DNA from: Macrocystis pyrifera
Taxonomy: Eukaryota; Sar; Phaeophyceae; Laminariales; Laminariaceae
Assembly: GCA_031763025.1 (NCBI GenBank)
Contig: JASSKH010000020.1
Location: 10,352,528-10,416,527, forward strand
Reading direction: 5' to 3'
Length of the DNA: 64,000 nucleotides
The notes below the pieces were generated by a model that was given only the letters and a program-made list of their open reading frames with translations, was not told the DNA's origin and did no database searches. Position numbers and translations under genes: made by a program. Numbering within the stretch: position 1 is the stretch's first letter; each line of letters opens with the position of its first letter. Of the stretch, positions 1 through 64,000 are shown piece by piece.

Positions 1-204
1 GTATACTGGTGGGTCGCTACCGCTCCAAGTCAGTATACGGAATCCTAGGCTGTGGTGGTACTTCGCTGGTACATTGGTGGGTCGCTACCGCTCCAAATCA
101 GTGTAGAGAATCTTAGGCTGGTGGGACTGCGCTGGTATACTGGAGAGTTACTACCTCTCCAAATCAGTGTAAGGAATCCTAGACTAGTGGTATTGCGCTG
201 GTAT
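1..204. repeat. 66-bp minisatellite, about three copies
   Basis: Three tandem units begin at 1, 69 and 135. Each starts with a GTATACTGG-like block, continues through a CTCCAAATCAGTGTA-like block and ends in GCGCTG. A fourth start is seen at 201. The copies differ by about 10-15 percent, so the array is not recent. The window edge cuts it, so more copies may lie to the left. Short ORFs across it only reflect the 66-bp (22-codon) period. Confidence 0.85.
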
Positions 205-1605
205 AGACTGGTGGGAACCAACCCGAAAGTGTTAAGTCATGATTTCAAACAATGTAAAATCTCCGTGTCAGAGTTTTTTAGATCGAAACTTGCATCCCTG
301 TAGGACTAATGAATCGGCACAAACACTGGTTGTGCTGGATGTCGCCGACTAGAAAAACCTGTTGCTTGTGAGTGTAATATTTACAGATCTTGACACTGCT
401 GAATGTGGTAAACCTATTTTAGGTGCGTGCATGGTTTGCACTTGCGGACTTGAAGCCGTCTAGCAGTCGAGCTTTTGATACCCACGTGGGTATCGAGGCT
501 GAGAAGGGTGAGTTGTTATCGTGTGTGCGTGTGTCCTATCCAACTGTTTATTTGTGTCCGTCGACATTCAACACAACTAGTTTCCGTGTCGATTCATGGG
601 CTTGAGTAGAAAAAATTGCGCATCCACGCTCCGTCTGTTATGTGTGTTGTCTCCACGCCAAGGTCCCATTTCTGCCCCATTTAGTCGCTAAACTCAGAGT
701 CCGTCTTTATTCTTCGATGTGGAGAGATGCTAACTATGTGGTGACATACTGAGAAGAGAAGAGACCCCCAAAAAAATGCAAGTTGATGCGGAAAGCCAAC
801 GAAATACCAACGCACAGCATACGAAAACGAAACAACGCAAGCCCGACCAGAAAATATCAGTAAACCTACAAGAGGGGAAAAACAAAAGGATGCTGAAATT
901 TAACAGAAGACAAGTGGTACACACCGTACATGCTTGAGGGGAACAGATAGCTGCTGCACACACGAAGCAACACGGATTAGAGGAAGATGCCGTCATAGAT
1001 TATGGCTGGTGCCCGGAAAGCTTCTATTTTTGACAAGTCGTTTGTCTTGAGTTTGTGTGTATTTGCGGTTATAGCGGTTATAGTATTACAGTACTACGGG
1101 GGACCACGTGGACCCAGACCAACCCAGCCCCAGGCCTGACCCTAACCCGAACCCCAAGCCGAACCCTTCGGGGGGGGGGTCGAGGTCAACAGAAGCAGTC
1201 ACGCGGCTCCGCCGCGTGTTTTGGTGGCATTTTCCCAACAAAACGCTGGGCGGCCGAAATACCCGCCTTAGCCAATAGGACCCGCATCCTGCACAAATTT
1301 TAGTGAAGGGTGCAGCTGCACATACTGTAGGTCGAGTGCCTTCCCGGTGAGTTGCTCGCGATACCGGAATCAGGCGGCACCCTTTGCTGCGCTCGTATTT
1401 GTCTTCCAGGCGAGCGGCGAGCTGCCACTAAACACCCTCAACCCTTAGAGCACTGCGCTGCCGTGTCTAATTCTGAGTGTCTAGTCAAATTCTGAGTGTT
1501 TAGTCTCCTTTAGCCACGAAAGTGTTAAACTTACGGTAATTTATTTGGCTGACTTGACGTTGTAGGCCGGGTGACCCTTTCGTTCTGTATTTTTAATTAA
1601 TATTA
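205..1605. other. no gene recognised
   Basis: I see no coding region with recognisable motifs and no RNA gene. At 1128-1187 there is a C-rich then G-rich stretch with CCCTAA-like pieces, which is too degenerate to call telomeric. Short ORFs look like chance. Confidence 0.6.
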
Positions 1606-1716
1606 CTATTACGGGGGTCCATAGTTAACATGACCTATGGTGTACATAACAACCTATATATTTCACTATTTTTACTAACAAAATTTGGTCCCGTTAACTA
1701 TGGACCCCTGTAATAG
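1606..1716. mobile_element. TA-flanked MITE, complete copy
   Basis: This is a 111-bp palindrome-ended element. The left end reads CTATTACGGGGGTCCATAGT and the right end is its near-perfect inverse. The left inverted repeat is followed internally by a GACCTATGG block and the right one is preceded by a TTTGGTCC block. A TA dinucleotide flanks both sides, which is the target duplication of Tc1/mariner-type elements. It has no coding capacity. Other copies lie at 1835, 8161, 30518, 46511 and 46971, plus mirror copies at 56640 and 57106. Confidence 0.88.
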
Positions 1717-1834
1717 TACTGCATCCTTTTTTGTTTCAAGACATGCAACGTGGAATTGGTCGGTGAGCCTTACATGCAGCAATGTTAAAGCCCTTGAGAA
1801 CGGCAAACACGTTTTTACGGAGACGAAAAAAATT

Positions 1835-1932
1835 AGGTAGTAAATAAGAGCAAATGTTGTTGGTAAAAATATGTAAACATATAGTTTTTTGTGTGTACCC
1901 TAGGTCCTATTCACTATGTTCCCCCGTAATAG
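1835..1932. mobile_element. MITE of the same family, decayed left end
   Basis: The right half matches the family well (GTGTGTACC, TAGGTCCTATT, CCCCCGTAATAG). The left inverted repeat is eroded. It lies only about 120 bp from the complete copy at 1606. Confidence 0.7.
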
Positions 1933-2869
1933 TTTTTCCTCGTTTCTCGGAAAGTGTGAAAATATTTTTATTGTGGAAGGCGGAGTGGACCGCTCCTTCA
2001 CCGAAGTCTGATATTTCTTTTATGGTCAAAACCAACAACAGCAGACATCACGAATGAAAATGGCAGATTTCGCATCTTCCACTGCGACTGCGGCAACTAC
2101 CGCACCGCGAGTCCAGAATGCATCAGTATAGTGTTTCGACTGCCAGCGTTGCGGCCGGACCAGGCGGGCAGTGTTTCTGTGTGGTCTTCTTTGTGGATGT
2201 TCAGTCGGGTCTGTGGTCCTGACTTCGTGATTCCAGCTACACCCAGCTTCTTTTCTTTCGGGTGGGGTACGAGCAGTATAAGGTTGTTTGTTGGGAGGCC
2301 ACCTCGCCCCTCACGAATACGAAGCTATCACATCTTCCACACGATCAAACATTGGCATTATTCCCCTCGCACACTAAACGCGTAGGGGTGGTGTCGGAAT
2401 CTGTGTAGTATTGTGACCAGTGTTGTGCAGTAGTGCGCCCGCTCGCTTCTCTGGTACTAGGTAGTCCACCCGCTACGGTACATTTGTTTTTTTTTTTGCA
2501 AGATCCCAACCTGGGTTTTTGGCGACTACGTTGTCACCACTTTCTTCTTTCTGGTTAGAATATAGGGGAAACTACAGTATGTTATCATGTGTAAACGGTC
2601 GTTTTACTTTTTTATGCTTAATCTGCGTGAACACCCCTACAGCGCTATATATAACCATAGTTACGAAGGTTCTGCTGCGTGAGTCCCTAGCGGCAGCTAT
2701 TCTATCTCAATGAGTGGGCTCAGTTATCGTTGCCGAAGTCGAGGGGCTATGTAGGTGCTCTAACGCGGCGCAACTCGTTTACTCTTCTGCAGGTGAAGAT
2801 CGAGGCGGCTATACTCTTGGGTGACTCGACGGCGCTTGCAGCAGTTTCTCCGGCAAAGTTTCGGTGGTC
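1933..2869. other. upstream region of the sulfotransferase-like gene; no feature recognised
   Basis: No gene or repeat is recognised. Any promoter of the gene that starts at 2870 should lie here, but I see no convincing TATA box or other core element. Confidence 0.4.
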
Positions 2870-5800
2870 ATGAAATCAACGTTCAGCACCTTCGTTGGAA
2901 CATTGATGGCTCTGAGCATGGCAGTGAATGCCACATCTTTGGATGTTACGGATGAACCAAGTGGCACGCTCGTCGTCCCAAAAACAGTTGTTAGTTCCAC
3001 CATGCGTCTCGTTTTTGTGGTTGGACTTGAGGGTACGGGACACCACTGCGTTGGCCAGGTCCTGGACAACATGTTCAAGACCAATCCAGACCTGGTAAAA
3101 ATCTCCAACAAGAAACATGACGCCGTGGGTGACTTGTACACCATTAACTATTCAATGGGGCGATCTGCACACCACTACAGCACGACACTGAGCCGGGCAA
3201 AGGATAATATGCGTAAACTCGCGCAGCGCGGGGCGACACTGCAATTGCCAGGGACGGTAGTGCACACGCTTGGCGCACACCGTTTTCACTCGTATCCCAG
3301 TGGCACTGGTCCAAATAAGGCACTGAGGTACTTGGATCTGCGACTGCTGGCGGAGGTAGCGGAAGAAGAGGGGGTAGATCTGCGAGTGCTATACCTACGG
3401 CGACCTGTCAAGGATATCATAATTGCTAACACCATTCATAGGGAATTCCAAACGTGAGTGAGGCACACGGCATCGTTATGGTCCTGGCCCAGATTTCAAT
3501 TTCCTCAAAATCAATTCGTTCCGTCATAATTCTGCAAACGCCCAGACCTATGGTATGGGCTAGACCGGAAGTGTAGCTATAATATCCGACACCAATGAGC
3601 TAGTCCGCTCACCCCAAACCAGGCCTATACCGATATCTCCCGTCTTCAGAGACCTGGACAGGGCGGGGTGAGGTTCGTTCACAAAAACTATTCAATTTTG
3701 AAGTATGAGATAATTTGTGTGGTTCCAATATGTCAGATCATAGGTTAGTTCTGATTTACGCGCCACGGGTGCGTACATTTTTTTTGTGACGGGTGCGCTA
3801 GTGGCACCAGTGTGTTAAGTTCAAGTGGCCAGTGAAGACCACAGTACACGATATTCGCACCAGTTTGGTATATGTACACCCAAGTGCTTGGCTTAAATAA
3901 AACATATGGTAGTCTAGACTTGATAATACCGTAGATGTTTTGGTGGTTGCGTCACACGACAAAATGTGGATTGAACGTAGTTGAGATAAGTTGTTTGTCC
4001 GTGCGGCTTAAAACACGCCCAAACCAAAGGTTGCCGATCGCCTTTCCCGTATTCTGTCTTTCAACGTTTGATAGGACATTGCTGCGCTACAGAGGTTGTG
4101 TTTGCATCGTGATGTTATTTACGGCCAATGTCTAATTAACAATATAACATGTTTCTTGGTACTATCGTCTAACAATGGTTGCGGTAGACGCACAAACCAC
4201 ACCCCGACTAAGGTTTTGGAATCTGGGCGTTGGGCAAATTTTATACGTCACGGGACAGCTTACGCGGACTTTAATTGCGCGCCGCGCAATGTATGCAAAA
4301 CCCCTGTGTTGGCAGATACTGGAGCGATGTATAGTCATTCCCAGCGACTAGAGCCAACCTTTATGAGAATCCTCGGCAGACATCGATCGACAAAACCAAC
4401 GACACCGTCATGAAATCAGAACGGAACGCGCTGGTTAAGGTTTCCGACCCAGCCTAGTGTCACAGTGCTCACACCTCGGTCGGTGATATGTGGCGTGGGC
4501 TGACCAGGCGTCTGATAAAATCACATTTTGGCACTGGTCTGTAGAAGACAGAGGACAAAAAATCTCTACCCCACACCGATGGCAAAAAATAGACAATTTC
4601 TCAGGTTTGACATCGATCGACAAACCCAACGATTACGTCACGAACTCTGAATGAAGTGCGCTGGTTAGAGGCTCCGACCCACACTAGTATCACAGTTCTC
4701 ACACCTCGGTCGGTGATATGTGGCGTGGGTGGGCCAGGCGTCTACTAAAGACATATTTGGCAGCTGGTATGTAGAAAACAGACGACAAAAACTCTCGATT
4801 CCTCTCCGTTGGCACGAAACAGAACTTTTTGAAAGCTCTGACGAAGAGCATAGGACGCCGCGGCCAACCTCTCGCCCCCTAGACCACGGATTCCAATTGT
4901 ACCTCCCAGGCCATAATTTAAACTCATTGGCCTTGCCCGGTACCAAGTTCGTTGACCATGGGTGGAGTATATGTCGAGATCGAAGGTCAATCGTCGCGTG
5001 ACTGCGGGTGTGCGAGCTGCGAGCTGTGACTTTCTTCTTCTAGTTTCTAGTTTGTGTGCGGCGTGATTTCACGTGGTTCCCGTGGTTCCCGTTAATACAG
5101 CGATTTTATTGGAAGATGGCTCCCGTCGTTCGCGTTATTTCAGCCATTTGATTGGAAGATAGCTGGCGTCAACTGCCCCGTGTTATTTTAGACTTGCCGT
5201 AGATACCCTCGCGCAATTGATTTATGTGGGTGTCTACACAGTAATGAACTGCTTCGATGCCGTCTTAGATATTGCGAGTGAATGAGCTACATATGACCAC
5301 TCAGGTTGGTTATCGTGTTCGCGATTTATTTGACCTAAAAACCATTGTGTGTCACAGTGTACATGTTGCCTAGCTCCCCGAGTGAATTAAAAATGTAGTA
5401 AGGCTTCCGTATTTTCACGTTGCTCTATAGTACAACTCAAGTATTGTATGCAATGGTCAATATAACGCACCAACGGTTTAATGACAAATATGAACGCTGT
5501 GTTTTCGTAGAGCTCCATACCAACATCCTTTGTGCCTTTGATGCTGCCCGGTCGCTCTACAACGAATGGGCCGGATACTGTAAATTGTGGCAGGCATCTA
5601 CATGACAACGAACCATCGACGCCGGAGAAGAAGTACATGAAGTACATGCAAATCTTGATGACAGATATCGCCGTGGTTCACTCGTTGCTCGCGGAACTGG
5701 GCTCGGAATTCGTGGTGTGTCACGACTTTGATCATCTTGGCGACGTCGACCGGTCCACTGCAGTCTCGGATATTCTGGCACCGAATAGAAAGTTGGCTAC

Positions 5801-5957
5801 ACTGCTGACTAAATCGTTTGTCGAAATAGCGGGTGCTCCGCGCGCTCCATCCAACGAGTCGCTACTGTATAAGGGTGCGGATGTGGTGGCAGCACGCCTT
5901 CAGCGAAAATTTGACACATTTGAGTCGAAAATATGCCGTGGCACGAGAAAGGAATAG
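2870..5957 (+). CDS. sulfotransferase-family protein, two exons
   Basis: Exon 1 is 2870-3453 and exon 2 is 5594-5957; the spliced product is 315 residues. The donor is GTGAGT at 3454 and the acceptor is GTGGCAG ending at 5593. The codon is split after two bases and the frame is kept exactly across the junction. Residues 1-23 are hydrophobic and look like a signal peptide or signal anchor, fitting a secretory or Golgi enzyme. Residues 50-60 read VVGLEGTGHHC, a P-loop-like 5'-phosphosulfate-binding motif. Residues 172-190 (RVLYLRRPVKDIIIANTIH) fit the 3'-phosphate-binding segment. Exon 2 carries MTDIAVVHS and FVVCHDFDHLGD, typical of the C-terminal half of algal sulfotransferase-like proteins. 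The family transfers sulfate from PAPS to carbohydrate or protein; the substrate cannot be read here. The ATG at 2870 is the first ATG in the frame. No break is seen. Confidence 0.75.
4381..5000 (+). repeat. dispersed repeat A, two tandem copies in the intron
   Basis: Copies begin at 4381 and 4611 with CATCGATCGACAAA, followed by a block ending CTCGGTCGGTGATATGTGGC. The first is truncated at 230 bp and the second runs about 390 bp. The unit recurs at 8930, 9183 and, inverted, at 10468-10865. It has no coding capacity. It could be a non-autonomous element or a solo terminal repeat; its class is unknown. Confidence 0.75.
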
Positions 5958-6670
5958 TACAAATGTGGTTTCTCCTTTGAGATACTCCTCGTTGTTGGAC
6001 GGACTGGTTGTAGAGGTGTGTGACCACTTATTGTACTGCAGTTTTACGCTTTCCGATGAACTACTGTAGTAAAGCAAGAGCTGACCCGAAAACGACAGGA
6101 CTAAGGATTGATGCTGCCGAAAACGTCAAGGTGGTTGCGCGGTAGCGTTTGTCAATCATACAGTTTGACGCATGCTTCAAACAAATTAAACTTCTCTTCA
6201 CTTCGCAGATGGCCGGAATCACCCGGAGTATACACCTGGAAAATGATACTGCTTCAACAGGATATCAAAGCTCTCGCTCGATTCGGTAGTATTTATTCGT
6301 ATTATCATTCGAATAATATCACCACGGCGTGTTTATGGGACAGGTAGCAATACGAATCGGATTATTAGACACGCTACAAAAGGGAATGACAGTGTTCTTG
6401 CAGCTTATCAAAGCGATACCAGAAAAACGTTAGAGATAGTTCGTGGTCGGTTGCGTTTCTTGCGTCTAATAAGCTGTATGAAACAAATAGTCTTGCGGTG
6501 CCACTGCCTCTCGAGGACCGGTGCAATAGTTTCACCTTGTACCACAGAGTACATGTTTGTGATCAAAGTATTCCAAAGGGTGCTACAGTCTTACGGTAAA
6601 CGAGTCAGCCCAGACGGACATTACGGGCTTCAAAGGTGGGCAGACACCGACGAGAAGTCGCTTTCCCGAC
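5958..6670. other. downstream of the sulfotransferase-like gene; nothing recognised
   Basis: No gene, RNA or repeat is recognised. No clear polyadenylation signal is seen close to the stop codon. Confidence 0.4.
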
Positions 6671-6674
6671 GTGA

Positions 6675-6905
6675 AAGTCAGGATACTTAAAGTGGAAGAG
6701 TGTCTCAATAAGATATTGGGTTTTGTACTGTATGGTATGGCGGTTTACTTGGATAAAAAAACGTCAGTACGGACACCTTCGACGCGCCTGTGCTGTGAGA
6801 TTATATTTCATTCTGTTATGCTCTACCCGAACGTGTGTCCAGCGCTAGTTAGTGCATGCTCTTCTGCAGCAGCGCCGTCACTACTGCATGATCTACTGCT
6901 GTAGT
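6675..6905 (+). repeat. diverged direct repeat B, copy 1
   Basis: About 230 bp matching 7170-7405 at roughly 75-80 percent by eye. Shared blocks include TTTTGTACTGTATGGTAT and CGACGCGCCTGTGCTGTGA. The differences do not favour third codon positions, so the 77-codon ORF over it is probably not a conserved protein. Confidence 0.75.
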
Positions 6906-7169
6906 ATCGACAGGTTCTGAGCCTCGCGGTCGCGGTGATTCAGAGTCATCAGTGTCCTCCCCTTTCCGAAATCAGGCGTGACGCCAAAAAAGGTTGAATG
7001 GAACTCTTAAGAAAAAGCTTAATGGGGACTTACACTGTTGGCATTTCATGCAGTAGTTGTTGATAGAATTTAGTTGTGTTTAAAGTTTGTAAGGGGAGTC
7101 TGCTGTACTCATCACGGAGAGTTAGATTACGCGAATACTAGGTATGAAGCAGTAATTGAGAAGACACGT

Positions 7170-7405
7170 CAGGATATTTGAAGTGCAAGAACGACTCAAC
7201 AGGATATTGGATTTTGTACTGTATGGTATAGGGGTTTACTTGCATGTGAGATCGCTAGTACAGGCAGCTTCGACGCGCCTGTGCTGTGAAGTAACAATTT
7301 ACTCTGCTTTTTCTCTACCCGAACCTCTGCCCAGCGCTAACTACTGCATGTTCTTCTGCCGCAAGGCCGTCACTACAGCATGCTCTACTGCTGCAGTATC
7401 GACGA
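7170..7405 (+). repeat. diverged direct repeat B, copy 2
   Basis: Partner of 6675-6905 with a period of about 495 bp. A 144-codon ORF runs through it, but I recognise no domain in its translation and do not annotate it as a gene. Confidence 0.75.
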
Positions 7406-7594
7406 AAGAAACTATGGCACGATACATCGTTGCGACGTCGATTGACGGCGACCACACCATGCCGCCCAGATATGCCCGCACACACAATGCAAAGCGCCTA
7501 CAGTCTGCGAGCTCGCCTGCAGCGTGTCTCTTGGCGTCCAACAAAAGGGCACGACTCTATCACGCGCTCCGAAGTATTCTCAGTTTGTAGAACT

Positions 7595-7805
7595 GAGTCT
7601 CTGTTTTGGTAATTGCAATCTTGTCTGTCTGTCTGACCGCACCCACAAGGAAACTCCAATCCTCGCAAAATCTGGTCCCAAACCGCCCCCGACGTTGACG
7701 TGTATACCGCGCACTTAGATAGCGGACACACTTGCAAGCAGCCTGGGCCAACTTTCAGGTTCAACGGAGCCCTGCGCCTTGAGCTACGAGACTCAGCCTC
7801 ACCGG
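7595..7805 (+). repeat. dispersed repeat C, copy 1
   Basis: Matches 11452-11660 in the same orientation. Shared blocks are TTTTGGTAATTGCA, CCAATCCTCGCAAA and TTCAACGGAGCCCTGCGC. About 80 percent identical by eye. Function unknown. Confidence 0.75.
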
Positions 7806-8160
7806 GGGGACAGTCGCTTGTAGACACTCGTGCCAGAGTCGGTACGAGCAACGAAATATTTCGCAAATTGGCTACAGCGCATCGATCGCAACAAAAGTGG
7901 GATCACCTTGAAGAACAATGGCTCGCTCAACGTGGTTGGCTAACGGCGTTTTTGAGGTCGTTGTCCGCCGCGCGCAAACGGCCGTGCAAGGTTGCTTATG
8001 GCTGCATTGTCTTGACCCATGGGGTTTGCAATATATTCGGTGACGTTTTTCGGCAGGGTCGCTTCCTGCCCTACAGTAAATCGGAGTATAATTATCAAAT
8101 ACCTGGTACCTGGTAGCCTGGTAGGCAGCAACAGCGACAGCATCTGATATCAGCAAACTA

Positions 8161-8254
8161 CTGTGACAGGGGACCATAGTAGTAGGACCAAATATTTCTA
8201 GTCAAAATAGGGAAGTATATAGGTATTTGTGTGTACCGTAGGTCCTATTTACTA
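8161..8254. mobile_element. MITE of the TA-flanked family, diverged
   Basis: The internal blocks AGGACCAAATATT, GTGTGTACCGTAGGTCCTAT and the AAATAGG stretch match the family. Both termini are diverged, so the ends are approximate. Confidence 0.7.
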
Positions 8255-8844
8255 CCGGTAAGTTGTCTGTACAGACGGTTTCTGCGCTGTGACGTATTTA
8301 GAACTGCGAAAACCGATGGAATCGATCCCAATCCTGTCGTACTGGTGGTGCAGGTGCTCGTGCCGCTGAGGTGCCCTGCGACTGTTAGCACCTCAATTGA
8401 AACGGAAGTGTTGTTCCTGTGTCCCCGGGTCGTCCCTGGTTTGTTGTGTGCCCGGAGTCTCCGCCGACTGGCAGCAGTTGTCACCTGCTCCGGTCCTGCT
8501 GGCCGGGTATCTGACGTTAGAGGACACCCAGTGTACGTGCCTCTTATCCTAGACACAGAATCTGACGACTTGGGTGATCAGCTTTTCGTATCGAAAAATG
8601 GCAAGCTCTCTGAATTCAAGATGATGTCCACGACAACAAACAGCAGCAGAACGATCGATGAGTATAGGATGGTGACACAACTGAATAGCGTCGTTGCGCG
8701 ACGCGCGGTTAGCGGGCGGCGCATCTCTCCGTGTCCAGACCACAGTCGCCTGGCGCGGGTTTGGGCCTAGAGACCAAGAGAAGCGCACTCGTCGCACACC
8801 GCTCGGTGGATACGTACTTACTCGTAGACTACAGCAGCGGTACC
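8255..8844. other. long ORF of unknown status
   Basis: An open frame of about 179 codons covers 8231-8770 on the plus strand. It starts inside the MITE, has no recognisable domain, and part of its DNA (around 8317-8400) resembles 9480-9540. I do not support it as a gene. Confidence 0.3.

Positions 8845-8877
<33 letters not shown>
8845..8877 (+). repeat. (GCA)n microsatellite, 11 units
   Basis: An uninterrupted GCA run followed by AATAAATGG. It has no coding context I can support. Confidence 0.95.
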
Positions 8878-8878
<1 letters not shown>

Positions 8879-8929
8879 ATAAATGGACCTGAATTTCAAA
8901 TAAATTAATTCGTACTGAAAATAGAAGTA

Positions 8930-9075
8930 CCGCCGGCAAGCTCTTGCCCCCTAGAGCATGCATCCAGCTCATGTCATCTATGCTAATTGATCTTGACCGC
9001 CACCGCGCGGGTTGCCCGTGGGCTGAGTCTCTGTCGAGATCGACCGTCTATCGCGTATCGTCGCACCAGCTGAAA
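8930..9075 (+). repeat. dispersed repeat A, partial copy (3' half)
   Basis: Matches the 3' half of the unit at 4611-5000, with the blocks GCTCTTGCCCCCTAGAGCAT, GGCTGAGTCT and GTCGAGATCGA. It ends near TCGTCGCACCAGCTGA, as does the inverted copy at 10468. Confidence 0.75.
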
Positions 9076-9182
9076 TACTTAAACTTTTCGCCTTTATTTG
9101 TTTCTTGCCATCCTCGTCGTATGTATGTTTCGGTACGCGCAAAAGTTGAACATACGTCAATCTATCGAATGTGTAATAACAC

Positions 9183-9262
9183 ACCGGCTTTTTCAGGTTT
9201 GGGAGGATACCGTAGGACGCCGGCGGCAAGCTCTTGCCCCCTAGAGCATGCATCCACCTCAG
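9183..9262 (+). repeat. dispersed repeat A, short fragment
   Basis: Contains TTTTTCAGGTTTGGGAGGAT and GCTCTTGCCCCCTAGAGCAT, matching the middle of the repeat A unit. Confidence 0.7.
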
Positions 9263-10083
9263 TTCTCATTTCGCCAACAACATCTCTTTCGCGGTACAGA
9301 GATCTCTTGTCAATCTGCCGTTTACTTGTTGTAATAAACAGCCTACATGTTTTGCTTTGGCCAAGAGAGCGTCGTCAGCTTTCTGACTGATTGTTGGAGA
9401 TCTCTCCCCGATCATGTTTCGTTTTTCATTGGCCAACAGTAGTCTTGTATTTAGCCCTGCAACCCCAATTACATCTCAATGATATCGATCCCATTGCTGT
9501 GGTACTGGTGCCCTGCTCGTTCCGTCTTCGTGTGCTGATGCTGGATATATGTCCCCGCCGAGTACTATAACAAGTGGTACCGATAGTCAACAAGTAGACG
9601 CTCTGCCTGAGCCAAACACAGCACTCTGGGGTTCCGTTTGTACTGGTCCCGACTGGCCTCTCCCGTCACTCTCAACGACTCCACCTGCGACTTCACAAAG
9701 AAAGAGGCAAGCAAACTGAGAACAGCGCTCGAATGCATTTCATCGAGGGCAATAACAATATCAAACGTAGGTCTTTAAAATGGGGAATGTGCAGTGTGTA
9801 CAGATACGGCAACAGAAGCTGCAAGGGCTCAACCCCCAACTGCCGCACCGAGTGCGTGCCTTGGTGGTAATGCAAACCAAAATTAAAGCACTACCACCAG
9901 GGTACGCTTGCCATCACGAGGCCGTAGTGCCGTGCCCACTGCCTTGGAAAAACCATGTACGTTCTACAAGGCCGGAACGTCTCTTGTGAGCCCCTGCCCT
10001 GCCCCGTGTTTGCACCAACGTTTCACCATGATAGCAGAGCTGCCTTCGACATAGCCACCCCCTCTGTTCTTCGGAAATATCCC
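9263..10083. other. no gene recognised
   Basis: Only short ORFs without recognisable domains. A short stretch near 9480-9540 resembles 8317-8400. Confidence 0.45.
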
Positions 10084-11370
10084 TTGAACAGGATATTTTC
10101 GGGCTTAAAGATGAAAGATTACTTCAGGATGAAACGTAGAAATAGAGAAATAGATGAAAAGATACCAAGGAAACATTTTTTGTCGTCCTTTTTTTAGGGT
10201 GGGTAGAAGTCACCACAAAGCACCACCTCGCGAATTTTGGGTGTCATACGCTCTCGCATCGCCTTTCAGACCTATGCCAATGACAACGCGAAGTTCAAAA
10301 GTTTTCTTTCAAAAATATTGCTTTATAAAAACAGCCGAAAATATCCTCGTACCGCCGCTGTGGGAAAAAAGGGAAAACATATTTGAATTTTCCTTCTTTT
10401 TTTTCTAACGGCTGCGGGCGACCCAATTTGTATTCTCTCGTTGCAATTTGTCAACACACTGATAAAGATCAGCTCGTGCGACGATAGATGCTCGATCTCG
10501 ATATAGACTCAGCCCACGGCCAACCCGCTTGGTGTCGGGAAAGGCCAACGAGTATAGATGGCGGCATCGAAGATAGAAAGTGGATAAATGCTCTATGGGG
10601 CGAGAGCTTGCCGGCGGCGTCCTGCGGTATCCTCCCAAACCTGAAAAAAAAACTGTTTTTTGCCATTCGAGGGGGATCGAGAAATCTTGTCTTCTGTTTG
10701 GTACACACCAGCGGCGAATGGTTTTTTTTATCGTACTCCTGGCCAGCGCCCGCCACACGTCACTGGCCATTGTGTGAAGACGGTGACCCAAGGGTGGGTC
10801 GGAGCCCCTAACGAGCGCACTCTGTTCAGAATTCATGACTCATTCGTTGGTTTTGTCGATCGATGTCGGTCGAGGACTCGGAATCTCGCCGCTTCGAACC
10901 AAAGATCGGCCTGAGTTTTTCTCAAGCCGATATTGGCCCAACATCGGCCCCATATTTGCTTTTTTCGGGCTTTTCCAAATGTTGGGAACTTGTTTTTTTG
11001 TCTAAATATGCCCATAGGAAGCGTGTTCTAAAACATTTTGGCGGGTATCTTTGGAATTCATTTTTTTTGTTGATAGTTCGCGTTCCCATTGGCGTAGGTC
11101 TCACCACTGCAAAAACGAAAAATCGAATTTCTTATCCGCACCGAGAACGGCGGAAATAGTTGAAAACCCGTTTGCGACAGTGAGCGGCGACGGTGGGTCC
11201 TAGGACCCCAAAAAAATGTGAGGTGGTGCCTCGTGGTGATATCTACCCGTCCCAGAAATGAAAAAATAAAAGTTGGCTTCCTCGGTATTTTTTTAGAAAT
11301 TTCCATTTTTTTCGCCTTTCATCCTGAAGTAATCTTTTATCCTGCAGTCCGAAGATATCCTGTTCTTGCC
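10084..11370. mobile_element. element with long inverted ends, interrupted by repeat A
   Basis: 10084-10305 and 11065-11370 are inverted copies of each other. Outer blocks are GAACAGGATATTTTCGG and AAGATTACTTCAGGATGAAA; inner blocks are a CACCACCTCG-type stretch and CCTATGCCAATG-like DNA. Identity is about 75-80 percent by eye. The interior carries an inverted copy of repeat A, which looks like a later insertion. No transposase is seen, so this would be a non-autonomous TIR element. Confidence 0.65.
10468..10865 (-). repeat. dispersed repeat A, inverted full-length copy
   Basis: The reverse complement begins CATCGATCGACAAAACCAAC and ends near GTCGCACGAGCTGATC, about 398 bp. It is similar in length to the second copy at 4611-5000. 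Confidence 0.8.
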
Positions 11371-11451
11371 TACCAAACAAGCTTTACAACCGATAGCTAG
11401 CACCACCCCGGGAAATGGGTCAGATTCGCCGTCCGACAAATATTCTCGGTT

Positions 11452-11660
11452 TCTAAAACGGTGTCTCCTTTTTGGTAATTGCACACCTGTCTGTCTGGGC
11501 GGAGTCACAAGGAAATTCCAATCCTCGCAAACTCTTGTCTCAAACCGGTCCCGACGTTAACGTGTGTCCCGCGCGACTCGGTAGCGGAAACGAATACAAG
11601 CAGTCTCGGTCAACCTTCGGATTCAACGGAGCCCTGCGCTCTGAGCTACACGACGGTACG
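11452..11660 (+). repeat. dispersed repeat C, copy 2
   Basis: Same orientation as 7595-7805; shared blocks include TTTTGGTAATTGCA and TTCAACGGAGCCCTGCGC. Confidence 0.75.
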
Positions 11661-11689
11661 AAAAAGCGCGGAAGGAAAAAATATCTCCG

Positions 11690-12680
11690 TCTCCTCTCAT
11701 GTAATATTTTTTCTGCCTGATTCAAATACCTTGCACCGGTAAAAAAAAAACAAACGAACAGTAGAGCTTCTCTCTTAGCCTGGTACGCCGCCCGGCCCGC
11801 TCTCTCGCGACCACCTCACCACCGACTCGGTCCGTGTAAAGCTTTCCTCCCTCTCTGCCACAGTGAACCCCGTCGCCCGCCTCGCGAGAAGCCCGGTGCT
11901 CACCGTGACCCTTGTTTGCCAACTCGACAAAGTTGGTGCTCAGACTGATTCCCTCTCTGTTCGAGCTTTGGTTTGGTCGCAAAAATAGGCACCGCTTGAA
12001 TATTATTTATCAAAAATATCATTTTATCTCGTATATGGTACAAACAGAGGCTCACAACGAGGCCAGGCAGAGCCCATTCGTGCTGTCTGCGTGTCTCGAG
12101 GCACACACGACGGCTAGCCACGAAAACGGCGACCGTGCTCATTGCACCCCCCCCTCTACCCGCTAGCACACGCTGACATCCGCGACGGCGCCGGGTTAGC
12201 CCGTGGTGCCGTGCTCTGAGTACACGCACGCACATGAAACGAAATATAAAGTCTTTTAAAACATGAGGTACGTTTGACTCGTACCTGTTCACATGAACAC
12301 GAGCACAAGAAGGCGCGTGTCTTCACAAACGCAGTTGTTGTTCGTAATTAAAGCTATACCGGGACATTGCTTTTTACCATTAAAAGGTACACCTTGACAG
12401 AAAACGTCATATAACTTGAGTTTAGTGTGCACTGATCACCTCGTTTTACGTTTTCGTACCGTAAACTGGCAAAAATATTGAACGTGTACCGTTTTTTTGT
12501 CATTTTGGCAAGTGAGACGGACGAACATGATTTTTTTGCCATAAAAACGGTATACCTTGACAGAAAACGTCATCTAAATAGGGTTTGATGTGCCATGATT
12601 TCCTGGTCAGAAGATTTTGTACCGTAAAATGGCAAAAACGCACGGGTGCACCGTTTTTTGTCGTTTTGTCAGTTAGAACA
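11690..12680 (+). repeat. left arm of a 1-kb inverted repeat pair
   Basis: Matches the reverse complement of 23475-24485 over about 1 kb in collinear order. From the outside in, the blocks are CTCCTCTCATGTAATA, TTTCTGCCTGATT, GAGCTTC, GGTGCTCACCGTG, ACAAAGTTGGTGCTC, TGGTCGCAAAAATA, and GCCCATTCGTGCT. The inner end has two roughly 160-bp subrepeats sharing ACCTTGACAGAAAACGTCAT (starting near 12391 and 12553). Identity is about 75-85 percent. No gene is seen inside. Confidence 0.82.
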
Positions 12681-12771
12681 GGAAATAAATTCGATTCTAG
12701 ATAATCCCACGTAAACCTAGCGATGTTTCTCAAAATCCATATGATTAACTGCAGAGGCCGTTGTTATTGTC

Positions 12772-12905
12772 CAATTTTTAACACCAGACTCATACTACTA
12801 TTAATGATACTGCTGTTGTTGTGAAGGCGTTGTCTACTGAGCTATAGGGGTAAAATATCGATCGAGTACCCAGCCCAGGGTATTCCGTATATCACTCTCC
12901 CCCCC
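12772..12905 (-). mobile_element. tRNA-derived SINE-like repeat, diverged
   Basis: On the minus strand it reads TACCCTGGGCTGGGTACTCG, then TTTTACCCCTATAGCTCAGT with an A-box-like TAGCTCAGTAG, then a CCTTCAC block. The B box is not recognisable. It shares its leader with 13040-13140 and with the fragment at 31290-31345. Confidence 0.5.
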
Positions 12906-13039
12906 TCTGAACGGCGGGATCTTTGGGGTGTTTGGACTCTATACGTCTGTAGGCTGACCTACCCGCTTCGTTTCATTACCTGGGGAACCAGGGAGATGTG
13001 TTCATTTGTTTTTTATAGGCACGCGCAAGCGTTACTGTA

Positions 13040-13140
13040 GAAAAAAATTTCGAAGTGGGGTTCGAACCCTTGATCTGGACGACGTCAAAAGTGAAGGTAT
13101 AACCTACTGAGATATAGGGGTAAAAGATCGATCTTGATCG
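13040..13140 (-). mobile_element. tRNA-derived SINE-like repeat with A and B boxes
   Basis: On the minus strand it has CCCTATATCTCAGTAGGTTA (A box), then CCTTCACTTTTGACGTCGTC, then GGGTTCGAACCCC (good B box), and ends in a T run that could stop RNA polymerase III. The acceptor stem does not close, so it is not a normal tRNA gene. It resembles 28795-28870. Confidence 0.55.
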
Positions 13141-15000
13141 GGCCGGGGTCGTCCAGGAACTGCATGACGAAGGAGCCGCCAGGTGAAGGTTCCGGCGGAG
13201 TTCCTGAAGAGGCGTCCTGGGATGAGCGGTGAGCGATCTTGCCCAGCCACCAGAGACCGTCGCGCGCCTTGTACCATACGTGTGCTCCGCAGGGGAGGAT
13301 GGTGGTGCTGAAGTTGTGAGGACAAAGGCTGCGAGAGACCAAGGCCTAGCCGGTGGCGAGGAAAACTTATCCTTGAGATCGTGCCAGTTCGTGGTGAGCG
13401 GCGCTGATGCGCATCTGGCTGTAGAGGCGGTTCGTCTGGCGGTGCTGTTGGTGATCGTGACCAGTAGAGCAGGATGTGGCGCCGGAAGTGTTGGAGGTCC
13501 ATCTCGCCTTCGCAAGAGCGGCTGAGAAGTCCAGCCCAGTGAGTCTCGTACCAAATGGCGATGACCCCGCCGCGGCCGCGTACGAGTTGATGGCCAGTGA
13601 TCTGCTCGACCTCGAGGCGTTCCGGTGGAGGAGTGACGTCGTCGACGGGACGTGGTAACGTGGGGACTTGGCGGAAGAAGCTATGAGCACGTATGTAGTG
13701 ATGTCCGCTTGCAGATGTTTGGGGATGTCCCTGGTGTCGTCGGGGTTCCGGCTAGGCTCGCATCGTTGGACGGAGACGCGTGGCTTGGAGTCCCGTCTCT
13801 GAGGGTCGGATGGAAGGTCGAGAAAAAGTAGCTTGTCGTGAAGGGGGCGATTGCCGGGGGTGCGTTGGGCGGGCGTCGGTCATACGTGGCGAGGACCTTG
13901 AAGGGGCCATTCTAGTTCGAGGAACGCTTCGTCTTGAGGACAGTTGCGTCGGTGCCCTTTAGGACGCCTTGGCGGATGGTTGAGGCGGAGTTGAAGACCC
14001 AAACCCAGCCGCCTACGGTGAAGGTGGGGGGGGGGGTGCTAGGAGGGCGGTCATGCTGGGCGCGTTGCGGCGCTCGATACGCGACACGGTGAGTCGGTGT
14101 AGTTCGCGGGCGAGGAAATAGGCCCGTCGTTGTAGGTCGGTGGCGAGGTTGATATAGACCAGGTGATCGCAGTCCGAGCTTTGTGACCTATGTTGTCGGG
14201 TTCGACGACCGAGAGCGGGGGGCGATGAAGGTGACCCATGTGGACTTCGTTAGGCGCAAGCCCTTGCAGCGGCGTTCGCGGAGTTGTTGTAGGCCGACGA
14301 CATGTGGGGGAGCAGCACGTCCCAGTCGATCTGTTGTTCGTTGCCGCCCATAGGGAGCATTTGGGCCAGCACATGGTTGACGCGCTCGACGCCGCCGTTG
14401 GTTCAGGGGTGGTAGGAGCTGGTGTTGACCTTCTGGATGACAAGGCGTTCGTAAACAATGTTCTAAAATTTTGAAGGTAAAATGTAGTCGGTTGTCGAAG
14501 AGGAGTGTAACCGGGCACCCCCAGAGAGGGATGTACTCGTTCAGAAACATGTCGGCAGTGCGGGCGGCCGTGAACTGTGCCGCTGAAACGGCAAACATAT
14601 CGGTGCGGCGGCTGAAGCGGTCGGTGAAGAGGAGGATGTGGACATTTCCGCGCGACGGGAGCGGCAAGGGCCCGAAGTTGTCGACGCTGACGGTGATGCC
14701 AGACCCGTTGGGCAAAGGAAGAGAAAGGATGGGTCAACAAATGGTGTGCCGGGAGGTCTTCCGCGCCTGGCATTGAAAGCACCGGCGGATTCACCAGCTG
14801 ACGGAAGCCTCCAGGCCAATCCACCAAAAGAAACGTGCCAGCATGCGGACCGTTCGGGTGACTCCCAGGTGTACAGCGGTGGTAGCGTGGCATGTGCTCA
14901 GCACCAAAGGGTGCATTAGCATAGGCACGTAGACCCGTGGGAGGTGGTAGTAGGCTGTTCCCGGGTGGGGTTGTGGGTGCTCGTTGGACCAGGAGGGTGG
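13080..15000 (-). pseudogene. integrase region of the Ty3/gypsy fossil
   Basis: Near 14.8-14.9 kb the minus strand codes for CHATTAVHLGVTRT and FFWWIGLEASV, the HHCC zinc-binding part. Between 14.2 and 14.7 kb it codes for the core, with LLFTDRFSRRTDMF and EYIPLWGCP. Near 13.1-13.3 kb the tail reads HVWYKARDGLWWLGKI and FLDDPGPIKI, a C-terminal module resembling that of some Ty3/gypsy integrases. Broken. Confidence 0.75.
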
Positions 15001-15329
15001 TTTCGTCGTCGGTACGGTGCAGCTTGCTTTTGGAGGCAAGAGTGAGGACCTCCGAAGGTTATGGGAGCCGGACCGAGGGCATATTTTCCAGGAGGTCGTT
15101 CGGCGTGGGGGCGGAGGAGTCCAACGACTGGAAGGGGATGGTGGCGCAGCACAGGGGCTCCGCTCGTTGTTTGCGCGCCCAGTATTTGTAGGTATAGTGC
15201 TCGACGCAGGCGAGGGCATAGGGGTCGTCATCGGATTCGACAACGGACTCCGGAAGGGGCACTGACTGTGGTGTTGGTGTCGGCGGAGAGGACGTTGTTG
15301 AAGGGGTAGGTCTTTGTGTAGTCGGCGTC

Positions 15330-16340
15330 AATGGCTTGGGTGGCGTCGATGGTGCGGGTGGCGCGGGGGGGCTGTAGCTGGAGGCATTGTCGTTTGAGTA
15401 AGTCTTGGCTGGGCTCCGGCCGGGGGCGTGGTCGCACGATAGGTGGGTGTAGATCGTTTGCGTACGACGGGTGGTGGTCGGTGTCCAAATCTATAGTCGG
15501 CTGTGGGCCGAGGGGTTCCCGCGGCAACGGCGTTACGATGGCGGGTCCGAGACGATATCAGACCTGGAAGGGCTGGTGTCATGGCACCAACGGTGGACGG
15601 CGGAGAGATGACGGACGGCCTGGAAGCCGAGCTTGGAGGAGCTCCGGTGTTCACGGCGGCATTCTCGGTTCCGGCAAGCTGTCTGGTGGTGGATTCGTGG
15701 GTTGCAATAGGTCCGACGAAGGTGTGGGTTGCGGGGAAAAGGGTGGAGTGCTCCATAAGTGGTCCCAATAGGCGGAAGTCGCGTAAGTCGTCGTCGGTGG
15801 GAGCGGCTGGATGGTTGGTATGGGTCTTGAAGGGAGGGATACGAGCCCACCCAAGACAATACCCGGGAGGGTCGTTCGGCGCGAAGTCGCAGGGGCAGAT
15901 GAGGTAGATGCCGAAGGTGTCGGGGCCAGGGAGGCGGTTGCGTCCGGTGCGGTCGGGGTCGGTAGCTGGTTGGAGGAATCGGAAAAGGAAGTCGGCGTTG
16001 CCGTTGGTCGTACCCTTCCAGTAATCGAGCGTGCAGGTGTACGCTGAAAAGAACTCTAGCCAGCGCCGGACACGGGCGTTAGGTTCTCTGACGTTGGTGA
16101 TATTCTCGAGCGCCTTGTGGTCCTGGTAGATCTGGAAGTGGGTGGGCCATAGATGTTGGCGGAGGCGTCTGATCGCCCACACAATTCTCCCGGCCTCGAG
16201 GTCGAGGGGTGTCCGTTAACATTCTGGGTCCAGGGTTGCGCGGCTGATGGAAAAGATGTGGTGGACTGAGCCGTCGGTTAGTTCTTCCGCAATGGTCGCT
16301 CCGAAGCTGTCGATGCTAGTTTCGCAGTTGAGGCGGAAGG
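15330..16340 (-). pseudogene. RNase H region of the Ty3/gypsy fossil
   Basis: The translation on the minus strand contains IYQDHKALENI and ARVRRWLEFFSAYTCTLDY followed by KGTTNGNADFL. These are the diagnostic end of the Ty3/gypsy RNase H and its connection (HKAL, RRW, GxxNxxAD). A protease-like stretch with GAPQSFITATTVEQL lies upstream near 17.2 kb. Broken. Confidence 0.75.
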
Positions 16341-19087
16341 AGCGGGAGGTTTAGGCGACGGCGTCCCAGTCGAGGTTGGGGCTTTCGGTGCGGTAGGGGG
16401 GTCGTCTGTGGATAGGCTCTTGTCGGCCAGGGCGATCTCGTGGTGAAGGGCATGTACGTATCGAATTTCAAGGGGTTGGGGAGGGTCCAAGGAAGGGTGC
16501 CAAAGGGTGATAAGTGGTACTAGTACCAGTGGGGAGCAGGAGGTTCCGAGGAGGTCGCCCAGCTCGAGAGAGGTAGATCCAGACAGTGGGACTGTTTGGT
16601 ACCTGTCGGAGACGAAACTCACCGTGTCGGAAAGGGGGTTCTCGCGCGGGAGCATGTTCACCATATAGTTCCCGGTAAACGCTGGAGGGCCTGACTGACG
16701 CACCAGTTTGACTTTGACGAGCTTGGGGGAAGAGGAAAGCGAAATCGCTTTGTTGCGAATCCGAGGTGGTAGACGTCGTCAGTAGAACGATCGTCGGGAA
16801 TGAATGCTGAGGCTCCGTTTGGGTCATGGTGACTCAAGGAGAGCTCACCGCGGGCTCGCCGGGGGGGGGGTGGGGGGGGCGGGTTGTTGCGGGAGCATGG
16901 TAGGCGAGCGTTGCTCGAAACGCATTCAGCTATCTCGCCCCAAGAGAATGGGGTGATGCATGGTTCCTGCAGGAACTACGCAAGCCCGTACTACTAGGGA
17001 AGCAGTGAGGGTATGGAGGCGCATAACCTGGATGCTTAAGCGGATGGAAACAGAGGTGGAGAGGGGGGCTGAAGTGCCGAAACCTCCCCACGAACGGGGG
17101 GGGACTGCGCCGTTCGCACGCATCGGTAGCAGCCTGCGAGGCCTTCAGTTGTTCCACCGTGGTTGCGGTGATAAACGACTGGGGCGCGCCGGTATTGAGC
17201 AGTGCTACGAGTCAGCGGAGCGTAGTGGCGGTGGGGCCTCTGTACACGAGTACCTTCGTCGTGAACGACACGTCGTCCACGGTAATGATGCCGCTTGTAG
17301 GCATGGTTCGTGCTCCGATATCGGCCGCCAACGGGTAGGGGGGTGGCTATGGGCAGCAGTTTTGATGGTGGACACTTGGCATGGTGACGGCTGTGGTATA
17401 CGTCGGGGGTAGACGGCGATAGGAGTGGCCCATATGGTGAGTATGGTGGTTCCCATGAAGGGGTTGGGCTTGTTTCGCGGATGCTGTCGGCGGTGGGGAA
17501 GACCCAGGAGGAGTCGGTGGAAGGGGGTGTTGGCTCCGAGTCGTGAAGAACGGTACGACCTGGAGGTTGGACGGAGCGATAGGCGCCGATGCTTTCCCAA
17601 ACGTCCATCAATATCCTTCCCAACAGGTTCCGACCACCCCAAAGCGTCGGGTCGCAGGCATTCGGATCGTCGGCGTTGAAGCCTACGCCACAGATGAGTA
17701 TGGGTGGGCTGGCCCCGGCGATGTGCTTCTCGCCCATTTGCCGCTAGCTGTCGCTGTAGCTCCGGGTGTTGGTGGAACTTGCAGAAATTAATGTTGAGGA
17801 CGATGTTGTAGCGGTGTCGCTCTCAACCCAGTTCGTCGAAGTAGGAAACGGTTCGCCCAAGTGCGTTTGGGTCGGACGGGTCGTGGGTCGCTTTGATGCG
17901 GCGCGCATATGGCGCAGAAGGCCGCGTTCTTCTTGTGATATCCCCGAAGAGCGCGGCCTTTTGCGCCATCATCATCGTCTCAGCGCAGTTGGATCTGACG
18001 ACATCGGGTTCGATGTCGCACAGGTATCACTGCGAAAAGACCGAAGTGGAGTCCCAGAGAAAGTGGAAAGAGGAGGTGACCTCTGCGGTGATGTGTGCAG
18101 TTGATGGCGTGTTTTTTGTTGGGGGCGGGGGGCGACGATAATCATTCCTATCGCCGACTGGCGTCGACGGGGGTAGAGTCATCAGCGATCTAGCGGCGTT
18201 GACCGCAACCCTCGTGTTCGCGGGGGAACTCTCGGCAAAGCCGAGGTACCGGGCGGTCCACGCCGGGGCTTATACGCCGGGAGAGACAACCCTGAAGGGC
18301 CCTATCTTCCAACGTTTGGAGGAGAGGGGAACACTCCCTAGGGAATGCCACACCTGGGGTCCGTGTCCACGAGTTACGCGAAGCAGGCGAGGAGGACGGG
18401 CCAAGGGACTCAAGGTAGGCCCTGCTCGACGGTGGTCGCGAGACTTCCGTATTAAAAACGGGATTGTCCCTCGAGCTCAAGAGCAGAGGTGGTGTCAACA
18501 CCGTGGCAGGTGGAGGAATGCCGTCGTTCGCGGGTTAACCGCTGTCACAAGAAAAGTGCGCATGCTGGAACAAGGGCGTATGGAGCGGCCACTTTGGGTT
18601 GAGGCAGGCTCTGGGGGCGATGGCCCGGTAGACGAACCAGTAGTTTCGTGTAGACCCGAACCGCTGGTAGCCGTAATCCTCGAGACATTTCCCAGGGTAT
18701 CAATGTCTGGGGTCTCGGCAATAATCGGCAAGCAGCGTTGCTCACCGCCGGAAGACGTCCAGGGGAGCATCCCGGTGGTTCTCGGCGACTTGGGCTTCCT
18801 CCCGCCCACACCTCAAGGCAATCACTTGGACAAGATGATCAGTGCTTGAACAAGTGACTGGGAAATGGGCTGGGGTAGGGGAGGGGCGTTGGGGTTTAGG
18901 GTTCGGGGAGGCGTCGTGCACGTAATTTACTCGTGCGTCCTGGGAGCCTCGGGTGCTCGCAGTAGATGCTGTTGGTGGAGATGCGGCAGTTGCTCCAGCA
19001 TCAGCTTGTCAGTTGGTGCGGAAGATGGCCTGCTGCCGTTGGTTCGGGTGGGTTCCAGTTGATGCTGACCATCCAAATGTTCACGGT

Positions 19088-19169
19088 GTTCGTTTATAAA
19101 GGATAAACCACTGAGCTACTCAGTCAGCGCTGACTGAGTAGCTCAGTGGTTTATCCTTTATAAACGAAC
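19088..19169. repeat. perfect 82-bp palindrome built on a tRNA A-box half
   Basis: The sequence is its own reverse complement around 19128.5 (core AGCGCT). Arms run from GTTCGTTTATAAAGG to CCTTTATAAACGAAC and contain GAGTAGCTCAGTGGTTTATC, a tRNA D-arm/A-box sequence, on each strand. Two further palindromes with the same arms follow. Confidence 0.95.
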
Positions 19170-19204
19170 AAAAGAAGTCCGGGGTTCGAGTCCCGCCAGA
19201 CGTC
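19131..19204 (+). mobile_element. tRNA-like sequence (SINE head or tRNA relic)
   Basis: Reads TGAGTAGCTCAGTGGTTTAT (A box), then CGAACAAAAG, then CCGGGGTTCGAGTCCCGCC (B box with an imperfect T stem). The D-arm part is the right arm of the 82-bp palindrome. No closed acceptor stem is seen, so I do not call a functional tRNA. Confidence 0.55.
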
Positions 19205-19361
19205 GTATTTCCGCTTTTTCTGCCGTGGGTAGAAAAAGGGAAATCAAGTGGAGTGAACCACTTTGTTAAAAGAACGCACGACTAGGGAGGGGGACAATAG
19301 GAAGGAAAAACCAGGCGCTGATTAGGGGCTTGATCAACCCCGGAAGATGCTATCGGCGGGA

Positions 19362-19497
19362 GGCCGTATCGAGCCCAAAGGTACTTTTGTTCGTTTATAA
19401 AGGATAAACCACTGAGCTACTCAGTCAGCGCTAACTGAGTAGCTCAGTGGTTTATCCTTTATAAACGAACAAAAGTACCTTTGGGCTCGATACGGCC
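19362..19497. repeat. 136-bp palindrome with one arm mismatch
   Basis: Symmetric about 19429.5. Outer arms read GGCCGTATCGAGCCCAAAGG and continue through ACTTTTGTTCGTTTATAAAG into the same tRNA-like half as the first palindrome. The centre has a single asymmetric base pair (CAGTCAGCGC against CTAACTG). Confidence 0.93.
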
Positions 19498-19603
19498 GTA
19501 TCGAGCCCAAAGGTACTTTTGTTCGTTTATAAAGGATATACCACTGAGCTACTCAGTTAGCGCTGACTGAGTAGCTCAGTGGTTTATCCTTTATAAAACG
19601 AAC
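19494..19603. repeat. third tRNA-half palindrome, joined head-to-head to the second
   Basis: Starts at the shared GGCC of the preceding palindrome and is symmetric about 19561.5 over 19521-19603. It repeats the outer GTATCGAGCCCAAAGG only on the left side. The arms have a few mismatches, so this copy has aged slightly more. Confidence 0.9.
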
Positions 19604-19839
19604 ACACGGGGGCAGCAGGTGCGGAAGGGTTGGTCGCAGGGGTATGCACCGTCAATGCTGAAAACCAGGGGGCAGGCTCGATGCGTTGTTGTTGGAACTG
19701 TTGCCCTGGCGACTGTCGGTTGCCGTTGTCGTATAAACGGCCGTTGTTATGGCGCCCGTTGTCGGAGCGCCCGTTGTTGCCACGGTAGTGGCGGTGATGG
19801 TTCTCGTTGGAGCGGTTGCTGTTGTAGTTTCCGCTGCGG

Positions 19840-19871
<32 letters not shown>

Positions 19872-21922
19872 GCCTTGACGGTTGTGGTTGTCGGCGCGGT
19901 TGGATCTCCGCTCCAGGTTGCGCTCGTATTGTCCACGGCGGTACGATTGCATCCTCCGTTGCCATTGGCGGTAGGCGTGTTCGCCATCGTTCAACTGTCC
20001 GAGTGCCGGATTTAGGATGCCGGACGTGTTGAGGAAGCCCTCGGAGCAAGTCTTCATACTGTAGCCCGTACCATTGCAGTTGAGGCAATGGCTACGGTGA
20101 GCGCGTAGGGCTTGGGCGCGGGGCGAGCTCGTCAGGAGCGGTGTCAGGAGCGGAGGGGTATGAAAGTCAAATGTGGTCGCGACCATGTATACCTCCTCGA
20201 AATGTCGCAACGGCTAGTCCGCCTCGTCCTCGCAGAGGGGGTCGTGCCCCTGTTGGGCTACGTTAATGATGAACGGGTTGGAGGAAGACCCCCTTGCGTT
20301 GGTACCTGGGCCACGCGGAGTTTGCTGCCGCGCTGGGGTCGGTCGAGAGGAGGAGTACGTGACGAATCCGCCGGTGGAAGTCGCGTGGAAACGGTGCCCC
20401 TTGATCGCCGGCGTCTTGTTTGTTGCTGCCCACATGTCGACAACCGACGAGAAGGGCTGCGGGGTGGCCATGAGGCGCCCGGATAAGGCGTGGGCATGAG
20501 GGACGAGTATTGGCTGCCCGTGTTGCCGCGTACAATCTCGACGACCATGGAATCGCTCGGCTTGAAGGTCCCCGCCGTGCCTTGTGCGATGGACACTCGT
20601 TCTGTAAAAGCACGGATCCAGGTTGCGAAGTCCGTCAGATTAGGGATGCCAAAAGTGTGGAGCTGCTCGAAGCCGCGGCCCTGGATGCCGTCGTCCAAGT
20701 GATTCGTGAGTAGACGTAGGAGCTTGTCGAACTCTGATGGTCCGGTGTCGTCGACGGTGAGCTTCTGGAGCACCTGGACGAGGAAATCGTCGATGAGGCG
20801 GGGCAGTGACAATGTCATGACCTGGAGGGACGAGAGCAGCACCTTTGGAGTAGGGCATCCCATCCCACTACCCACGGGGGTGTATCAAGCGACTGCTTCT
20901 CCGAGTCGTCGCACACAATCAGAATCTTGCCGAGGACGAGTTTCACGCTGGCAAGGAACATGCCTAGGTAGACGGCAGGTTCCACATTGTCCGTGCATAA
21001 AACCGTACGAGCGCAGTGATCTTGCGCATATCGCCCCCGGCGTAGAGGCGCCGGACACTGCGACGTTTCGCCTCCGTCATGGGCTCCGTAGTGGCTCCTG
21101 CCCTCAATCTGAGCGCTCGTGTGTGGGGGGGCGCTGTCGTCGTCGTGGGAGTTGACAAGGTGGAGTGGGGCGGTGTCGCCGACGGCGTGTCAGTCGTGGG
21201 GCGGGTGGTTGGGGTGTCGGCGAAGTGGATCGAGGCTCTATTGGGTTCCACACGTAGCCGCGGCTGGCGTTGCAGTGGAAATACCGTAGCTCGAGTAAAA
21301 GGGTGTGGGCGGCCCCGATGAACTCGGACGAGGCACCCTCGGTGGCGGTGCGGGCGAGAAAGAAGGTGATCGACGGGTCGCAGTCGGATGTGAACAGTCG
21401 TCAGACGCGGTGTGCCGCTATCGAGATATCCGAGGCTATCGGGTCGCATCTACTCTGTATCCAGCGGAGCTTGGCGTCCAAGAAGACCCAGCCATTGCGC
21501 TTAAAGCCGAACGTCTGTGGTTGCCTGTGCCCAGTGGATATGAGGACAGGCAAGGGTCGAGTCGGTACTGGTGCCTGGGGCGTTGTGGTGCTAGTTTGGT
21601 TTTGGAGAGGCTGGGAGGTGGTGGTCCTATACATCGTGGTGGACGTCAAGGGTGGCCCATGGTGCGGACCGAACGGCTGCGATTGGGCCGTTGTGGCCGC
21701 GGTCGCAGCTGTAGTGCCATAGGTGGGGTCGAAAGGGTTCGAGGAAGGGGTGGGGGAGGGCGGTAACACGAGTAGGAGGTTAGCGCTCTCTTTCGCAAGA
21801 AGGAGAAGCGGCTCGTGGTGGGCTTTGCGGGCCGCGCGGCGGTTACGGAGGGCCGTGGAATCGCCTTGGTTGTGCCGAAGATTGAGAGCAGGGGTGGCAG
21901 TTTCCTGTGCGGAGATCTCCAA
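19584..21922 (-). pseudogene. gag-like region of the Ty3/gypsy fossil
   Basis: The minus strand codes for fragments of a gag-like protein. Its downstream part has a zinc-knuckle-like CLNCNGTGYSMKTC, followed by an Arg- and Asn-rich tail; the Asn tract corresponds to a GTT-repeat on the plus strand near 19845. This is typical of a nucleocapsid. It is part of a broken element. Confidence 0.6.
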
Positions 21923-22299
21923 GTTTATGGTAGACTCGGTACTGGTCGTGCCTGCTCCCAGAGGAGAGGATCCCGGTGTAGTGGGGTGTAGTGTGAGATC
22001 GCTCAGAAAGTTTCGAAGCCAGTGGTGTCGTCGTCCGTAGCGCGAGAGGACCTTGCGGCATACCTCGCCTTGCGGGGATTGGTGGCGTTGGTGGAGGGGG
22101 CTCCGGGCATGTTGTAGAGAGAATCTTTCTCGGCCATGTTTAGGCGGGTGGAACGCTTGTACTGGAGCGGGAAAAGGTTTGATGAAAGATGGAGAAGGCC
22201 GATGGATCCAGGCGGATCACCGTAGGCGGCTACAATACCAGCAAACCGATCCCAGGGAGAGGAAGGTATGACGGCAAGGATGTACGATAGGGGGTGTTG

Positions 22300-23474
22300 A
22301 GGGGGTGTGTGCCACCCCTTATAGTGGCCGTCGAAGGGTGTGGTTATAGTTGACGGCGTTCAGATAGTGTCAGGCGCCTCGCATTTTTTATGGACGGTAG
22401 TCGAACCTGAGTCACTCAAGTGATATCAGTTGAACAGAATTGAACAGAACTCCGTCTGAAAAGGCCAGTGTTCGTAATGATAACAGGTCGTGACGATTAC
22501 TGGGCGTGGGCAGTGCAAGACTTTTCGATGGGATACAATCAGAGTACCCGTAAAGAAAACGTTTAGGTCTAGTTGGGGGAAGACAATTGCAGCATGCCGG
22601 CATTATTTGGTAGCTGCAAAGAAAATAGGGCCATTCCCTACTTGAAACGATGGGCAGCTTGTCGTTGCTTGGCAAAACAGGCAGCACCGCTATATTTCGG
22701 GGGGTCGCGAGGTCCGATAAGATGTGAGATACGTTGGATATCGTAGAGGTAGCACAAGTGGGAGAAATAAGGAAGGAAATGCACCCCGGTACGTAAAAAT
22801 GTGGAAAATAATATCATTCGGCTCCCGTGCAGCAGGTCAAATACACACCAACCCGCCGCGAAAGATCGTTGTATTTATTTATTGTTCAATTTGGCCAGCA
22901 TCGTACTCACCACATTAGAAATTGTCACTGCCCGGGCCACAGAGTTGTTATGTTCCATGTTTGAGCGGCAGGAAGCCGCTGATTTTGTCAGACGATGGAC
23001 AAAAAATAAGGGAGAAACAGTTGTTGTGTCCCTTGTTTTTGTAGCCTTTGTGGTGTTGCAGTTCTAGGCAGCCTGTACCCTGCATTATTTGTAAAAGTGG
23101 GTGGGGATAGGGTGCGCTTGAAAATAAAACTTGCTGCAAACTTGAACGTTGTCTACCCTGGCGGAAGTGGGAAAAAAAAGAAAAAAAAGAGAGAACAAAC
23201 AAATGTCGAAACCGACATGGGAAAGGGAGGGAAAACAAACCTCGATCATACCGCTAATATCACCACATATATATCAGGTACCTACTAAAAGAACAACAGA
23301 TATAGCTTGTACGCACTTGTACGTGCCATTTGAAGGTGCCTTATAAGAGGGGAAAAGCGTCTACTCACATATAGTAAGAGGGAAGAAGCATCTACATACG
23401 CCACTAGGAAGCTTGTCACGATCTACACTGTAAACGCACTCGGAAACGCAAATTCCCTAGGGTTTACCCCCTAT
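22300..23474. other. no gene recognised
   Basis: This lies between the retrotransposon fossil and the right inverted arm. Near 22390-22420 there is a B-box-like GTCGAACCTGAGTC. I see no coding region and no clear terminal repeat. Confidence 0.4.
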
Positions 23475-24485
23475 CGGACAAAATGACAAAAAATGTTACA
23501 CCAGTGCTTTGTTTTCCAGTTTACGGTATGAAAAACTCAAATCAGGCCATCAGGGTACACCCAACCCAAGTAAGATGGCATTTTCTGTCAAGGTATACCG
23601 TTTTTTGGCGAAACATCCATGTCCGTCCGTCTCACTTGCAAAAATGCAAAAAAAACGGTACACCATCGAATTTTTGCCAGTTTACGGTACGAAAAGTAAA
23701 CGAGGTGGTCAGGGCACACCAAACCCAAGTCATGTGATATTTTCTGTCAAGGTATACCGTTTTCTGGCAAGCAAACAATGTCCCGGTACAGCTTATATTT
23801 TCGAACAAACACTACGTTACTACGCCTTCTTGTACTGTACAGTGTGTGTACTCGTGTTCAAACGAACGTACCAGGTACGAGTCAAGCGTTGCTTATATAT
23901 AATCTGAAGCCATTTTATTTCGTTTCGTGCGCGTGCGTGTAGTCAGAACACGGTACCGCGGGCGAGCCCGGCGCCGCCGCGGGTGTCAGCGGGTGCTAGC
24001 AGGTAGAGGAGGTGTTGCAAGGAGCGCCGTCGCCGTTTGCATGGCTAGGCGTCGCGTGTGTCTCGAGATACGCAGGAAGCACGAATGGGCTCTGTCTGGC
24101 CTCCTTGTGATGCTCCGCTTCCACCATAAACGAGATATAATGGTCGATTTGATATGCGAAATAATATTAAAGCGGTGCTTATTTTTGCGACCAAACTAAA
24201 CTTCAAAGAGACTTCAATGCAGTTTGAGCACCAACTTTGTCGAAGTGGCGAAGAAGGGCCACGGTGAGCACCGGGCTTCACGCGAAGCGGGCGACGACGC
24301 TGACTGTGGCAGAGAGGGAGGAAAACTTTATCCGGACCCAATCGTTGGTGAGGTGATCGCGAGACGGGCGAGCGGCGTACAAGGCTAAGAGGGAAGCTCT
24401 GTTGTTCGTTTTTTTATTTCTGACCGGTGGGAACGTGTTCCAATCAGGCAGAAAATTATTACATGAGAGGAGACAGGCACTGGGC
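23475..24485 (-). repeat. right arm of the 1-kb inverted repeat pair
   Basis: Inverted partner of 11690-12680. It contains TTTTCTGTCAAGGTATACCG subrepeats (near 23583 and 23742), ACGAATGGGCTCTGTCTGG, TTATTTTTGCGACCAAAC, GAGCACCAACTTTG, and outer AATCAGGCAGAAAA and TTACATGAGAGGAGAC. Confidence 0.82.
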
Positions 24486-24714
24486 CAAGTGATATTTACA
24501 AGATAAAACAACGTAAAAACAGACTAGATTTTTCGAGCTGACACCAATCAAAGCAGAGCTACTATCTTGCAAAAATTGCCGTGATTGGCCAACAGTACCG
24601 TTACAACTGCTGCTGCTGAACATAGACATCGTATTGAGCGTGCTACGAGTACAACAAGCAGGCTGTTGTACATCGCTGCGGCCATGCCGATCCGCCCAGC
24701 AGGAGCAGCAGCAG

Positions 24715-25560
24715 GCAAACCATGCGCGTGAGGTGGCACATCCGCAGTATACTCTATGGATGGCTTGTATCGGGGCTTGCGATATGCATCACGGAGGATG
24801 AATAGGTAGAGTTTGGGGTGCGGGCGCATGGATGTATCCCGACTCCCGTCCACACCCACGACGACGACGACCAACAACAACCGCCACCTGCTGTTGCCCG
24901 GCAGCATAGTAACAGGCCAAACCAGCGCGTGAGGTGCACACCCGCAGTGTATTCTTGGCTACTGTACCTGTAGTTGCAAGTGTTGGAGCCTACGACACGT
25001 CATCGAGGATAGATGGGCAAAGCTTGGTGTGCGGGGGCATGTGTGTGTAACTCGACTCCCGAACATGCCCACCGATCAACAACCAACTAACTGCCACCAG
25101 GCAAAACTGCGTGAGGTGACACATCCAGGGTGTACTCTTGGCTACTGTTGTACCTGTAGTAGTTGCAAGTGTCGGAGCCTACGATGCATCATCGAGGATA
25201 AATAGGAAGAGCTGGGGTGCGGGCGTATATATGTATCTATGTACCCATGTATGTATGTATCCTGACTCCCGACCACGCCCACCACAACGATCAACGACCA
25301 ACTGCCACCAGACAAATTACTCATCCTCCAGCAGCAGCAGGCGCCCAGCAGCACACCAGCAGCAGGCAAAGTCATGCGCGCACGTTGGCATATGCGGGGT
25401 GTAATTTATGACTAGTTGCATGTATCGGAGCCTACGATGAAGCACCGAGGACGGATAGTAGGCTGAGCTGGGGGCACGGGCGCATGTACAGCATGAATGA
25501 CATCCCGACTCCAAATCACACCGACCACAACGATCAACAACCGCCACCAGAAAAAAAACC
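24715..25560 (+). repeat. degenerate tandem repeat of about 180-270 bp
   Basis: Four imperfect units with anchors near 24724, 24928, 25110 and 25376. Each anchor is a GCGTGAGGTG-like start followed by CCGCAGTGTA-like DNA, then a GGAGCCTACGA block, a GGGTGCGGGC block and a GACTCCCGACCAC block. CAG-rich stretches separate some units. No gene supported. Confidence 0.75.
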
Positions 25561-25707
25561 TGCTGTACTCCTCTGCTGTTGTTCTACGCAGCAGTGCAAT
25601 TCTCACAGCCAATCGAGAGGACAGCAGTACGCATATGCCTGCTATCGCCACCGTTTGCCTGCAACACCACCACGCACCGCCATGGGTTACACTATTAATA
25701 GCCTTGT

Positions 25708-27141
25708 TTGTGGATGATCCCTCTATATTCCGGCCGGCCACGACAAGTCCTACGGCTAGTTATACATCCCACACCAACGACGGACAAACAGACGCCGGCT
25801 CCATCCGCCCTTCACCTTTTCTGCCTTCCCAATGAGAACAACAATTGCTTCTTCAACGCCGCCATCGCCTCCGCCATAGCTGCTTGGGAAGGACACCCTC
25901 TCCCCAACCCAACCATGGCAACACCAGCTGGAGCCATCTTCCTCTCCACTCTTGCGGCTGTGCGTGCCTGAATGATTAACGGCAAGCCTCTCCAACGCAC
26001 CCTCTTGGTAAGTTCTTGCTTGTTCTGCTATCCACATCTCGTCGTAATAATACCCCCCAATACTTACCGGCGCCCACAAGTACCCATATATACAAAAATA
26101 CTACGTTGTGCTTCCATGTGTCTTCTAAACGTATTGTATCATTTCGTTCGGTATGCGTCACATTCTTTGGCGGAATGCAGGATTCTTTGGCTCAAGCATC
26201 TGGCAAGATCCTTGGTATTAATAGTAGCGGCCTACCGGGCGCAGGATCCGTAATGGGAACGCCAGGCTCCATATAAGAAGCGATCACCCTTCGACCTGAT
26301 AATCAACTCTACCCCAACAGCGGGTGGCCAGGTGACGTCGTGGAACGGCATGTTCGTATCATGTACACTCGGACGGCTCTCGGCCTCAACTGGCACTACA
26401 CTACCGATTGCCATATAGCAGACCATGGCCATATCGAGATAACCGCATCCCAATGTACACGATGGCGAGATCCCGCACCAGTCTTGATTCCGCACGGACC
26501 GCCCCAGTCATTCCAGGATGCAGTCAATGCCTTGTTCCTAACCAGAGCCGCCTCCGACTTCTCATTTCCTGGACCTGCCCCGTGCCCCCACTGCGACGAG
26601 AGCTGCGCCCGGCACACCAGCACATCCACATGGTCGATTCTTCCTTGGAGTGCGGACAACGCCCCAGATCGCGTTTTCTTCGCGTCTGCACGTGTAGACA
26701 TCTACGAGGACGCCGGAGAGCCACCAGCACCGTCACCCATTTTGATGATAGGCGTTGAGTACTGCCTCGTAGCTGTCACCTACTCCATTCCGAACCATTT
26801 CGTGACCCAGTTGCGTTCGAGAGGGCGGTGGTTGAAGTACGATTGCATACTCGGGGGGAGTACCCCGTCTTGCGACGATTTCGACTATGACTGGTATCAT
26901 GGGTTTCCAGCATATGTATGTCTACCTTCGAAAGTCTATGACCTTGCCTGTTCCCCAGGCACAAACGACACCATATCGTAGTGCTAGATACCATGAGCGC
27001 GCAAGCCAAGAACGCGCGAAGATAATCGAGGCGACTAGACAAGGACCCATCATGCCTCCGCCTTACCGACGTCCTGGCCACTACGACGTGGGGAGCGCAG
27101 CTGTGCCTTGCCGACTCGACTCCGACGTACCGCCGCCTTGA
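25708..27141 (+). pseudogene. ubiquitin-specific-protease-like gene, broken
   Basis: Predicted exon 1 ends at 26007 before GTAAGT and exon 2 starts at 26181 after GGAATGCAG; both junctions are in phase 0 and the frame continues. Exon 1 has LPNENNNCFFNAAIASA, the Cys box of USP peptidases (C19). Exon 2 has SGWPGDVVERHVRIMY, a CPHC zinc-type pair, and IPNHFVTQLRSRGRWLKYD, the His box. The family cleaves ubiquitin from proteins. Two in-frame stops are present, a TGA at 25969-25971 and a TAA at 26274-26276; otherwise the frame is open to 26981. A further splice after CCCCAG near 26960 would lead into an Arg-rich end at 27139-27141. The true start is unknown. It could be a host pseudogene or a gene piece carried by a transposon. 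Confidence 0.55.
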
Positions 27142-28028
27142 GCGTCTCACGTGTTCTTCACATGTGTCTTGAAAGGTTTTGATTTTTGATGTGATATTGC
27201 TTCTGGATTAGGACTGCCTGCCTTCTTGTTTCCCTCTTTTTGCTAGAACGCATTGTGCAGAAATGTTGCACGGCGCGTCCAGCCTTTCGAGTTCTGCGCG
27301 GCTACATTTATATTAACTGTTCGGTCGACAGAATGTTGTTTACGGGGTGCATGTACGTGACGATTATCGGCGAAAAGTCTACTTGTATGCCTTTTGTCAT
27401 CTTGGACTTCACGGTAGCGTTTTATTTGGTGTGGGTGTGTTCGCGACTCGTCGAGGTCATCCCAATCTGCCCGATGCGACTGTGACGTTTTGTTTATGTT
27501 TTTGGCTTCGAAATAGCGGCAACAGCAGCATCTGCAAACAAGTAATATTCTACGTGGCAAACATCGACGCCGCGAGAGAACGCCTTGAGCGTCTCCCGTG
27601 TTCTTCACATGTGTATTGAAACGTTTTGATTTTTTGATGTGATGTTGCTTCTCGATTAGGACTGCCTGCCTTCTTGTTTCCCTCTTTTTGCTAGGAAGAA
27701 TTTTGTAGAAATGTTGCACGGCGCGTCCAGCCTTTCGAGTTCTGCGCGGCTACATTTATATTAACTGTGCGGTCGACAGAGTGTTGTTTACGGGGTGCAT
27801 GTAAGTGACGCTAATCGGCGAAAAGTCTACTTGTATGTCTTTTGTCATCTTTGACTTCACGGCAGCGTTTTATTTGGTGTGGGTGTGTTCGCGACACGTC
27901 GAGGTCATCGCAATCTGCGCGATGCGAGTGTGACGTTTTGTTTATGTTTTTTGCTTCGAAATAGCGGCAACAGCAGCATCTACAAACAAGTAACATTCTA
28001 CGTGGCAAATATCGACGTCGCGAGAGAA
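27135..28028 (+). repeat. tandem duplication, two copies of 447 bp
   Basis: Units start at 27135 and 27582 with GCCTTGAGCGTCTC. They share ATGTTGCACGGCGCGTCCAG, TTTGGTGTGGGTGTGTTCGC and AAATAGCGGCAACAGCAGCA. Identity is about 95 percent. Both copies end in a GAGAGAA sequence. No protein domain is recognised in either. Confidence 0.9.
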
Positions 28029-28301
28029 TTGTCATACCGCCGGCCAACCTTTTGTTGTATGGTAAAACCCGAGGGAACAGTGGGGCAACCCTTGCCCTGC
28101 CCTACAATTCGGAACACAAGAGAAAGGAACGAGAGAGCAAGAAAACCGAAACAAAACGAGAAACAGGGATCAGAAAAATAAGAAAGTTAACTTCAAAACC
28201 AGATGCCTCCCGGATAGGGATGGCTCACTTGATCGCGAGAAGATCTAGGAGAAGCTCTGCAGTCCCCAGCTCGCCCAGAGCGTTCGTTGAATGCGACGAC
28301 G

Positions 28302-28792
28302 TCAGATGTGAAGTGGTGAACGAGGTAGCGTAGGTGGAAGGGAAGCAAGTGCTTCTGGCAGCTGGGAAGCAAAGCTTCGCTTCTTCCGATTTAGATCCTC
28401 TTATTGATAGGGAGAGCTGAGGAGGTGCTCTGGTAGAGGAGTGAGATGCAGGGGGGTGGGGCTCGATACTCATATATACTCGTCTCACACAACGCCATAA
28501 GTTCTCGTAAACTCCTCTTATCTGACTTACGCCTACAGCGCTTTCCTGCTTCCGATCGTTTTTTCTGCTAATATAAGAACTTCTCACTTCATGGTCCTAC
28601 CTCCGTTGAGGAACATTATTCTCGTCTAACGGGCTATCCGCCCTAGACAACATTCCTAAAAGAACGTTACCCTCGACTAACGGAATACCCGCCGGGTCAC
28701 TAATCCATTCTTTGCATTATTCTCTTATTCGTGAGCGAACAGAAACTGCCGACTATATCTATAGTCCATGAGTACTTCACTCATATCACACC
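28302..28792 (+). repeat. left inverted end of the 3-kb element
   Basis: An uninterrupted arm. It is the reference for seeing the two insertions in the right arm: the junctions TAGCCCG/TTAGACGAGAA and GAGAACTTATGG are intact here. Confidence 0.75.
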
Positions 28793-30349
28793 TATGGCTC
28801 AGTAGATAACACCTTCACATTTTGAGTCGTCGGCAGGACACGAACCTACGCGTGATATCCACAATGGGTTTCCAATCTGTTTACTTATCTACTCGGACAC
28901 ATCGACCTTCAGCCCGCCCGCTATACCACAACACGGAACGCCGTGTACGGATTGTGGTTTCTTCAACGCCAGGGGAATGGGAGCCTAGCACGTGGAGTCC
29001 TGAGGAACTCTGATGCATCCCGCGGAACCCCCACCGTTTCCACTCCACCCCCTGGTTAGCCTTGGTATACCCTTCTCATTTGGTTTGGATGTTTGGCTTT
29101 GGTGAGTCTACAATAGCTTAGAGCAATTCTTGAGGGTTAGGCTTCAACAGTCATCCGCAGCCAGCTTCTTCGCTGTGTTTGGAGATCTAACCGTCTCTCT
29201 CCCGCCCCGTAACTCTCATTTTCTTCTTATCGCCTACAATTCCGAGTAGCCTCCTTACGATCAGGCCGCCGAGTCGCAGCGATCTCGTAATCAACATTTG
29301 TGTTTGTTCTTCACTAGCCTACCGCCAATTATGGGCAAAACTACGCCGAGGTATAATCGTGTCGTAGCCTGGGTTGTACCCTGACCTCGGTCGGTTTCCA
29401 CCGACCCCTGTTTAAGACGGTGATTGAACTACTGTAGCCTTATATCGAGTTTTCAGCTCACCGGTTGTATTTTCATGTTTACCAAGTAGGGCCCAAGCAG
29501 CATGATCGTCATGGACAGCCGCAGTGTAATCGGCCATAGCTGTCCTGACAGAATCGATTTCTCCTAACCCGTGTCCAGTGTTTGGTCAGTTTCCTGGTCC
29601 GGATGGTATTATGTTTTGTCCTTCCCTTCTTTTCCTTTCTGTTGTTATGTACCAGTATTCCGCGAGCCTCTCTGCCCTCTGGCAAATGGCATCACCTTCG
29701 ATGTCATCCCTTGTTGGCCGAGTTACATACGCTAGTGCTTCACCTCGGGCTATCTACCACCTTGAACTGCACGCAATAGGCCGATCGTCTAGCGGATCTT
29801 CCTGCCGACACCGTCGTTGAGTTTTATTTTGTTGAGCTAGCTACCTTCCTACGTTTGCTGGTATCGTTCACACCACGAACAGGTCTCCAACACGCCGCGT
29901 TGTTCGCTCCGTCTCCCGAGGTTAGTATCCCCTAGTGTAAGCAGCCATCATAGCACCCTACCTGTGTCCCATTCGTCTCGCGTGATGTCTACCATGTTAG
30001 GAACTTGTCCACAAGACAAGGATTTTGTTTCTTCCTCTGGCCTCCGATTAGGCTTGTATCCAGCTTTTTCTTCGTCTTTTTTTTCTTTGCTTTTGCTGCT
30101 TTCTACTTCGGCTCCGCTTTGGATTATGTCTTCTTCTCCTTTACTCTCCATCTTGCGGTTGTTCTCAGTGAACACCCCTTCGTAGTGTTTGGGTCTTAAT
30201 ACGAGGTGCGGGGGAATATATAGCCTCATTTCTTTCGTTTCGAAAAGCCGCATCTTCGACCACCTTTTTCTAGTCGTTGGGGATGATCTACGTCATATTC
30301 TCTCGACCATCTTGTGGTCTCCATAACCGACAATGCAGGGTGGGCTAAT
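28793..30349. other. interior of the 3-kb element
   Basis: 28795-28870 is tRNA-like (CTATGGCTCAGTAGATAACA, then CCTTCACATTTTGAGTCGTC, then CACGAACC) and resembles the SINE-like copy at 13040. Around 29580-29620 a short frame reads FGQFPGPDGI, slightly like a reverse-transcriptase finger motif, but nothing around it supports that. No gene called. Confidence 0.45.
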
Positions 30350-30517
30350 GTGATATGAGTGAAGTACTCATGGGATATAGATACAGATAATATAGTCGGC
30401 AGTTTTGTAGCCTCACGACTACGATAATAATCCAAAGAATGGACTAACCCGGCGGATATTCCGTCAGCCGAGAGTAACGTTATTTTAGGAATGTTGTCTA
30501 GGGCGGATAGCCCGCTA

Positions 30518-30629
30518 CTATTACGGGGGTCCATAGTTGACGGGACCAAATTTTGTTAGTAAAAATCGGTAAATATATAGGTATGTATATACCACAGGTC
30601 CTATTAACTATGGACCCCCGTCATAATAG
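30518..30629. mobile_element. TA-flanked MITE inserted in a transposon arm
   Basis: Starts CTATTACGGGGGTCCATAGT and ends CTATTAACTATGGACCCCCG plus a few bases. It interrupts TAGCCCG/TTAGACGAGAA, whose intact form is at about 28620-28640 in the opposite arm. The TA at the break is repeated, so TA target duplication is visible by direct comparison with an empty site. Confidence 0.9.
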
Positions 30630-30750
30630 ACGAGAATAATGTTCCTTAACGGACATAGGACCATAAAGTGAGAGTTTCTTTTATTAGCAGAAAGCGATCG
30701 GTAGCCGTAGGAAACTTCTGTACGACTACATCAGATAAGAGGAATTCAGA

Positions 30751-31098
30751 ACTTGTTGTTAAGGTCTTAGTCCGTTGGGCTAAAGATAAACGGTTGACCA
30801 CTCGCCTACCCAATCTAAGCCTCATAACACTCTCCCCCCCTGGAACGGACCGGATATACGGGTCGACGCGTGACACCAACACGCGGTTCCATTTTCTGGG
30901 GATCCAGAAGTATTTTTTCAGATTCTTGACATGAGCAAGTTCACGTTTCGTTAAAAAGCGATTTCATGGTGGACGTGAGATTCGAACTCACGACCAACGA
31001 CCCATGTCCTGCCAACGACGCCATTTGTTAGGGTCTCAGTCCGTTGGGCTAAAAGTAAAAGGTTGACCAATCGCCTACCCAATCTAAGCCTCATATCA
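30751..31098 (-). mobile_element. tRNA-derived SINE-like repeats, two partial copies
   Basis: Two copies of a block reading (plus strand) CAGTCCGTTGGGCTAAA, then GGTTGACCA, TCGCCTACCCAATCTAAGCC, at about 30765 and 31035. On the minus strand the second copy gives the A-box-like TTTAGCCCAACGGACTGAG and, 60 bp on, a perfect T-arm-like GTGAGTTCGAATCTCAC ending TCCACCATG. This is tRNA-like without a closed acceptor stem. The pair interrupts the right arm of the 3-kb element. Confidence 0.6.
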
Positions 31099-31292
31099 TT
31101 GTGGCGTGGGGTGGGACGGGTATATCTGTGTGTCGACCCGCACCCCCCCGCCTCTCACTTCTCTACCAGAGCATCTCCTCAGCTCTCGGCATCAATATGA
31201 AGATCTCGATCAGAATAAGCGAAGGACTGCTTTCCAGCTGCCAGAAACATCTGCCTCTCTTACCCTTCCTACCTCGGTCACCACTTCACATA

Positions 31293-33144
31293 GGGGTGAA
31301 AGACCGATCGATTACCCAGCCCAGGGTAATCGTTGTAGCATTGTGTTGTAGGTGAGTAATTTAGAGAAGACAATCGGGTGCGATGCGTACACCCATCCAC
31401 CACAACAGCAGCACTTTCTCACAACATTATGTCATGTTGGACAGTCAACAACAATGAGTTAGTGAATGCTTGGTTTTTCCTGTCTGTATACTTTTTCTGG
31501 TCTCATCACTCGTGGTTTTTCACCGCACAAAACCGACACCATATGCAAAAACAATAGACAATATCTACGACACTTCTGATAGCCAAGGCTCCTCGGTTGA
31601 GGTGCTACAGCGCGTACATACATACAATCAATCGTGACAACCAACGTGACGTGGGTAGATGGGGTGGTGAGATAAACTCGTACGAAGGGCCGAGTGAAGC
31701 GACTTCGAGCAAGGGCTGAAATATACGAGCACGAAGATACATATATATAACATCAGGAACGACGAGCTCGGGGTCCAATAAATACAACTCGAAGCGCAAA
31801 AGGGAGGAGGAGGACGGGGGTGAAGGAAAATCTACAACAGCAGCAGTCGGTAGGCGGTCGGTGGTAAACCAACCTGTGATGCGGTGAGCCAGCCCAGTTT
31901 GGGCCCCACGAAAAGATCGTGGACACTGTTGTATTCGGACGGCGTACACCAAGTAGATATCCTTTTCCATGTGTCTGTTCGTCTTCGAGTCTTTTCTTCG
32001 GTCTTCCTAAACGAAAACGCACGGGCAAACGAAGTAAAGCAGCAGCCGGTTGGAAGCCGGGGGCAAACATATTTGTGCTACGGTCTGCCTGCCTAACGGT
32101 CAGCCCAAGTTGGGACCTGCTGACTGTAGAGCAACCGCGTAGATGTTCGGAAAAAACGCGTCGTGTACGGGATAGTATAGGTCGACATACCCTTTTTATT
32201 ATTTTCTTATCGGGGTATCATTCTTCTCGTCCTCATGCACCTGAGCCTTCCTCTGCCAATATCGTCGGGTGGCTTTTCCATCCTCCATCGCAACGAGCAT
32301 TTCGAGAGGTGCTCTATGTTCGTGTGGAAGAAGCTTCAAGCGGGGTGAAGATAATACTGGGGAAGCATAACAACACGAAAACGATGCATCGGAAGACATC
32401 GTATATTTATTGAGGTACCAGGACTATTTTCTAGCCCTTTGGTGGGGCTGGATGAGCCTTCTTCTTCTTCTTCCTCTCCTATATATATATACTGGTATAT
32501 TTTTTTAATTCATCTTGCGACGGTTTCTTCTATTAATACGAGTATCGTCGATCATCCACCAGGAAGGTTTACGCTGGTCGTACGCATAGACTGCTGTACT
32601 TCGAGTGGGGTCAGGAATTGCAGCGGAGCTTGACGAGAGTGTGGCGGAGGAGGTACGGGGTTACAAGAACGCCGATATAAATAAAAATAAAAATAATTCA
32701 AATATACCTGGTACCGGGTACAAAATAAAATAAAACAGGAGCAGACGGACCAAGCACGATCGGCAGTGTTTGTTGCAAGGCCGAAATAAAAACGCAGTGC
32801 AATTATCTTCCTACGGGCTAGGCACGGGTTTTGAGGTTCGGGAGAGAAGGGAGGAGAGGCGAAACAGGGTTGGGAATGAGCTGGGGGAAAATGAACGTGG
32901 GGAAGGAAGGTTGACAGAGGCTATCCTCTTGCTGGGAGTAGGGGAGAGTCCAGCAGCAGCAATCTACATACCTGCATCACTGGGAGAGGAAACTCGGTGC
33001 GTCGAACCTGAAAGGCAAGATGGGGTTAAAAACCAAGAACCCTAGGAGAAGGACACGATGCAATAGGAGAAAGAGGAAGAAGCTGCAATCGTCACCGTCA
33101 CGGAATAAATTAAGTGCGCATCACGCTCACCAAAGGGGGGTTGG
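31293..33144. other. no gene recognised; one SINE-leader fragment
   Basis: 31290-31345 holds a fragment with ATAGGGGTGAAAGACCGATC and TACCCAGCCCAGGGTAATCG, matching the leader of the SINE-like copies at 12.8-13.1 kb. 32459-32500 is a CTT and AT simple repeat. The 5' untranslated region of the non-LTR element below probably occupies the last few hundred bases, but its start cannot be fixed. Confidence 0.45.
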
Positions 33145-33167
33145 TTGGTTAAGGGTTGCGAAAGTGT

Positions 33168-33195
33168 GGGCACCCTCGCGTCCGTGAGGGTGCCC
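33168..33195 (+). promoter_or_regulatory. perfect hairpin just before the first ATG
   Basis: GGGCACCCTC and GAGGGTGCCC form a 10-bp stem around an 8-base loop. The first ATG of the open frame lies at 33199, three bases after the stem. In RNA this could slow scanning ribosomes or be a structural or protein-binding site. The position is observed; the role is inferred. Confidence 0.6.
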
Positions 33196-33198
33196 GTC

Positions 33199-34032
33199 AT
33201 GTCGGAAGGCAGCGATCTCCCCGTAGAAACCGCGGCACAAACCGCAAGCACAACAATAGGCCAATCTTTTTGCCCACTGCCAGCCGGGCGAGGGCGGAGC
33301 AGGACTCTTCCGGCATGGATGCAGCCAAGGATTCGTGACGCAACCCCCGTGCCAGGAGGGTTACAGCAACAAGCAGCAACCGGGGCGAGGCCGGGAACCG
33401 TTTGTTTTGGGCAGCGGGAGCCAGGCGTATCGACTATTAATAGTACAGTACCTGGGACAGCGGCACAACCCGCAAGTGCAACAACAGCTTTATCTTTGTA
33501 TCCACTGCCAGTCGGACGAGGGCGGAGCAGGACTCTTCCGGCATGGATGAAGCCAAGGATCCTTGACACAACCCCCGTACCGGGAGGGTTGCAGCAACAA
33601 GAATCAACCGGGGCGGGGCAGGAAACCGAGTGTATCGGACAGCGGGAGACAGGCGGATCGACGAGTGCAGTGTCTGCGATGACTGCACAACCCGCAGGTG
33701 CAACAACAGCCCTATCGTTTTGCCCACTACCAGCCGGACGAGGGCGGGGCAAGACTCTCCCGGCATGGATGCAGCCAAGGATCCTTGTCGCGACCCCAGT
33801 GCCGAGAAGGGCGGGGCCGGAAACCGACTGTTTTGGGCAGCGAGAGACAGGCGTATCGACTAGTGCAGTACCTGCGATGGCCCCACTGTCGGTAGGGGGC
33901 GAACAAGCGAGCGAGGTGCAGCAAGAGGGGGGTCAGGCACTTGCAGTAGACAGGAGGTGTCTAGTAGATGTTACGCCACCGGTAGGGCGTGCGAGGCGTG
34001 CGAGCCCCCAGACGGGAGGTCCAGCCCGATAG
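33199..34032 (+). CDS. N-terminal repeat protein of the non-LTR element
   Basis: The frame is open from 33145; the first ATG is at 33199. Three units of about 75 residues begin at 33286, 33514 and 33736, each with a GRGRSRTLPAWMQPRI-like motif, then ATPVPGGLQQQ, then a CFGQRE.GVST block. GRGR-LPAWM motifs also occur in PQBP1-like splicing proteins; homology is not claimed. The product is low in hydrophobic residues and probably disordered. The stop at 34030-34032 falls where the overlapping frame (33957-34928) takes up the same GGLQQQ pattern, so a frame change around 34005-34030 is likely. Confidence 0.55.
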   Translation: MSEGSDLPVETAAQTASTTIGQSFCPLPAGRGRSRTLPAWMQPRIRDATPVPGGLQQQAATGARPGTVCFGQREPGVSTINSTVPGTAAQPASATTALSLYPLPVGRGRSRTLPAWMKPRILDTTPVPGGLQQQESTGAGQETECIGQRETGGSTSAVSAMTAQPAGATTALSFCPLPAGRGRGKTLPAWMQPRILVATPVPRRAGPETDCFGQRETGVSTSAVPAMAPLSVGGEQASEVQQEGGQALAVDRRCLVDVTPPVGRARRASPQTGGPAR

Positions 34033-34928
34033 GGGGGCTGCAACAGCAGGGATTGAATGGGGAGCAGCAAGGTGAGGGTCTGCCGTCGACGACAGCCACA
34101 ATGCGCTTAGCAGTGACCCCGCCGCAGGAGGAACGCGGACGAAGCATTAATACCCCGGTAAGGACGAGTGCGGGGAGGAGACCAGCCCCTACATTGGGAG
34201 GCCTCCAACAGCAGGCGTCGCAAAGGCCAGTGCCGAGGAGGGGTAGGACCGAACCACTTTTGCAATCTGTCTTCCAGGTCCAGCGGGATAGGGCATCATC
34301 AGGCGATCGGCCTTCACCGCGCCCACAGGCGCCTTCGACGCACAGATCGCCATCGCCTTCGGGAAGAAGAATCATCACCACTCTGCCCCCACCTCAGGCG
34401 GGACTCTTAGGACGCCGGCAACGATCTACCTCCCCTCTGTCAGGGAGGACGGCACGCACGCGTCAACGACCTCCGGTTACCTTTGCCGATGATACTCAAT
34501 ACCGAACGGCGTTGGCGCATCGAGAGGGGGCGCAAGACGCCCGAGCTAACCGTTCACGGTCGATCCCGACGATAGGGAGAAACGTCAACCCTTTACCCCA
34601 CATCATCGGGATCCGGCGAGTTAAGACAGCATCAGGGGATCGTCCCTCGCCCCGACCAAGTTCACTGGCCAAGGCACCGTCCCCCGTCTCCTTCTGGGGG
34701 GAGCATCACAACCTCTCCACCCTCGATCCGGCCGGGGATCCTGGGGCACCGGCGACGAGCTACCTCCCTTCCAACAGAGGAGTCGATGCGCCTGCACCAG
34801 CGATTTCGGTTTACGTCTACCGAGAATACCCGGAGCCAGCAGGCGTTGGTGCCTCGCAGAGCACCAACCGTCCAGGCCCATCGCCCGCAGCCATCAGTGA
34901 CTCTCTCGGAACTAATAGCCAGTGCTAG
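33957..34928 (+). CDS. Pro/Arg/Ser-rich segment of the non-LTR element
   Basis: Continues the GGLQQQ pattern of the preceding frame (at about 34035 and 34198). It also contains two related stretches, ASSGDRPSPRPQAPSTHRSP and ASGDRPSPRPSSLAKAPSP, so it is internally duplicated. No folded domain is recognised. It is unlikely to have its own start. Confidence 0.45.
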   Translation: MSSRCYATGRACEACEPPDGRSSPIGGLQQQGLNGEQQGEGLPSTTATMRLAVTPPQEERGRSINTPVRTSAGRRPAPTLGGLQQQASQRPVPRRGRTEPLLQSVFQVQRDRASSGDRPSPRPQAPSTHRSPSPSGRRIITTLPPPQAGLLGRRQRSTSPLSGRTARTRQRPPVTFADDTQYRTALAHREGAQDARANRSRSIPTIGRNVNPLPHIIGIRRVKTASGDRPSPRPSSLAKAPSPVSFWGEHHNLSTLDPAGDPGAPATSYLPSNRGVDAPAPAISVYVYREYPEPAGVGASQSTNRPGPSPAAISDSLGTNSQC

Positions 34929-36477
34929 AGCGTGGAGTACTAGAACAGATAGGAGGGAGGGTGGTTCTCGGTTGATAGCAGGCTCTCAGGCCGCAAACAG
35001 CCTCTGTGGACACCTCGGGTCGCCGAACACTGCTCCATGCGCAGGGAGGGGAACCACACGACGACAGAGCCCTTCGCCAATGGATGAGGAAAGAAGATGC
35101 GCCCCTATCTCGCCACACGGTACACTTCCCGCTGGTGGCGGCGCTCAAAGTCGGATAAGGCCTCCTAGCCCACTACCGCCGAGTGCGACACCGGGTTTCC
35201 GGGACTTGAACACGAGGTTGCAAGACGCTTGCCTTGCAGCGAGGAGCTTTGTTCGGAGGGGGCCCACATCTACGAGGGGTCACAACAGAGCCGGCGGAGC
35301 TCCAAGTCGTATAAGATCCACTAGCCCACTACCACCGGGTGCGTTACCGGGCTCCCGTGATTTGAACACGAGGTCCCAAGACGCTCGTCTTACAGCGGGG
35401 AGCTTTGTTCGGAGGGGGTCCACAACTACGAGGGGTCACATTAGGGGAGGTGGCGCTCAAAGCTGGATAAGGTCCTCTAACCCACTACCGCCGGGGGCGA
35501 AACCAGGCACCCGGGATTTGAACCCGAGGTCTCACGACGCTCGTATTGCAGCGGGGAGTTCTGTTCGGAGAGGGCCCTCAACTACGAGGGGTCACAATAG
35601 GGGAAGAGCAGCCCTCAACGTCGTTGCAACTCCTACGAAGGTAGGGCTTCTTCCCCCGATGACGCTGGGGGCGACACCGGGCTCTCAGAACCCAAGAGTG
35701 GTCTGCCTTCTCCCCCGTTCGAGAGTAAGGAGTGGTCAGCAACGCCAAAGGCCCAGCGACCCAATGGATGTTGAACACGTTCCGGAGGAGGCACCCCAGG
35801 GGGGAAATGAGAGCATTACGGCGAGAGCTAGTTTGGGAGTGAGAGTAGGTGGGCCAACGTCGACGGGGAACAGGAGGGCAAACGGTGGACTCGGGAGCTT
35901 CGCCCAGCCGGGGAGTTTGAGGGGATCCACGTCGGAGAGGCACCAACAGGGGTACTTGTCGCCCCGGGTCAGCAATGGTGCCCACAACAGGATAAGACCT
36001 TCTGTGCAGATGGCACCGGATGCGGCATCGGGCTATCTGGAATCGAGCCCTGAGTCGCAGGATGCACGTCGTGGAGCGAGAAGCCTAGCCCGGAGGGGAC
36101 TTTGGAGGAGGGACACGCCCGCAAGGAGTCAGCAGGGGTACCGTGCACTTCCCGTCGCGGATGTCGTTCGAAGTGGGGTGAGGTCTTCTCCCTCATTACC
36201 GCCGGGTGCCGAACCGGATTCCCGGGACCTAGACCCGATGTCTCAAGACGTTCGTGTTGCTGCTGGGAGCCTTGTCCGGAGGGGAGGCTTGGGCGGACTC
36301 ACACCTCTGAGGAGCCAGCTGGGGTGCGGGGCAGCTCTCATCGATGGCGGAGCTCGCACTAGGGTAGGGGTTCCTTCTCCGCTACCAATGGGGGCGGCAC
36401 AGGGCTCTCAAGACCCAAGAGCGGTCGCCCCCACCCCCCGTTCAGGAGGAGACGCCGCACGAGGACGATGCGCCTAG
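34786..36477 (+). CDS. tandem-repeat segment (about 51-residue units) of the non-LTR element
   Basis: Units of about 152 bp start near 35145, 35298 and 35453, with more degenerate ones later (for example 35980, 36165, 36350). Each unit reads RIR..SPLPPGA.PG.RDLN, then RSQDARL.AGSFVRRG, then TTRGH. The region is basic and Pro/Arg-rich, with no folded domain. It overlaps the previous frame, so a frame change lies around 34790-34925. Confidence 0.5.
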   Translation: MRLHQRFRFTSTENTRSQQALVPRRAPTVQAHRPQPSVTLSELIASARAWSTRTDRREGGSRLIAGSQAANSLCGHLGSPNTAPCAGRGTTRRQSPSPMDEERRCAPISPHGTLPAGGGAQSRIRPPSPLPPSATPGFRDLNTRLQDACLAARSFVRRGPTSTRGHNRAGGAPSRIRSTSPLPPGALPGSRDLNTRSQDARLTAGSFVRRGSTTTRGHIRGGGAQSWIRSSNPLPPGAKPGTRDLNPRSHDARIAAGSSVRRGPSTTRGHNRGRAALNVVATPTKVGLLPPMTLGATPGSQNPRVVCLLPRSRVRSGQQRQRPSDPMDVEHVPEEAPQGGNESITARASLGVRVGGPTSTGNRRANGGLGSFAQPGSLRGSTSERHQQGYLSPRVSNGAHNRIRPSVQMAPDAASGYLESSPESQDARRGARSLARRGLWRRDTPARSQQGYRALPVADVVRSGVRSSPSLPPGAEPDSRDLDPMSQDVRVAAGSLVRRGGLGGLTPLRSQLGCGAALIDGGARTRVGVPSPLPMGAAQGSQDPRAVAPTPRSGGDAARGRCA

Positions 36478-36499
36478 CACGGAGAGAGATAGGGTAGAA

Positions 36500-36871
36500 G
36501 TGAGAGGGGGCCTCCATCGCACCAATAGATGTACCACGTTCGGAAGAGGTCCCAACGGGGCGGTGGCGCAACTCGGACCGTCCACAAGGGCGGTAATATC
36601 AATAGACGAACGGCGGCGGGCAACGAGCAGGGTACCTATAGAGGACCTTATATCCACCAGGACAAGGGCACGTACCCGGATAGCCGCTAGGGCCGTCGCA
36701 AGATCATCGGAGCAGGAAGAAAGACGCCAACCTCCCACCGAGCCGCTCCACGGATCCTCCCGTCCGCAGCCAACAACGACGCAGTCTTCGTCATCGATAA
36801 CACTTTTGGAGACGGCACCATCCTCGCCGGAACAATCTCCGGATACACCCCGTTCAGCACAGCGGGCGTGA
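36500..36871 (+). CDS. linker segment of the non-LTR element
   Basis: 123 open codons rich in Arg, Ser, Pro and Thr, with TRARTRIAARAVARSSEQEE. It has no recognised domain and is placed here because it fills the gap between neighbouring frames on the same strand. Confidence 0.3.
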   Translation: MRGGLHRTNRCTTFGRGPNGAVAQLGPSTRAVISIDERRRATSRVPIEDLISTRTRARTRIAARAVARSSEQEERRQPPTEPLHGSSRPQPTTTQSSSSITLLETAPSSPEQSPDTPRSAQRA

Positions 36872-36913
36872 GAAACTACGCAATCACCGACGGCAACGGG
36901 TGCGGGGACTCCC

Positions 36914-38221
36914 TTGACGAGCCCCCTTCCGCTTGGAGTACCCGCCATGGAATGTTCGCCACCGTCGCCACGACCCCCGCCACGGCGGCTACCGACAACT
37001 ACCCGTCCCTCGACAGGCGCACCACTTTTGACGCCGGACGTGATCCTTGCGCGCGAATCGTCAACACAGTCAGCGGCTAGAATGGCGCAGTTGGCGCCAC
37101 CAAGTTCATTACAACAGACGTGCGCATCGACACAGGATGGAGGAAGTTCGGAGCCCGCGCTGACGTCCGAACCACCGCCATCTCTACCACGGCCACCATT
37201 GCAGACGCCAGAAGAGAGAGGGCAGCCCCAGCAGGAGACCTCGGAAGACTGCTGCGTATGCTACGAGGCATTGGTGGCCCCGATGGTATATCTAGGGAAC
37301 CGCTCTCACCGGCTGCATCTACCGTGCTACGCCACACTTCGTGTTCGGGCAGGGGCCGACCTGCGCTGCCCGACGTGTCGGGCGACCGTAACAATTGGTG
37401 AAGCCGACGGGATGGCGTTCCGTCAGCACAGCGACGAGATCATAGCAGAGGCCCTAGCGATCGCGCGGCAGGAGATGCCGGCCGAGAGGGGAAGAGGGGC
37501 ATCCACAAGGATCACAGGGGGCGAGAGGGGCGAACGATTGTTATGTAGTATCTGCCATGGACTGGTTGAGGAGACTGAACGCGTACAGGTGTCCTGCTCG
37601 TGCGACGCGCATCGCCGCTGCGCTCTAGGCTTTTGCGAGAACGCAATCTCTCGAGCCAGATTCATCGGCGAAGCACGGTTAGTCACGTGCCCGAACCCCG
37701 CCCTACACGACGTTCAACAAGAGGTGGACCTACACCCCCTCTTGCAACATATTCGTACCATTGGCAGGTCGGCGGACACACAGGACGAACGCGATTAAGT
37801 GAACAGGGTCACCGTTGCCGAGAACCGCCTTCGGGGCAGGACCCACATTGTGCCCGAAAGGGTGGATCGGACACTGAATGCCACAGCGCGAGACGAGGAG
37901 AACCTCTCTTGGGACTGGCGTAGCACGATTCCACAACCGTATGCGCTATGTGGAGTCTGCGATAGGAATATGGAAGACGACGAGAGGTTCTCTTTCTCCG
38001 GTTGGCTCGTCCACAGGAGATGCGCCGTTGAAAGCGTAGAGGGGGCAGACAATAGGGGAGACGACCGGTTTGGGGTGGCCATTCGGGAAGGGACAGGACC
38101 GTCGCGGCGGAGAACGTTACTCCTCGCGGAAATTCTGCCGAGGATCCCTCTGAGGTACGACCGCGCTTCCGACCGGGGAGCCTATCAACAGGTCAGTTGG
38201 AAATCCTATGGCGATCGGTGA
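36914..38221 (+). CDS. RING-like zinc modules 1-3 of the non-LTR element
   Basis: Module 1 (37249-37395): CCVCYEALVAPMV, then H-rich SHRLHLPCYATL, then LRCPTCRATV, a good RING pattern (C-x2-C, H, H/C, C-x2-C). Module 2 (37540-37700): LLCSICHGLVEETE, then CSCDAHRRCALGFC. Module 3 (37942-38040): LCGVCDRNMEDDERF, then WLVHRRC. RING folds usually recruit ubiquitin-conjugating enzymes, but in an ORF1 protein they may simply bind nucleic acid. A TAA at 37796-37798 interrupts the frame, which continues open on the other side to 38221. Confidence 0.6.
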
Positions 38222-38229
38222 ATTCGGGT

Positions 38230-38643
38230 ATGAAAGAGGCCACAAGCCGGGACGAAAGCCGCCAACAAGCGCAAGGAGGGAGGTCAGATGACGTCGAAAC
38301 ATCGTGCACCTATTGCGGCCAGGTTCTAGATGACTCTGCTGGAGAGTCGGGGGGCAGCCACGTGCGAATACCTATCCCGTGCGTCCACGGAGGGTTTTTG
38401 CATGCACCCTGCATGCTGGACCGGGCAGATCACATCGCGAGAGGACATGCCGACCCGAGGTCCTGCGTAGTGTGCCAGTCTGCGTGGCCGGAGGGGGGCA
38501 GGCCTCCCCACCCGGCGGAACTTACCAGAGGGCTGCCCATGTCCGAGCAGGGGGGGAGGTGGGCGGCGGTGAGTAGTGCCCTGCAGTTCGCCGCCCTCCT
38601 CGAGCGGGGGGTAACCTCGGCGCGGAGTCAGACAGTTACGTGA
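38230..38643 (+). CDS. RING-like module 4 (first copy of the duplicated unit)
   Basis: An ATG at 38230 follows the previous stop by 8 bases. Coding reads CTYCGQVLDD, then IPIPCVHGGFLHAPCMLDRA, then CVVCQSAWP, a RING-H2-like set at 38304-38493, followed by HPAELTRGLP. The stop at 38641 overlaps the next frame. In the second copy of the unit this junction is read through (SYV.TTG), so a one-base change around 38608-38640 probably separates the two frames. Confidence 0.55.
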   Translation: MKEATSRDESRQQAQGGRSDDVETSCTYCGQVLDDSAGESGGSHVRIPIPCVHGGFLHAPCMLDRADHIARGHADPRSCVVCQSAWPEGGRPPHPAELTRGLPMSEQGGRWAAVSSALQFAALLERGVTSARSQTVT

Positions 38644-39347
38644 CGACTGGGGTTCACAACACGTTCGAGCACATGGTGAGTGCCGTGGGGAGGAGCCCAA
38701 CCTCTTGGTTTGTGCTGTGCTCCCTATTCTGCGATGCGCTGGATCTACCGCAACAAGCTTACCTCGATTTCCCCCGCACGAGGGAATGGGAAGAGGCGGC
38801 CACCCACTATCAGACGCTGTTCGCAGCGCACGGCATCCGACCCCAGGACATATTACTCCAACTCCCTAACCGGAGGCTCTACATTGGACCTCATGTCCAA
38901 GAGTATTTGGCGGGCCTTGACGCCGAATGGGAGGAACGATTGACGAGGTGGACCCTCGGTGTCCAAAGGTCGCTGGAGGCAGGTGACGCACTGCCTCCTT
39001 TCCCGACGGCGGTGGCGGCCCCACCGGAGCGAGTGGACTTAGCGCAGGGAGACAACCGGTTAGCAAGGCGGCAGCCTGAAGAGAGAGGTGCCGCTCTAGG
39101 TTCAACAGAGAGTCGTGAGACCACAAGGGACACCGCGCTAGCAGGCCTATGTATCTATTGTGGTGAGGACATACAAAAACTCAGACAGGAGTCCAGAGGT
39201 CGACCATCTGTGGGACAACCATCACTTGTGACCATGACAACAGACAGTTGGTACACGCCGGCTGCATGCTGGATCGTGCGGAACGCCTCGCATGTGGACA
39301 CACAGACCCGCAGCCATGCGTCGAGTGTGGCTCTGAATGGCCGATAA
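38640..39347 (+). CDS. helical domain, first copy, and start of RING-like module 5
   Basis: Open frame with TFEHMVSAVGRSPTSWFVLC, AYLDFPRTREWEEAATHYQ, LPNRRLYIGPHVQEYLAGLD and EERLTRWTLGV, then EAGDALPPFPTAV. It looks alpha-helical and folded and is repeated at 39510-39855. At about 39150 CIYCGEDIQKL opens module 5, whose remainder is in another frame. Confidence 0.55.
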   Translation: MTTGVHNTFEHMVSAVGRSPTSWFVLCSLFCDALDLPQQAYLDFPRTREWEEAATHYQTLFAAHGIRPQDILLQLPNRRLYIGPHVQEYLAGLDAEWEERLTRWTLGVQRSLEAGDALPPFPTAVAAPPERVDLAQGDNRLARRQPEERGAALGSTESRETTRDTALAGLCIYCGEDIQKLRQESRGRPSVGQPSLVTMTTDSWYTPAACWIVRNASHVDTQTRSHASSVALNGR

Positions 39348-41050
39348 GAACCCGACCTCCCCATCCGGCAGAGTTAACTGAGGATCTTCCCAGACCCCGG
39401 CCGGGGGGAAGGTGGCCGGCAGTAGGAGGTACCCTGCAGTTCGCCGAACTTCTTGAGGAGGAGGGCACCCATCTGGTACCGGCCAGTTATGTGACGACTG
39501 GTCATCACCCCACGTTCGAGCACATGGTGAGGACCCATGGAAGGAGCCCAACCTCTTCGTTCCTGCTGTGCTCCCTGTTCAGCGATGCCCTGGGCATGCC
39601 TCGAGCGGCGTACCTCGATTTCCCTCGCACGAGGGAATGGAAAGCGGCCACCGCCGACTACCGTGAGCGTTTTGCCGCGCACGCCATCCGACCACGGGAT
39701 ATCATGCTCCGACTCTCAAACCGGAGGATCTACATCTCACCACACGTCCAGCAGTTTCTGGCAGGCCTCCACGCCGAATGGGAGGAACGCCTGACTAGGT
39801 GGACCCTCGGGGTACGAAGTGCATTGGAGGCAGGTGACGTGGTGCCTCCTTTTCCGACGACAGTGGCAGACACGCAAGGACGGACGGGCCAGGCGCTGGA
39901 GAGCGAGCCATTAACAGGGGGGCATAACGATCAGGGTGGCAATGCTGGAAATGCCATAGAAAATCGTCAGGCCGCGGGAAACAGCGACGCTACGTCAGCG
40001 GGACAAGTGGGAACCCCCTGGACAACATCCAGCCTAGCCCTGACCAGGTGCACTCTCGGGGTACTAAACGTGCGGGAAGCAGGTGATGCGCTACCTCCTC
40101 TTCCGACGGCAGAGTGGACCCCCGGGGCCCCAAACGCGTTGGGGGTAGGGGACGATTTTAATCCTTTTCCGACGGCGGCGGTGTCCCCAACGGAGGAAAC
40201 GGTCCCGACGGCGGAAAGCGGTCCGCAAACTAGGGGGCAGGTGGAGCAGGGAGGCGCCGCTAGGAGTGCCATAGAAAGCCGCCACACCGAGGGGGGTAGG
40301 GATGCCGCGCTAGCGGGACAAGTGGAGATCCCTCAGGCAAGGCCCAGTACCGCCTCTGCAACATTTGCGGAGGCAACGTCTCCTAGATCAGCTGGAAGCG
40401 CATCGCCCTCGCTCGAGGGCGGCCAAGGTGGAATGGGGGCAAACTTTGGAGGTTCCAGTCCAAGTGCTGCGCGGCCTCTGCCTCCGGCGGCAGAAACGAC
40501 ACCGCTGGGAGGAGAAGCTCTGGCGTCGGAGGGCGACTCGCGGACAAGGGGTCAGGTAGATCAGGGAAATGCTGCTGTAGTAGGCATGGAAAACCTTCAA
40601 ACATCCAGAGACAGGGATGTCACGCCATCGGGACGCTTGAGGGTGCCCATGACACCATCCAGCGCCACCCCAGCAACACCTGGAGATACTTCCTCTGAAC
40701 CTGGTAGCGTAGCCAGCGAGGGGGTTGGCACAAGAGGCGGACGGGGCCGACCGCGGGGGTTTGGGAGGGGGTCACGAGCGAGAAGCACAGGGAGAGGGGC
40801 CGTCACGAACCGGGAAAGAATCCCTCGACCCGGCGGCAGTAAGCCGCCCTCGGCCCCTGAACCGAGAGGAGGCAGCGAGTCGCCCTCGACTCCTGGATCG
40901 AGAGGGGGCAGCGAGCTTCGTTCGGATCCTGGATCGAGAGGGGGCGGTGGTGAAGAGAGAGAACTCCCCAGGGAAGGAGAAGGTAGCGAGGGGGGAGGAT
41001 CAGCATCGGGGAGCGTAGGGCGACTCCGTGCATTCATTGGCGTCAGTTAA
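39248..41050 (+). CDS. RING-like module 5, second helical domain, and Gly/Pro-rich linker
   Basis: Opens with LVHAGCMLDRAERLACGHTD and CVECGSEWP (end of module 5), then the second helical unit (TFEHMVRTHGRSPTSSFLLC, AYLDFPRTREWKAATADYR, EERLTRWTLGV). After 39900 come low-complexity blocks: diverged repeats of LTR.TLGV..EAGD.LPPLPT at about 40045-40185, and three 14-residue units of the PGSRGGSE type at about 40830-40950. The stop at 41048 is 9 bases before the ATG of the next frame. The same sequence, inverted, is at 62665-64000. Confidence 0.6.
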   Translation: MVHAGCMLDRAERLACGHTDPQPCVECGSEWPIRTRPPHPAELTEDLPRPRPGGRWPAVGGTLQFAELLEEEGTHLVPASYVTTGHHPTFEHMVRTHGRSPTSSFLLCSLFSDALGMPRAAYLDFPRTREWKAATADYRERFAAHAIRPRDIMLRLSNRRIYISPHVQQFLAGLHAEWEERLTRWTLGVRSALEAGDVVPPFPTTVADTQGRTGQALESEPLTGGHNDQGGNAGNAIENRQAAGNSDATSAGQVGTPWTTSSLALTRCTLGVLNVREAGDALPPLPTAEWTPGAPNALGVGDDFNPFPTAAVSPTEETVPTAESGPQTRGQVEQGGAARSAIESRHTEGGRDAALAGQVEIPQARPSTASATFAEATSPRSAGSASPSLEGGQGGMGANFGGSSPSAARPLPPAAETTPLGGEALASEGDSRTRGQVDQGNAAVVGMENLQTSRDRDVTPSGRLRVPMTPSSATPATPGDTSSEPGSVASEGVGTRGGRGRPRGFGRGSRARSTGRGAVTNRERIPRPGGSKPPSAPEPRGGSESPSTPGSRGGSELRSDPGSRGGGGEERELPREGEGSEGGGSASGSVGRLRAFIGVS

Positions 41051-41059
41051 GACGGCGTG

Positions 41060-42220
41060 ATGCGCGGGGGATGCCGATCGGCAATCGCTCGGGGGCACCG
41101 AGTGGTAGGGCTGCCGTGTGGAAACCAGCACGTTATGCACGCGCGGTGTGTGGTGGAAGCTATCCGAAGGAGTGGGTCACACGCACAACTCATTTGCGCT
41201 ACACGAGGGTGCATGGCCCGCCATGGGAGACGGGAATCACTGGAGGCAGCAGTTCAGGCTGATCCTGGACTCCGTGTTACGGTCGCAGGACTTGAAGGAA
41301 GGCAGGACAACAACTACGATGAACAGAGGGAAGAGCTTTGCTACCCGTGGGACCAGGATTCGTTAGGCATAGCAGGGCCACTAGATGATGTTTCTCTTGA
41401 ACAGCTCCAACAACGTTTCGTCACCGTGGTTAAGGTACAGCCGGGGCTAGCTACTGTCCACGCCAAGCTTCTCACCCACGTGCTTGGTCTCCTGAACCAC
41501 GCCCTCGGAGCGCATTGGCCAAACAGACACTCAGAGACGCCGAGGTCGCTCCTGAGGGCCATTAAGATGTGGTACATCGTGCCAGCACTGCTACACTCGC
41601 AGGACAGCCGCGTGGAGCGACGCGAGAGATTCGCGTCCGTCGAACGAGGTGACATCACGCTTATTCTCCCGTGGTTGATGGAGTACACCAGCCGAGCATC
41701 GACACGGCTCAGCGGCCCAACCTACGAAGCCACAGACGCGGCTAAGTACGAGAGAGCGTCGTCAGCCTGTCGCCACTCGGGCGGGGTGTCAGTAGCAGCA
41801 CGCTGTCTTCTCGCGGAAGCCCGAGCGCCCGGCAACGAGGTGACGTGGGAGCGGGTGAAAGCCAAATTCCCGGGGGAAGATCGTGCCTCCATCTCCAAGT
41901 CGGCAGCGGCCGCGGTGGCAGCAAGCTCCACGGAACCGAAGGAAGGAAGTGTTCCCAACTGGCGTCCAGAGCAAGAGTTGGATTCGCAGGTGGCCCTCGA
42001 CGTCATCAACTCACACAATGCGTTATCAGGCTCGGGGAGTGACGGCCTACGCTTCTCACACCTGCAGTCGGCTTCGGTCGCGAGAAGTTTGGAGCTAGCA
42101 GCGAGGCCTTTTGGAGGCGGATCTTCGACGACCCCGTTGCATTCCCGCCGGAATTCTGGCAGCTCTTCTTGCAGTCCAACCTCACTACCTTGGGGGAAAA
42201 ATGTCGCCCCGAATGTGTAG
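41060..42220 (+). CDS. RING-like module 6 and start of the reverse-transcriptase protein
   Basis: The ATG at 41060 follows the previous stop by 9 bases. Residues about 18-55 read VGLPCGNQHVMHARCVVEAI and LICATRGCM, a degenerate RING/RING-H2 pattern. A roughly 230-residue helical region follows, then the first RT block, SGSGSDGLRFSHLQS, at about 42030-42075. The frame then leaves the RT: the sequence FWRRIFDDPVAFPPEFW at about 42110-42165 is in the frame that continues at 42169. A frame change therefore lies near 42078, and the 42220 stop is not the natural end. Confidence 0.65.
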   Translation: MRGGCRSAIARGHRVVGLPCGNQHVMHARCVVEAIRRSGSHAQLICATRGCMARHGRRESLEAAVQADPGLRVTVAGLEGRQDNNYDEQREELCYPWDQDSLGIAGPLDDVSLEQLQQRFVTVVKVQPGLATVHAKLLTHVLGLLNHALGAHWPNRHSETPRSLLRAIKMWYIVPALLHSQDSRVERRERFASVERGDITLILPWLMEYTSRASTRLSGPTYEATDAAKYERASSACRHSGGVSVAARCLLAEARAPGNEVTWERVKAKFPGEDRASISKSAAAAVAASSTEPKEGSVPNWRPEQELDSQVALDVINSHNALSGSGSDGLRFSHLQSASVARSLELAARPFGGGSSTTPLHSRRNSGSSSCSPTSLPWGKNVAPNV

Positions 42221-43935
42221 GTATGACATGGAGACGTCTTCTAGCAGCCGGGACTATTAGGCAGTGGCGGCCACGGCTGGAAGAGATTAATCGTGAGGCA
42301 AGACAGTTTGGGGTAGGGATTCGAGGGGGGGTGGAGCAGGTAGCTCTACGCGCCCGGGTACACCATGAATCAAGAAACTGGCTCATCCTAACCGACTGTT
42401 CCAACGCCTTCAATACTGTAAAGCGGACGGCAGTACTTGCCGAGGCGGCCACTTGCGTGCCCGCGCTTACGCCGTTCATTGCTAACTGCTACGGCGAGAG
42501 GCCCGCCCCTACGTTCTTCCAGATGGACTCGGGGGAGCGGCGTAAAATTGACTGCTCCAGTGGAGTGCAGCAAGGGGATGCTATGGGCCCGGCGCTGTTC
42601 TGCATGCCACTGCTGCCAATACTCAAACGGGTCCGTGAGGAGTTTGGACCCCGGGGTGTTGAAGCCTTTGCCTACCTCGATGACATTAGCATCGGTATAT
42701 CAGAGATTACACCGGACACACTGAGAGTAGTGCCCTTTCTCCAGCACGAGCTGTGCGAAATAGGCGTTGCAATTAACCCCAGCCAGACGGTTGCTTTGCC
42801 TCCAAAAGGGCATGTGCCTACGTCGGAAGATATAGCACTTCTGGGGAGAATAGGTGTCCGCATTGCGGAAGGGGCTGGGGTAAAGGTGGTTGGCGTGCTC
42901 ATAGGCACTGATGCATTCGCGGTGAACAGCGCCGTCGAGATAGTCCGAGATGGGGGAGCAGAGCAACTCGCGCGCATCCTGCCGCGTATGCTGGACAAAC
43001 AGTCGGCGAACCTCATCGCTACCAGTTCAATGGTGAAGCGGACCTCCTACATTGAGCGGGTAATGGACCCGGAGCTGTCACTACCCGCGTGTCAGCGGGC
43101 AGACAATAGAGCAATATGGATGCTCGAGCGCCCTCTCGAGCTTCCAGGGATAGCGGACGAATCGCCGTTGTTTGCGGACGGATGCCCGGCGAATCGGTTG
43201 ACGCTTCAGCCCCACCAGAAAGCGCAGGCGAGCCTCTCCACAGGGGCCGGGGGGCTTGGACACTCATCGGCTGAATCAAGGAGAACGTCAGCGTCCATCG
43301 GGAGCTTAGTGGCGACGGTGCCCGAGGTCCTTGCTGACCTCTCCGGCCCATTGGGGGGAAAAGTCCGAAGGGAGTTGCCCAATTCGGACCTCGTTCGCCG
43401 CATATGGAGTAGCGTCAGGGACCTCCGTGACATCCATGGGGTATCGGAGGAGGCAATGGCGAACGTGGTCCCGGAAAGTTGGCGGAATAGAGCGTTTCGC
43501 GCGCACGAGGGAGGAGTCTCAGAGCTGTCTGACATGGAGGCATTGCCAGCACATGAAGCCCAAACGACCAGCTCCCACAAAGCGCAGCACAAGCTGGGGC
43601 AGCAGGTAAACCGGGTATGGTACCAACGGTACGTTGCGTCTCTGGACCAGCTTCCCGAGGCAGCAGGCCCGTCGAGTCGGAACGACGTGTTCGGGGGAAT
43701 CGAAACCAGAGATCTTGCCAAGGCTCGGCAACGGAGCCTATCGGGACCAGGCGCTGTCGCCTGTTTGAGGGCAAGGCCTGTGGACACGGCACGAATCATA
43801 CCGGCTTCGGAGTTCGTGTCTATGGGACGGCGCTTTCTGGGAATGGAGGAGCCCATAGCGACGAGGTGCCCCTGCTGCGAAGCGACGTCACCACGCGTCA
43901 CGCGCGCACATGCCACCGAGCAGGCGCGCAGGTAA
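42169..43935 (+). CDS. reverse transcriptase of the non-LTR element
   Basis: 588 open codons without a proper start because they continue the previous frame. RT motif A is LTDCSNAFNTVKR (42390-42428), motif B GVQQGDAMGPALF, motif C FAYLDDISIG (42667-42696; YLDD holds the catalytic Asp pair), then GVAINPSQTVALPPKG (motif D/E region). The thumb and linker follow, with LIATSSMVKRTSYIERVM. The end enters CPCCEATSPRVTRAHA, the first half of a CCHC knuckle. An identical frame is at 59780-61546 on the minus strand. Confidence 0.85.
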   Translation: MQSNLTTLGEKCRPECVGMTWRRLLAAGTIRQWRPRLEEINREARQFGVGIRGGVEQVALRARVHHESRNWLILTDCSNAFNTVKRTAVLAEAATCVPALTPFIANCYGERPAPTFFQMDSGERRKIDCSSGVQQGDAMGPALFCMPLLPILKRVREEFGPRGVEAFAYLDDISIGISEITPDTLRVVPFLQHELCEIGVAINPSQTVALPPKGHVPTSEDIALLGRIGVRIAEGAGVKVVGVLIGTDAFAVNSAVEIVRDGGAEQLARILPRMLDKQSANLIATSSMVKRTSYIERVMDPELSLPACQRADNRAIWMLERPLELPGIADESPLFADGCPANRLTLQPHQKAQASLSTGAGGLGHSSAESRRTSASIGSLVATVPEVLADLSGPLGGKVRRELPNSDLVRRIWSSVRDLRDIHGVSEEAMANVVPESWRNRAFRAHEGGVSELSDMEALPAHEAQTTSSHKAQHKLGQQVNRVWYQRYVASLDQLPEAAGPSSRNDVFGGIETRDLAKARQRSLSGPGAVACLRARPVDTARIIPASEFVSMGRRFLGMEEPIATRCPCCEATSPRVTRAHATEQARR

Positions 43936-44162
43936 AACAGCATCAGCCGCTAGTCCACGCGCTGTCCCGCACCTTCAAGCGGTTGTCCATCCGCCATCAA
44001 ACGGAAAGCGGAGCGCCCTTCAACGCCGACAGAAACCTCCGCATGGATATAGTGATCGAGAGGGGAGGCCTCCGAGACGCTACGTCGTCAGAGTACCGTA
44101 ACAAGGCGATACTCCTCGACATCACGCACGCAGACCCCCAAGCGAGAGTCCACATGCGCTGA
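43890..44162 (+). CDS. restriction-like endonuclease of the non-LTR element
   Basis: In the frame that runs 43617-44162, the meaningful part begins about 43890 with HARTCHRAG, the second half of the knuckle. It continues FNADRNLRMDIVIERGG and KAILLDITHADPQA. The R..D..V and LLDIT pair is the PD-(D/E)XK-type core found after the RT in R2/CRE/NeSL-type LINEs. The enzyme would nick target DNA for target-primed reverse transcription. A frame change at about 43895-43908 separates it from the RT, and another near 44150 from the tail. Confidence 0.7.
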   Translation, partial: TTRHARTCHRAGAQVKQHQPLVHALSRTFKRLSIRHQTESGAPFNADRNLRMDIVIERGGLRDATSSEYRNKAILLDITHADPQARVHMR

Positions 44163-44550
44163 TCGAGACGGATCAGCCGCCTCCACTTCCGAGGCGCGAA
44201 AGCGCAACCACTACGCTCGTGCAGGACAAGTGTCCTTCGACGAGCGCAGCCATAAACTTGTCACCCTCGCGGTGGAAAGCTTTGGACGCCTCGAGAAGGA
44301 AGGCAGCGATTTCATTGACCAGCTGGCAACGAGCATCATCGGAGGAACGGACGGGGGATCTCTAGCAAGAAAAGGGGTTTGTAAGGAGTATCTTTTCCAG
44401 ATCATATCGGGGACCACCCAGGTCGCGATCTCGCGCCGGGTGCACCGACATAATCCTGCCCTGCGAGACCGCCAGGCCGCCAGGGGGAGAAGAGAGGAGG
44501 AGGGAGGACTACTTCGAATGGCGTGGGGATGGATTGTAGATGCGGAGTAG
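44150..44550 (+). CDS. C-terminal tail of the non-LTR element protein
   Basis: Reads ADRDGSAAS, HYARAGQVSFDERSHKL, TLAVESFGRLEKEG, then FIDQLATSIIGG and TTQVAISRRVHRH. It is well formed, with helical spacing, and follows directly after the endonuclease core, so it is probably the end of that domain. The stop is at 44548. In the mirror copy a one-base difference in a G run gives a different last 15 residues. Confidence 0.6.
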
Positions 44551-46510
44551 GACGCAGGGCGTATAGATACATAGTCGGTGAAAATATATCGGTAAAAGGT
44601 AGTACGTATTCAATTGAGTATACGCAAGGAAGGAAAAAAGGTTGGATAAAATTGAGGGTGTTCGACGAATTATGTTAGTTTTTTCATCATAAATGAATAA
44701 CGCCCTGCACATTGTCAGAAGGCAAACAATAATAATAAATATATATATATATATACAATACGTTAAAACTAAGCAAAATTCTAAAACCGCACATACCACG
44801 TTAGTTCGGGGAACAAAGAAGCTTTTGTACTATTTCATGAATTCGGTAGTCTATTCTGCATTGTATTGAACGAAAAATCGACAAAAATACAACTACAAAA
44901 GCTTTGGTAAACAATTGCAATCGACTCAAACTCACCTCTTGCATGGTCCAGGCCAAACCATTTTCCAAAAGGGGTACCTGTTTTATCTTTGTCATTTTTT
45001 AGAATTAACACGTGAAACAAGGTGCCCCAGACCCGCGCGGTCGAGAGGAATCAAAACCCGCTGTAAAAAAAATAACCATGAACAACGGCCATATGTGGAT
45101 ATTTCTAGAAAAATAATAACCCGAATTCACCCCGATTTTACCCCGAAATGTGTATTTTTGTCCCAATGGGAATAGAAATTAGAGACGACGCCCAACGTAA
45201 ACATGCTTTATTTGTCGAGAAGACACACGTATGTATACAACAGGTCCAACTGTAAGACACCGATAATACGCATACAGCAGCCGGCGTCCCCGGTGGCTTG
45301 GTAGGTGGTCCGCGTGCCTGTCAAGATCAATTTCGTGGGTTCAATGAGTCTCACCGAGTGCATGCTCATAGGGACTTTTCCTTGCATAAAAAATTGATAA
45401 GCGGAAAGCGCGAAAGCGTGAGTTGGCTATATTCGATGAAAATCGACGAGCAGTGGGAATGCAGAACCCTATGCGCGACAAAAAATAAAGGCACGTACCG
45501 GGGGGGGAGAAGGGACGACACCTGTGACCACGGCTTGTCCAGAAGATCGTCGAGGGTAAAACCTCCTACGAGTGGGCTGGAAAGTAAAAGTGATGGAAAA
45601 AAAAATATATATATATACATATGTGTGTGTTTTCTTCACATTAAACAGTTCTTTCTACTCGTCGACATCGAGCACAAACAGTGTACGTGCGATGCAATGC
45701 CATGTCATCATATCATACTGGATACGACAGGCACGACATTCTTATTAATCACAGAAACGACAGAGAACAAAGGAAAATAAAGAAGACAAAGACAAATCGA
45801 AACAGAAAATAAAAGAGCCCACGAAGGGATGGATTTGGCAGCGCTAGATAAGAAATAGCTGGAAAAAACACATAAAAAGGAGAGAAAACACCACTACTTG
45901 TAAACAGACTACGACTAAGGACCATATAAAAAGAACAGGCTAGCCAAAGCCCAAAGCACCCTCCATACACATAAGTAGGATTTCTTCTTTTTTCGACCTA
46001 CATAATCGTTTAAAAAAATAAAAATGCTGGGTCCAGGTCCAAGAAGAGTTTTTCAGCACCCGTTGTGTCCGTTTTTCGCTAAAACGTCTGCACGTGGAGC
46101 CGGGCAAAGGAGAGCTTTTCACCTACATACCACTTTAAAATGAATAAAAATATAATCTGTATCGAGAGGAATGTGGCCCTGAACGAGATACGTTAGAAAC
46201 CGTTGTAAAAAACAAAGACAACAACTGCTGTTGTGTTCCTTGTCGGAGAACGAGTTATTCTGACGCGACGACCAAATTTGCTTTGCTCATGAATGAAGCT
46301 GGAACTGTTATTAATCAGTGCTGGACCTTATCCACATAAATCCCACAGCAGTAGCATATATGACACCCATGCCGCTGCCGCTACAGCAACAGCAACTGTC
46401 GCACCTCCACTTACCCCCTTCAGTTCTTCTCGAACATGCCAAGGATATAATTGTACCGCTTCACAAGCCCCAGATTTCCTCATTTGTTTTATATCCAATG
46501 TTTTATGTTA
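44551..46510. other. 3' flank of the non-LTR element; no gene recognised
   Basis: AT-rich. 44735-44757 is a TA repeat. Near 45600 there is an AT microsatellite. No ORF has a recognisable domain. The 3' untranslated region of the element should end somewhere here, but I cannot place it. Confidence 0.45.
45287..45360 (+). mobile_element. tRNA-like sequence (SINE or tRNA relic)
   Basis: CGGTGGCTTGGTAGGTGG fits an A box, GTGGGTTCAATGAGTCTCAC a weak B box, and CGGTG near the 5' end pairs with CACCG at the 3' end. An anticodon-loop-like CCTGTCAAG lies between, but its stem does not pair well. Mirror copy at 58361-58434. Confidence 0.4.
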
Positions 46511-46614
46511 TTATTACGGGGGTCCATAGGACCTATGGTACACACAAAACCCTCTATATTTCCCAATTTTTACTAACAATATTTGGTCCTGTTAACTATG
46601 GCCCCCCTTAATAA
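46511..46614. mobile_element. MITE of the TA-flanked family
   Basis: TTATTACGGGGGTCCATAGG to GTTAACTATGGCCCCCCTTA, with the internal ATTTTTACTAACAATATTTG block. Mirror copy at 57106-57209. Confidence 0.85.
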
Positions 46615-46970
46615 CAAATACATGAAGTATTATTATTCGAGTTCGTACCAGGCAGTTATGAAAGCATATTGTACACGGTATATACAATAATCGCAAAATA
46701 TGTGTCATGTGTCATCAAACAAACGTTGCAAGAGCATCCAAGTCACAATGTCGTCATATTGGTGGAGGTTAAAGATTGAACGGAGTACGAGTATACATCT
46801 GGGGTTTGTGCAGAGGTACAGAATATTTGGCATGCTTGGACAGAGGGGATGGGCAAGAGGTTCATAGAGTCAATGACGTGTGCGGTTGGTTCAACCAGGA
46901 AAACACGCGGGTGAAAGGGTTGACACGGCAGTGAGGAAAGAGACCATCTCGGTCTACGTACAATAATATA

Positions 46971-47080
46971 GTATTACGGAGGGCCATAGTATATAGGACT
47001 TACGGTACACAAAAAACCTACATATTTACCTTTTTGTACCAACAATAATTTATCCTATTTACTATGATCCCCCGTAATAG
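46971..47080. mobile_element. MITE of the TA-flanked family
   Basis: GTATTACGGAGGGCCATAGT to CCCCGTAATAG, 110 bp, TA on both sides. Mirror copy at 56640-56749. Confidence 0.88.
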
Positions 47081-48492
47081 TAGTAGTAGTACTCGGGGAG
47101 GGGTAACAGCAGGAGGGGTAGAAGGAACACCGTACAAGTGTATGGGGGCAGGGGGGGGAAACAGGAGGAGTAGAAGGGAAACCGCGATAGAAGAGAGTAG
47201 CGGAGAGACCGCAGATAGGGTAGCAAGGTACCAGGCCGACTAATAGGTTCGACTTTTCTTTGCTACTCGTACCGCCAACTGCTGCGGCCGTTCGGTATGC
47301 ATTTTGATTTTTTTTTTCCCTTCTTATCCTTATGAAAGAAGTACTACATAGTGGGTGGGTGACGAGCGTATTTTGGCCCACTCACTATTGCTCTTTTTAC
47401 TTAGTTAAGTGTTCACCGGGATGCATAGTCCCCTTTTTCCTTCTCGTATATTTCCCCTTGCACGTCCCTTTTGGCTCATGCTCGGGGTAAGTATGTATGT
47501 GTCTGAGCTTTGGCTTCCCATTATATTTATTTATTTGGGATTCTTCTCCTTTTCTTTTTCTTTTTCCTGTTCTTTTTCGGTTTGGTTTCTTCGTTGCTTC
47601 TCTTTCTTTAAGGTGTATTTTGGTTGCTGGCGTATGTATGTATGTTGTGTCGGCCGCACCCAGTGCGAAGGCATGGTATTGTGTAGGCTATTAATGCATT
47701 ACGGTGTGTTATCTCTGTGTCGTAGTCTGTGACCACAGAGCTCGTATCTTTCTAGGGTGAAGAACCAGCACGGACACTGGGCTTGCTGGATGTCGACGAG
47801 TAGAAGAACGGTTTAATGTGAAGAACACACACACACACACACACACACTCGTGGGGTGTACGAGAAGGGGTGGTTTGATATCCTTTAGAAGGTGGGCGAA
47901 TTGAAAGCAGAACCCGCCTGCCCTCCCTTGGGGATAAGGTGTGGTAGGTCTAAAGTACAGGTTGGCAGTCTCTCTCGGGTGCGTGTAATATATGCTACTA
48001 CTGCTGTAACAAGCAGTAGTAGGTGAAGAGTGGATATTATATATATGGTCCAGCACTTCTTAATATAAATTCCAGATTCATTCATGAGCAAAAAAATTTT
48101 TTTTTTCCCCCTTAATTTCCATGTTTTTTTCGAGCAATTCTCTAAGCTTCTAGATTTTTCATTCTTTTTCGGGTAATTCTTATCGGAGAGTTTTTTTCGA
48201 TGATTTCCGTGTTTTTTTAATGATCGGAGAGCTTTTCCCCACAGCTCAACACAAAATGTATATAATGCAGCATAATGCTTTTCGGAAGAACTTGTATACG
48301 TACTCACGAACCCAACCGTCGTCGCCACACGAAAACCAAAAATTACTTGTCCTTCCTGCCGAGCGCCGCCTCCTGTGAGATTCCGCTTGGTCATGACAAT
48401 CCGTGCGAACCGTCTAAAAACACGAAGCACATCGACAGTAGTAAATATATATGTATATATATACAAGGCTTTCCTTCGGAGTGGGTATTCCG
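47081..48492. other. no gene recognised; (AC)n microsatellite
   Basis: 47825-47848 is an AC repeat. Several ORFs around 47.4-48.3 kb are AT-rich or low complexity and contain no domain I recognise. Confidence 0.45.
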
Positions 48493-48713
48493 TCGTTTCT
48501 TGTACAAATACATTTAGTTTGGTTGGCTTTGGGCTATGACGCCAATTGCAGTTTTGGTTGGCTGTGGGCTTTGACGCCAATTGCAGTCATATTGCAATTG
48601 GGGTAATAGCCCAAAGCCAACCAAACTAGATGTTATGACGCCAATTGCGCTTATATTGCAATTGGGGCAATACCCAAAGCCAACCAAAGTAAAAGTATTT
48701 GTGTAAGAAACGG
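48493..48713. mobile_element. roughly 220-bp element with long inverted ends and internal repeats
   Basis: Left end CGTTTCTTGTACAAATACAT then GTTTGGTTGGCTTTGGGCTA; the right end is the inverse (TAGCCCAAAGCCAACC-like, then GTATTTGTGTAAGAAACG). Inside, blocks of GACGCCAATTGCA and TGCAATTGGGGTAATA alternate in both orientations. It is a MITE-like foldback. Mirror copy at 55010-55230. Confidence 0.75.
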
Positions 48714-49157
48714 TGAAGGATGTAATAATCGCGAAAAATATTTGTGAATGTAATGAGAAACATAAGATCGGGTGACGCAAGACTAAGAATGGCATTCGTC
48801 TAATAATAAGGATAACATCTTTCATCAGTGCGGGGAGAGAGTGGAGTAGTGCATGGCATGTGGATGATATACAACATACAGGCTGTTGTTTCAAGGAAGG
48901 TTCGGGACAGAGGGGAAAGCAGCAGTGCCGGCAACGACAACGGTTATGGAAATGTTGTATAGTTGCTGGGCGGCCGCGATTTCGGTTTAGCCAGCATAGG
49001 AGTTTGGATGAGACATGATATGTAAATAGTCTTCCAGGCTGCTGTAGTAACGAGGCGGGAGGCCCAGAATGTGGATCTGTCCGCTGTTGAACCCGTTGGG
49101 TATGTGTAGGGAGAAATAATCGTGATTTTGGGAAATGTGGGAACAATTTGTTGCCTC
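48714..49157. other. no feature recognised
   Basis: No repeat or domain. If the zinc-finger frame at 49158-49311 belongs to a gene on the minus strand, this would be its 3' side. Confidence 0.4.
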
Positions 49158-49311
49158 TCATTCGTCCTGGATGAAGACAATCTGCTTGGCGTACTGCTTC
49201 GGAATTCCGCGAAGCCCTGGAGCAGGCGAAATGGAAGGGAATCTTCTTGCGCTTGAAGATGATGTCTCCGTCTTTGATGGTGGAGTCCGTCAGGCGGCAG
49301 TTGTAGCACTT
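49158..49311 (-). CDS. zinc-finger-like exon or fragment
   Basis: On the minus strand one frame reads RKCYNCRLTDSTIKDGDIIF then KRKKIPFHFACSRA, a C-x2-C ... H-x2-C zinc-site pattern. Another frame over the last third reads GIPKQYAKQIVFIQDE and then a stop, a natural-looking end. A one- or two-base frame change or a short splice would be needed between them. No start is visible; a poly-G tract precedes it. The pattern resembles the frame at 51961-52116. Identity is unknown. Confidence 0.35.
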
Positions 49312-49358
49312 GCGCGCGGGGCGGGAGTGGCGTGCAGGGAATGGCGGGGGAGGGGGAA

Positions 49359-49380
49359 GGGGGGGGGGGGGGGGGGGGGG
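49359..49380. repeat. poly-G tract, 22 bases
   Basis: A run of 22 G on the plus strand, after two shorter G runs. The mirror tract (54277-54363) is 22 C, an A, then 64 C. Confidence 0.95.
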
Positions 49381-49439
49381 AGTTCATTATTTATACTGCT
49401 CTACAGCGGCACAACAGCAGTACGTAATCGCTTGCTATA

Positions 49440-50091
49440 CGACTGCAGCTGCAGCAGCAGAAGCAGCAAGTACATGCGTAAAAAGCAGCAGGAAAACGCG
49501 CAAAATATTTTTTTAAACGTACCAAAACGACCATTTGGGTGCAAAAACGACCAAGAAAAACAATAATCCGAATACATAAGAACAATCAGTGGATGTTGAG
49601 CCAGCATTAGCAGTATCAGCAGCAGCAGCAGCAGCAGCAGCAGCCGCAACGGCTTCGAGCAGTGGTTGCGGCAGCATTAGCAACATTAGCTGCAGCAGAA
49701 GCAGCAATGGATCGCCGCAGCGTTGGCAGCAGTAGCGGCATATAGCAAAGATATGATCAAAAAGAAGAAACAAAGTATGTACCCTGGTATGACGCGACCG
49801 CAAAAACTACGGAATTTCATTGGCGAAACAAAAATATGTACACACATATGACCAGCATGATGTACAACGCAGCAGCAGCACCACAGCAGCGTAGCAGCGA
49901 TATGGAAAGAACGAAGCCCAAAACGAGAAAAAGCAGTACGTGCGCAAAATGCAGCAGCAAAATGGCCAAAATATTTTTTCCAGGTACTCAAACGACCATT
50001 TAGGTACAAAAACGATCAAGAAAAACAATAGTCCGAGTACATACGAACATCCAGTGAATATTGCGGCAGCATTATTAGCATTAGCAACATT

Positions 50092-50124
<33 letters not shown>

Positions 50125-51600
50125 GGATCGCCGCAACTTTGGCTGCAGCAGCAGCAGCATAGCAACGGTATGGAAAGAAGGAAGAAAAAAACTATGTACC
50201 CTGGTCTGCCGCAATCGCAAAACGTACGGTAATTATTGACGATACAGAAATATGTACACACACACACGAGTGTAGTACATACAAATCACGTCCAGCATGA
50301 TGTACGGCAACAACGCAGCAACACCATAAAAAAAAATCGTTGACGATACAGAAATATGTACACACGCACAAGTGTAATAGGCACACAAATCATGTCCAGC
50401 ATGATGTGTACGGGAACAACGCAGCAGCGCCACAAAACGACAAAACGACCAGGTTTATTTGGGGTAAGCTCCTTCGCATGGACAGGACATTTAGTTCATG
50501 TTGCTACAAAATCTGGGATTTCTATAAGTATTGAAGATTTAATGAACATTCAGTGAAATTGCGGCACCACTACTAGCAGCAGCAGCAGCAGCAGAAGCAG
50601 CAACGGATCGCCACAGCGTTGGCAGCAGCAGCAGCAGCAGCATAGCAACGATATGAATAGAAGGAAGAAAAAAAAGTATGTACCCCGAGTCCGTCCGAAA
50701 ATTATTTTTGGTACCTCACTATAGATAGACCCACCCCCGCATGCTGTACGGCAACAACGCAGCAGCAGCATAGCAACAATACGAAAAGAACCAAGCTTAA
50801 ATACGAGAAAAAGTAGTTCGTACGCAAAATGCAGGAGCAAAACGACCAAAATATTTTTTTTTAACGTACGTATAAAAAAAAACATTTGGGTACAAAAACG
50901 GCCAACAAAAACAATAATCCGCGTTGGCAGCAGCAACATAGCAACGATATGAAAATAAGGAAGAAGAAAACTGTGTACCCTGGTATGCCACGATCGCAAA
51001 ACCTACGGAAATTCAGTGACGATACACAAATATGTACACACACAAGTGCAGCATGATGTACGGCAACAACGCAGCAGCACCACAGGAGCAGCAAGCAGTA
51101 GCATAGTAACGATAGGAAAGAAAATCAAGCCAAAAACGAGTAAAAGCAGTACGTACGCAAAATGCAGGAGCAAAACGACAAAAATATTTTTCACGTATCA
51201 AAAGAACCATTTGGGTACAAAAACGACCAATAAAAACAATAATCCGAGTACATACGAACATTCAGTGGATATTGCGGCAGCATTAGCAGCAGAAGCAGCT
51301 ACAGCAAGCAGCAGAAGCTGCAATGAATCGCCGCAGCGTTGGCAGCAGCAGCGTTGGCAGCAGCAGCAGCAGCATAGCAACGATATTAAAATTTTTGAAG
51401 AAAAAATGCATGATGTACCCTAGTATGCCGCCATCGCGAAACCTACGGAATTTTATTGACGATCCGAAAATATGTACACCTCCAGCATGATGCACGGCAA
51501 CAACGCAGCAGCACTACAGCAGCAGCAAGTGCACAGCAGCAGCAGGTGCACAGCAGAAGCACTCATGGCGTGGCGGACAGCAGCAGCAGCAGCAGCCGAA
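49440..51600 (+). repeat. CAG-rich satellite with roughly 300-450-bp higher-order units
   Basis: (CAG)n blocks alternate with a conserved spacer: ACGCAAAATGCAG, CAAAATATTTTT, GGTACAAAAACG, AACAATA.TCCGAGTACAT, CATTCAGTG-like DNA, GGATCGCCGCA, ATAGCAACGATATG, TATGTACCCTGGTATG, AAATATGTACAC and CCAGCATGATGTACGGCAAC. Spacer anchors (AAATATGTACAC) are at about 49835, 50245, 50350, 51030 and 51465. The long ORFs here are poly-Ala, poly-Leu or poly-Ser artefacts. Confidence 0.85.
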
Positions 51601-51960
51601 AACGTGCAAAGGGGGTACGTAGGGTCACCAAAACATGTACACACAGAAATCGTGTGCACCGAAAATGCACCACAGTAGCAGCAGCACTCACATCGTTCGG
51701 TGCAGCGGTGACGGCGACAGCTGAATCCTCCGTTCCTTCGTTCACGCCCCGCAAACAGTTGTGCATGCGCGCGTTCGCGTGCACTGTGTAAGAGGAGCCG
51801 ACGCAACGCACGAAGGGGAAAGAACGAGCATGGATGAGTCCAAAAAATAATAATAAACGCTTTGAGGTAGGTTTGTATGCAAAAAGGCAATTGACAACCC
51901 CAAAAAAACGTAACTGGCAACAGACAGCATTCAACACTAGACACACGACACTCACCACTG

Positions 51961-52116
51961 TCAGCAGTCCTCGAGGGAGTACGAGACAGCCCCTTCCTTG
52001 ATCGGGCGAGCACATAACTCGCACTTGGTTGCCCAATACAGGATGATCCCGCCACCATCGCACATGAGATCCTCGCAGGTGGCGAAGGCCACGTTTTTGC
52101 CACCAGGTGCGGAGTT
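51961..52116 (-). CDS. zinc-finger-like C-terminal fragment, cut by the assembly gap
   Basis: The minus strand from the gap edge reads KNVAFATCEDLMCDGGG, then ILYWATKCELCARPIKEG, then AVSYSLEDC and TGA. C-x4-C and C-x2-C pairs are seen, and the composition is that of a folded small zinc domain. A GTGAGT follows the stop by 6 bases on the minus strand. The CELC..PIKEGAV pattern is like CYNC..TIKDGDI at 49158-49311. The 5' part lies in or beyond the gap. This sequence has no copy in the right arm. Confidence 0.4.
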   Translation of the reverse strand, partial: NSAPGGKNVAFATCEDLMCDGGGIILYWATKCELCARPIKEGAVSYSLEDC

Positions 52117-52216
52117 NNNNNNNNNNNNNNNNNNNNNNNNNNNNNNNNNNNNNNNNNNNNNNNNNNNNNNNNNNNNNNNNNNNNNNNNNNNNNNNNNNNN
52201 NNNNNNNNNNNNNNNN
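52117..52216. other. assembly gap, exactly 100 N
   Basis: A run of exactly 100 N, a conventional size for a gap of unknown length. It lies between the left arm's unique tail (51435-52116) and the first base of the right arm. Confidence 0.99.
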
Positions 52217-52239
52217 ATGGCGGCATACTAGGGTACATC

Positions 52240-53526
52240 ATGCATTTTTTCTTCAAAAATTTTAATATCGTTGCTATGCTGCTGCTGCTGCTGCCAACGC
52301 TGCTGCTGCCAACGCTGCGGCGATTCATTGCAGCTTCTGCTGCTTGCTGTAGCTGCTTCTGCTGCTAATGCTGCCGCAATATCCACTGAATGTTCGTATG
52401 TACTCGGATTATTGTTTTATTGGTCGTTTTTGTACCCAATGGTTCTTTTGATACGTGAAAAATATTTTTGTCGTTTTGCTCCTGCATTTTGCGTACGTAC
52501 TGCTTTTACTCGTTTTTGGCTTGATTTTCTTTCCTATCGTTACTATGCTACTGCTTGCTGCTCCTGTGGTGCTGCTGCGTTGTTGCCGTACATCATGCTG
52601 CACTTGTGTGTGTACATATTTGTGTATCGTCACTGAATTTCCGTAGGTTTTGCGATCGTGGCATACCAGGGTACACAGTTTTCTTCTTCCTTATTTTCAT
52701 ATCGTTGCTATGTTGCTGCTGCCAACGCGGATTATTGTTTTTGTTGGCCGTTTTTGTACCCAAATGTTTTTTTTTTATACGTACGTAAAAAAAATATTTT
52801 GGTCGTTTTGCTCCTGCATTTTGCGTACGAACTACTTTTTCTCGTATTTAAGCTTGGTTCTTTTCGTATTGTTGCTATGCTGCTGCTGCGTTGTTGCCGT
52901 ACAGCATGCGGGGGTGGGTCTATCTATAGTGAGGTACCAAAAATAATTTTCGGACGGACTCGGGGTACATACTTTTTTTTCTTCTTCCTTCTATCATATC
53001 GTTGCTATGCTGCTGCTGCTGCTGCTGCCAAACGCTGTGGCGATCCGTTGCTGCTTCTGCTGCTGCTGCTGCTGCTAGTAGTGGTGCCGCAATTTCACTG
53101 AATGTTCATTAAATCTTCAATACTTATAGAAATCCCAGATTTTGTAGCAACATGAACTAAATGTCCTGTCCATGCGAAGGAGCTTACCCCAAATAAACCT
53201 GGTCGTTTTGTCGTTTTGTGGCGCTGCTGCGTTGTTCCCGTACACATCATGCTGGACATGATTTGTGTGCCTATTACACTTGTGCGTGTGTACATATTTC
53301 TGTATCGTCAACGATTTTTTTTTATGGTGTTGCTGCGTTGTTGCCGTACATCATGCTGGACGTGATTTGTATGTACTACACTCGTGTGTGTGTGTACATA
53401 TTTCTGTATCGTCAATAATTACCGTACGTTTTGCGATTGCGGCAGACCAGGGTACATAGTTTTTTTCTTCCTTCTTTCCATACCGTTGCTATGCTGCTGC
53501 TGCTGCAGCCAAAGTTGCGGCGATCC

Positions 53527-53559
<33 letters not shown>

Positions 53560-54230
53560 AATGTTGCTAATGCTAATAATGCTGCCGCAATATTCACTGG
53601 ATGTTCGTATGTACTCGGACTATTGTTTTTCTTGATCGTTTTTGTACCTAAATGGTCGTTTGAGTACCTGGAAAAAAATATTTTGGCCATTTTGCTGCTG
53701 CATTTTGCGCACGTACTGCTTTTTCTCGTTTTGGGCTTCGTTCTTTCCATATCGCTGCTACGCTGCTGTGGTGCTGCTGCTGCGTTGTACATCATGCTGG
53801 TCATATGTGTGTACATATTTTTGTTTCGCCAATGAAATTCCGTAGTTTTTGCGGTCGCGTCATACCAGGGTACATACTTTGTTTCTTCTTTTTTTGATCA
53901 TATCTTTGCTATATGCCGCTACTGCTGCCAACGCTGCGGCGATCCATTGCTGCTTCTGCTGCAGCTAATGTTGCTAATGCTGCCGCAACCACTGCTCGAA
54001 GCCGTTGCGGCTGCTGCTGCTGCTGCTGCTGCTGCTGATACTGCTAATGCTGGCTCAACATCCACTGATTGTTCTTATGTATTCGGATTATTGTTTTTCT
54101 TGGTCGTTTTTGCACCCAAATGGTCGTTTTGGTACGTTAAAAAAAATATTTTGCGCGTTTTCCTGCTGCATTTTACGCATGTACTTGCTGCTTCTGCTGC
54201 TGCAGCTGCAGTCGTATAGCAAGCGATTAC
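52240..54230 (-). repeat. mirror copy of the CAG-rich satellite
   Basis: Same units as 49440-51600 in inverse order (CTG on the plus strand), with small changes in repeat number and homopolymers, for example around 53010-53035. Confidence 0.85.
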
Positions 54231-54276
54231 GTACTGCTGTTGTGCCGCTGTAGAGCAGTATAAATAAAGAACTCTG

Positions 54277-54298
54277 CCCCCCCCCCCCCCCCCCCCCC

Positions 54299-54363
<65 letters not shown>
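54277..54363. repeat. poly-C tract, 87 bases with one A
   Basis: 22 C, one A at 54299, then 64 C. The counterpart in the left arm is only 22 bases, so this explains most of the coordinate shift between the arms. Confidence 0.95.
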
Positions 54364-54410
54364 TTCCCCCTCCCCCGCCATTCCCTGCACGCCACTCCCG
54401 CCCCGCGCGC

Positions 54411-54564
54411 AAGTGCTACAACTGCCGCCTGACGGACTCCACCATCAAAGACGGAGACATCATCTTCAAGCGCAAGAAGATTCCCTTCCATTTCGCCTGC
54501 TCCAGGGCTTCGCGGAATTCCGAAGCAGTACGCCAAGCAGATTGTCTTCATCCAGGACGAATGA
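54411..54564 (+). CDS. mirror copy of the zinc-finger-like fragment
   Basis: Same sequence as 49158-49311 on the opposite strand: KCYNCRLTDSTIKDGDIIF and, in another frame, GIPKQYAKQIVFIQDE before a TGA. Both copies show the same frame problem. Confidence 0.35.
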
Positions 54565-55009
54565 GAGGCAACAAATTGTTCCCACATTTCCCAAAATCAC
54601 GATTATTTCTCCCTACACATACCCAACGGGTTCAACAGCGGACAGATCCACATTCTGGGCCTCCCGCCTCGTTACTACAGCAGCCTGGAAGACTATTTAC
54701 ATATCATGTCTCATCCAAACTCCTATGCTGGCTAAAACCGAAATCGCGGCCGCCCAGCAACTATACAACATTTCCATAACCGTTGTCGTTGCCGGCACTG
54801 CTGCTTTCCCCTCTGTCCCGAACCTTCCTTGAAACAACAGCCTGTATGTTGTATATCATCCACATGCCATGCACTACTCCACTCTCTCCCCGCACTGATG
54901 AAAGATGTTATCCTTATTATTAGACGAATGCCATTCTTAGTCTTGCGTCACCCGATCTTATGTTTCTCATTACATTCACAAATATTTTTCGCGATTATTA
55001 CATCCTTCA

Positions 55010-55230
55010 CCGTTTCTTACACAAATACTTTTACTTTGGTTGGCTTTGGGTATTGCCCCAATTGCAATATAAGCGCAATTGGCGTCATAACATCTAGTTT
55101 GGTTGGCTTTGGGCTATTACCCCAATTGCAATATGACTGCAATTGGCGTCAAAGCCCACAGCCAACCAAAACTGCAATTGGCGTCATAGCCCAAAGCCAA
55201 CCAAACTAAATGTATTTGTACAAGAAACGA
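55010..55230. mobile_element. mirror copy of the roughly 220-bp foldback element
   Basis: Inverse of 48493-48713: CGTTTCTTACACAAATACTT to ACAAGAAACG, with the same internal CCAATTGCAAT blocks. Confidence 0.75.
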
Positions 55231-56639
55231 CGGAATACCCACTCCGAAGGAAAGCCTTGTATATATATACATATATATTTACTACTGTCGATGTGCTTCG
55301 TGTTTTTAGACGGTTCGCACGGATTGTCATGACCAAGCGGAATCTCACAGGAGGCGGCGCTCGGCAGGAAGGACAAGTAATTTTTGGTTTTCGTGTGGCG
55401 ACGACGGTTGGGTTCGTGAGTACGTATACAAGTTCTTCCGAAAAGCATTATGCTGCATTATATACATTTTGTGTTGAGCTGTGGGGAAAAGCTCTCCGAT
55501 CATTAAAAAAACACGGAAATCATCGAAAAAAACTCTCCGATAAGAATTACCCGAAAAAGAATGAAAAATCTAGAAGCTTAGAGAATTGCTCGAAAAAAAC
55601 ATGGAAATTAAGGGGGAAAAAAAAAATTTTTTTGCTCATGAATGAATCTGGAATTTATATTAAGAAGTGCTGGACCATATATATAATATCCACTCTTCAC
55701 CTACTACTGCTTGTTACAGCAGTAGTAGCATATATTACACGCACCCGAGAGAGACTGCCAACCTGTACTTTAGACCTACCACACCTTATCCCCAAGGGAG
55801 GGCAGGCGGGTTCTGCTTTCAATTCGCCCACCTTCTAAAGGATATCAAACCACCCCTTCTCGTACACCCCACGAGTGTGTGTGTGTGTGTGTGTGTCTTC
55901 ACATTAAACCGTTCTTCTACTCGTCGACATCCAGCAAGCCCAGTGTCCGTGCTGGTTCTTCACCCTAGAAAGATACGAGCTCTGTGGTCACAGACTACGA
56001 CACAGAGATAACACACCGTAATGCATTAATAGCCTACACAATACCATGCCTTCGCACTGGGTGCGGCCGACACAACATACATACATACGCCAGCAACCAA
56101 AATACACCTTAAAGAAAGAGAAGCAACGAAGAAACCAAACCGAAAAAGAACAGGAAAAAGAAAAAGAAAAGGAGAAGAATCCCAAATAAATAAATATAAT
56201 GGGAAGCCAAAGCTCAGACACATACATACTTACCCCGAGCATGAGCCAAAAGGGACGTGCAAGGGGAAATATACGAGAAGGAAAAAGGGGACTATGCATC
56301 CCGGTGAACACTTAACTAAGTAAAAAGAGCAATAGTGAGTGGGCCAAAATACGCTCGTCACCCACCCACTATGTAGTACTTCTTTCATAAGGATAAGAAG
56401 GGAAAAAAAAAATCAAAATGCATACCGAACGGCCGCAGCAGTTGGCGGTACGAGTAGCAAAGAAAAGTCGAACCTATTAGTCGGCCTGGTACCTTGCTAC
56501 CCTATCTGCGGTCTCTCCGCTACTCTCTTCTATCGCGGTTTCCCTTCTACTCCTCCTGTTCCCCCCCCCTGCCCCCATACACTTGTACGGTGTTCCTTCT
56601 ACCCCTCCTGCTGTTACCCCTCCCCGAGTACTACTACTA

Positions 56640-56749
56640 CTATTACGGGGGATCATAGTAAATAGGATAAATTATTGTTGGTACAAAAAGGTAAATATGT
56701 AGGTTTTTTGTGTACCGTAAGTCCTATATACTATGGCCCTCCGTAATAC
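56640..56749. mobile_element. mirror copy of the MITE at 46971
   Basis: CTATTACGGGGGATCATAGT to GGCCCTCCGTAATAC. Confidence 0.88.
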
Positions 56750-57105
56750 TATATTATTGTACGTAGACCGAGATGGTCTCTTTCCTCACTGCCGTGTCAA
56801 CCCTTTCACCCGCGTGTTTTCCTGGTTGAACCAACCGCACACGTCATTGACTCTATGAACCTCTTGCCCATCCCCTCTGTCCAAGCATGCCAAATATTCT
56901 GTACCTCTGCACAAACCCCAGATGTATACTCGTACTCCGTTCAATCTTTAACCTCCACCAATATGACGACATTGTGACTTGGATGCTCTTGCAACGTTTG
57001 TTTGATGACACATGACACATATTTTGCGATTATTGTATATACCGTGTACAATATGCTTTCATAACTGCCTGGTACGAACTCGAATAATAATACTTCATGT
57101 ATTTG

Positions 57106-57209
57106 TTATTAAGGGGGGCCATAGTTAACAGGACCAAATATTGTTAGTAAAAATTGGGAAATATAGAGGGTTTTGTGTGTACCATAGGTCCTATGGACCC
57201 CCGTAATAA
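57106..57209. mobile_element. mirror copy of the MITE at 46511
   Basis: TTATTAAGGGGGGCCATAGT to CTATGGACCCCCGTAATAA. Confidence 0.85.
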
Positions 57210-59165
57210 TAACATAAAACATTGGATATAAAACAAATGAGGAAATCTGGGGCTTGTGAAGCGGTACAATTATATCCTTGGCATGTTCGAGAAGAACTGA
57301 AGGGGGTAAGTGGAGGTGCGACAGTTGCTGTTGCTGTAGCGGCAGCGGCATGGGTGTCATATATGCTACTGCTGTGGGATTTATGTGGATAAGGTCCAGC
57401 ACTGATTAATAACAGTTCCAGCTTCATTCATGAGCAAAGCAAATTTGGTCGTCGCGTCAGAATAACTCGTTCTCCGACAAGGAACACAACAGCAGTTGTT
57501 GTCTTTGTTTTTTACAACGGTTTCTAACGTATCTCGTTCAGGGCCACATTCCTCTCGATACAGATTATATTTTTATTCATTTTAAAGTGGTATGTAGGTG
57601 AAAAGCTCTCCTTTGCCCGGCTCCACGTGCAGACGTTTTAGCGAAAAACGGACACAACGGGTGCTGAAAAACTCTTCTTGGACCTGGACCCAGCATTTTT
57701 ATTTTTTTAAACGATTATGTAGGTCGAAAAAAGAAGAAATCCTACTTATGTGTATGGAGGGTGCTTTGGGCTTTGGCTAGCCTGTTCTTTTTATATGGTC
57801 CTTAGTCGTAGTCTGTTTACAAGTAGTGGTGTTTTCTCTCCTTTTTATGTGTTTTTTTCCAGCTATTTCTTATCTAGCGCTGCCAAATCCATCCCTTCGT
57901 GGGCTCTTTTATTTTCTGTTTCGATTTGTCTTTGTCTTCTTTATTTTCCTTTGTTCTCTGTCGTTTCTGTGATTAATAAGAATGTCGTGCCTGTCGTATC
58001 CAGTATGATATGATGACATGGCATTGCATCGCACGTACACTGTTTGTGCTCGATGTCGACGAGTAGAAAGAACTGTTTAATGTGAAGAAAACACACACAT
58101 ATGTATATATATATATTTTTTTTTCCATCACTTTTACTTTCCAGCCCACTCGTAGGAGGTTTTACCCTCGACGATCTTCTGGACAAGCCGTGGTCACAGG
58201 TGTCGTCCCTTCTCCCCCCCGGTACGTGCCTTTATTTTTTGTCGCGCATAGGGTTCTGCATTCCCACTGCTCGTCGATTTTCATCGAATATAGCCAACTC
58301 ACGCTTTCGCGCTTTCCGCTTATCAATTTTTTATGCAAGGAAAAGTCCCTATGAGCATGCACTCGGTGAGACTCATTGAACCCACGAAATTGATCTTGAC
58401 AGGCACGCGGACCACCTACCAAGCCACCGGGGACGCCGGCTGCTGTATGCGTATTATCGGTGTCTTACAGTTGGACCTGTTGTATACATACGTGTGTCTT
58501 CTCGACAAATAAAGCATGTTTACGTTGGGCGTCGTCTCTAATTTCTATTCCCATTGGGACAAAAATACACATTTCGGGGTAAAATCGGGGTGAATTCGGG
58601 TTATTATTTTTCTAGAAATATCCACATATGGCCGTTGTTCATGGTTATTTTTTTTACAGCGGGTTTTGATTCCTCTCGACCGCGCGGGTCTGGGGCACCT
58701 TGTTTCACGTGTTAATTCTAAAAAATGACAAAGATAAAACAGGTACCCCTTTTGGAAAATGGTTTGGCCTGGACCATGCAAGAGGTGAGTTTGAGTCGAT
58801 TGCAATTGTTTACCAAAGCTTTTGTAGTTGTATTTTTGTCGATTTTTCGTTCAATACAATGCAGAATAGACTACCGAATTCATGAAATAGTACAAAAGCT
58901 TCTTTGTTCCCCGAACTAACGTGGTATGTGCGGTTTTAGAATTTTGCTTAGTTTTAACGTATTGTATATATATATATTTATTATTATTGTTTGCCTTCTG
59001 ACAATGTGCAGGGCGTTATTCATTTATGATGAAAAAACTAACATAATTCGTCGAACACCCTCAATTTTATCCAACCTTTTTTCCTTCCTTGCGTATACTC
59101 AATTGAATACGTACTACCTTTTACCGATATATTTTCACCGACTATGTATCTATACGCCCTGCGTC
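57210..59165. other. mirror of the 3' flank of the non-LTR element
   Basis: Inverse of about 44551-46510; no gene. The tRNA-like sequence is at 58361-58434. The TA repeat around 58966-58978 is shorter than its left-arm partner. Confidence 0.5.
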
Positions 59166-59176
59166 CTACTCCGCAT

Positions 59177-59565
59177 CTACAATCCATCCCCACGCCATTC
59201 GAAGTAGTCCTCCCTCCTCCTCTCTTCTCCCCTGGCGGCCTGGCGGTCTCGCAGGGCAGGATTATGTCGGTGCACCCGGCGCGAGATCGCGACCTGGGTG
59301 GTCCCCGATATGATCTGGAAAAGATACTCCTTACAAACCCCTTTTCTTGCTAGAGATCCCCCGTCCGTTCCTCCGATGATGCTCGTTGCCAGCTGGTCAA
59401 TGAAATCGCTGCCTTCCTTCTCGAGGCGTCCAAAGCTTTCCACCGCGAGGGTGACAAGTTTATGGCTGCGCTCGTCGAAGGACACTTGTCCTGCACGAGC
59501 GTAGTGGTTGCGCTTTCGCGCCTCGGAAGTGGAGGCGGCTGATCCGTCTCGATCAGCGCATGTGG
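59177..59565 (-). CDS. C-terminal tail, mirror copy
   Basis: HYARAGQVSFDERSHKL and TLAVESFGRLEKEG as in the left copy; the last residues differ because a run of five G (left) is four C (right) near 59231. Confidence 0.6.
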
Positions 59566-59825
59566 ACTCTCGCTTGGGGGTCTGCGTGCGTGATGTCGAG
59601 GAGTATCGCCTTGTTACGGTACTCTGACGACGTAGCGTCTCGGAGGCCTCCCCTCTCGATCACTATATCCATGCGGAGGTTTCTGTCGGCGTTGAAGGGC
59701 GCTCCGCTTTCCGTTTGATGGCGGATGGACAACCGCTTGAAGGTGCGGGACAGCGCGTGGACTAGCGGCTGATGCTGTTTTACCTGCGCGCCTGCTCGGT
59801 GGCATGTGCGCGCGTGACGCGTGGT
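59553..59825 (-). CDS. restriction-like endonuclease, mirror copy
   Basis: Same LLDITHADPQA core and FNADRNLRMDIVIERGG as 43890-44162. Confidence 0.7.
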   Translation of the reverse strand, partial: TTRHARTCHRAGAQVKQHQPLVHALSRTFKRLSIRHQTESGAPFNADRNLRMDIVIERGGLRDATSSEYRNKAILLDITHADPQARVHMR

Positions 59826-61546
59826 GACGTCGCTTCGCAGCAGGGGCACCTCGTCGCTATGGGCTCCTCCATTCCCAGAAAGCGCCGTCCCATAGACACG
59901 AACTCCGAAGCCGGTATGATTCGTGCCGTGTCCACAGGCCTTGCCCTCAAACAGGCGACAGCGCCTGGTCCCGATAGGCTCCGTTGCCGAGCCTTGGCAA
60001 GATCTCTGGTTTCGATTCCCCCGAACACGTCGTTCCGACTCGACGGGCCTGCTGCCTCGGGAAGCTGGTCCAGAGACGCAACGTACCGTTGGTACCATAC
60101 CCGGTTTACCTGCTGCCCCAGCTTGTGCTGCGCTTTGTGGGAGCTGGTCGTTTGGGCTTCATGTGCTGGCAATGCCTCCATGTCAGACAGCTCTGAGACT
60201 CCTCCCTCGTGCGCGCGAAACGCTCTATTCCGCCAACTTTCCGGGACCACGTTCGCCATTGCCTCCTCCGATACCCCATGGATGTCACGGAGGTCCCTGA
60301 CGCTACTCCATATGCGGCGAACGAGGTCCGAATTGGGCAACTCCCTTCGGACTTTTCCCCCCAATGGGCCGGAGAGGTCAGCAAGGACCTCGGGCACCGT
60401 CGCCACTAAGCTCCCGATGGACGCTGACGTTCTCCTTGATTCAGCCGATGAGTGTCCAAGCCCCCCGGCCCCTGTGGAGAGGCTCGCCTGCGCTTTCTGG
60501 TGGGGCTGAAGCGTCAACCGATTCGCCGGGCATCCGTCCGCAAACAACGGCGATTCGTCCGCTATCCCTGGAAGCTCGAGAGGGCGCTCGAGCATCCATA
60601 TTGCTCTATTGTCTGCCCGCTGACACGCGGGTAGTGACAGCTCCGGGTCCATTACCCGCTCAATGTAGGAGGTCCGCTTCACCATTGAACTGGTAGCGAT
60701 GAGGTTCGCCGACTGTTTGTCCAGCATACGCGGCAGGATGCGCGCGAGTTGCTCTGCTCCCCCATCTCGGACTATCTCGACGGCGCTGTTCACCGCGAAT
60801 GCATCAGTGCCTATGAGCACGCCAACCACCTTTACCCCAGCCCCTTCCGCAATGCGGACACCTATTCTCCCCAGAAGTGCTATATCTTCCGACGTAGGCA
60901 CATGCCCTTTTGGAGGCAAAGCAACCGTCTGGCTGGGGTTAATTGCAACGCCTATTTCGCACAGCTCGTGCTGGAGAAAGGGCACTACTCTCAGTGTGTC
61001 CGGTGTAATCTCTGATATACCGATGCTAATGTCATCGAGGTAGGCAAAGGCTTCAACACCCCGGGGTCCAAACTCCTCACGGACCCGTTTGAGTATTGGC
61101 AGCAGTGGCATGCAGAACAGCGCCGGGCCCATAGCATCCCCTTGCTGCACTCCACTGGAGCAGTCAATTTTACGCCGCTCCCCCGAGTCCATCTGGAAGA
61201 ACGTAGGGGCGGGCCTCTCGCCGTAGCAGTTAGCAATGAACGGCGTAAGCGCGGGCACGCAAGTGGCCGCCTCGGCAAGTACTGCCGTCCGCTTTACAGT
61301 ATTGAAGGCGTTGGAACAGTCGGTTAGGATGAGCCAGTTTCTTGATTCATGGTGTACCCGGGCGCGTAGAGCTACCTGCTCCACCCCCCCTCGAATCCCT
61401 ACCCCAAACTGTCTTGCCTCACGATTAATCTCTTCCAGCCGTGGCCGCCACTGCCTAATAGTCCCGGCTGCTAGAAGACGTCTCCATGTCATACCTACAC
61501 ATTCGGGGCGACATTTTTCCCCCAAGGTAGTGAGGTTGGACTGCAA
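59780..61546 (-). CDS. reverse transcriptase, mirror copy
   Basis: The 588-codon frame is identical in translation to 42169-43935, including FAYLDDISIG. Confidence 0.85.
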   Translation of the reverse strand: MQSNLTTLGEKCRPECVGMTWRRLLAAGTIRQWRPRLEEINREARQFGVGIRGGVEQVALRARVHHESRNWLILTDCSNAFNTVKRTAVLAEAATCVPALTPFIANCYGERPAPTFFQMDSGERRKIDCSSGVQQGDAMGPALFCMPLLPILKRVREEFGPRGVEAFAYLDDISIGISEITPDTLRVVPFLQHELCEIGVAINPSQTVALPPKGHVPTSEDIALLGRIGVRIAEGAGVKVVGVLIGTDAFAVNSAVEIVRDGGAEQLARILPRMLDKQSANLIATSSMVKRTSYIERVMDPELSLPACQRADNRAIWMLERPLELPGIADESPLFADGCPANRLTLQPHQKAQASLSTGAGGLGHSSAESRRTSASIGSLVATVPEVLADLSGPLGGKVRRELPNSDLVRRIWSSVRDLRDIHGVSEEAMANVVPESWRNRAFRAHEGGVSELSDMEALPAHEAQTTSSHKAQHKLGQQVNRVWYQRYVASLDQLPEAAGPSSRNDVFGGIETRDLAKARQRSLSGPGAVACLRARPVDTARIIPASEFVSMGRRFLGMEEPIATRCPCCEATSPRVTRAHATEQARR

Positions 61547-62655
61547 GAAGAGCTGCCAGAATTCCGGCGGGAATGCAACGGGGTCGTCGAAGATCCGCCT
61601 CCAAAAGGCCTCGCTGCTAGCTCCAAACTTCTCGCGACCGAAGCCGACTGCAGGTGTGAGAAGCGTAGGCCGTCACTCCCCGAGCCTGATAACGCATTGT
61701 GTGAGTTGATGACGTCGAGGGCCACCTGCGAATCCAACTCTTGCTCTGGACGCCAGTTGGGAACACTTCCTTCCTTCGGTTCCGTGGAGCTTGCTGCCAC
61801 CGCGGCCGCTGCCGACTTGGAGATGGAGGCACGATCTTCCCCCGGGAATTTGGCTTTCACCCGCTCCCACGTCACCTCGTTGCCGGGCGCTCGGGCTTCC
61901 GCGAGAAGACAGCGTGCTGCTACTGACACCCCGCCCGAGTGGCGACAGGCTGACGACGCTCTCTCGTACTTAGCCGCGTCTGTGGCTTCGTAGGTTGGGC
62001 CGCTGAGCCGTGTCGATGCTCGGCTGGTGTACTCCATCAACCACGGGAGAATAAGCGTGATGTCACCTCGTTCGACGGACGCGAATCTCTCGCGTCGCTC
62101 CACGCGGCTGTCCTGCGAGTGTAGCAGTGCTGGCACGATGTACCACATCTTAATGGCCCTCAGGAGCGACCTCGGCGTCTCTGAGTGTCTGTTTGGCCAA
62201 TGCGCTCCGAGGGCGTGGTTCAGGAGACCAAGCACGTGGGTGAGAAGCTTGGCGTGGACAGTAGCTAGCCCCGGCTGTACCTTAACCACGGTGACGAAAC
62301 GTTGTTGGAGCTGTTCAAGAGAAACATCATCTAGTGGCCCTGCTATGCCTAACGAATCCTGGTCCCACGGGTAGCAAAGCTCTTCCCTCTGTTCATCGTA
62401 GTTGTTGTCCTGCCTTCCTTCAAGTCCTGCGACCGTAACACGGAGTCCAGGATCAGCCTGAACTGCTGCCTCCAGTGATTCCCGTCTCCCATGGCGGGCC
62501 ATGCACCCTCGTGTAGCGCAAATGAGTTGTGCGTGTGACCCACTCCTTCGGATAGCTTCCACCACACACCGCGCGTGCATAACGTGCTGGTTTCCACACG
62601 GCAGCCCTACCACTCGGTGCCCCCGAGCGATTGCCGATCGGCATCCCCCGCGCAT
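61495..62655 (-). CDS. RING-like module 6 and RT start, mirror copy
   Basis: Identical in translation to 41060-42220, with the same exit from the RT frame near the end. Confidence 0.65.
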   Translation of the reverse strand: MRGGCRSAIARGHRVVGLPCGNQHVMHARCVVEAIRRSGSHAQLICATRGCMARHGRRESLEAAVQADPGLRVTVAGLEGRQDNNYDEQREELCYPWDQDSLGIAGPLDDVSLEQLQQRFVTVVKVQPGLATVHAKLLTHVLGLLNHALGAHWPNRHSETPRSLLRAIKMWYIVPALLHSQDSRVERRERFASVERGDITLILPWLMEYTSRASTRLSGPTYEATDAAKYERASSACRHSGGVSVAARCLLAEARAPGNEVTWERVKAKFPGEDRASISKSAAAAVAASSTEPKEGSVPNWRPEQELDSQVALDVINSHNALSGSGSDGLRFSHLQSASVARSLELAARPFGGGSSTTPLHSRRNSGSSSCSPTSLPWGKNVAPNV

Positions 62656-62664
62656 CACGCCGTC

Positions 62665-64000
62665 TTAACTGACGCCAATGAATGCACGGAGTCGCCCTAC
62701 GCTCCCCGATGCTGATCCTCCCCCCTCGCTACCTTCTCCTTCCCTGGGGAGTTCTCTCTCTTCACCACCGCCCCCTCTCGATCCAGGATCCGAACGAAGC
62801 TCGCTGCCCCCTCTCGATCCAGGAGTCGAGGGCGACTCGCTGCCTCCTCTCGGTTCAGGGGCCGAGGGCGGCTTACTGCCGCCGGGTCGAGGGATTCTTT
62901 CCCGGTTCGTGACGGCCCCTCTCCCCTGTGCTTCTCGCTCGTGACCCCCTCCCAAACCCCCGCGGTCGGCCCCGTCCGCCTCTTGTGCCAACCCCCTCGC
63001 TGGCTACGCTACCAGGTTCAGAGGAAGTATCTCCAGGTGTTGCTGGGGTGGCGCTGGATGGTGTCATGGGCACCCTCAAGCGTCCCGATGGCGTGACATC
63101 CCTGTCTCTGGATGTTTGAAGGTTTTCCATGCCTACTACAGCAGCATTTCCCTGATCTACCTGACCCCTTGTCCGCGAGTCGCCCTCCGACGCCAGAGCT
63201 TCTCCTCCCAGCGGTGTCGTTTCTGCCGCCGGAGGCAGAGGCCGCGCAGCACTTGGACTGGAACCTCCAAAGTTTGCCCCCATTCCACCTTGGCCGCCCT
63301 CGAGCGAGGGCGATGCGCTTCCAGCTGATCTAGGAGACGTTGCCTCCGCAAATGTTGCAGAGGCGGTACTGGGCCTTGCCTGAGGGATCTCCACTTGTCC
63401 CGCTAGCGCGGCATCCCTACCCCCCTCGGTGTGGCGGCTTTCTATGGCACTCCTAGCGGCGCCTCCCTGCTCCACCTGCCCCCTAGTTTGCGGACCGCTT
63501 TCCGCCGTCGGGACCGTTTCCTCCGTTGGGGACACCGCCGCCGTCGGAAAAGGATTAAAATCGTCCCCTACCCCCAACGCGTTTGGGGCCCCGGGGGTCC
63601 ACTCTGCCGTCGGAAGAGGAGGTAGCGCATCACCTGCTTCCCGCACGTTTAGTACCCCGAGAGTGCACCTGGTCAGGGCTAGGCTGGATGTTGTCCAGGG
63701 GGTTCCCACTTGTCCCGCTGACGTAGCGTCGCTGTTTCCCGCGGCCTGACGATTTTCTATGGCATTTCCAGCATTGCCACCCTGATCGTTATGCCCCCCT
63801 GTTAATGGCTCGCTCTCCAGCGCCTGGCCCGTCCGTCCTTGCGTGTCTGCCACTGTCGTCGGAAAAGGAGGCACCACGTCACCTGCCTCCAATGCACTTC
63901 GTACCCCGAGGGTCCACCTAGTCAGGCGTTCCTCCCATTCGGCGTGGAGGCCTGCCAGAAACTGCTGGACGTGTGGTGAGATGTAGATCCTCCGGTTTGA
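62665..64000 (-). CDS. Gly/Pro-rich linker and part of the second helical unit, mirror copy, partial
   Basis: Corresponds to about 39715-41050. An extra base in a C run near 62928 shifts the frame relative to the left copy, so the translation ends early near 62873 while the other frame continues to 62665. Confidence 0.6.

Follow-up and report, generated by a model that had tools for sequence, protein, structure and literature searches.

Analysis of the window, a stretch of 64,000 nucleotides of Macrocystis pyrifera DNA, revealed that it holds a decayed copy of a giant non-LTR retrotransposon (LINE) of the apparent restriction-like endonuclease (RLE) type, about 13.1 kb long, in which an array of six zinc modules is encoded in one frame with the reverse transcriptase (RT). 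As originally predicted, all six modules lie on one strand (the forward strand), at the positions first given, upstream of a YLDD-bearing RT and an LLDIT motif (Table 1), and the view that the array is the element's own coding sequence was borne out by the continuous frame of the copy C209, by the many further copies and by the conservation of the zinc ligands. RLE-type LINEs are an already known class; the RING-bearing zinc array in such a LINE is new in that we have not found it described. No report of a RING within a LINE was found in the open-access literature, covered mostly at the level of titles and abstracts, and no report of an RLE element from Ectocarpus was found in the open-access literature.

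Extent and coding frame of the element

The element extends beyond the interval of 33145..44550 first assigned to it. Its 5' end was placed at about 31634, where homology with the independent copy C195 begins at the same CAACCAACGTGACGTGGG, and its 3' end at about 44725-44750, where an A/TA-rich tail is followed by flanks that differ among copies. With its 3' tail, 5' truncation and dispersed copies with differing flanks, the element shows traits of RLE-type LINEs. No LTRs were detected at the element ends in a repeat scan, and no convincing target-site duplication was found in C195 and C202, the copies searched. Inspection of the 3' flanks of different copies by eye revealed no common insertion site such as the single 28S rRNA site of R2-type elements. 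A 169-bp piece of the 3' untranslated region shows 78-79% identity with the foreign contig L067 described below. The copy in the window is a dead one, with repeated frame changes along its coding row, in-frame stops at 37796 and 41048, and two Cys ligands of the zinc modules replaced, both by Arg.

The copy C209 contains a frame of 3002 codons that is open through all six zinc modules, the RT and the endonuclease motif, which rules out the separate ORF1 and ORF2 of the original prediction and indicates a single polyprotein. N-terminal frames of 1118-1119 codons in C202 and C195 are open to the end of the fetched sequence, and combining them arithmetically with the C209 frame gives a full polyprotein of about 3870 residues. 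A frame of 3891 codons in the locus L019 was rejected, being in fact a microsatellite (VCMY repeat) plus Ns. The polyprotein begins with a Pro/Arg-rich region, followed by modules 1, 2 and 3, module 4 with domain A, module 5 with domain B, and module 6, with low-complexity linkers; the RT, a CCHC knuckle and the endonuclease motif then follow, and this order is colinear in the long copies that were read.

Table 1. Features of the element in the window
Feature	Position	Strand	Remarks
Whole element, decayed copy	31634..44750	+	~13.1 kb; ends from comparison of copies
5' untranslated region, inferred	31634..33198	+	common to C195; from 32036 also C202
Single giant coding frame	33199..44550	+	interrupted in window copy: frameshifts plus two or more in-frame stops; start codon inferred
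Pro/Arg-rich N-terminal region	33199..37220	+	tandem repeats (228 bp, 156 bp)
Module 1, RING-H2	37250..37381	+	well supported by profile and PDB matches; third ligand C to R in window copy
Module 2, eight-ligand RING-like	37544..37708	+	C, C, C, C, H, C, C, H; last H assigned by us
Module 3, four-ligand CCHC half module	37949..38023	+	ligand alignment
Module 4, eight-ligand RING-like	38305..38475	+	ligand alignment
Domain A, helical in low-confidence model	38633..38990	+	repeat comparison and model
Module 5, paralogue of module 4	39150..39328	+	split over two frames by a frameshift in window copy; end hand-counted
Domain B, paralogue of domain A	39484..39845	+	repeat comparison
Module 6, RING-like	41063..41212	+	first ligand C to R in window copy
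Reverse transcriptase (RVT_1)	42274..42798	+	YLDD at 42673-42684
CCHC knuckle, located between the RT and the endonuclease motif	43867..43920	+	frame broken in window copy
Restriction-like endonuclease core motif	44040..44126	+	motif alone; ends in LLDIT
3' untranslated region and tail	44551..44750	+	copy comparison

The RT matches RVT_1 with an E value of 5.7e-14 in the window and 3.8e-16 in L067, as a LINE-type RT does, and its nearest solved chains in a profile search of the PDB are those of R2 (E 0.002, the match spanning the RT only). The knuckle has the spacing CX2CX8HX3C in C209 and L067 (hand count); compared with the CX2-3CX7-8HX4C found between RT and endonuclease in RLE-type elements (PMC5678591), the order is the same and the final gap is one residue shorter. 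The expected RT profile was recovered, but the endonuclease gave no Pfam match in the window frames or in L067. The motif R-x-D-I/V-V ... LLD is present in the aligned copies and in L067, and it is on these motifs that the putative identity of the C-terminal restriction-like endonuclease rests.

Zinc modules of the array

Five modules have eight ligands each, and module 3 has four. In the window frames, zf-RING_2 matched module 1 with an E value of 0.0013 and module 6 with 0.066. For module 1 itself, RING types made up 12 of the 13 Pfam families matched at E up to 1, zf-RING_2 being the best (E 2.8e-5), with every match below its curated cut-off (24.7 vs 27.3 bits for zf-RING_2). With a 1153-residue query, zf-RING_2 was absent from the Pfam matches and only zf-ANAPC11 appeared (0.027). 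In the PDB at E up to 1, 26 of the 28 matches of module 1 were RING proteins, as judged by name or recall, with gp78/AMFR as the best (E 1.4e-4). All eight ligands are present in C209, C195 and C202 in the arrangement C-x2-C...C-x-H-x2-H-x2-C...C-x2-C. Wherever readable, the module keeps a Val before C2, a Pro after C7 and an Arg after C8, which are marks of E2-binding RINGs, and its central helix is without the Trp that is typical of many RING-H2 E3s. Taken together, module 1 is well supported by its sequence as a RING.

Module 6 is moderately supported as a predicted RING. It has eight ligands with a last pair of C-x4-C, zf-RING_2 E values of 0.0057 and 0.0019 (under the cut-off), and 16 RING chains among 19 PDB matches, with weak E values (best 0.037) and many chains from the same few proteins. 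Modules 2, 4 and 5 gave no significant RING match in Pfam or the PDB and are RING-like by ligand pattern only, and module 3 is without the two zinc sites and eight ligands of a RING finger. The six RING-like modules originally proposed are not supported in that form, module 3 being a half module and modules 2 and 4/5 showing no significant RING match.

Modules 4 and 5 form a duplicated pair. A single eight-ligand pattern, composed after the modules had been seen, fits modules 1, 4, 5 and 6 of C209, and none of 2000 shuffles of the C209 protein matched it. Comparison of four of the six module pairs by hhalign supported no common origin, with probabilities of 0.9-14% over very thin alignments. 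Structure prediction, proposed at the outset as a check, was uninformative in the one model made (AF2, unit 4, mean pLDDT 40.8).

Copies, relatives and selection

A search for other copies, as originally proposed, found them: the array matches clustered into 37 loci, all within the element, with an RT next on the same strand in 36 and an internal deletion in the remaining one. When 12 loci were checked by RT windows, an RT was found in 11, and reading of wider sequence showed the exception, L061, to be an internal deletion. The refuting case named at the outset, that the modules belong to an unrelated neighboring gene, does not hold, as none of the array loci found lies outside the element. 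Among 11 RT copies with upstream sequence read, 10 still carry the array, or its linked domain, in whole or in part, and the remaining one, C197, begins within the RT part. The upstream loss is graded from the 5' end, as in LINE truncation.

The array is also retained in a second subfamily of the element and in L067, a foreign contig from one scan of genome contigs, whose frame of 1927 codons has the same domain order. L067 is 67% identical from module 6 onward and 41% identical in the array, and it carries one module-domain unit where C209 carries two. No relatives were found among viral contigs (queried with the RT, the endonuclease stretch, the RT alignment and the array alignment), among phages by RT protein search, or among plasmids by L067 DNA search.

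Analysis of the aligned copies indicated that the zinc ligands are kept in 184 of 190 cells, versus 653 of 1068 for the residues between them; the row entered as module 4 of L047 possibly represents module 5 of that locus (the first unit being cut), and without this row the ligands count 176 of 182, the other cells not being recounted. In a second count, 28 of 28 ligands were kept versus 74 of 156 for the residues between them. Among three second-subfamily copies, the dN/dS values were 0.065-0.22 for modules 1, 2, 4 and 5 and 0.12-0.15 directly upstream of the RT. At the sequence level, these values show the zinc ligands to be under selection.

Possible roles of the array and comparison with known systems

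We tentatively favor a one-polyprotein RLE-type LINE in which the N-terminal half would take the role of the ORF1p or the N-terminal zinc fingers of other elements. As in its class, the polyprotein would bind its own RNA via the conserved 3' untranslated region, nick the genome and prime reverse transcription at the nick, in agreement with the 5' truncations, the A-rich tails at the 3' end and the flanks that vary among copies. Module 1 may recruit a host E2 ubiquitin-conjugating enzyme and tag either the polyprotein itself or a host factor in the vicinity of the particle. Modules 2-6 may be treble-clef units that are structural or nucleic-acid-binding, one of which, module 6, would dock the array to the RT. 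E3 ubiquitin ligase activity of module 1 is plausible from its sequence. It is doubtful whether the polypeptide with the RT and endonuclease also contains a working ligase that draws on host E2s at the integration complex, either to clear away silencing factors or, once integration is complete, to take apart the element's own particle.

Alternatively, although we regard it as rather unlikely, the array could be a nucleic-acid-binding device for RNA packaging or target recognition, substituting for the 1-4 fingers that R2-like elements have at their N terminus and resembling RINGs in fold only, with no involvement of ubiquitin. Module 1, a RING-H2 by sequence whose closest relatives of solved structure are E3s, argues against such a device, as do the 3' flanks, in which no common target site was seen by eye; moreover, nucleic acid binding is rare among RINGs. 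The Pro/Arg-rich N-terminal region and the lack of RING matches for modules 2 and 4/5 nevertheless suit it, as does the location of the array, since R2 and Utopia likewise have their fingers on the N-terminal side of the RT (PMC4640811, PMC13188248). An assembly scaffold, in which the zinc modules multimerize the polyprotein into a Gag- or TRIM/PML-like particle without E3 activity, is improbable: the repeated modules, duplicated units and low-complexity linkers are consistent with it, but the variable unit number speaks against it. The broken frames meant that the window copy alone could not exclude a separate host gene or chance neighbor of the LINE, a reading with practically no probability left and refuted by the continuous frames in C209 and L067, the location of all 37 loci and the shuffles.

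Other LINEs have also acquired additional N-terminal domains. NeSL and Utopia, likewise RLE LINEs, have 1-3 zinc fingers; a Ulp1-like protease is added in NeSL and in one Utopia, and RNase H in oomycete Utopia, but the passages of their description cited here contain no RING array (PMC4640811). At E up to 1, neither Ulp1 nor RNase H was matched in the Macrocystis element or L067. The cross-brace is common to PHD and RING fingers. CR1/L2 LINEs, which carry a PHD finger in ORF1 (PMC4120745), thus likewise captured a cross-brace zinc domain, but they are APE-type with one finger, whereas here an RLE-type motif is accompanied by a RING-H2 first module and up to six modules. Such captured host-like domains, namely PHD and esterase (PMC4120745) and Ulp1-like protease and RNase H (PMC4640811), are a main handle on the interplay between LINEs and hosts. 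A conserved RING array in an RLE LINE polyprotein would add a ubiquitin-conjugating side to these functions, and module 1 is small enough for direct testing. Module 1 resembles the RING-H2 E3 ligases gp78/AMFR, DTX and Arkadia in ligands, spacing and sequence, but this putative E3 is fused to an RT and an endonuclease motif.

R2 and R2-like RLE LINEs have the solved RT closest to that of the element and share with it a single ORF, N-terminal zinc modules, a CCHC knuckle (putative here) and a C-terminal motif of the putative endonuclease. R2 has 1-4 small N-terminal fingers (PMC13188248) and a Myb besides (PMC5678591), whereas about 2000 residues with the RING-like array lie upstream of the RT here. 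The element also differs in having YLDD where the aligned R2 chains have FADD, and in showing no common target site. To our knowledge, its approximately 3870 residues make up the largest single LINE polyprotein, which points to more freedom of change in the N-terminal half of RLE LINEs than one would expect from a few small fingers.

Extent of the element and membership of the array

The six modules, the YLDD motif of the reverse transcriptase (RT) and the LLDIT motif were found in the window (G000:C201:10352528-10416527) at the positions of the original prediction. The window copy is broken, with many frame changes along the coding row and two in-frame stops. The C209 copy (copies are named by contig), cut at its 5' end, contains a single 3002-codon open frame that spans the six modules, the RT, a zinc knuckle and the endonuclease motif, while the C195 copy is open for 2476 codons across the array and RT. 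The N-terminal frames of C195 (1119 codons) and C202 (1118 codons) run to the end of the sequence fetched, and both reach the same start region. Summed from parts of different copies, the full polyprotein would comprise about 3870 residues; none of the copies read is open over its full length. Between C209 and C195, modules 1-3 (298 residues) are identical, modules 1-5 show 100% identity after rounding, and residues 541-1800 as a whole show 96%; this near-identity suggests recent movement of the element.

The independent C195 copy and the window begin homology at the same sequence, and differ further upstream. Comparison of 30 RT loci revealed, in most, a conserved 3' UTR with TGTCAGAAGGCAA, followed by an A-rich or AAT/TA-rich tail and then by differing flanks; the exceptions are L019 (masked), L026 (match stops early), and L028 and L034 (variation in the last motif). 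The 3' flanks of three C201 copies (L009-L011) are common to all three. Based on the 5' boundary common with C195 and the 3' ends compared, the element is about 13.1 kb long, and we infer a 5' UTR of about 1.56 kb.

The genome searched comprises 537 Mb in 223 contigs. The RT search returned at least 72 matches, a lower bound with 70 of 1943 candidates scored, in two rough identity groups (84-100% and 58-79%) that we treated as two subfamilies plus outliers. The array search (40 of 1420 candidates scored) returned at least 52 matches, clustered into 37 loci that include the window's own and one duplicate sharing its flanks. An RT-search match lies downstream on the same strand in 23 of the 37; sequence fetched for the other 14 contained the RT at the expected place in 11, and the C126 and C199 array loci carry it in L052 and L069, respectively. 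The last locus, L068, has lost roughly residues 1580-2860 to an internal deletion, and its array runs straight to residues 2861-3002, the protein's end, without RT. With the RT in 36 of 37 array loci, the remaining one internally deleted and no free-standing array among the 37, the array is part of the element, as had been proposed, and not a neighboring gene.

The upstream side was read for 11 RT copies. All six modules are present in C209, C195, C202 and L046, modules 4-6 in L047 and L048, modules 5-6 in L019, and module 6 alone in C222 and L045; a C221 copy retains a stretch of domain A, which follows module 4, and C197 has no array part. The C221 copy, a more distant relative (RT 58%, open frame of 870 aa), is perhaps a third subfamily.

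The tandem repeats (both multiples of three) lie within the coding region. The inverted repeat, in two pieces that are 99.0-99.9% identical, has arms of about 11.7 kb that reach the window's edge and include the element's 3' part, with a spacer of about 0.8 kb; it may have arisen by a recent palindromic duplication or by fold-back in the assembly. One copy, L051, is truncated inside module 5 beside a long tetranucleotide microsatellite, and AAT or ATCT repeats open the 3' flanks of a few other copies; a weak microsatellite preference is possible.

Coordinates of the features in the window and of other loci
Feature	Contig or frame	Position
Start of homology shared with C195	window	about 31634
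First M	window	33199
Tandem repeat, 228 bp	window	33233-33787
Tandem repeat, 156 bp	window	35137-35604
Module 2	window	37544-37708
Module 3	window	37949-38023
In-frame stops	window	37796; 41048
Domain after module 4	window	38633-38990
Domain after module 5	window	39484-39845
Inverted-repeat arms	window	39716-51434; 52217-64000
Third copy with the arms' 3' flank	C201	10505371
L068	C209	9269000-9275502
L068 array locus	C209	9275503
L051	C219	901194-910693
Distant relative (G000)	C221	8277604-8279430

Module identity and possible roles

Profile searches bore out the proposal of six RING modules in part: module 1 and, more weakly, module 6 match RING profiles, below cut-off, and modules 2 and 4/5 gave no significant RING match. 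In Pfam, 13 families matched module 1 with E no higher than 1, of which 12 are RING types and one is a zinc ribbon; all scored below curated cut-offs, with zf-RING_2 the best (E 2.8e-5, 24.7 bits versus a cut-off of 27.3 bits); a 1153-residue query reported zf-ANAPC11 (0.027) and a zinc ribbon alone. Against the PDB, a sequence search with module 1 gave 28 matches with E no higher than 1, led by gp78/AMFR at 1.4e-4, of which two (ORC1B and AIRE) are non-RING by name; a profile search also gave 28 (best DTX1, 3.2e-4). Module 6 matched zf-RING_2 at E 0.0057 (0.0019 in L067, a related element on a foreign contig), one PDB entry by sequence (RNF126, 0.55) and 19 by profile, with Arkadia at the top (0.037). 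Of these 19, 16 are RING chains, two are cobalamin-binding proteins and one is Ask1. For module 2 the PDB search gave a pair of NSE1 chains, both with E above 4, and matches of modules 4/5 to fatty-acid-binding proteins, at E above 1, were dismissed as chance. Alignment between modules by hhalign, for four of six pairs, gave probabilities of 0.9-14%. The AF2 model of unit 4 (module 4 with domain A; mean pLDDT 40.8, with blocks of the module part at about 42-70) is too weak to count; at this low confidence, the module part follows the strand, strand, helix order expected of a treble clef.

The alignment of module 3 to module 2 covers the latter's first half (C..C ... VHRRCA), as if module 3 were a halved copy. 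Modules 4 and 5 are each followed by a conserved domain of roughly 120-150 residues; the pieces of it that were searched matched no Pfam family, and it is helical in the low-confidence model.

The RT matched three R2 chains in the PDB, over the RT part only (best 0.016 by single sequence, 0.002 by profile). The knuckle is CX2CX8HX3C, in comparison to a published CX2-3CX7-8HX4C (PMC5678591), and the putative endonuclease is assigned by its motif. Target-primed reverse transcription is the mechanism of LINEs, and the element most likely moves in this way as a large single-protein LINE; its tails, flanks and truncations fit.

Module 1 may be a RING that recruits a host E2, the favored though tentative reading, suggested by its sequence and by features that we take to be E2 contacts: V before C2 (C209 and loci L046, L052 and L053), and P after C7 with R after C8 (C209, L052, L053 and L067). 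A structural role is probable for the remaining modules. The array might instead bind nucleic acid, which we consider rather unlikely, or serve assembly, which is more doubtful still. The parts examined of PMC5678591, PMC4640811, PMC6338049, PMC4120745 and PMC13188248 contain no report of a RING in a LINE; Repbase, outside this scope, may hold such an architecture.

Zinc ligands, selection and a foreign relative

Among 24 copies read for module 6, all eight ligands are kept in 18, all six visible ones in one, and one or two are lost in five; losses hit different ligands in different copies. C195 and C202 retain the full set of eight in each of modules 1, 2, 4 and 5. Between second-subfamily copies and C209, 184 of 190 ligand cells are identical versus 653 of 1068 non-ligand cells between ligands, although these copies are related to one another and the independence of cells is overstated. 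Counted by position, in the majority of copies, 44/44 ligands, 158/243 other positions and 4/10 other Cys/His are kept.

The NG86 dN/dS ratios, which are rough because dS is near or above 1, were 0.092 (module 1), 0.065 (module 2), 0.193 (module 4), 0.167 (module 5) and 0.126 (region before the RT) for C209 versus L046, a comparison in which dS is saturated for modules 3 and 6. Modules 4 and 5 of L047 and L048 gave 0.155-0.221, the RT-to-end region 0.107 versus C222 and 0.093 versus C197, the linker with module 6 0.247 versus C222, and unit 4 versus unit 5 inside C209 0.28. Comparisons between young copies gave 0.43-0.67 from few changes, the pattern of decaying copies.

Of 45 stretches that matched the pattern, one proved to be a relative: L067 (JALZUP010000195.1), a 7670-bp contig placed in a Robiginitomaculum (bacterial) MAG. 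It carries a LINE of eukaryote type and presumably reflects contamination by a eukaryote or a wrong bin. Its 1927-codon open frame runs from module 1's end, just inside the contig edge, to a stop, through module 2, module 3, one 4/5-type unit (the unit 4/5 duplication is absent), module 6, RT, knuckle and endonuclease motif; because a stop at the contig edge just precedes the frame, the first part of module 1 lies outside what is seen. All 28 ligands compared with C209 are kept, versus 74 of 156 other residues. The array changes at roughly twice the rate of the RT, with its ligands retained. In tblastn, identity to C209 reaches 41% for residues 585-1216 and 67% for residues 1700-3002; broken down by segment, it is 50% for module 2, 45-49% for the segments from module 3 to module 5, 60% for the stretch around module 6 and 71-72% for the RT and endonuclease region.
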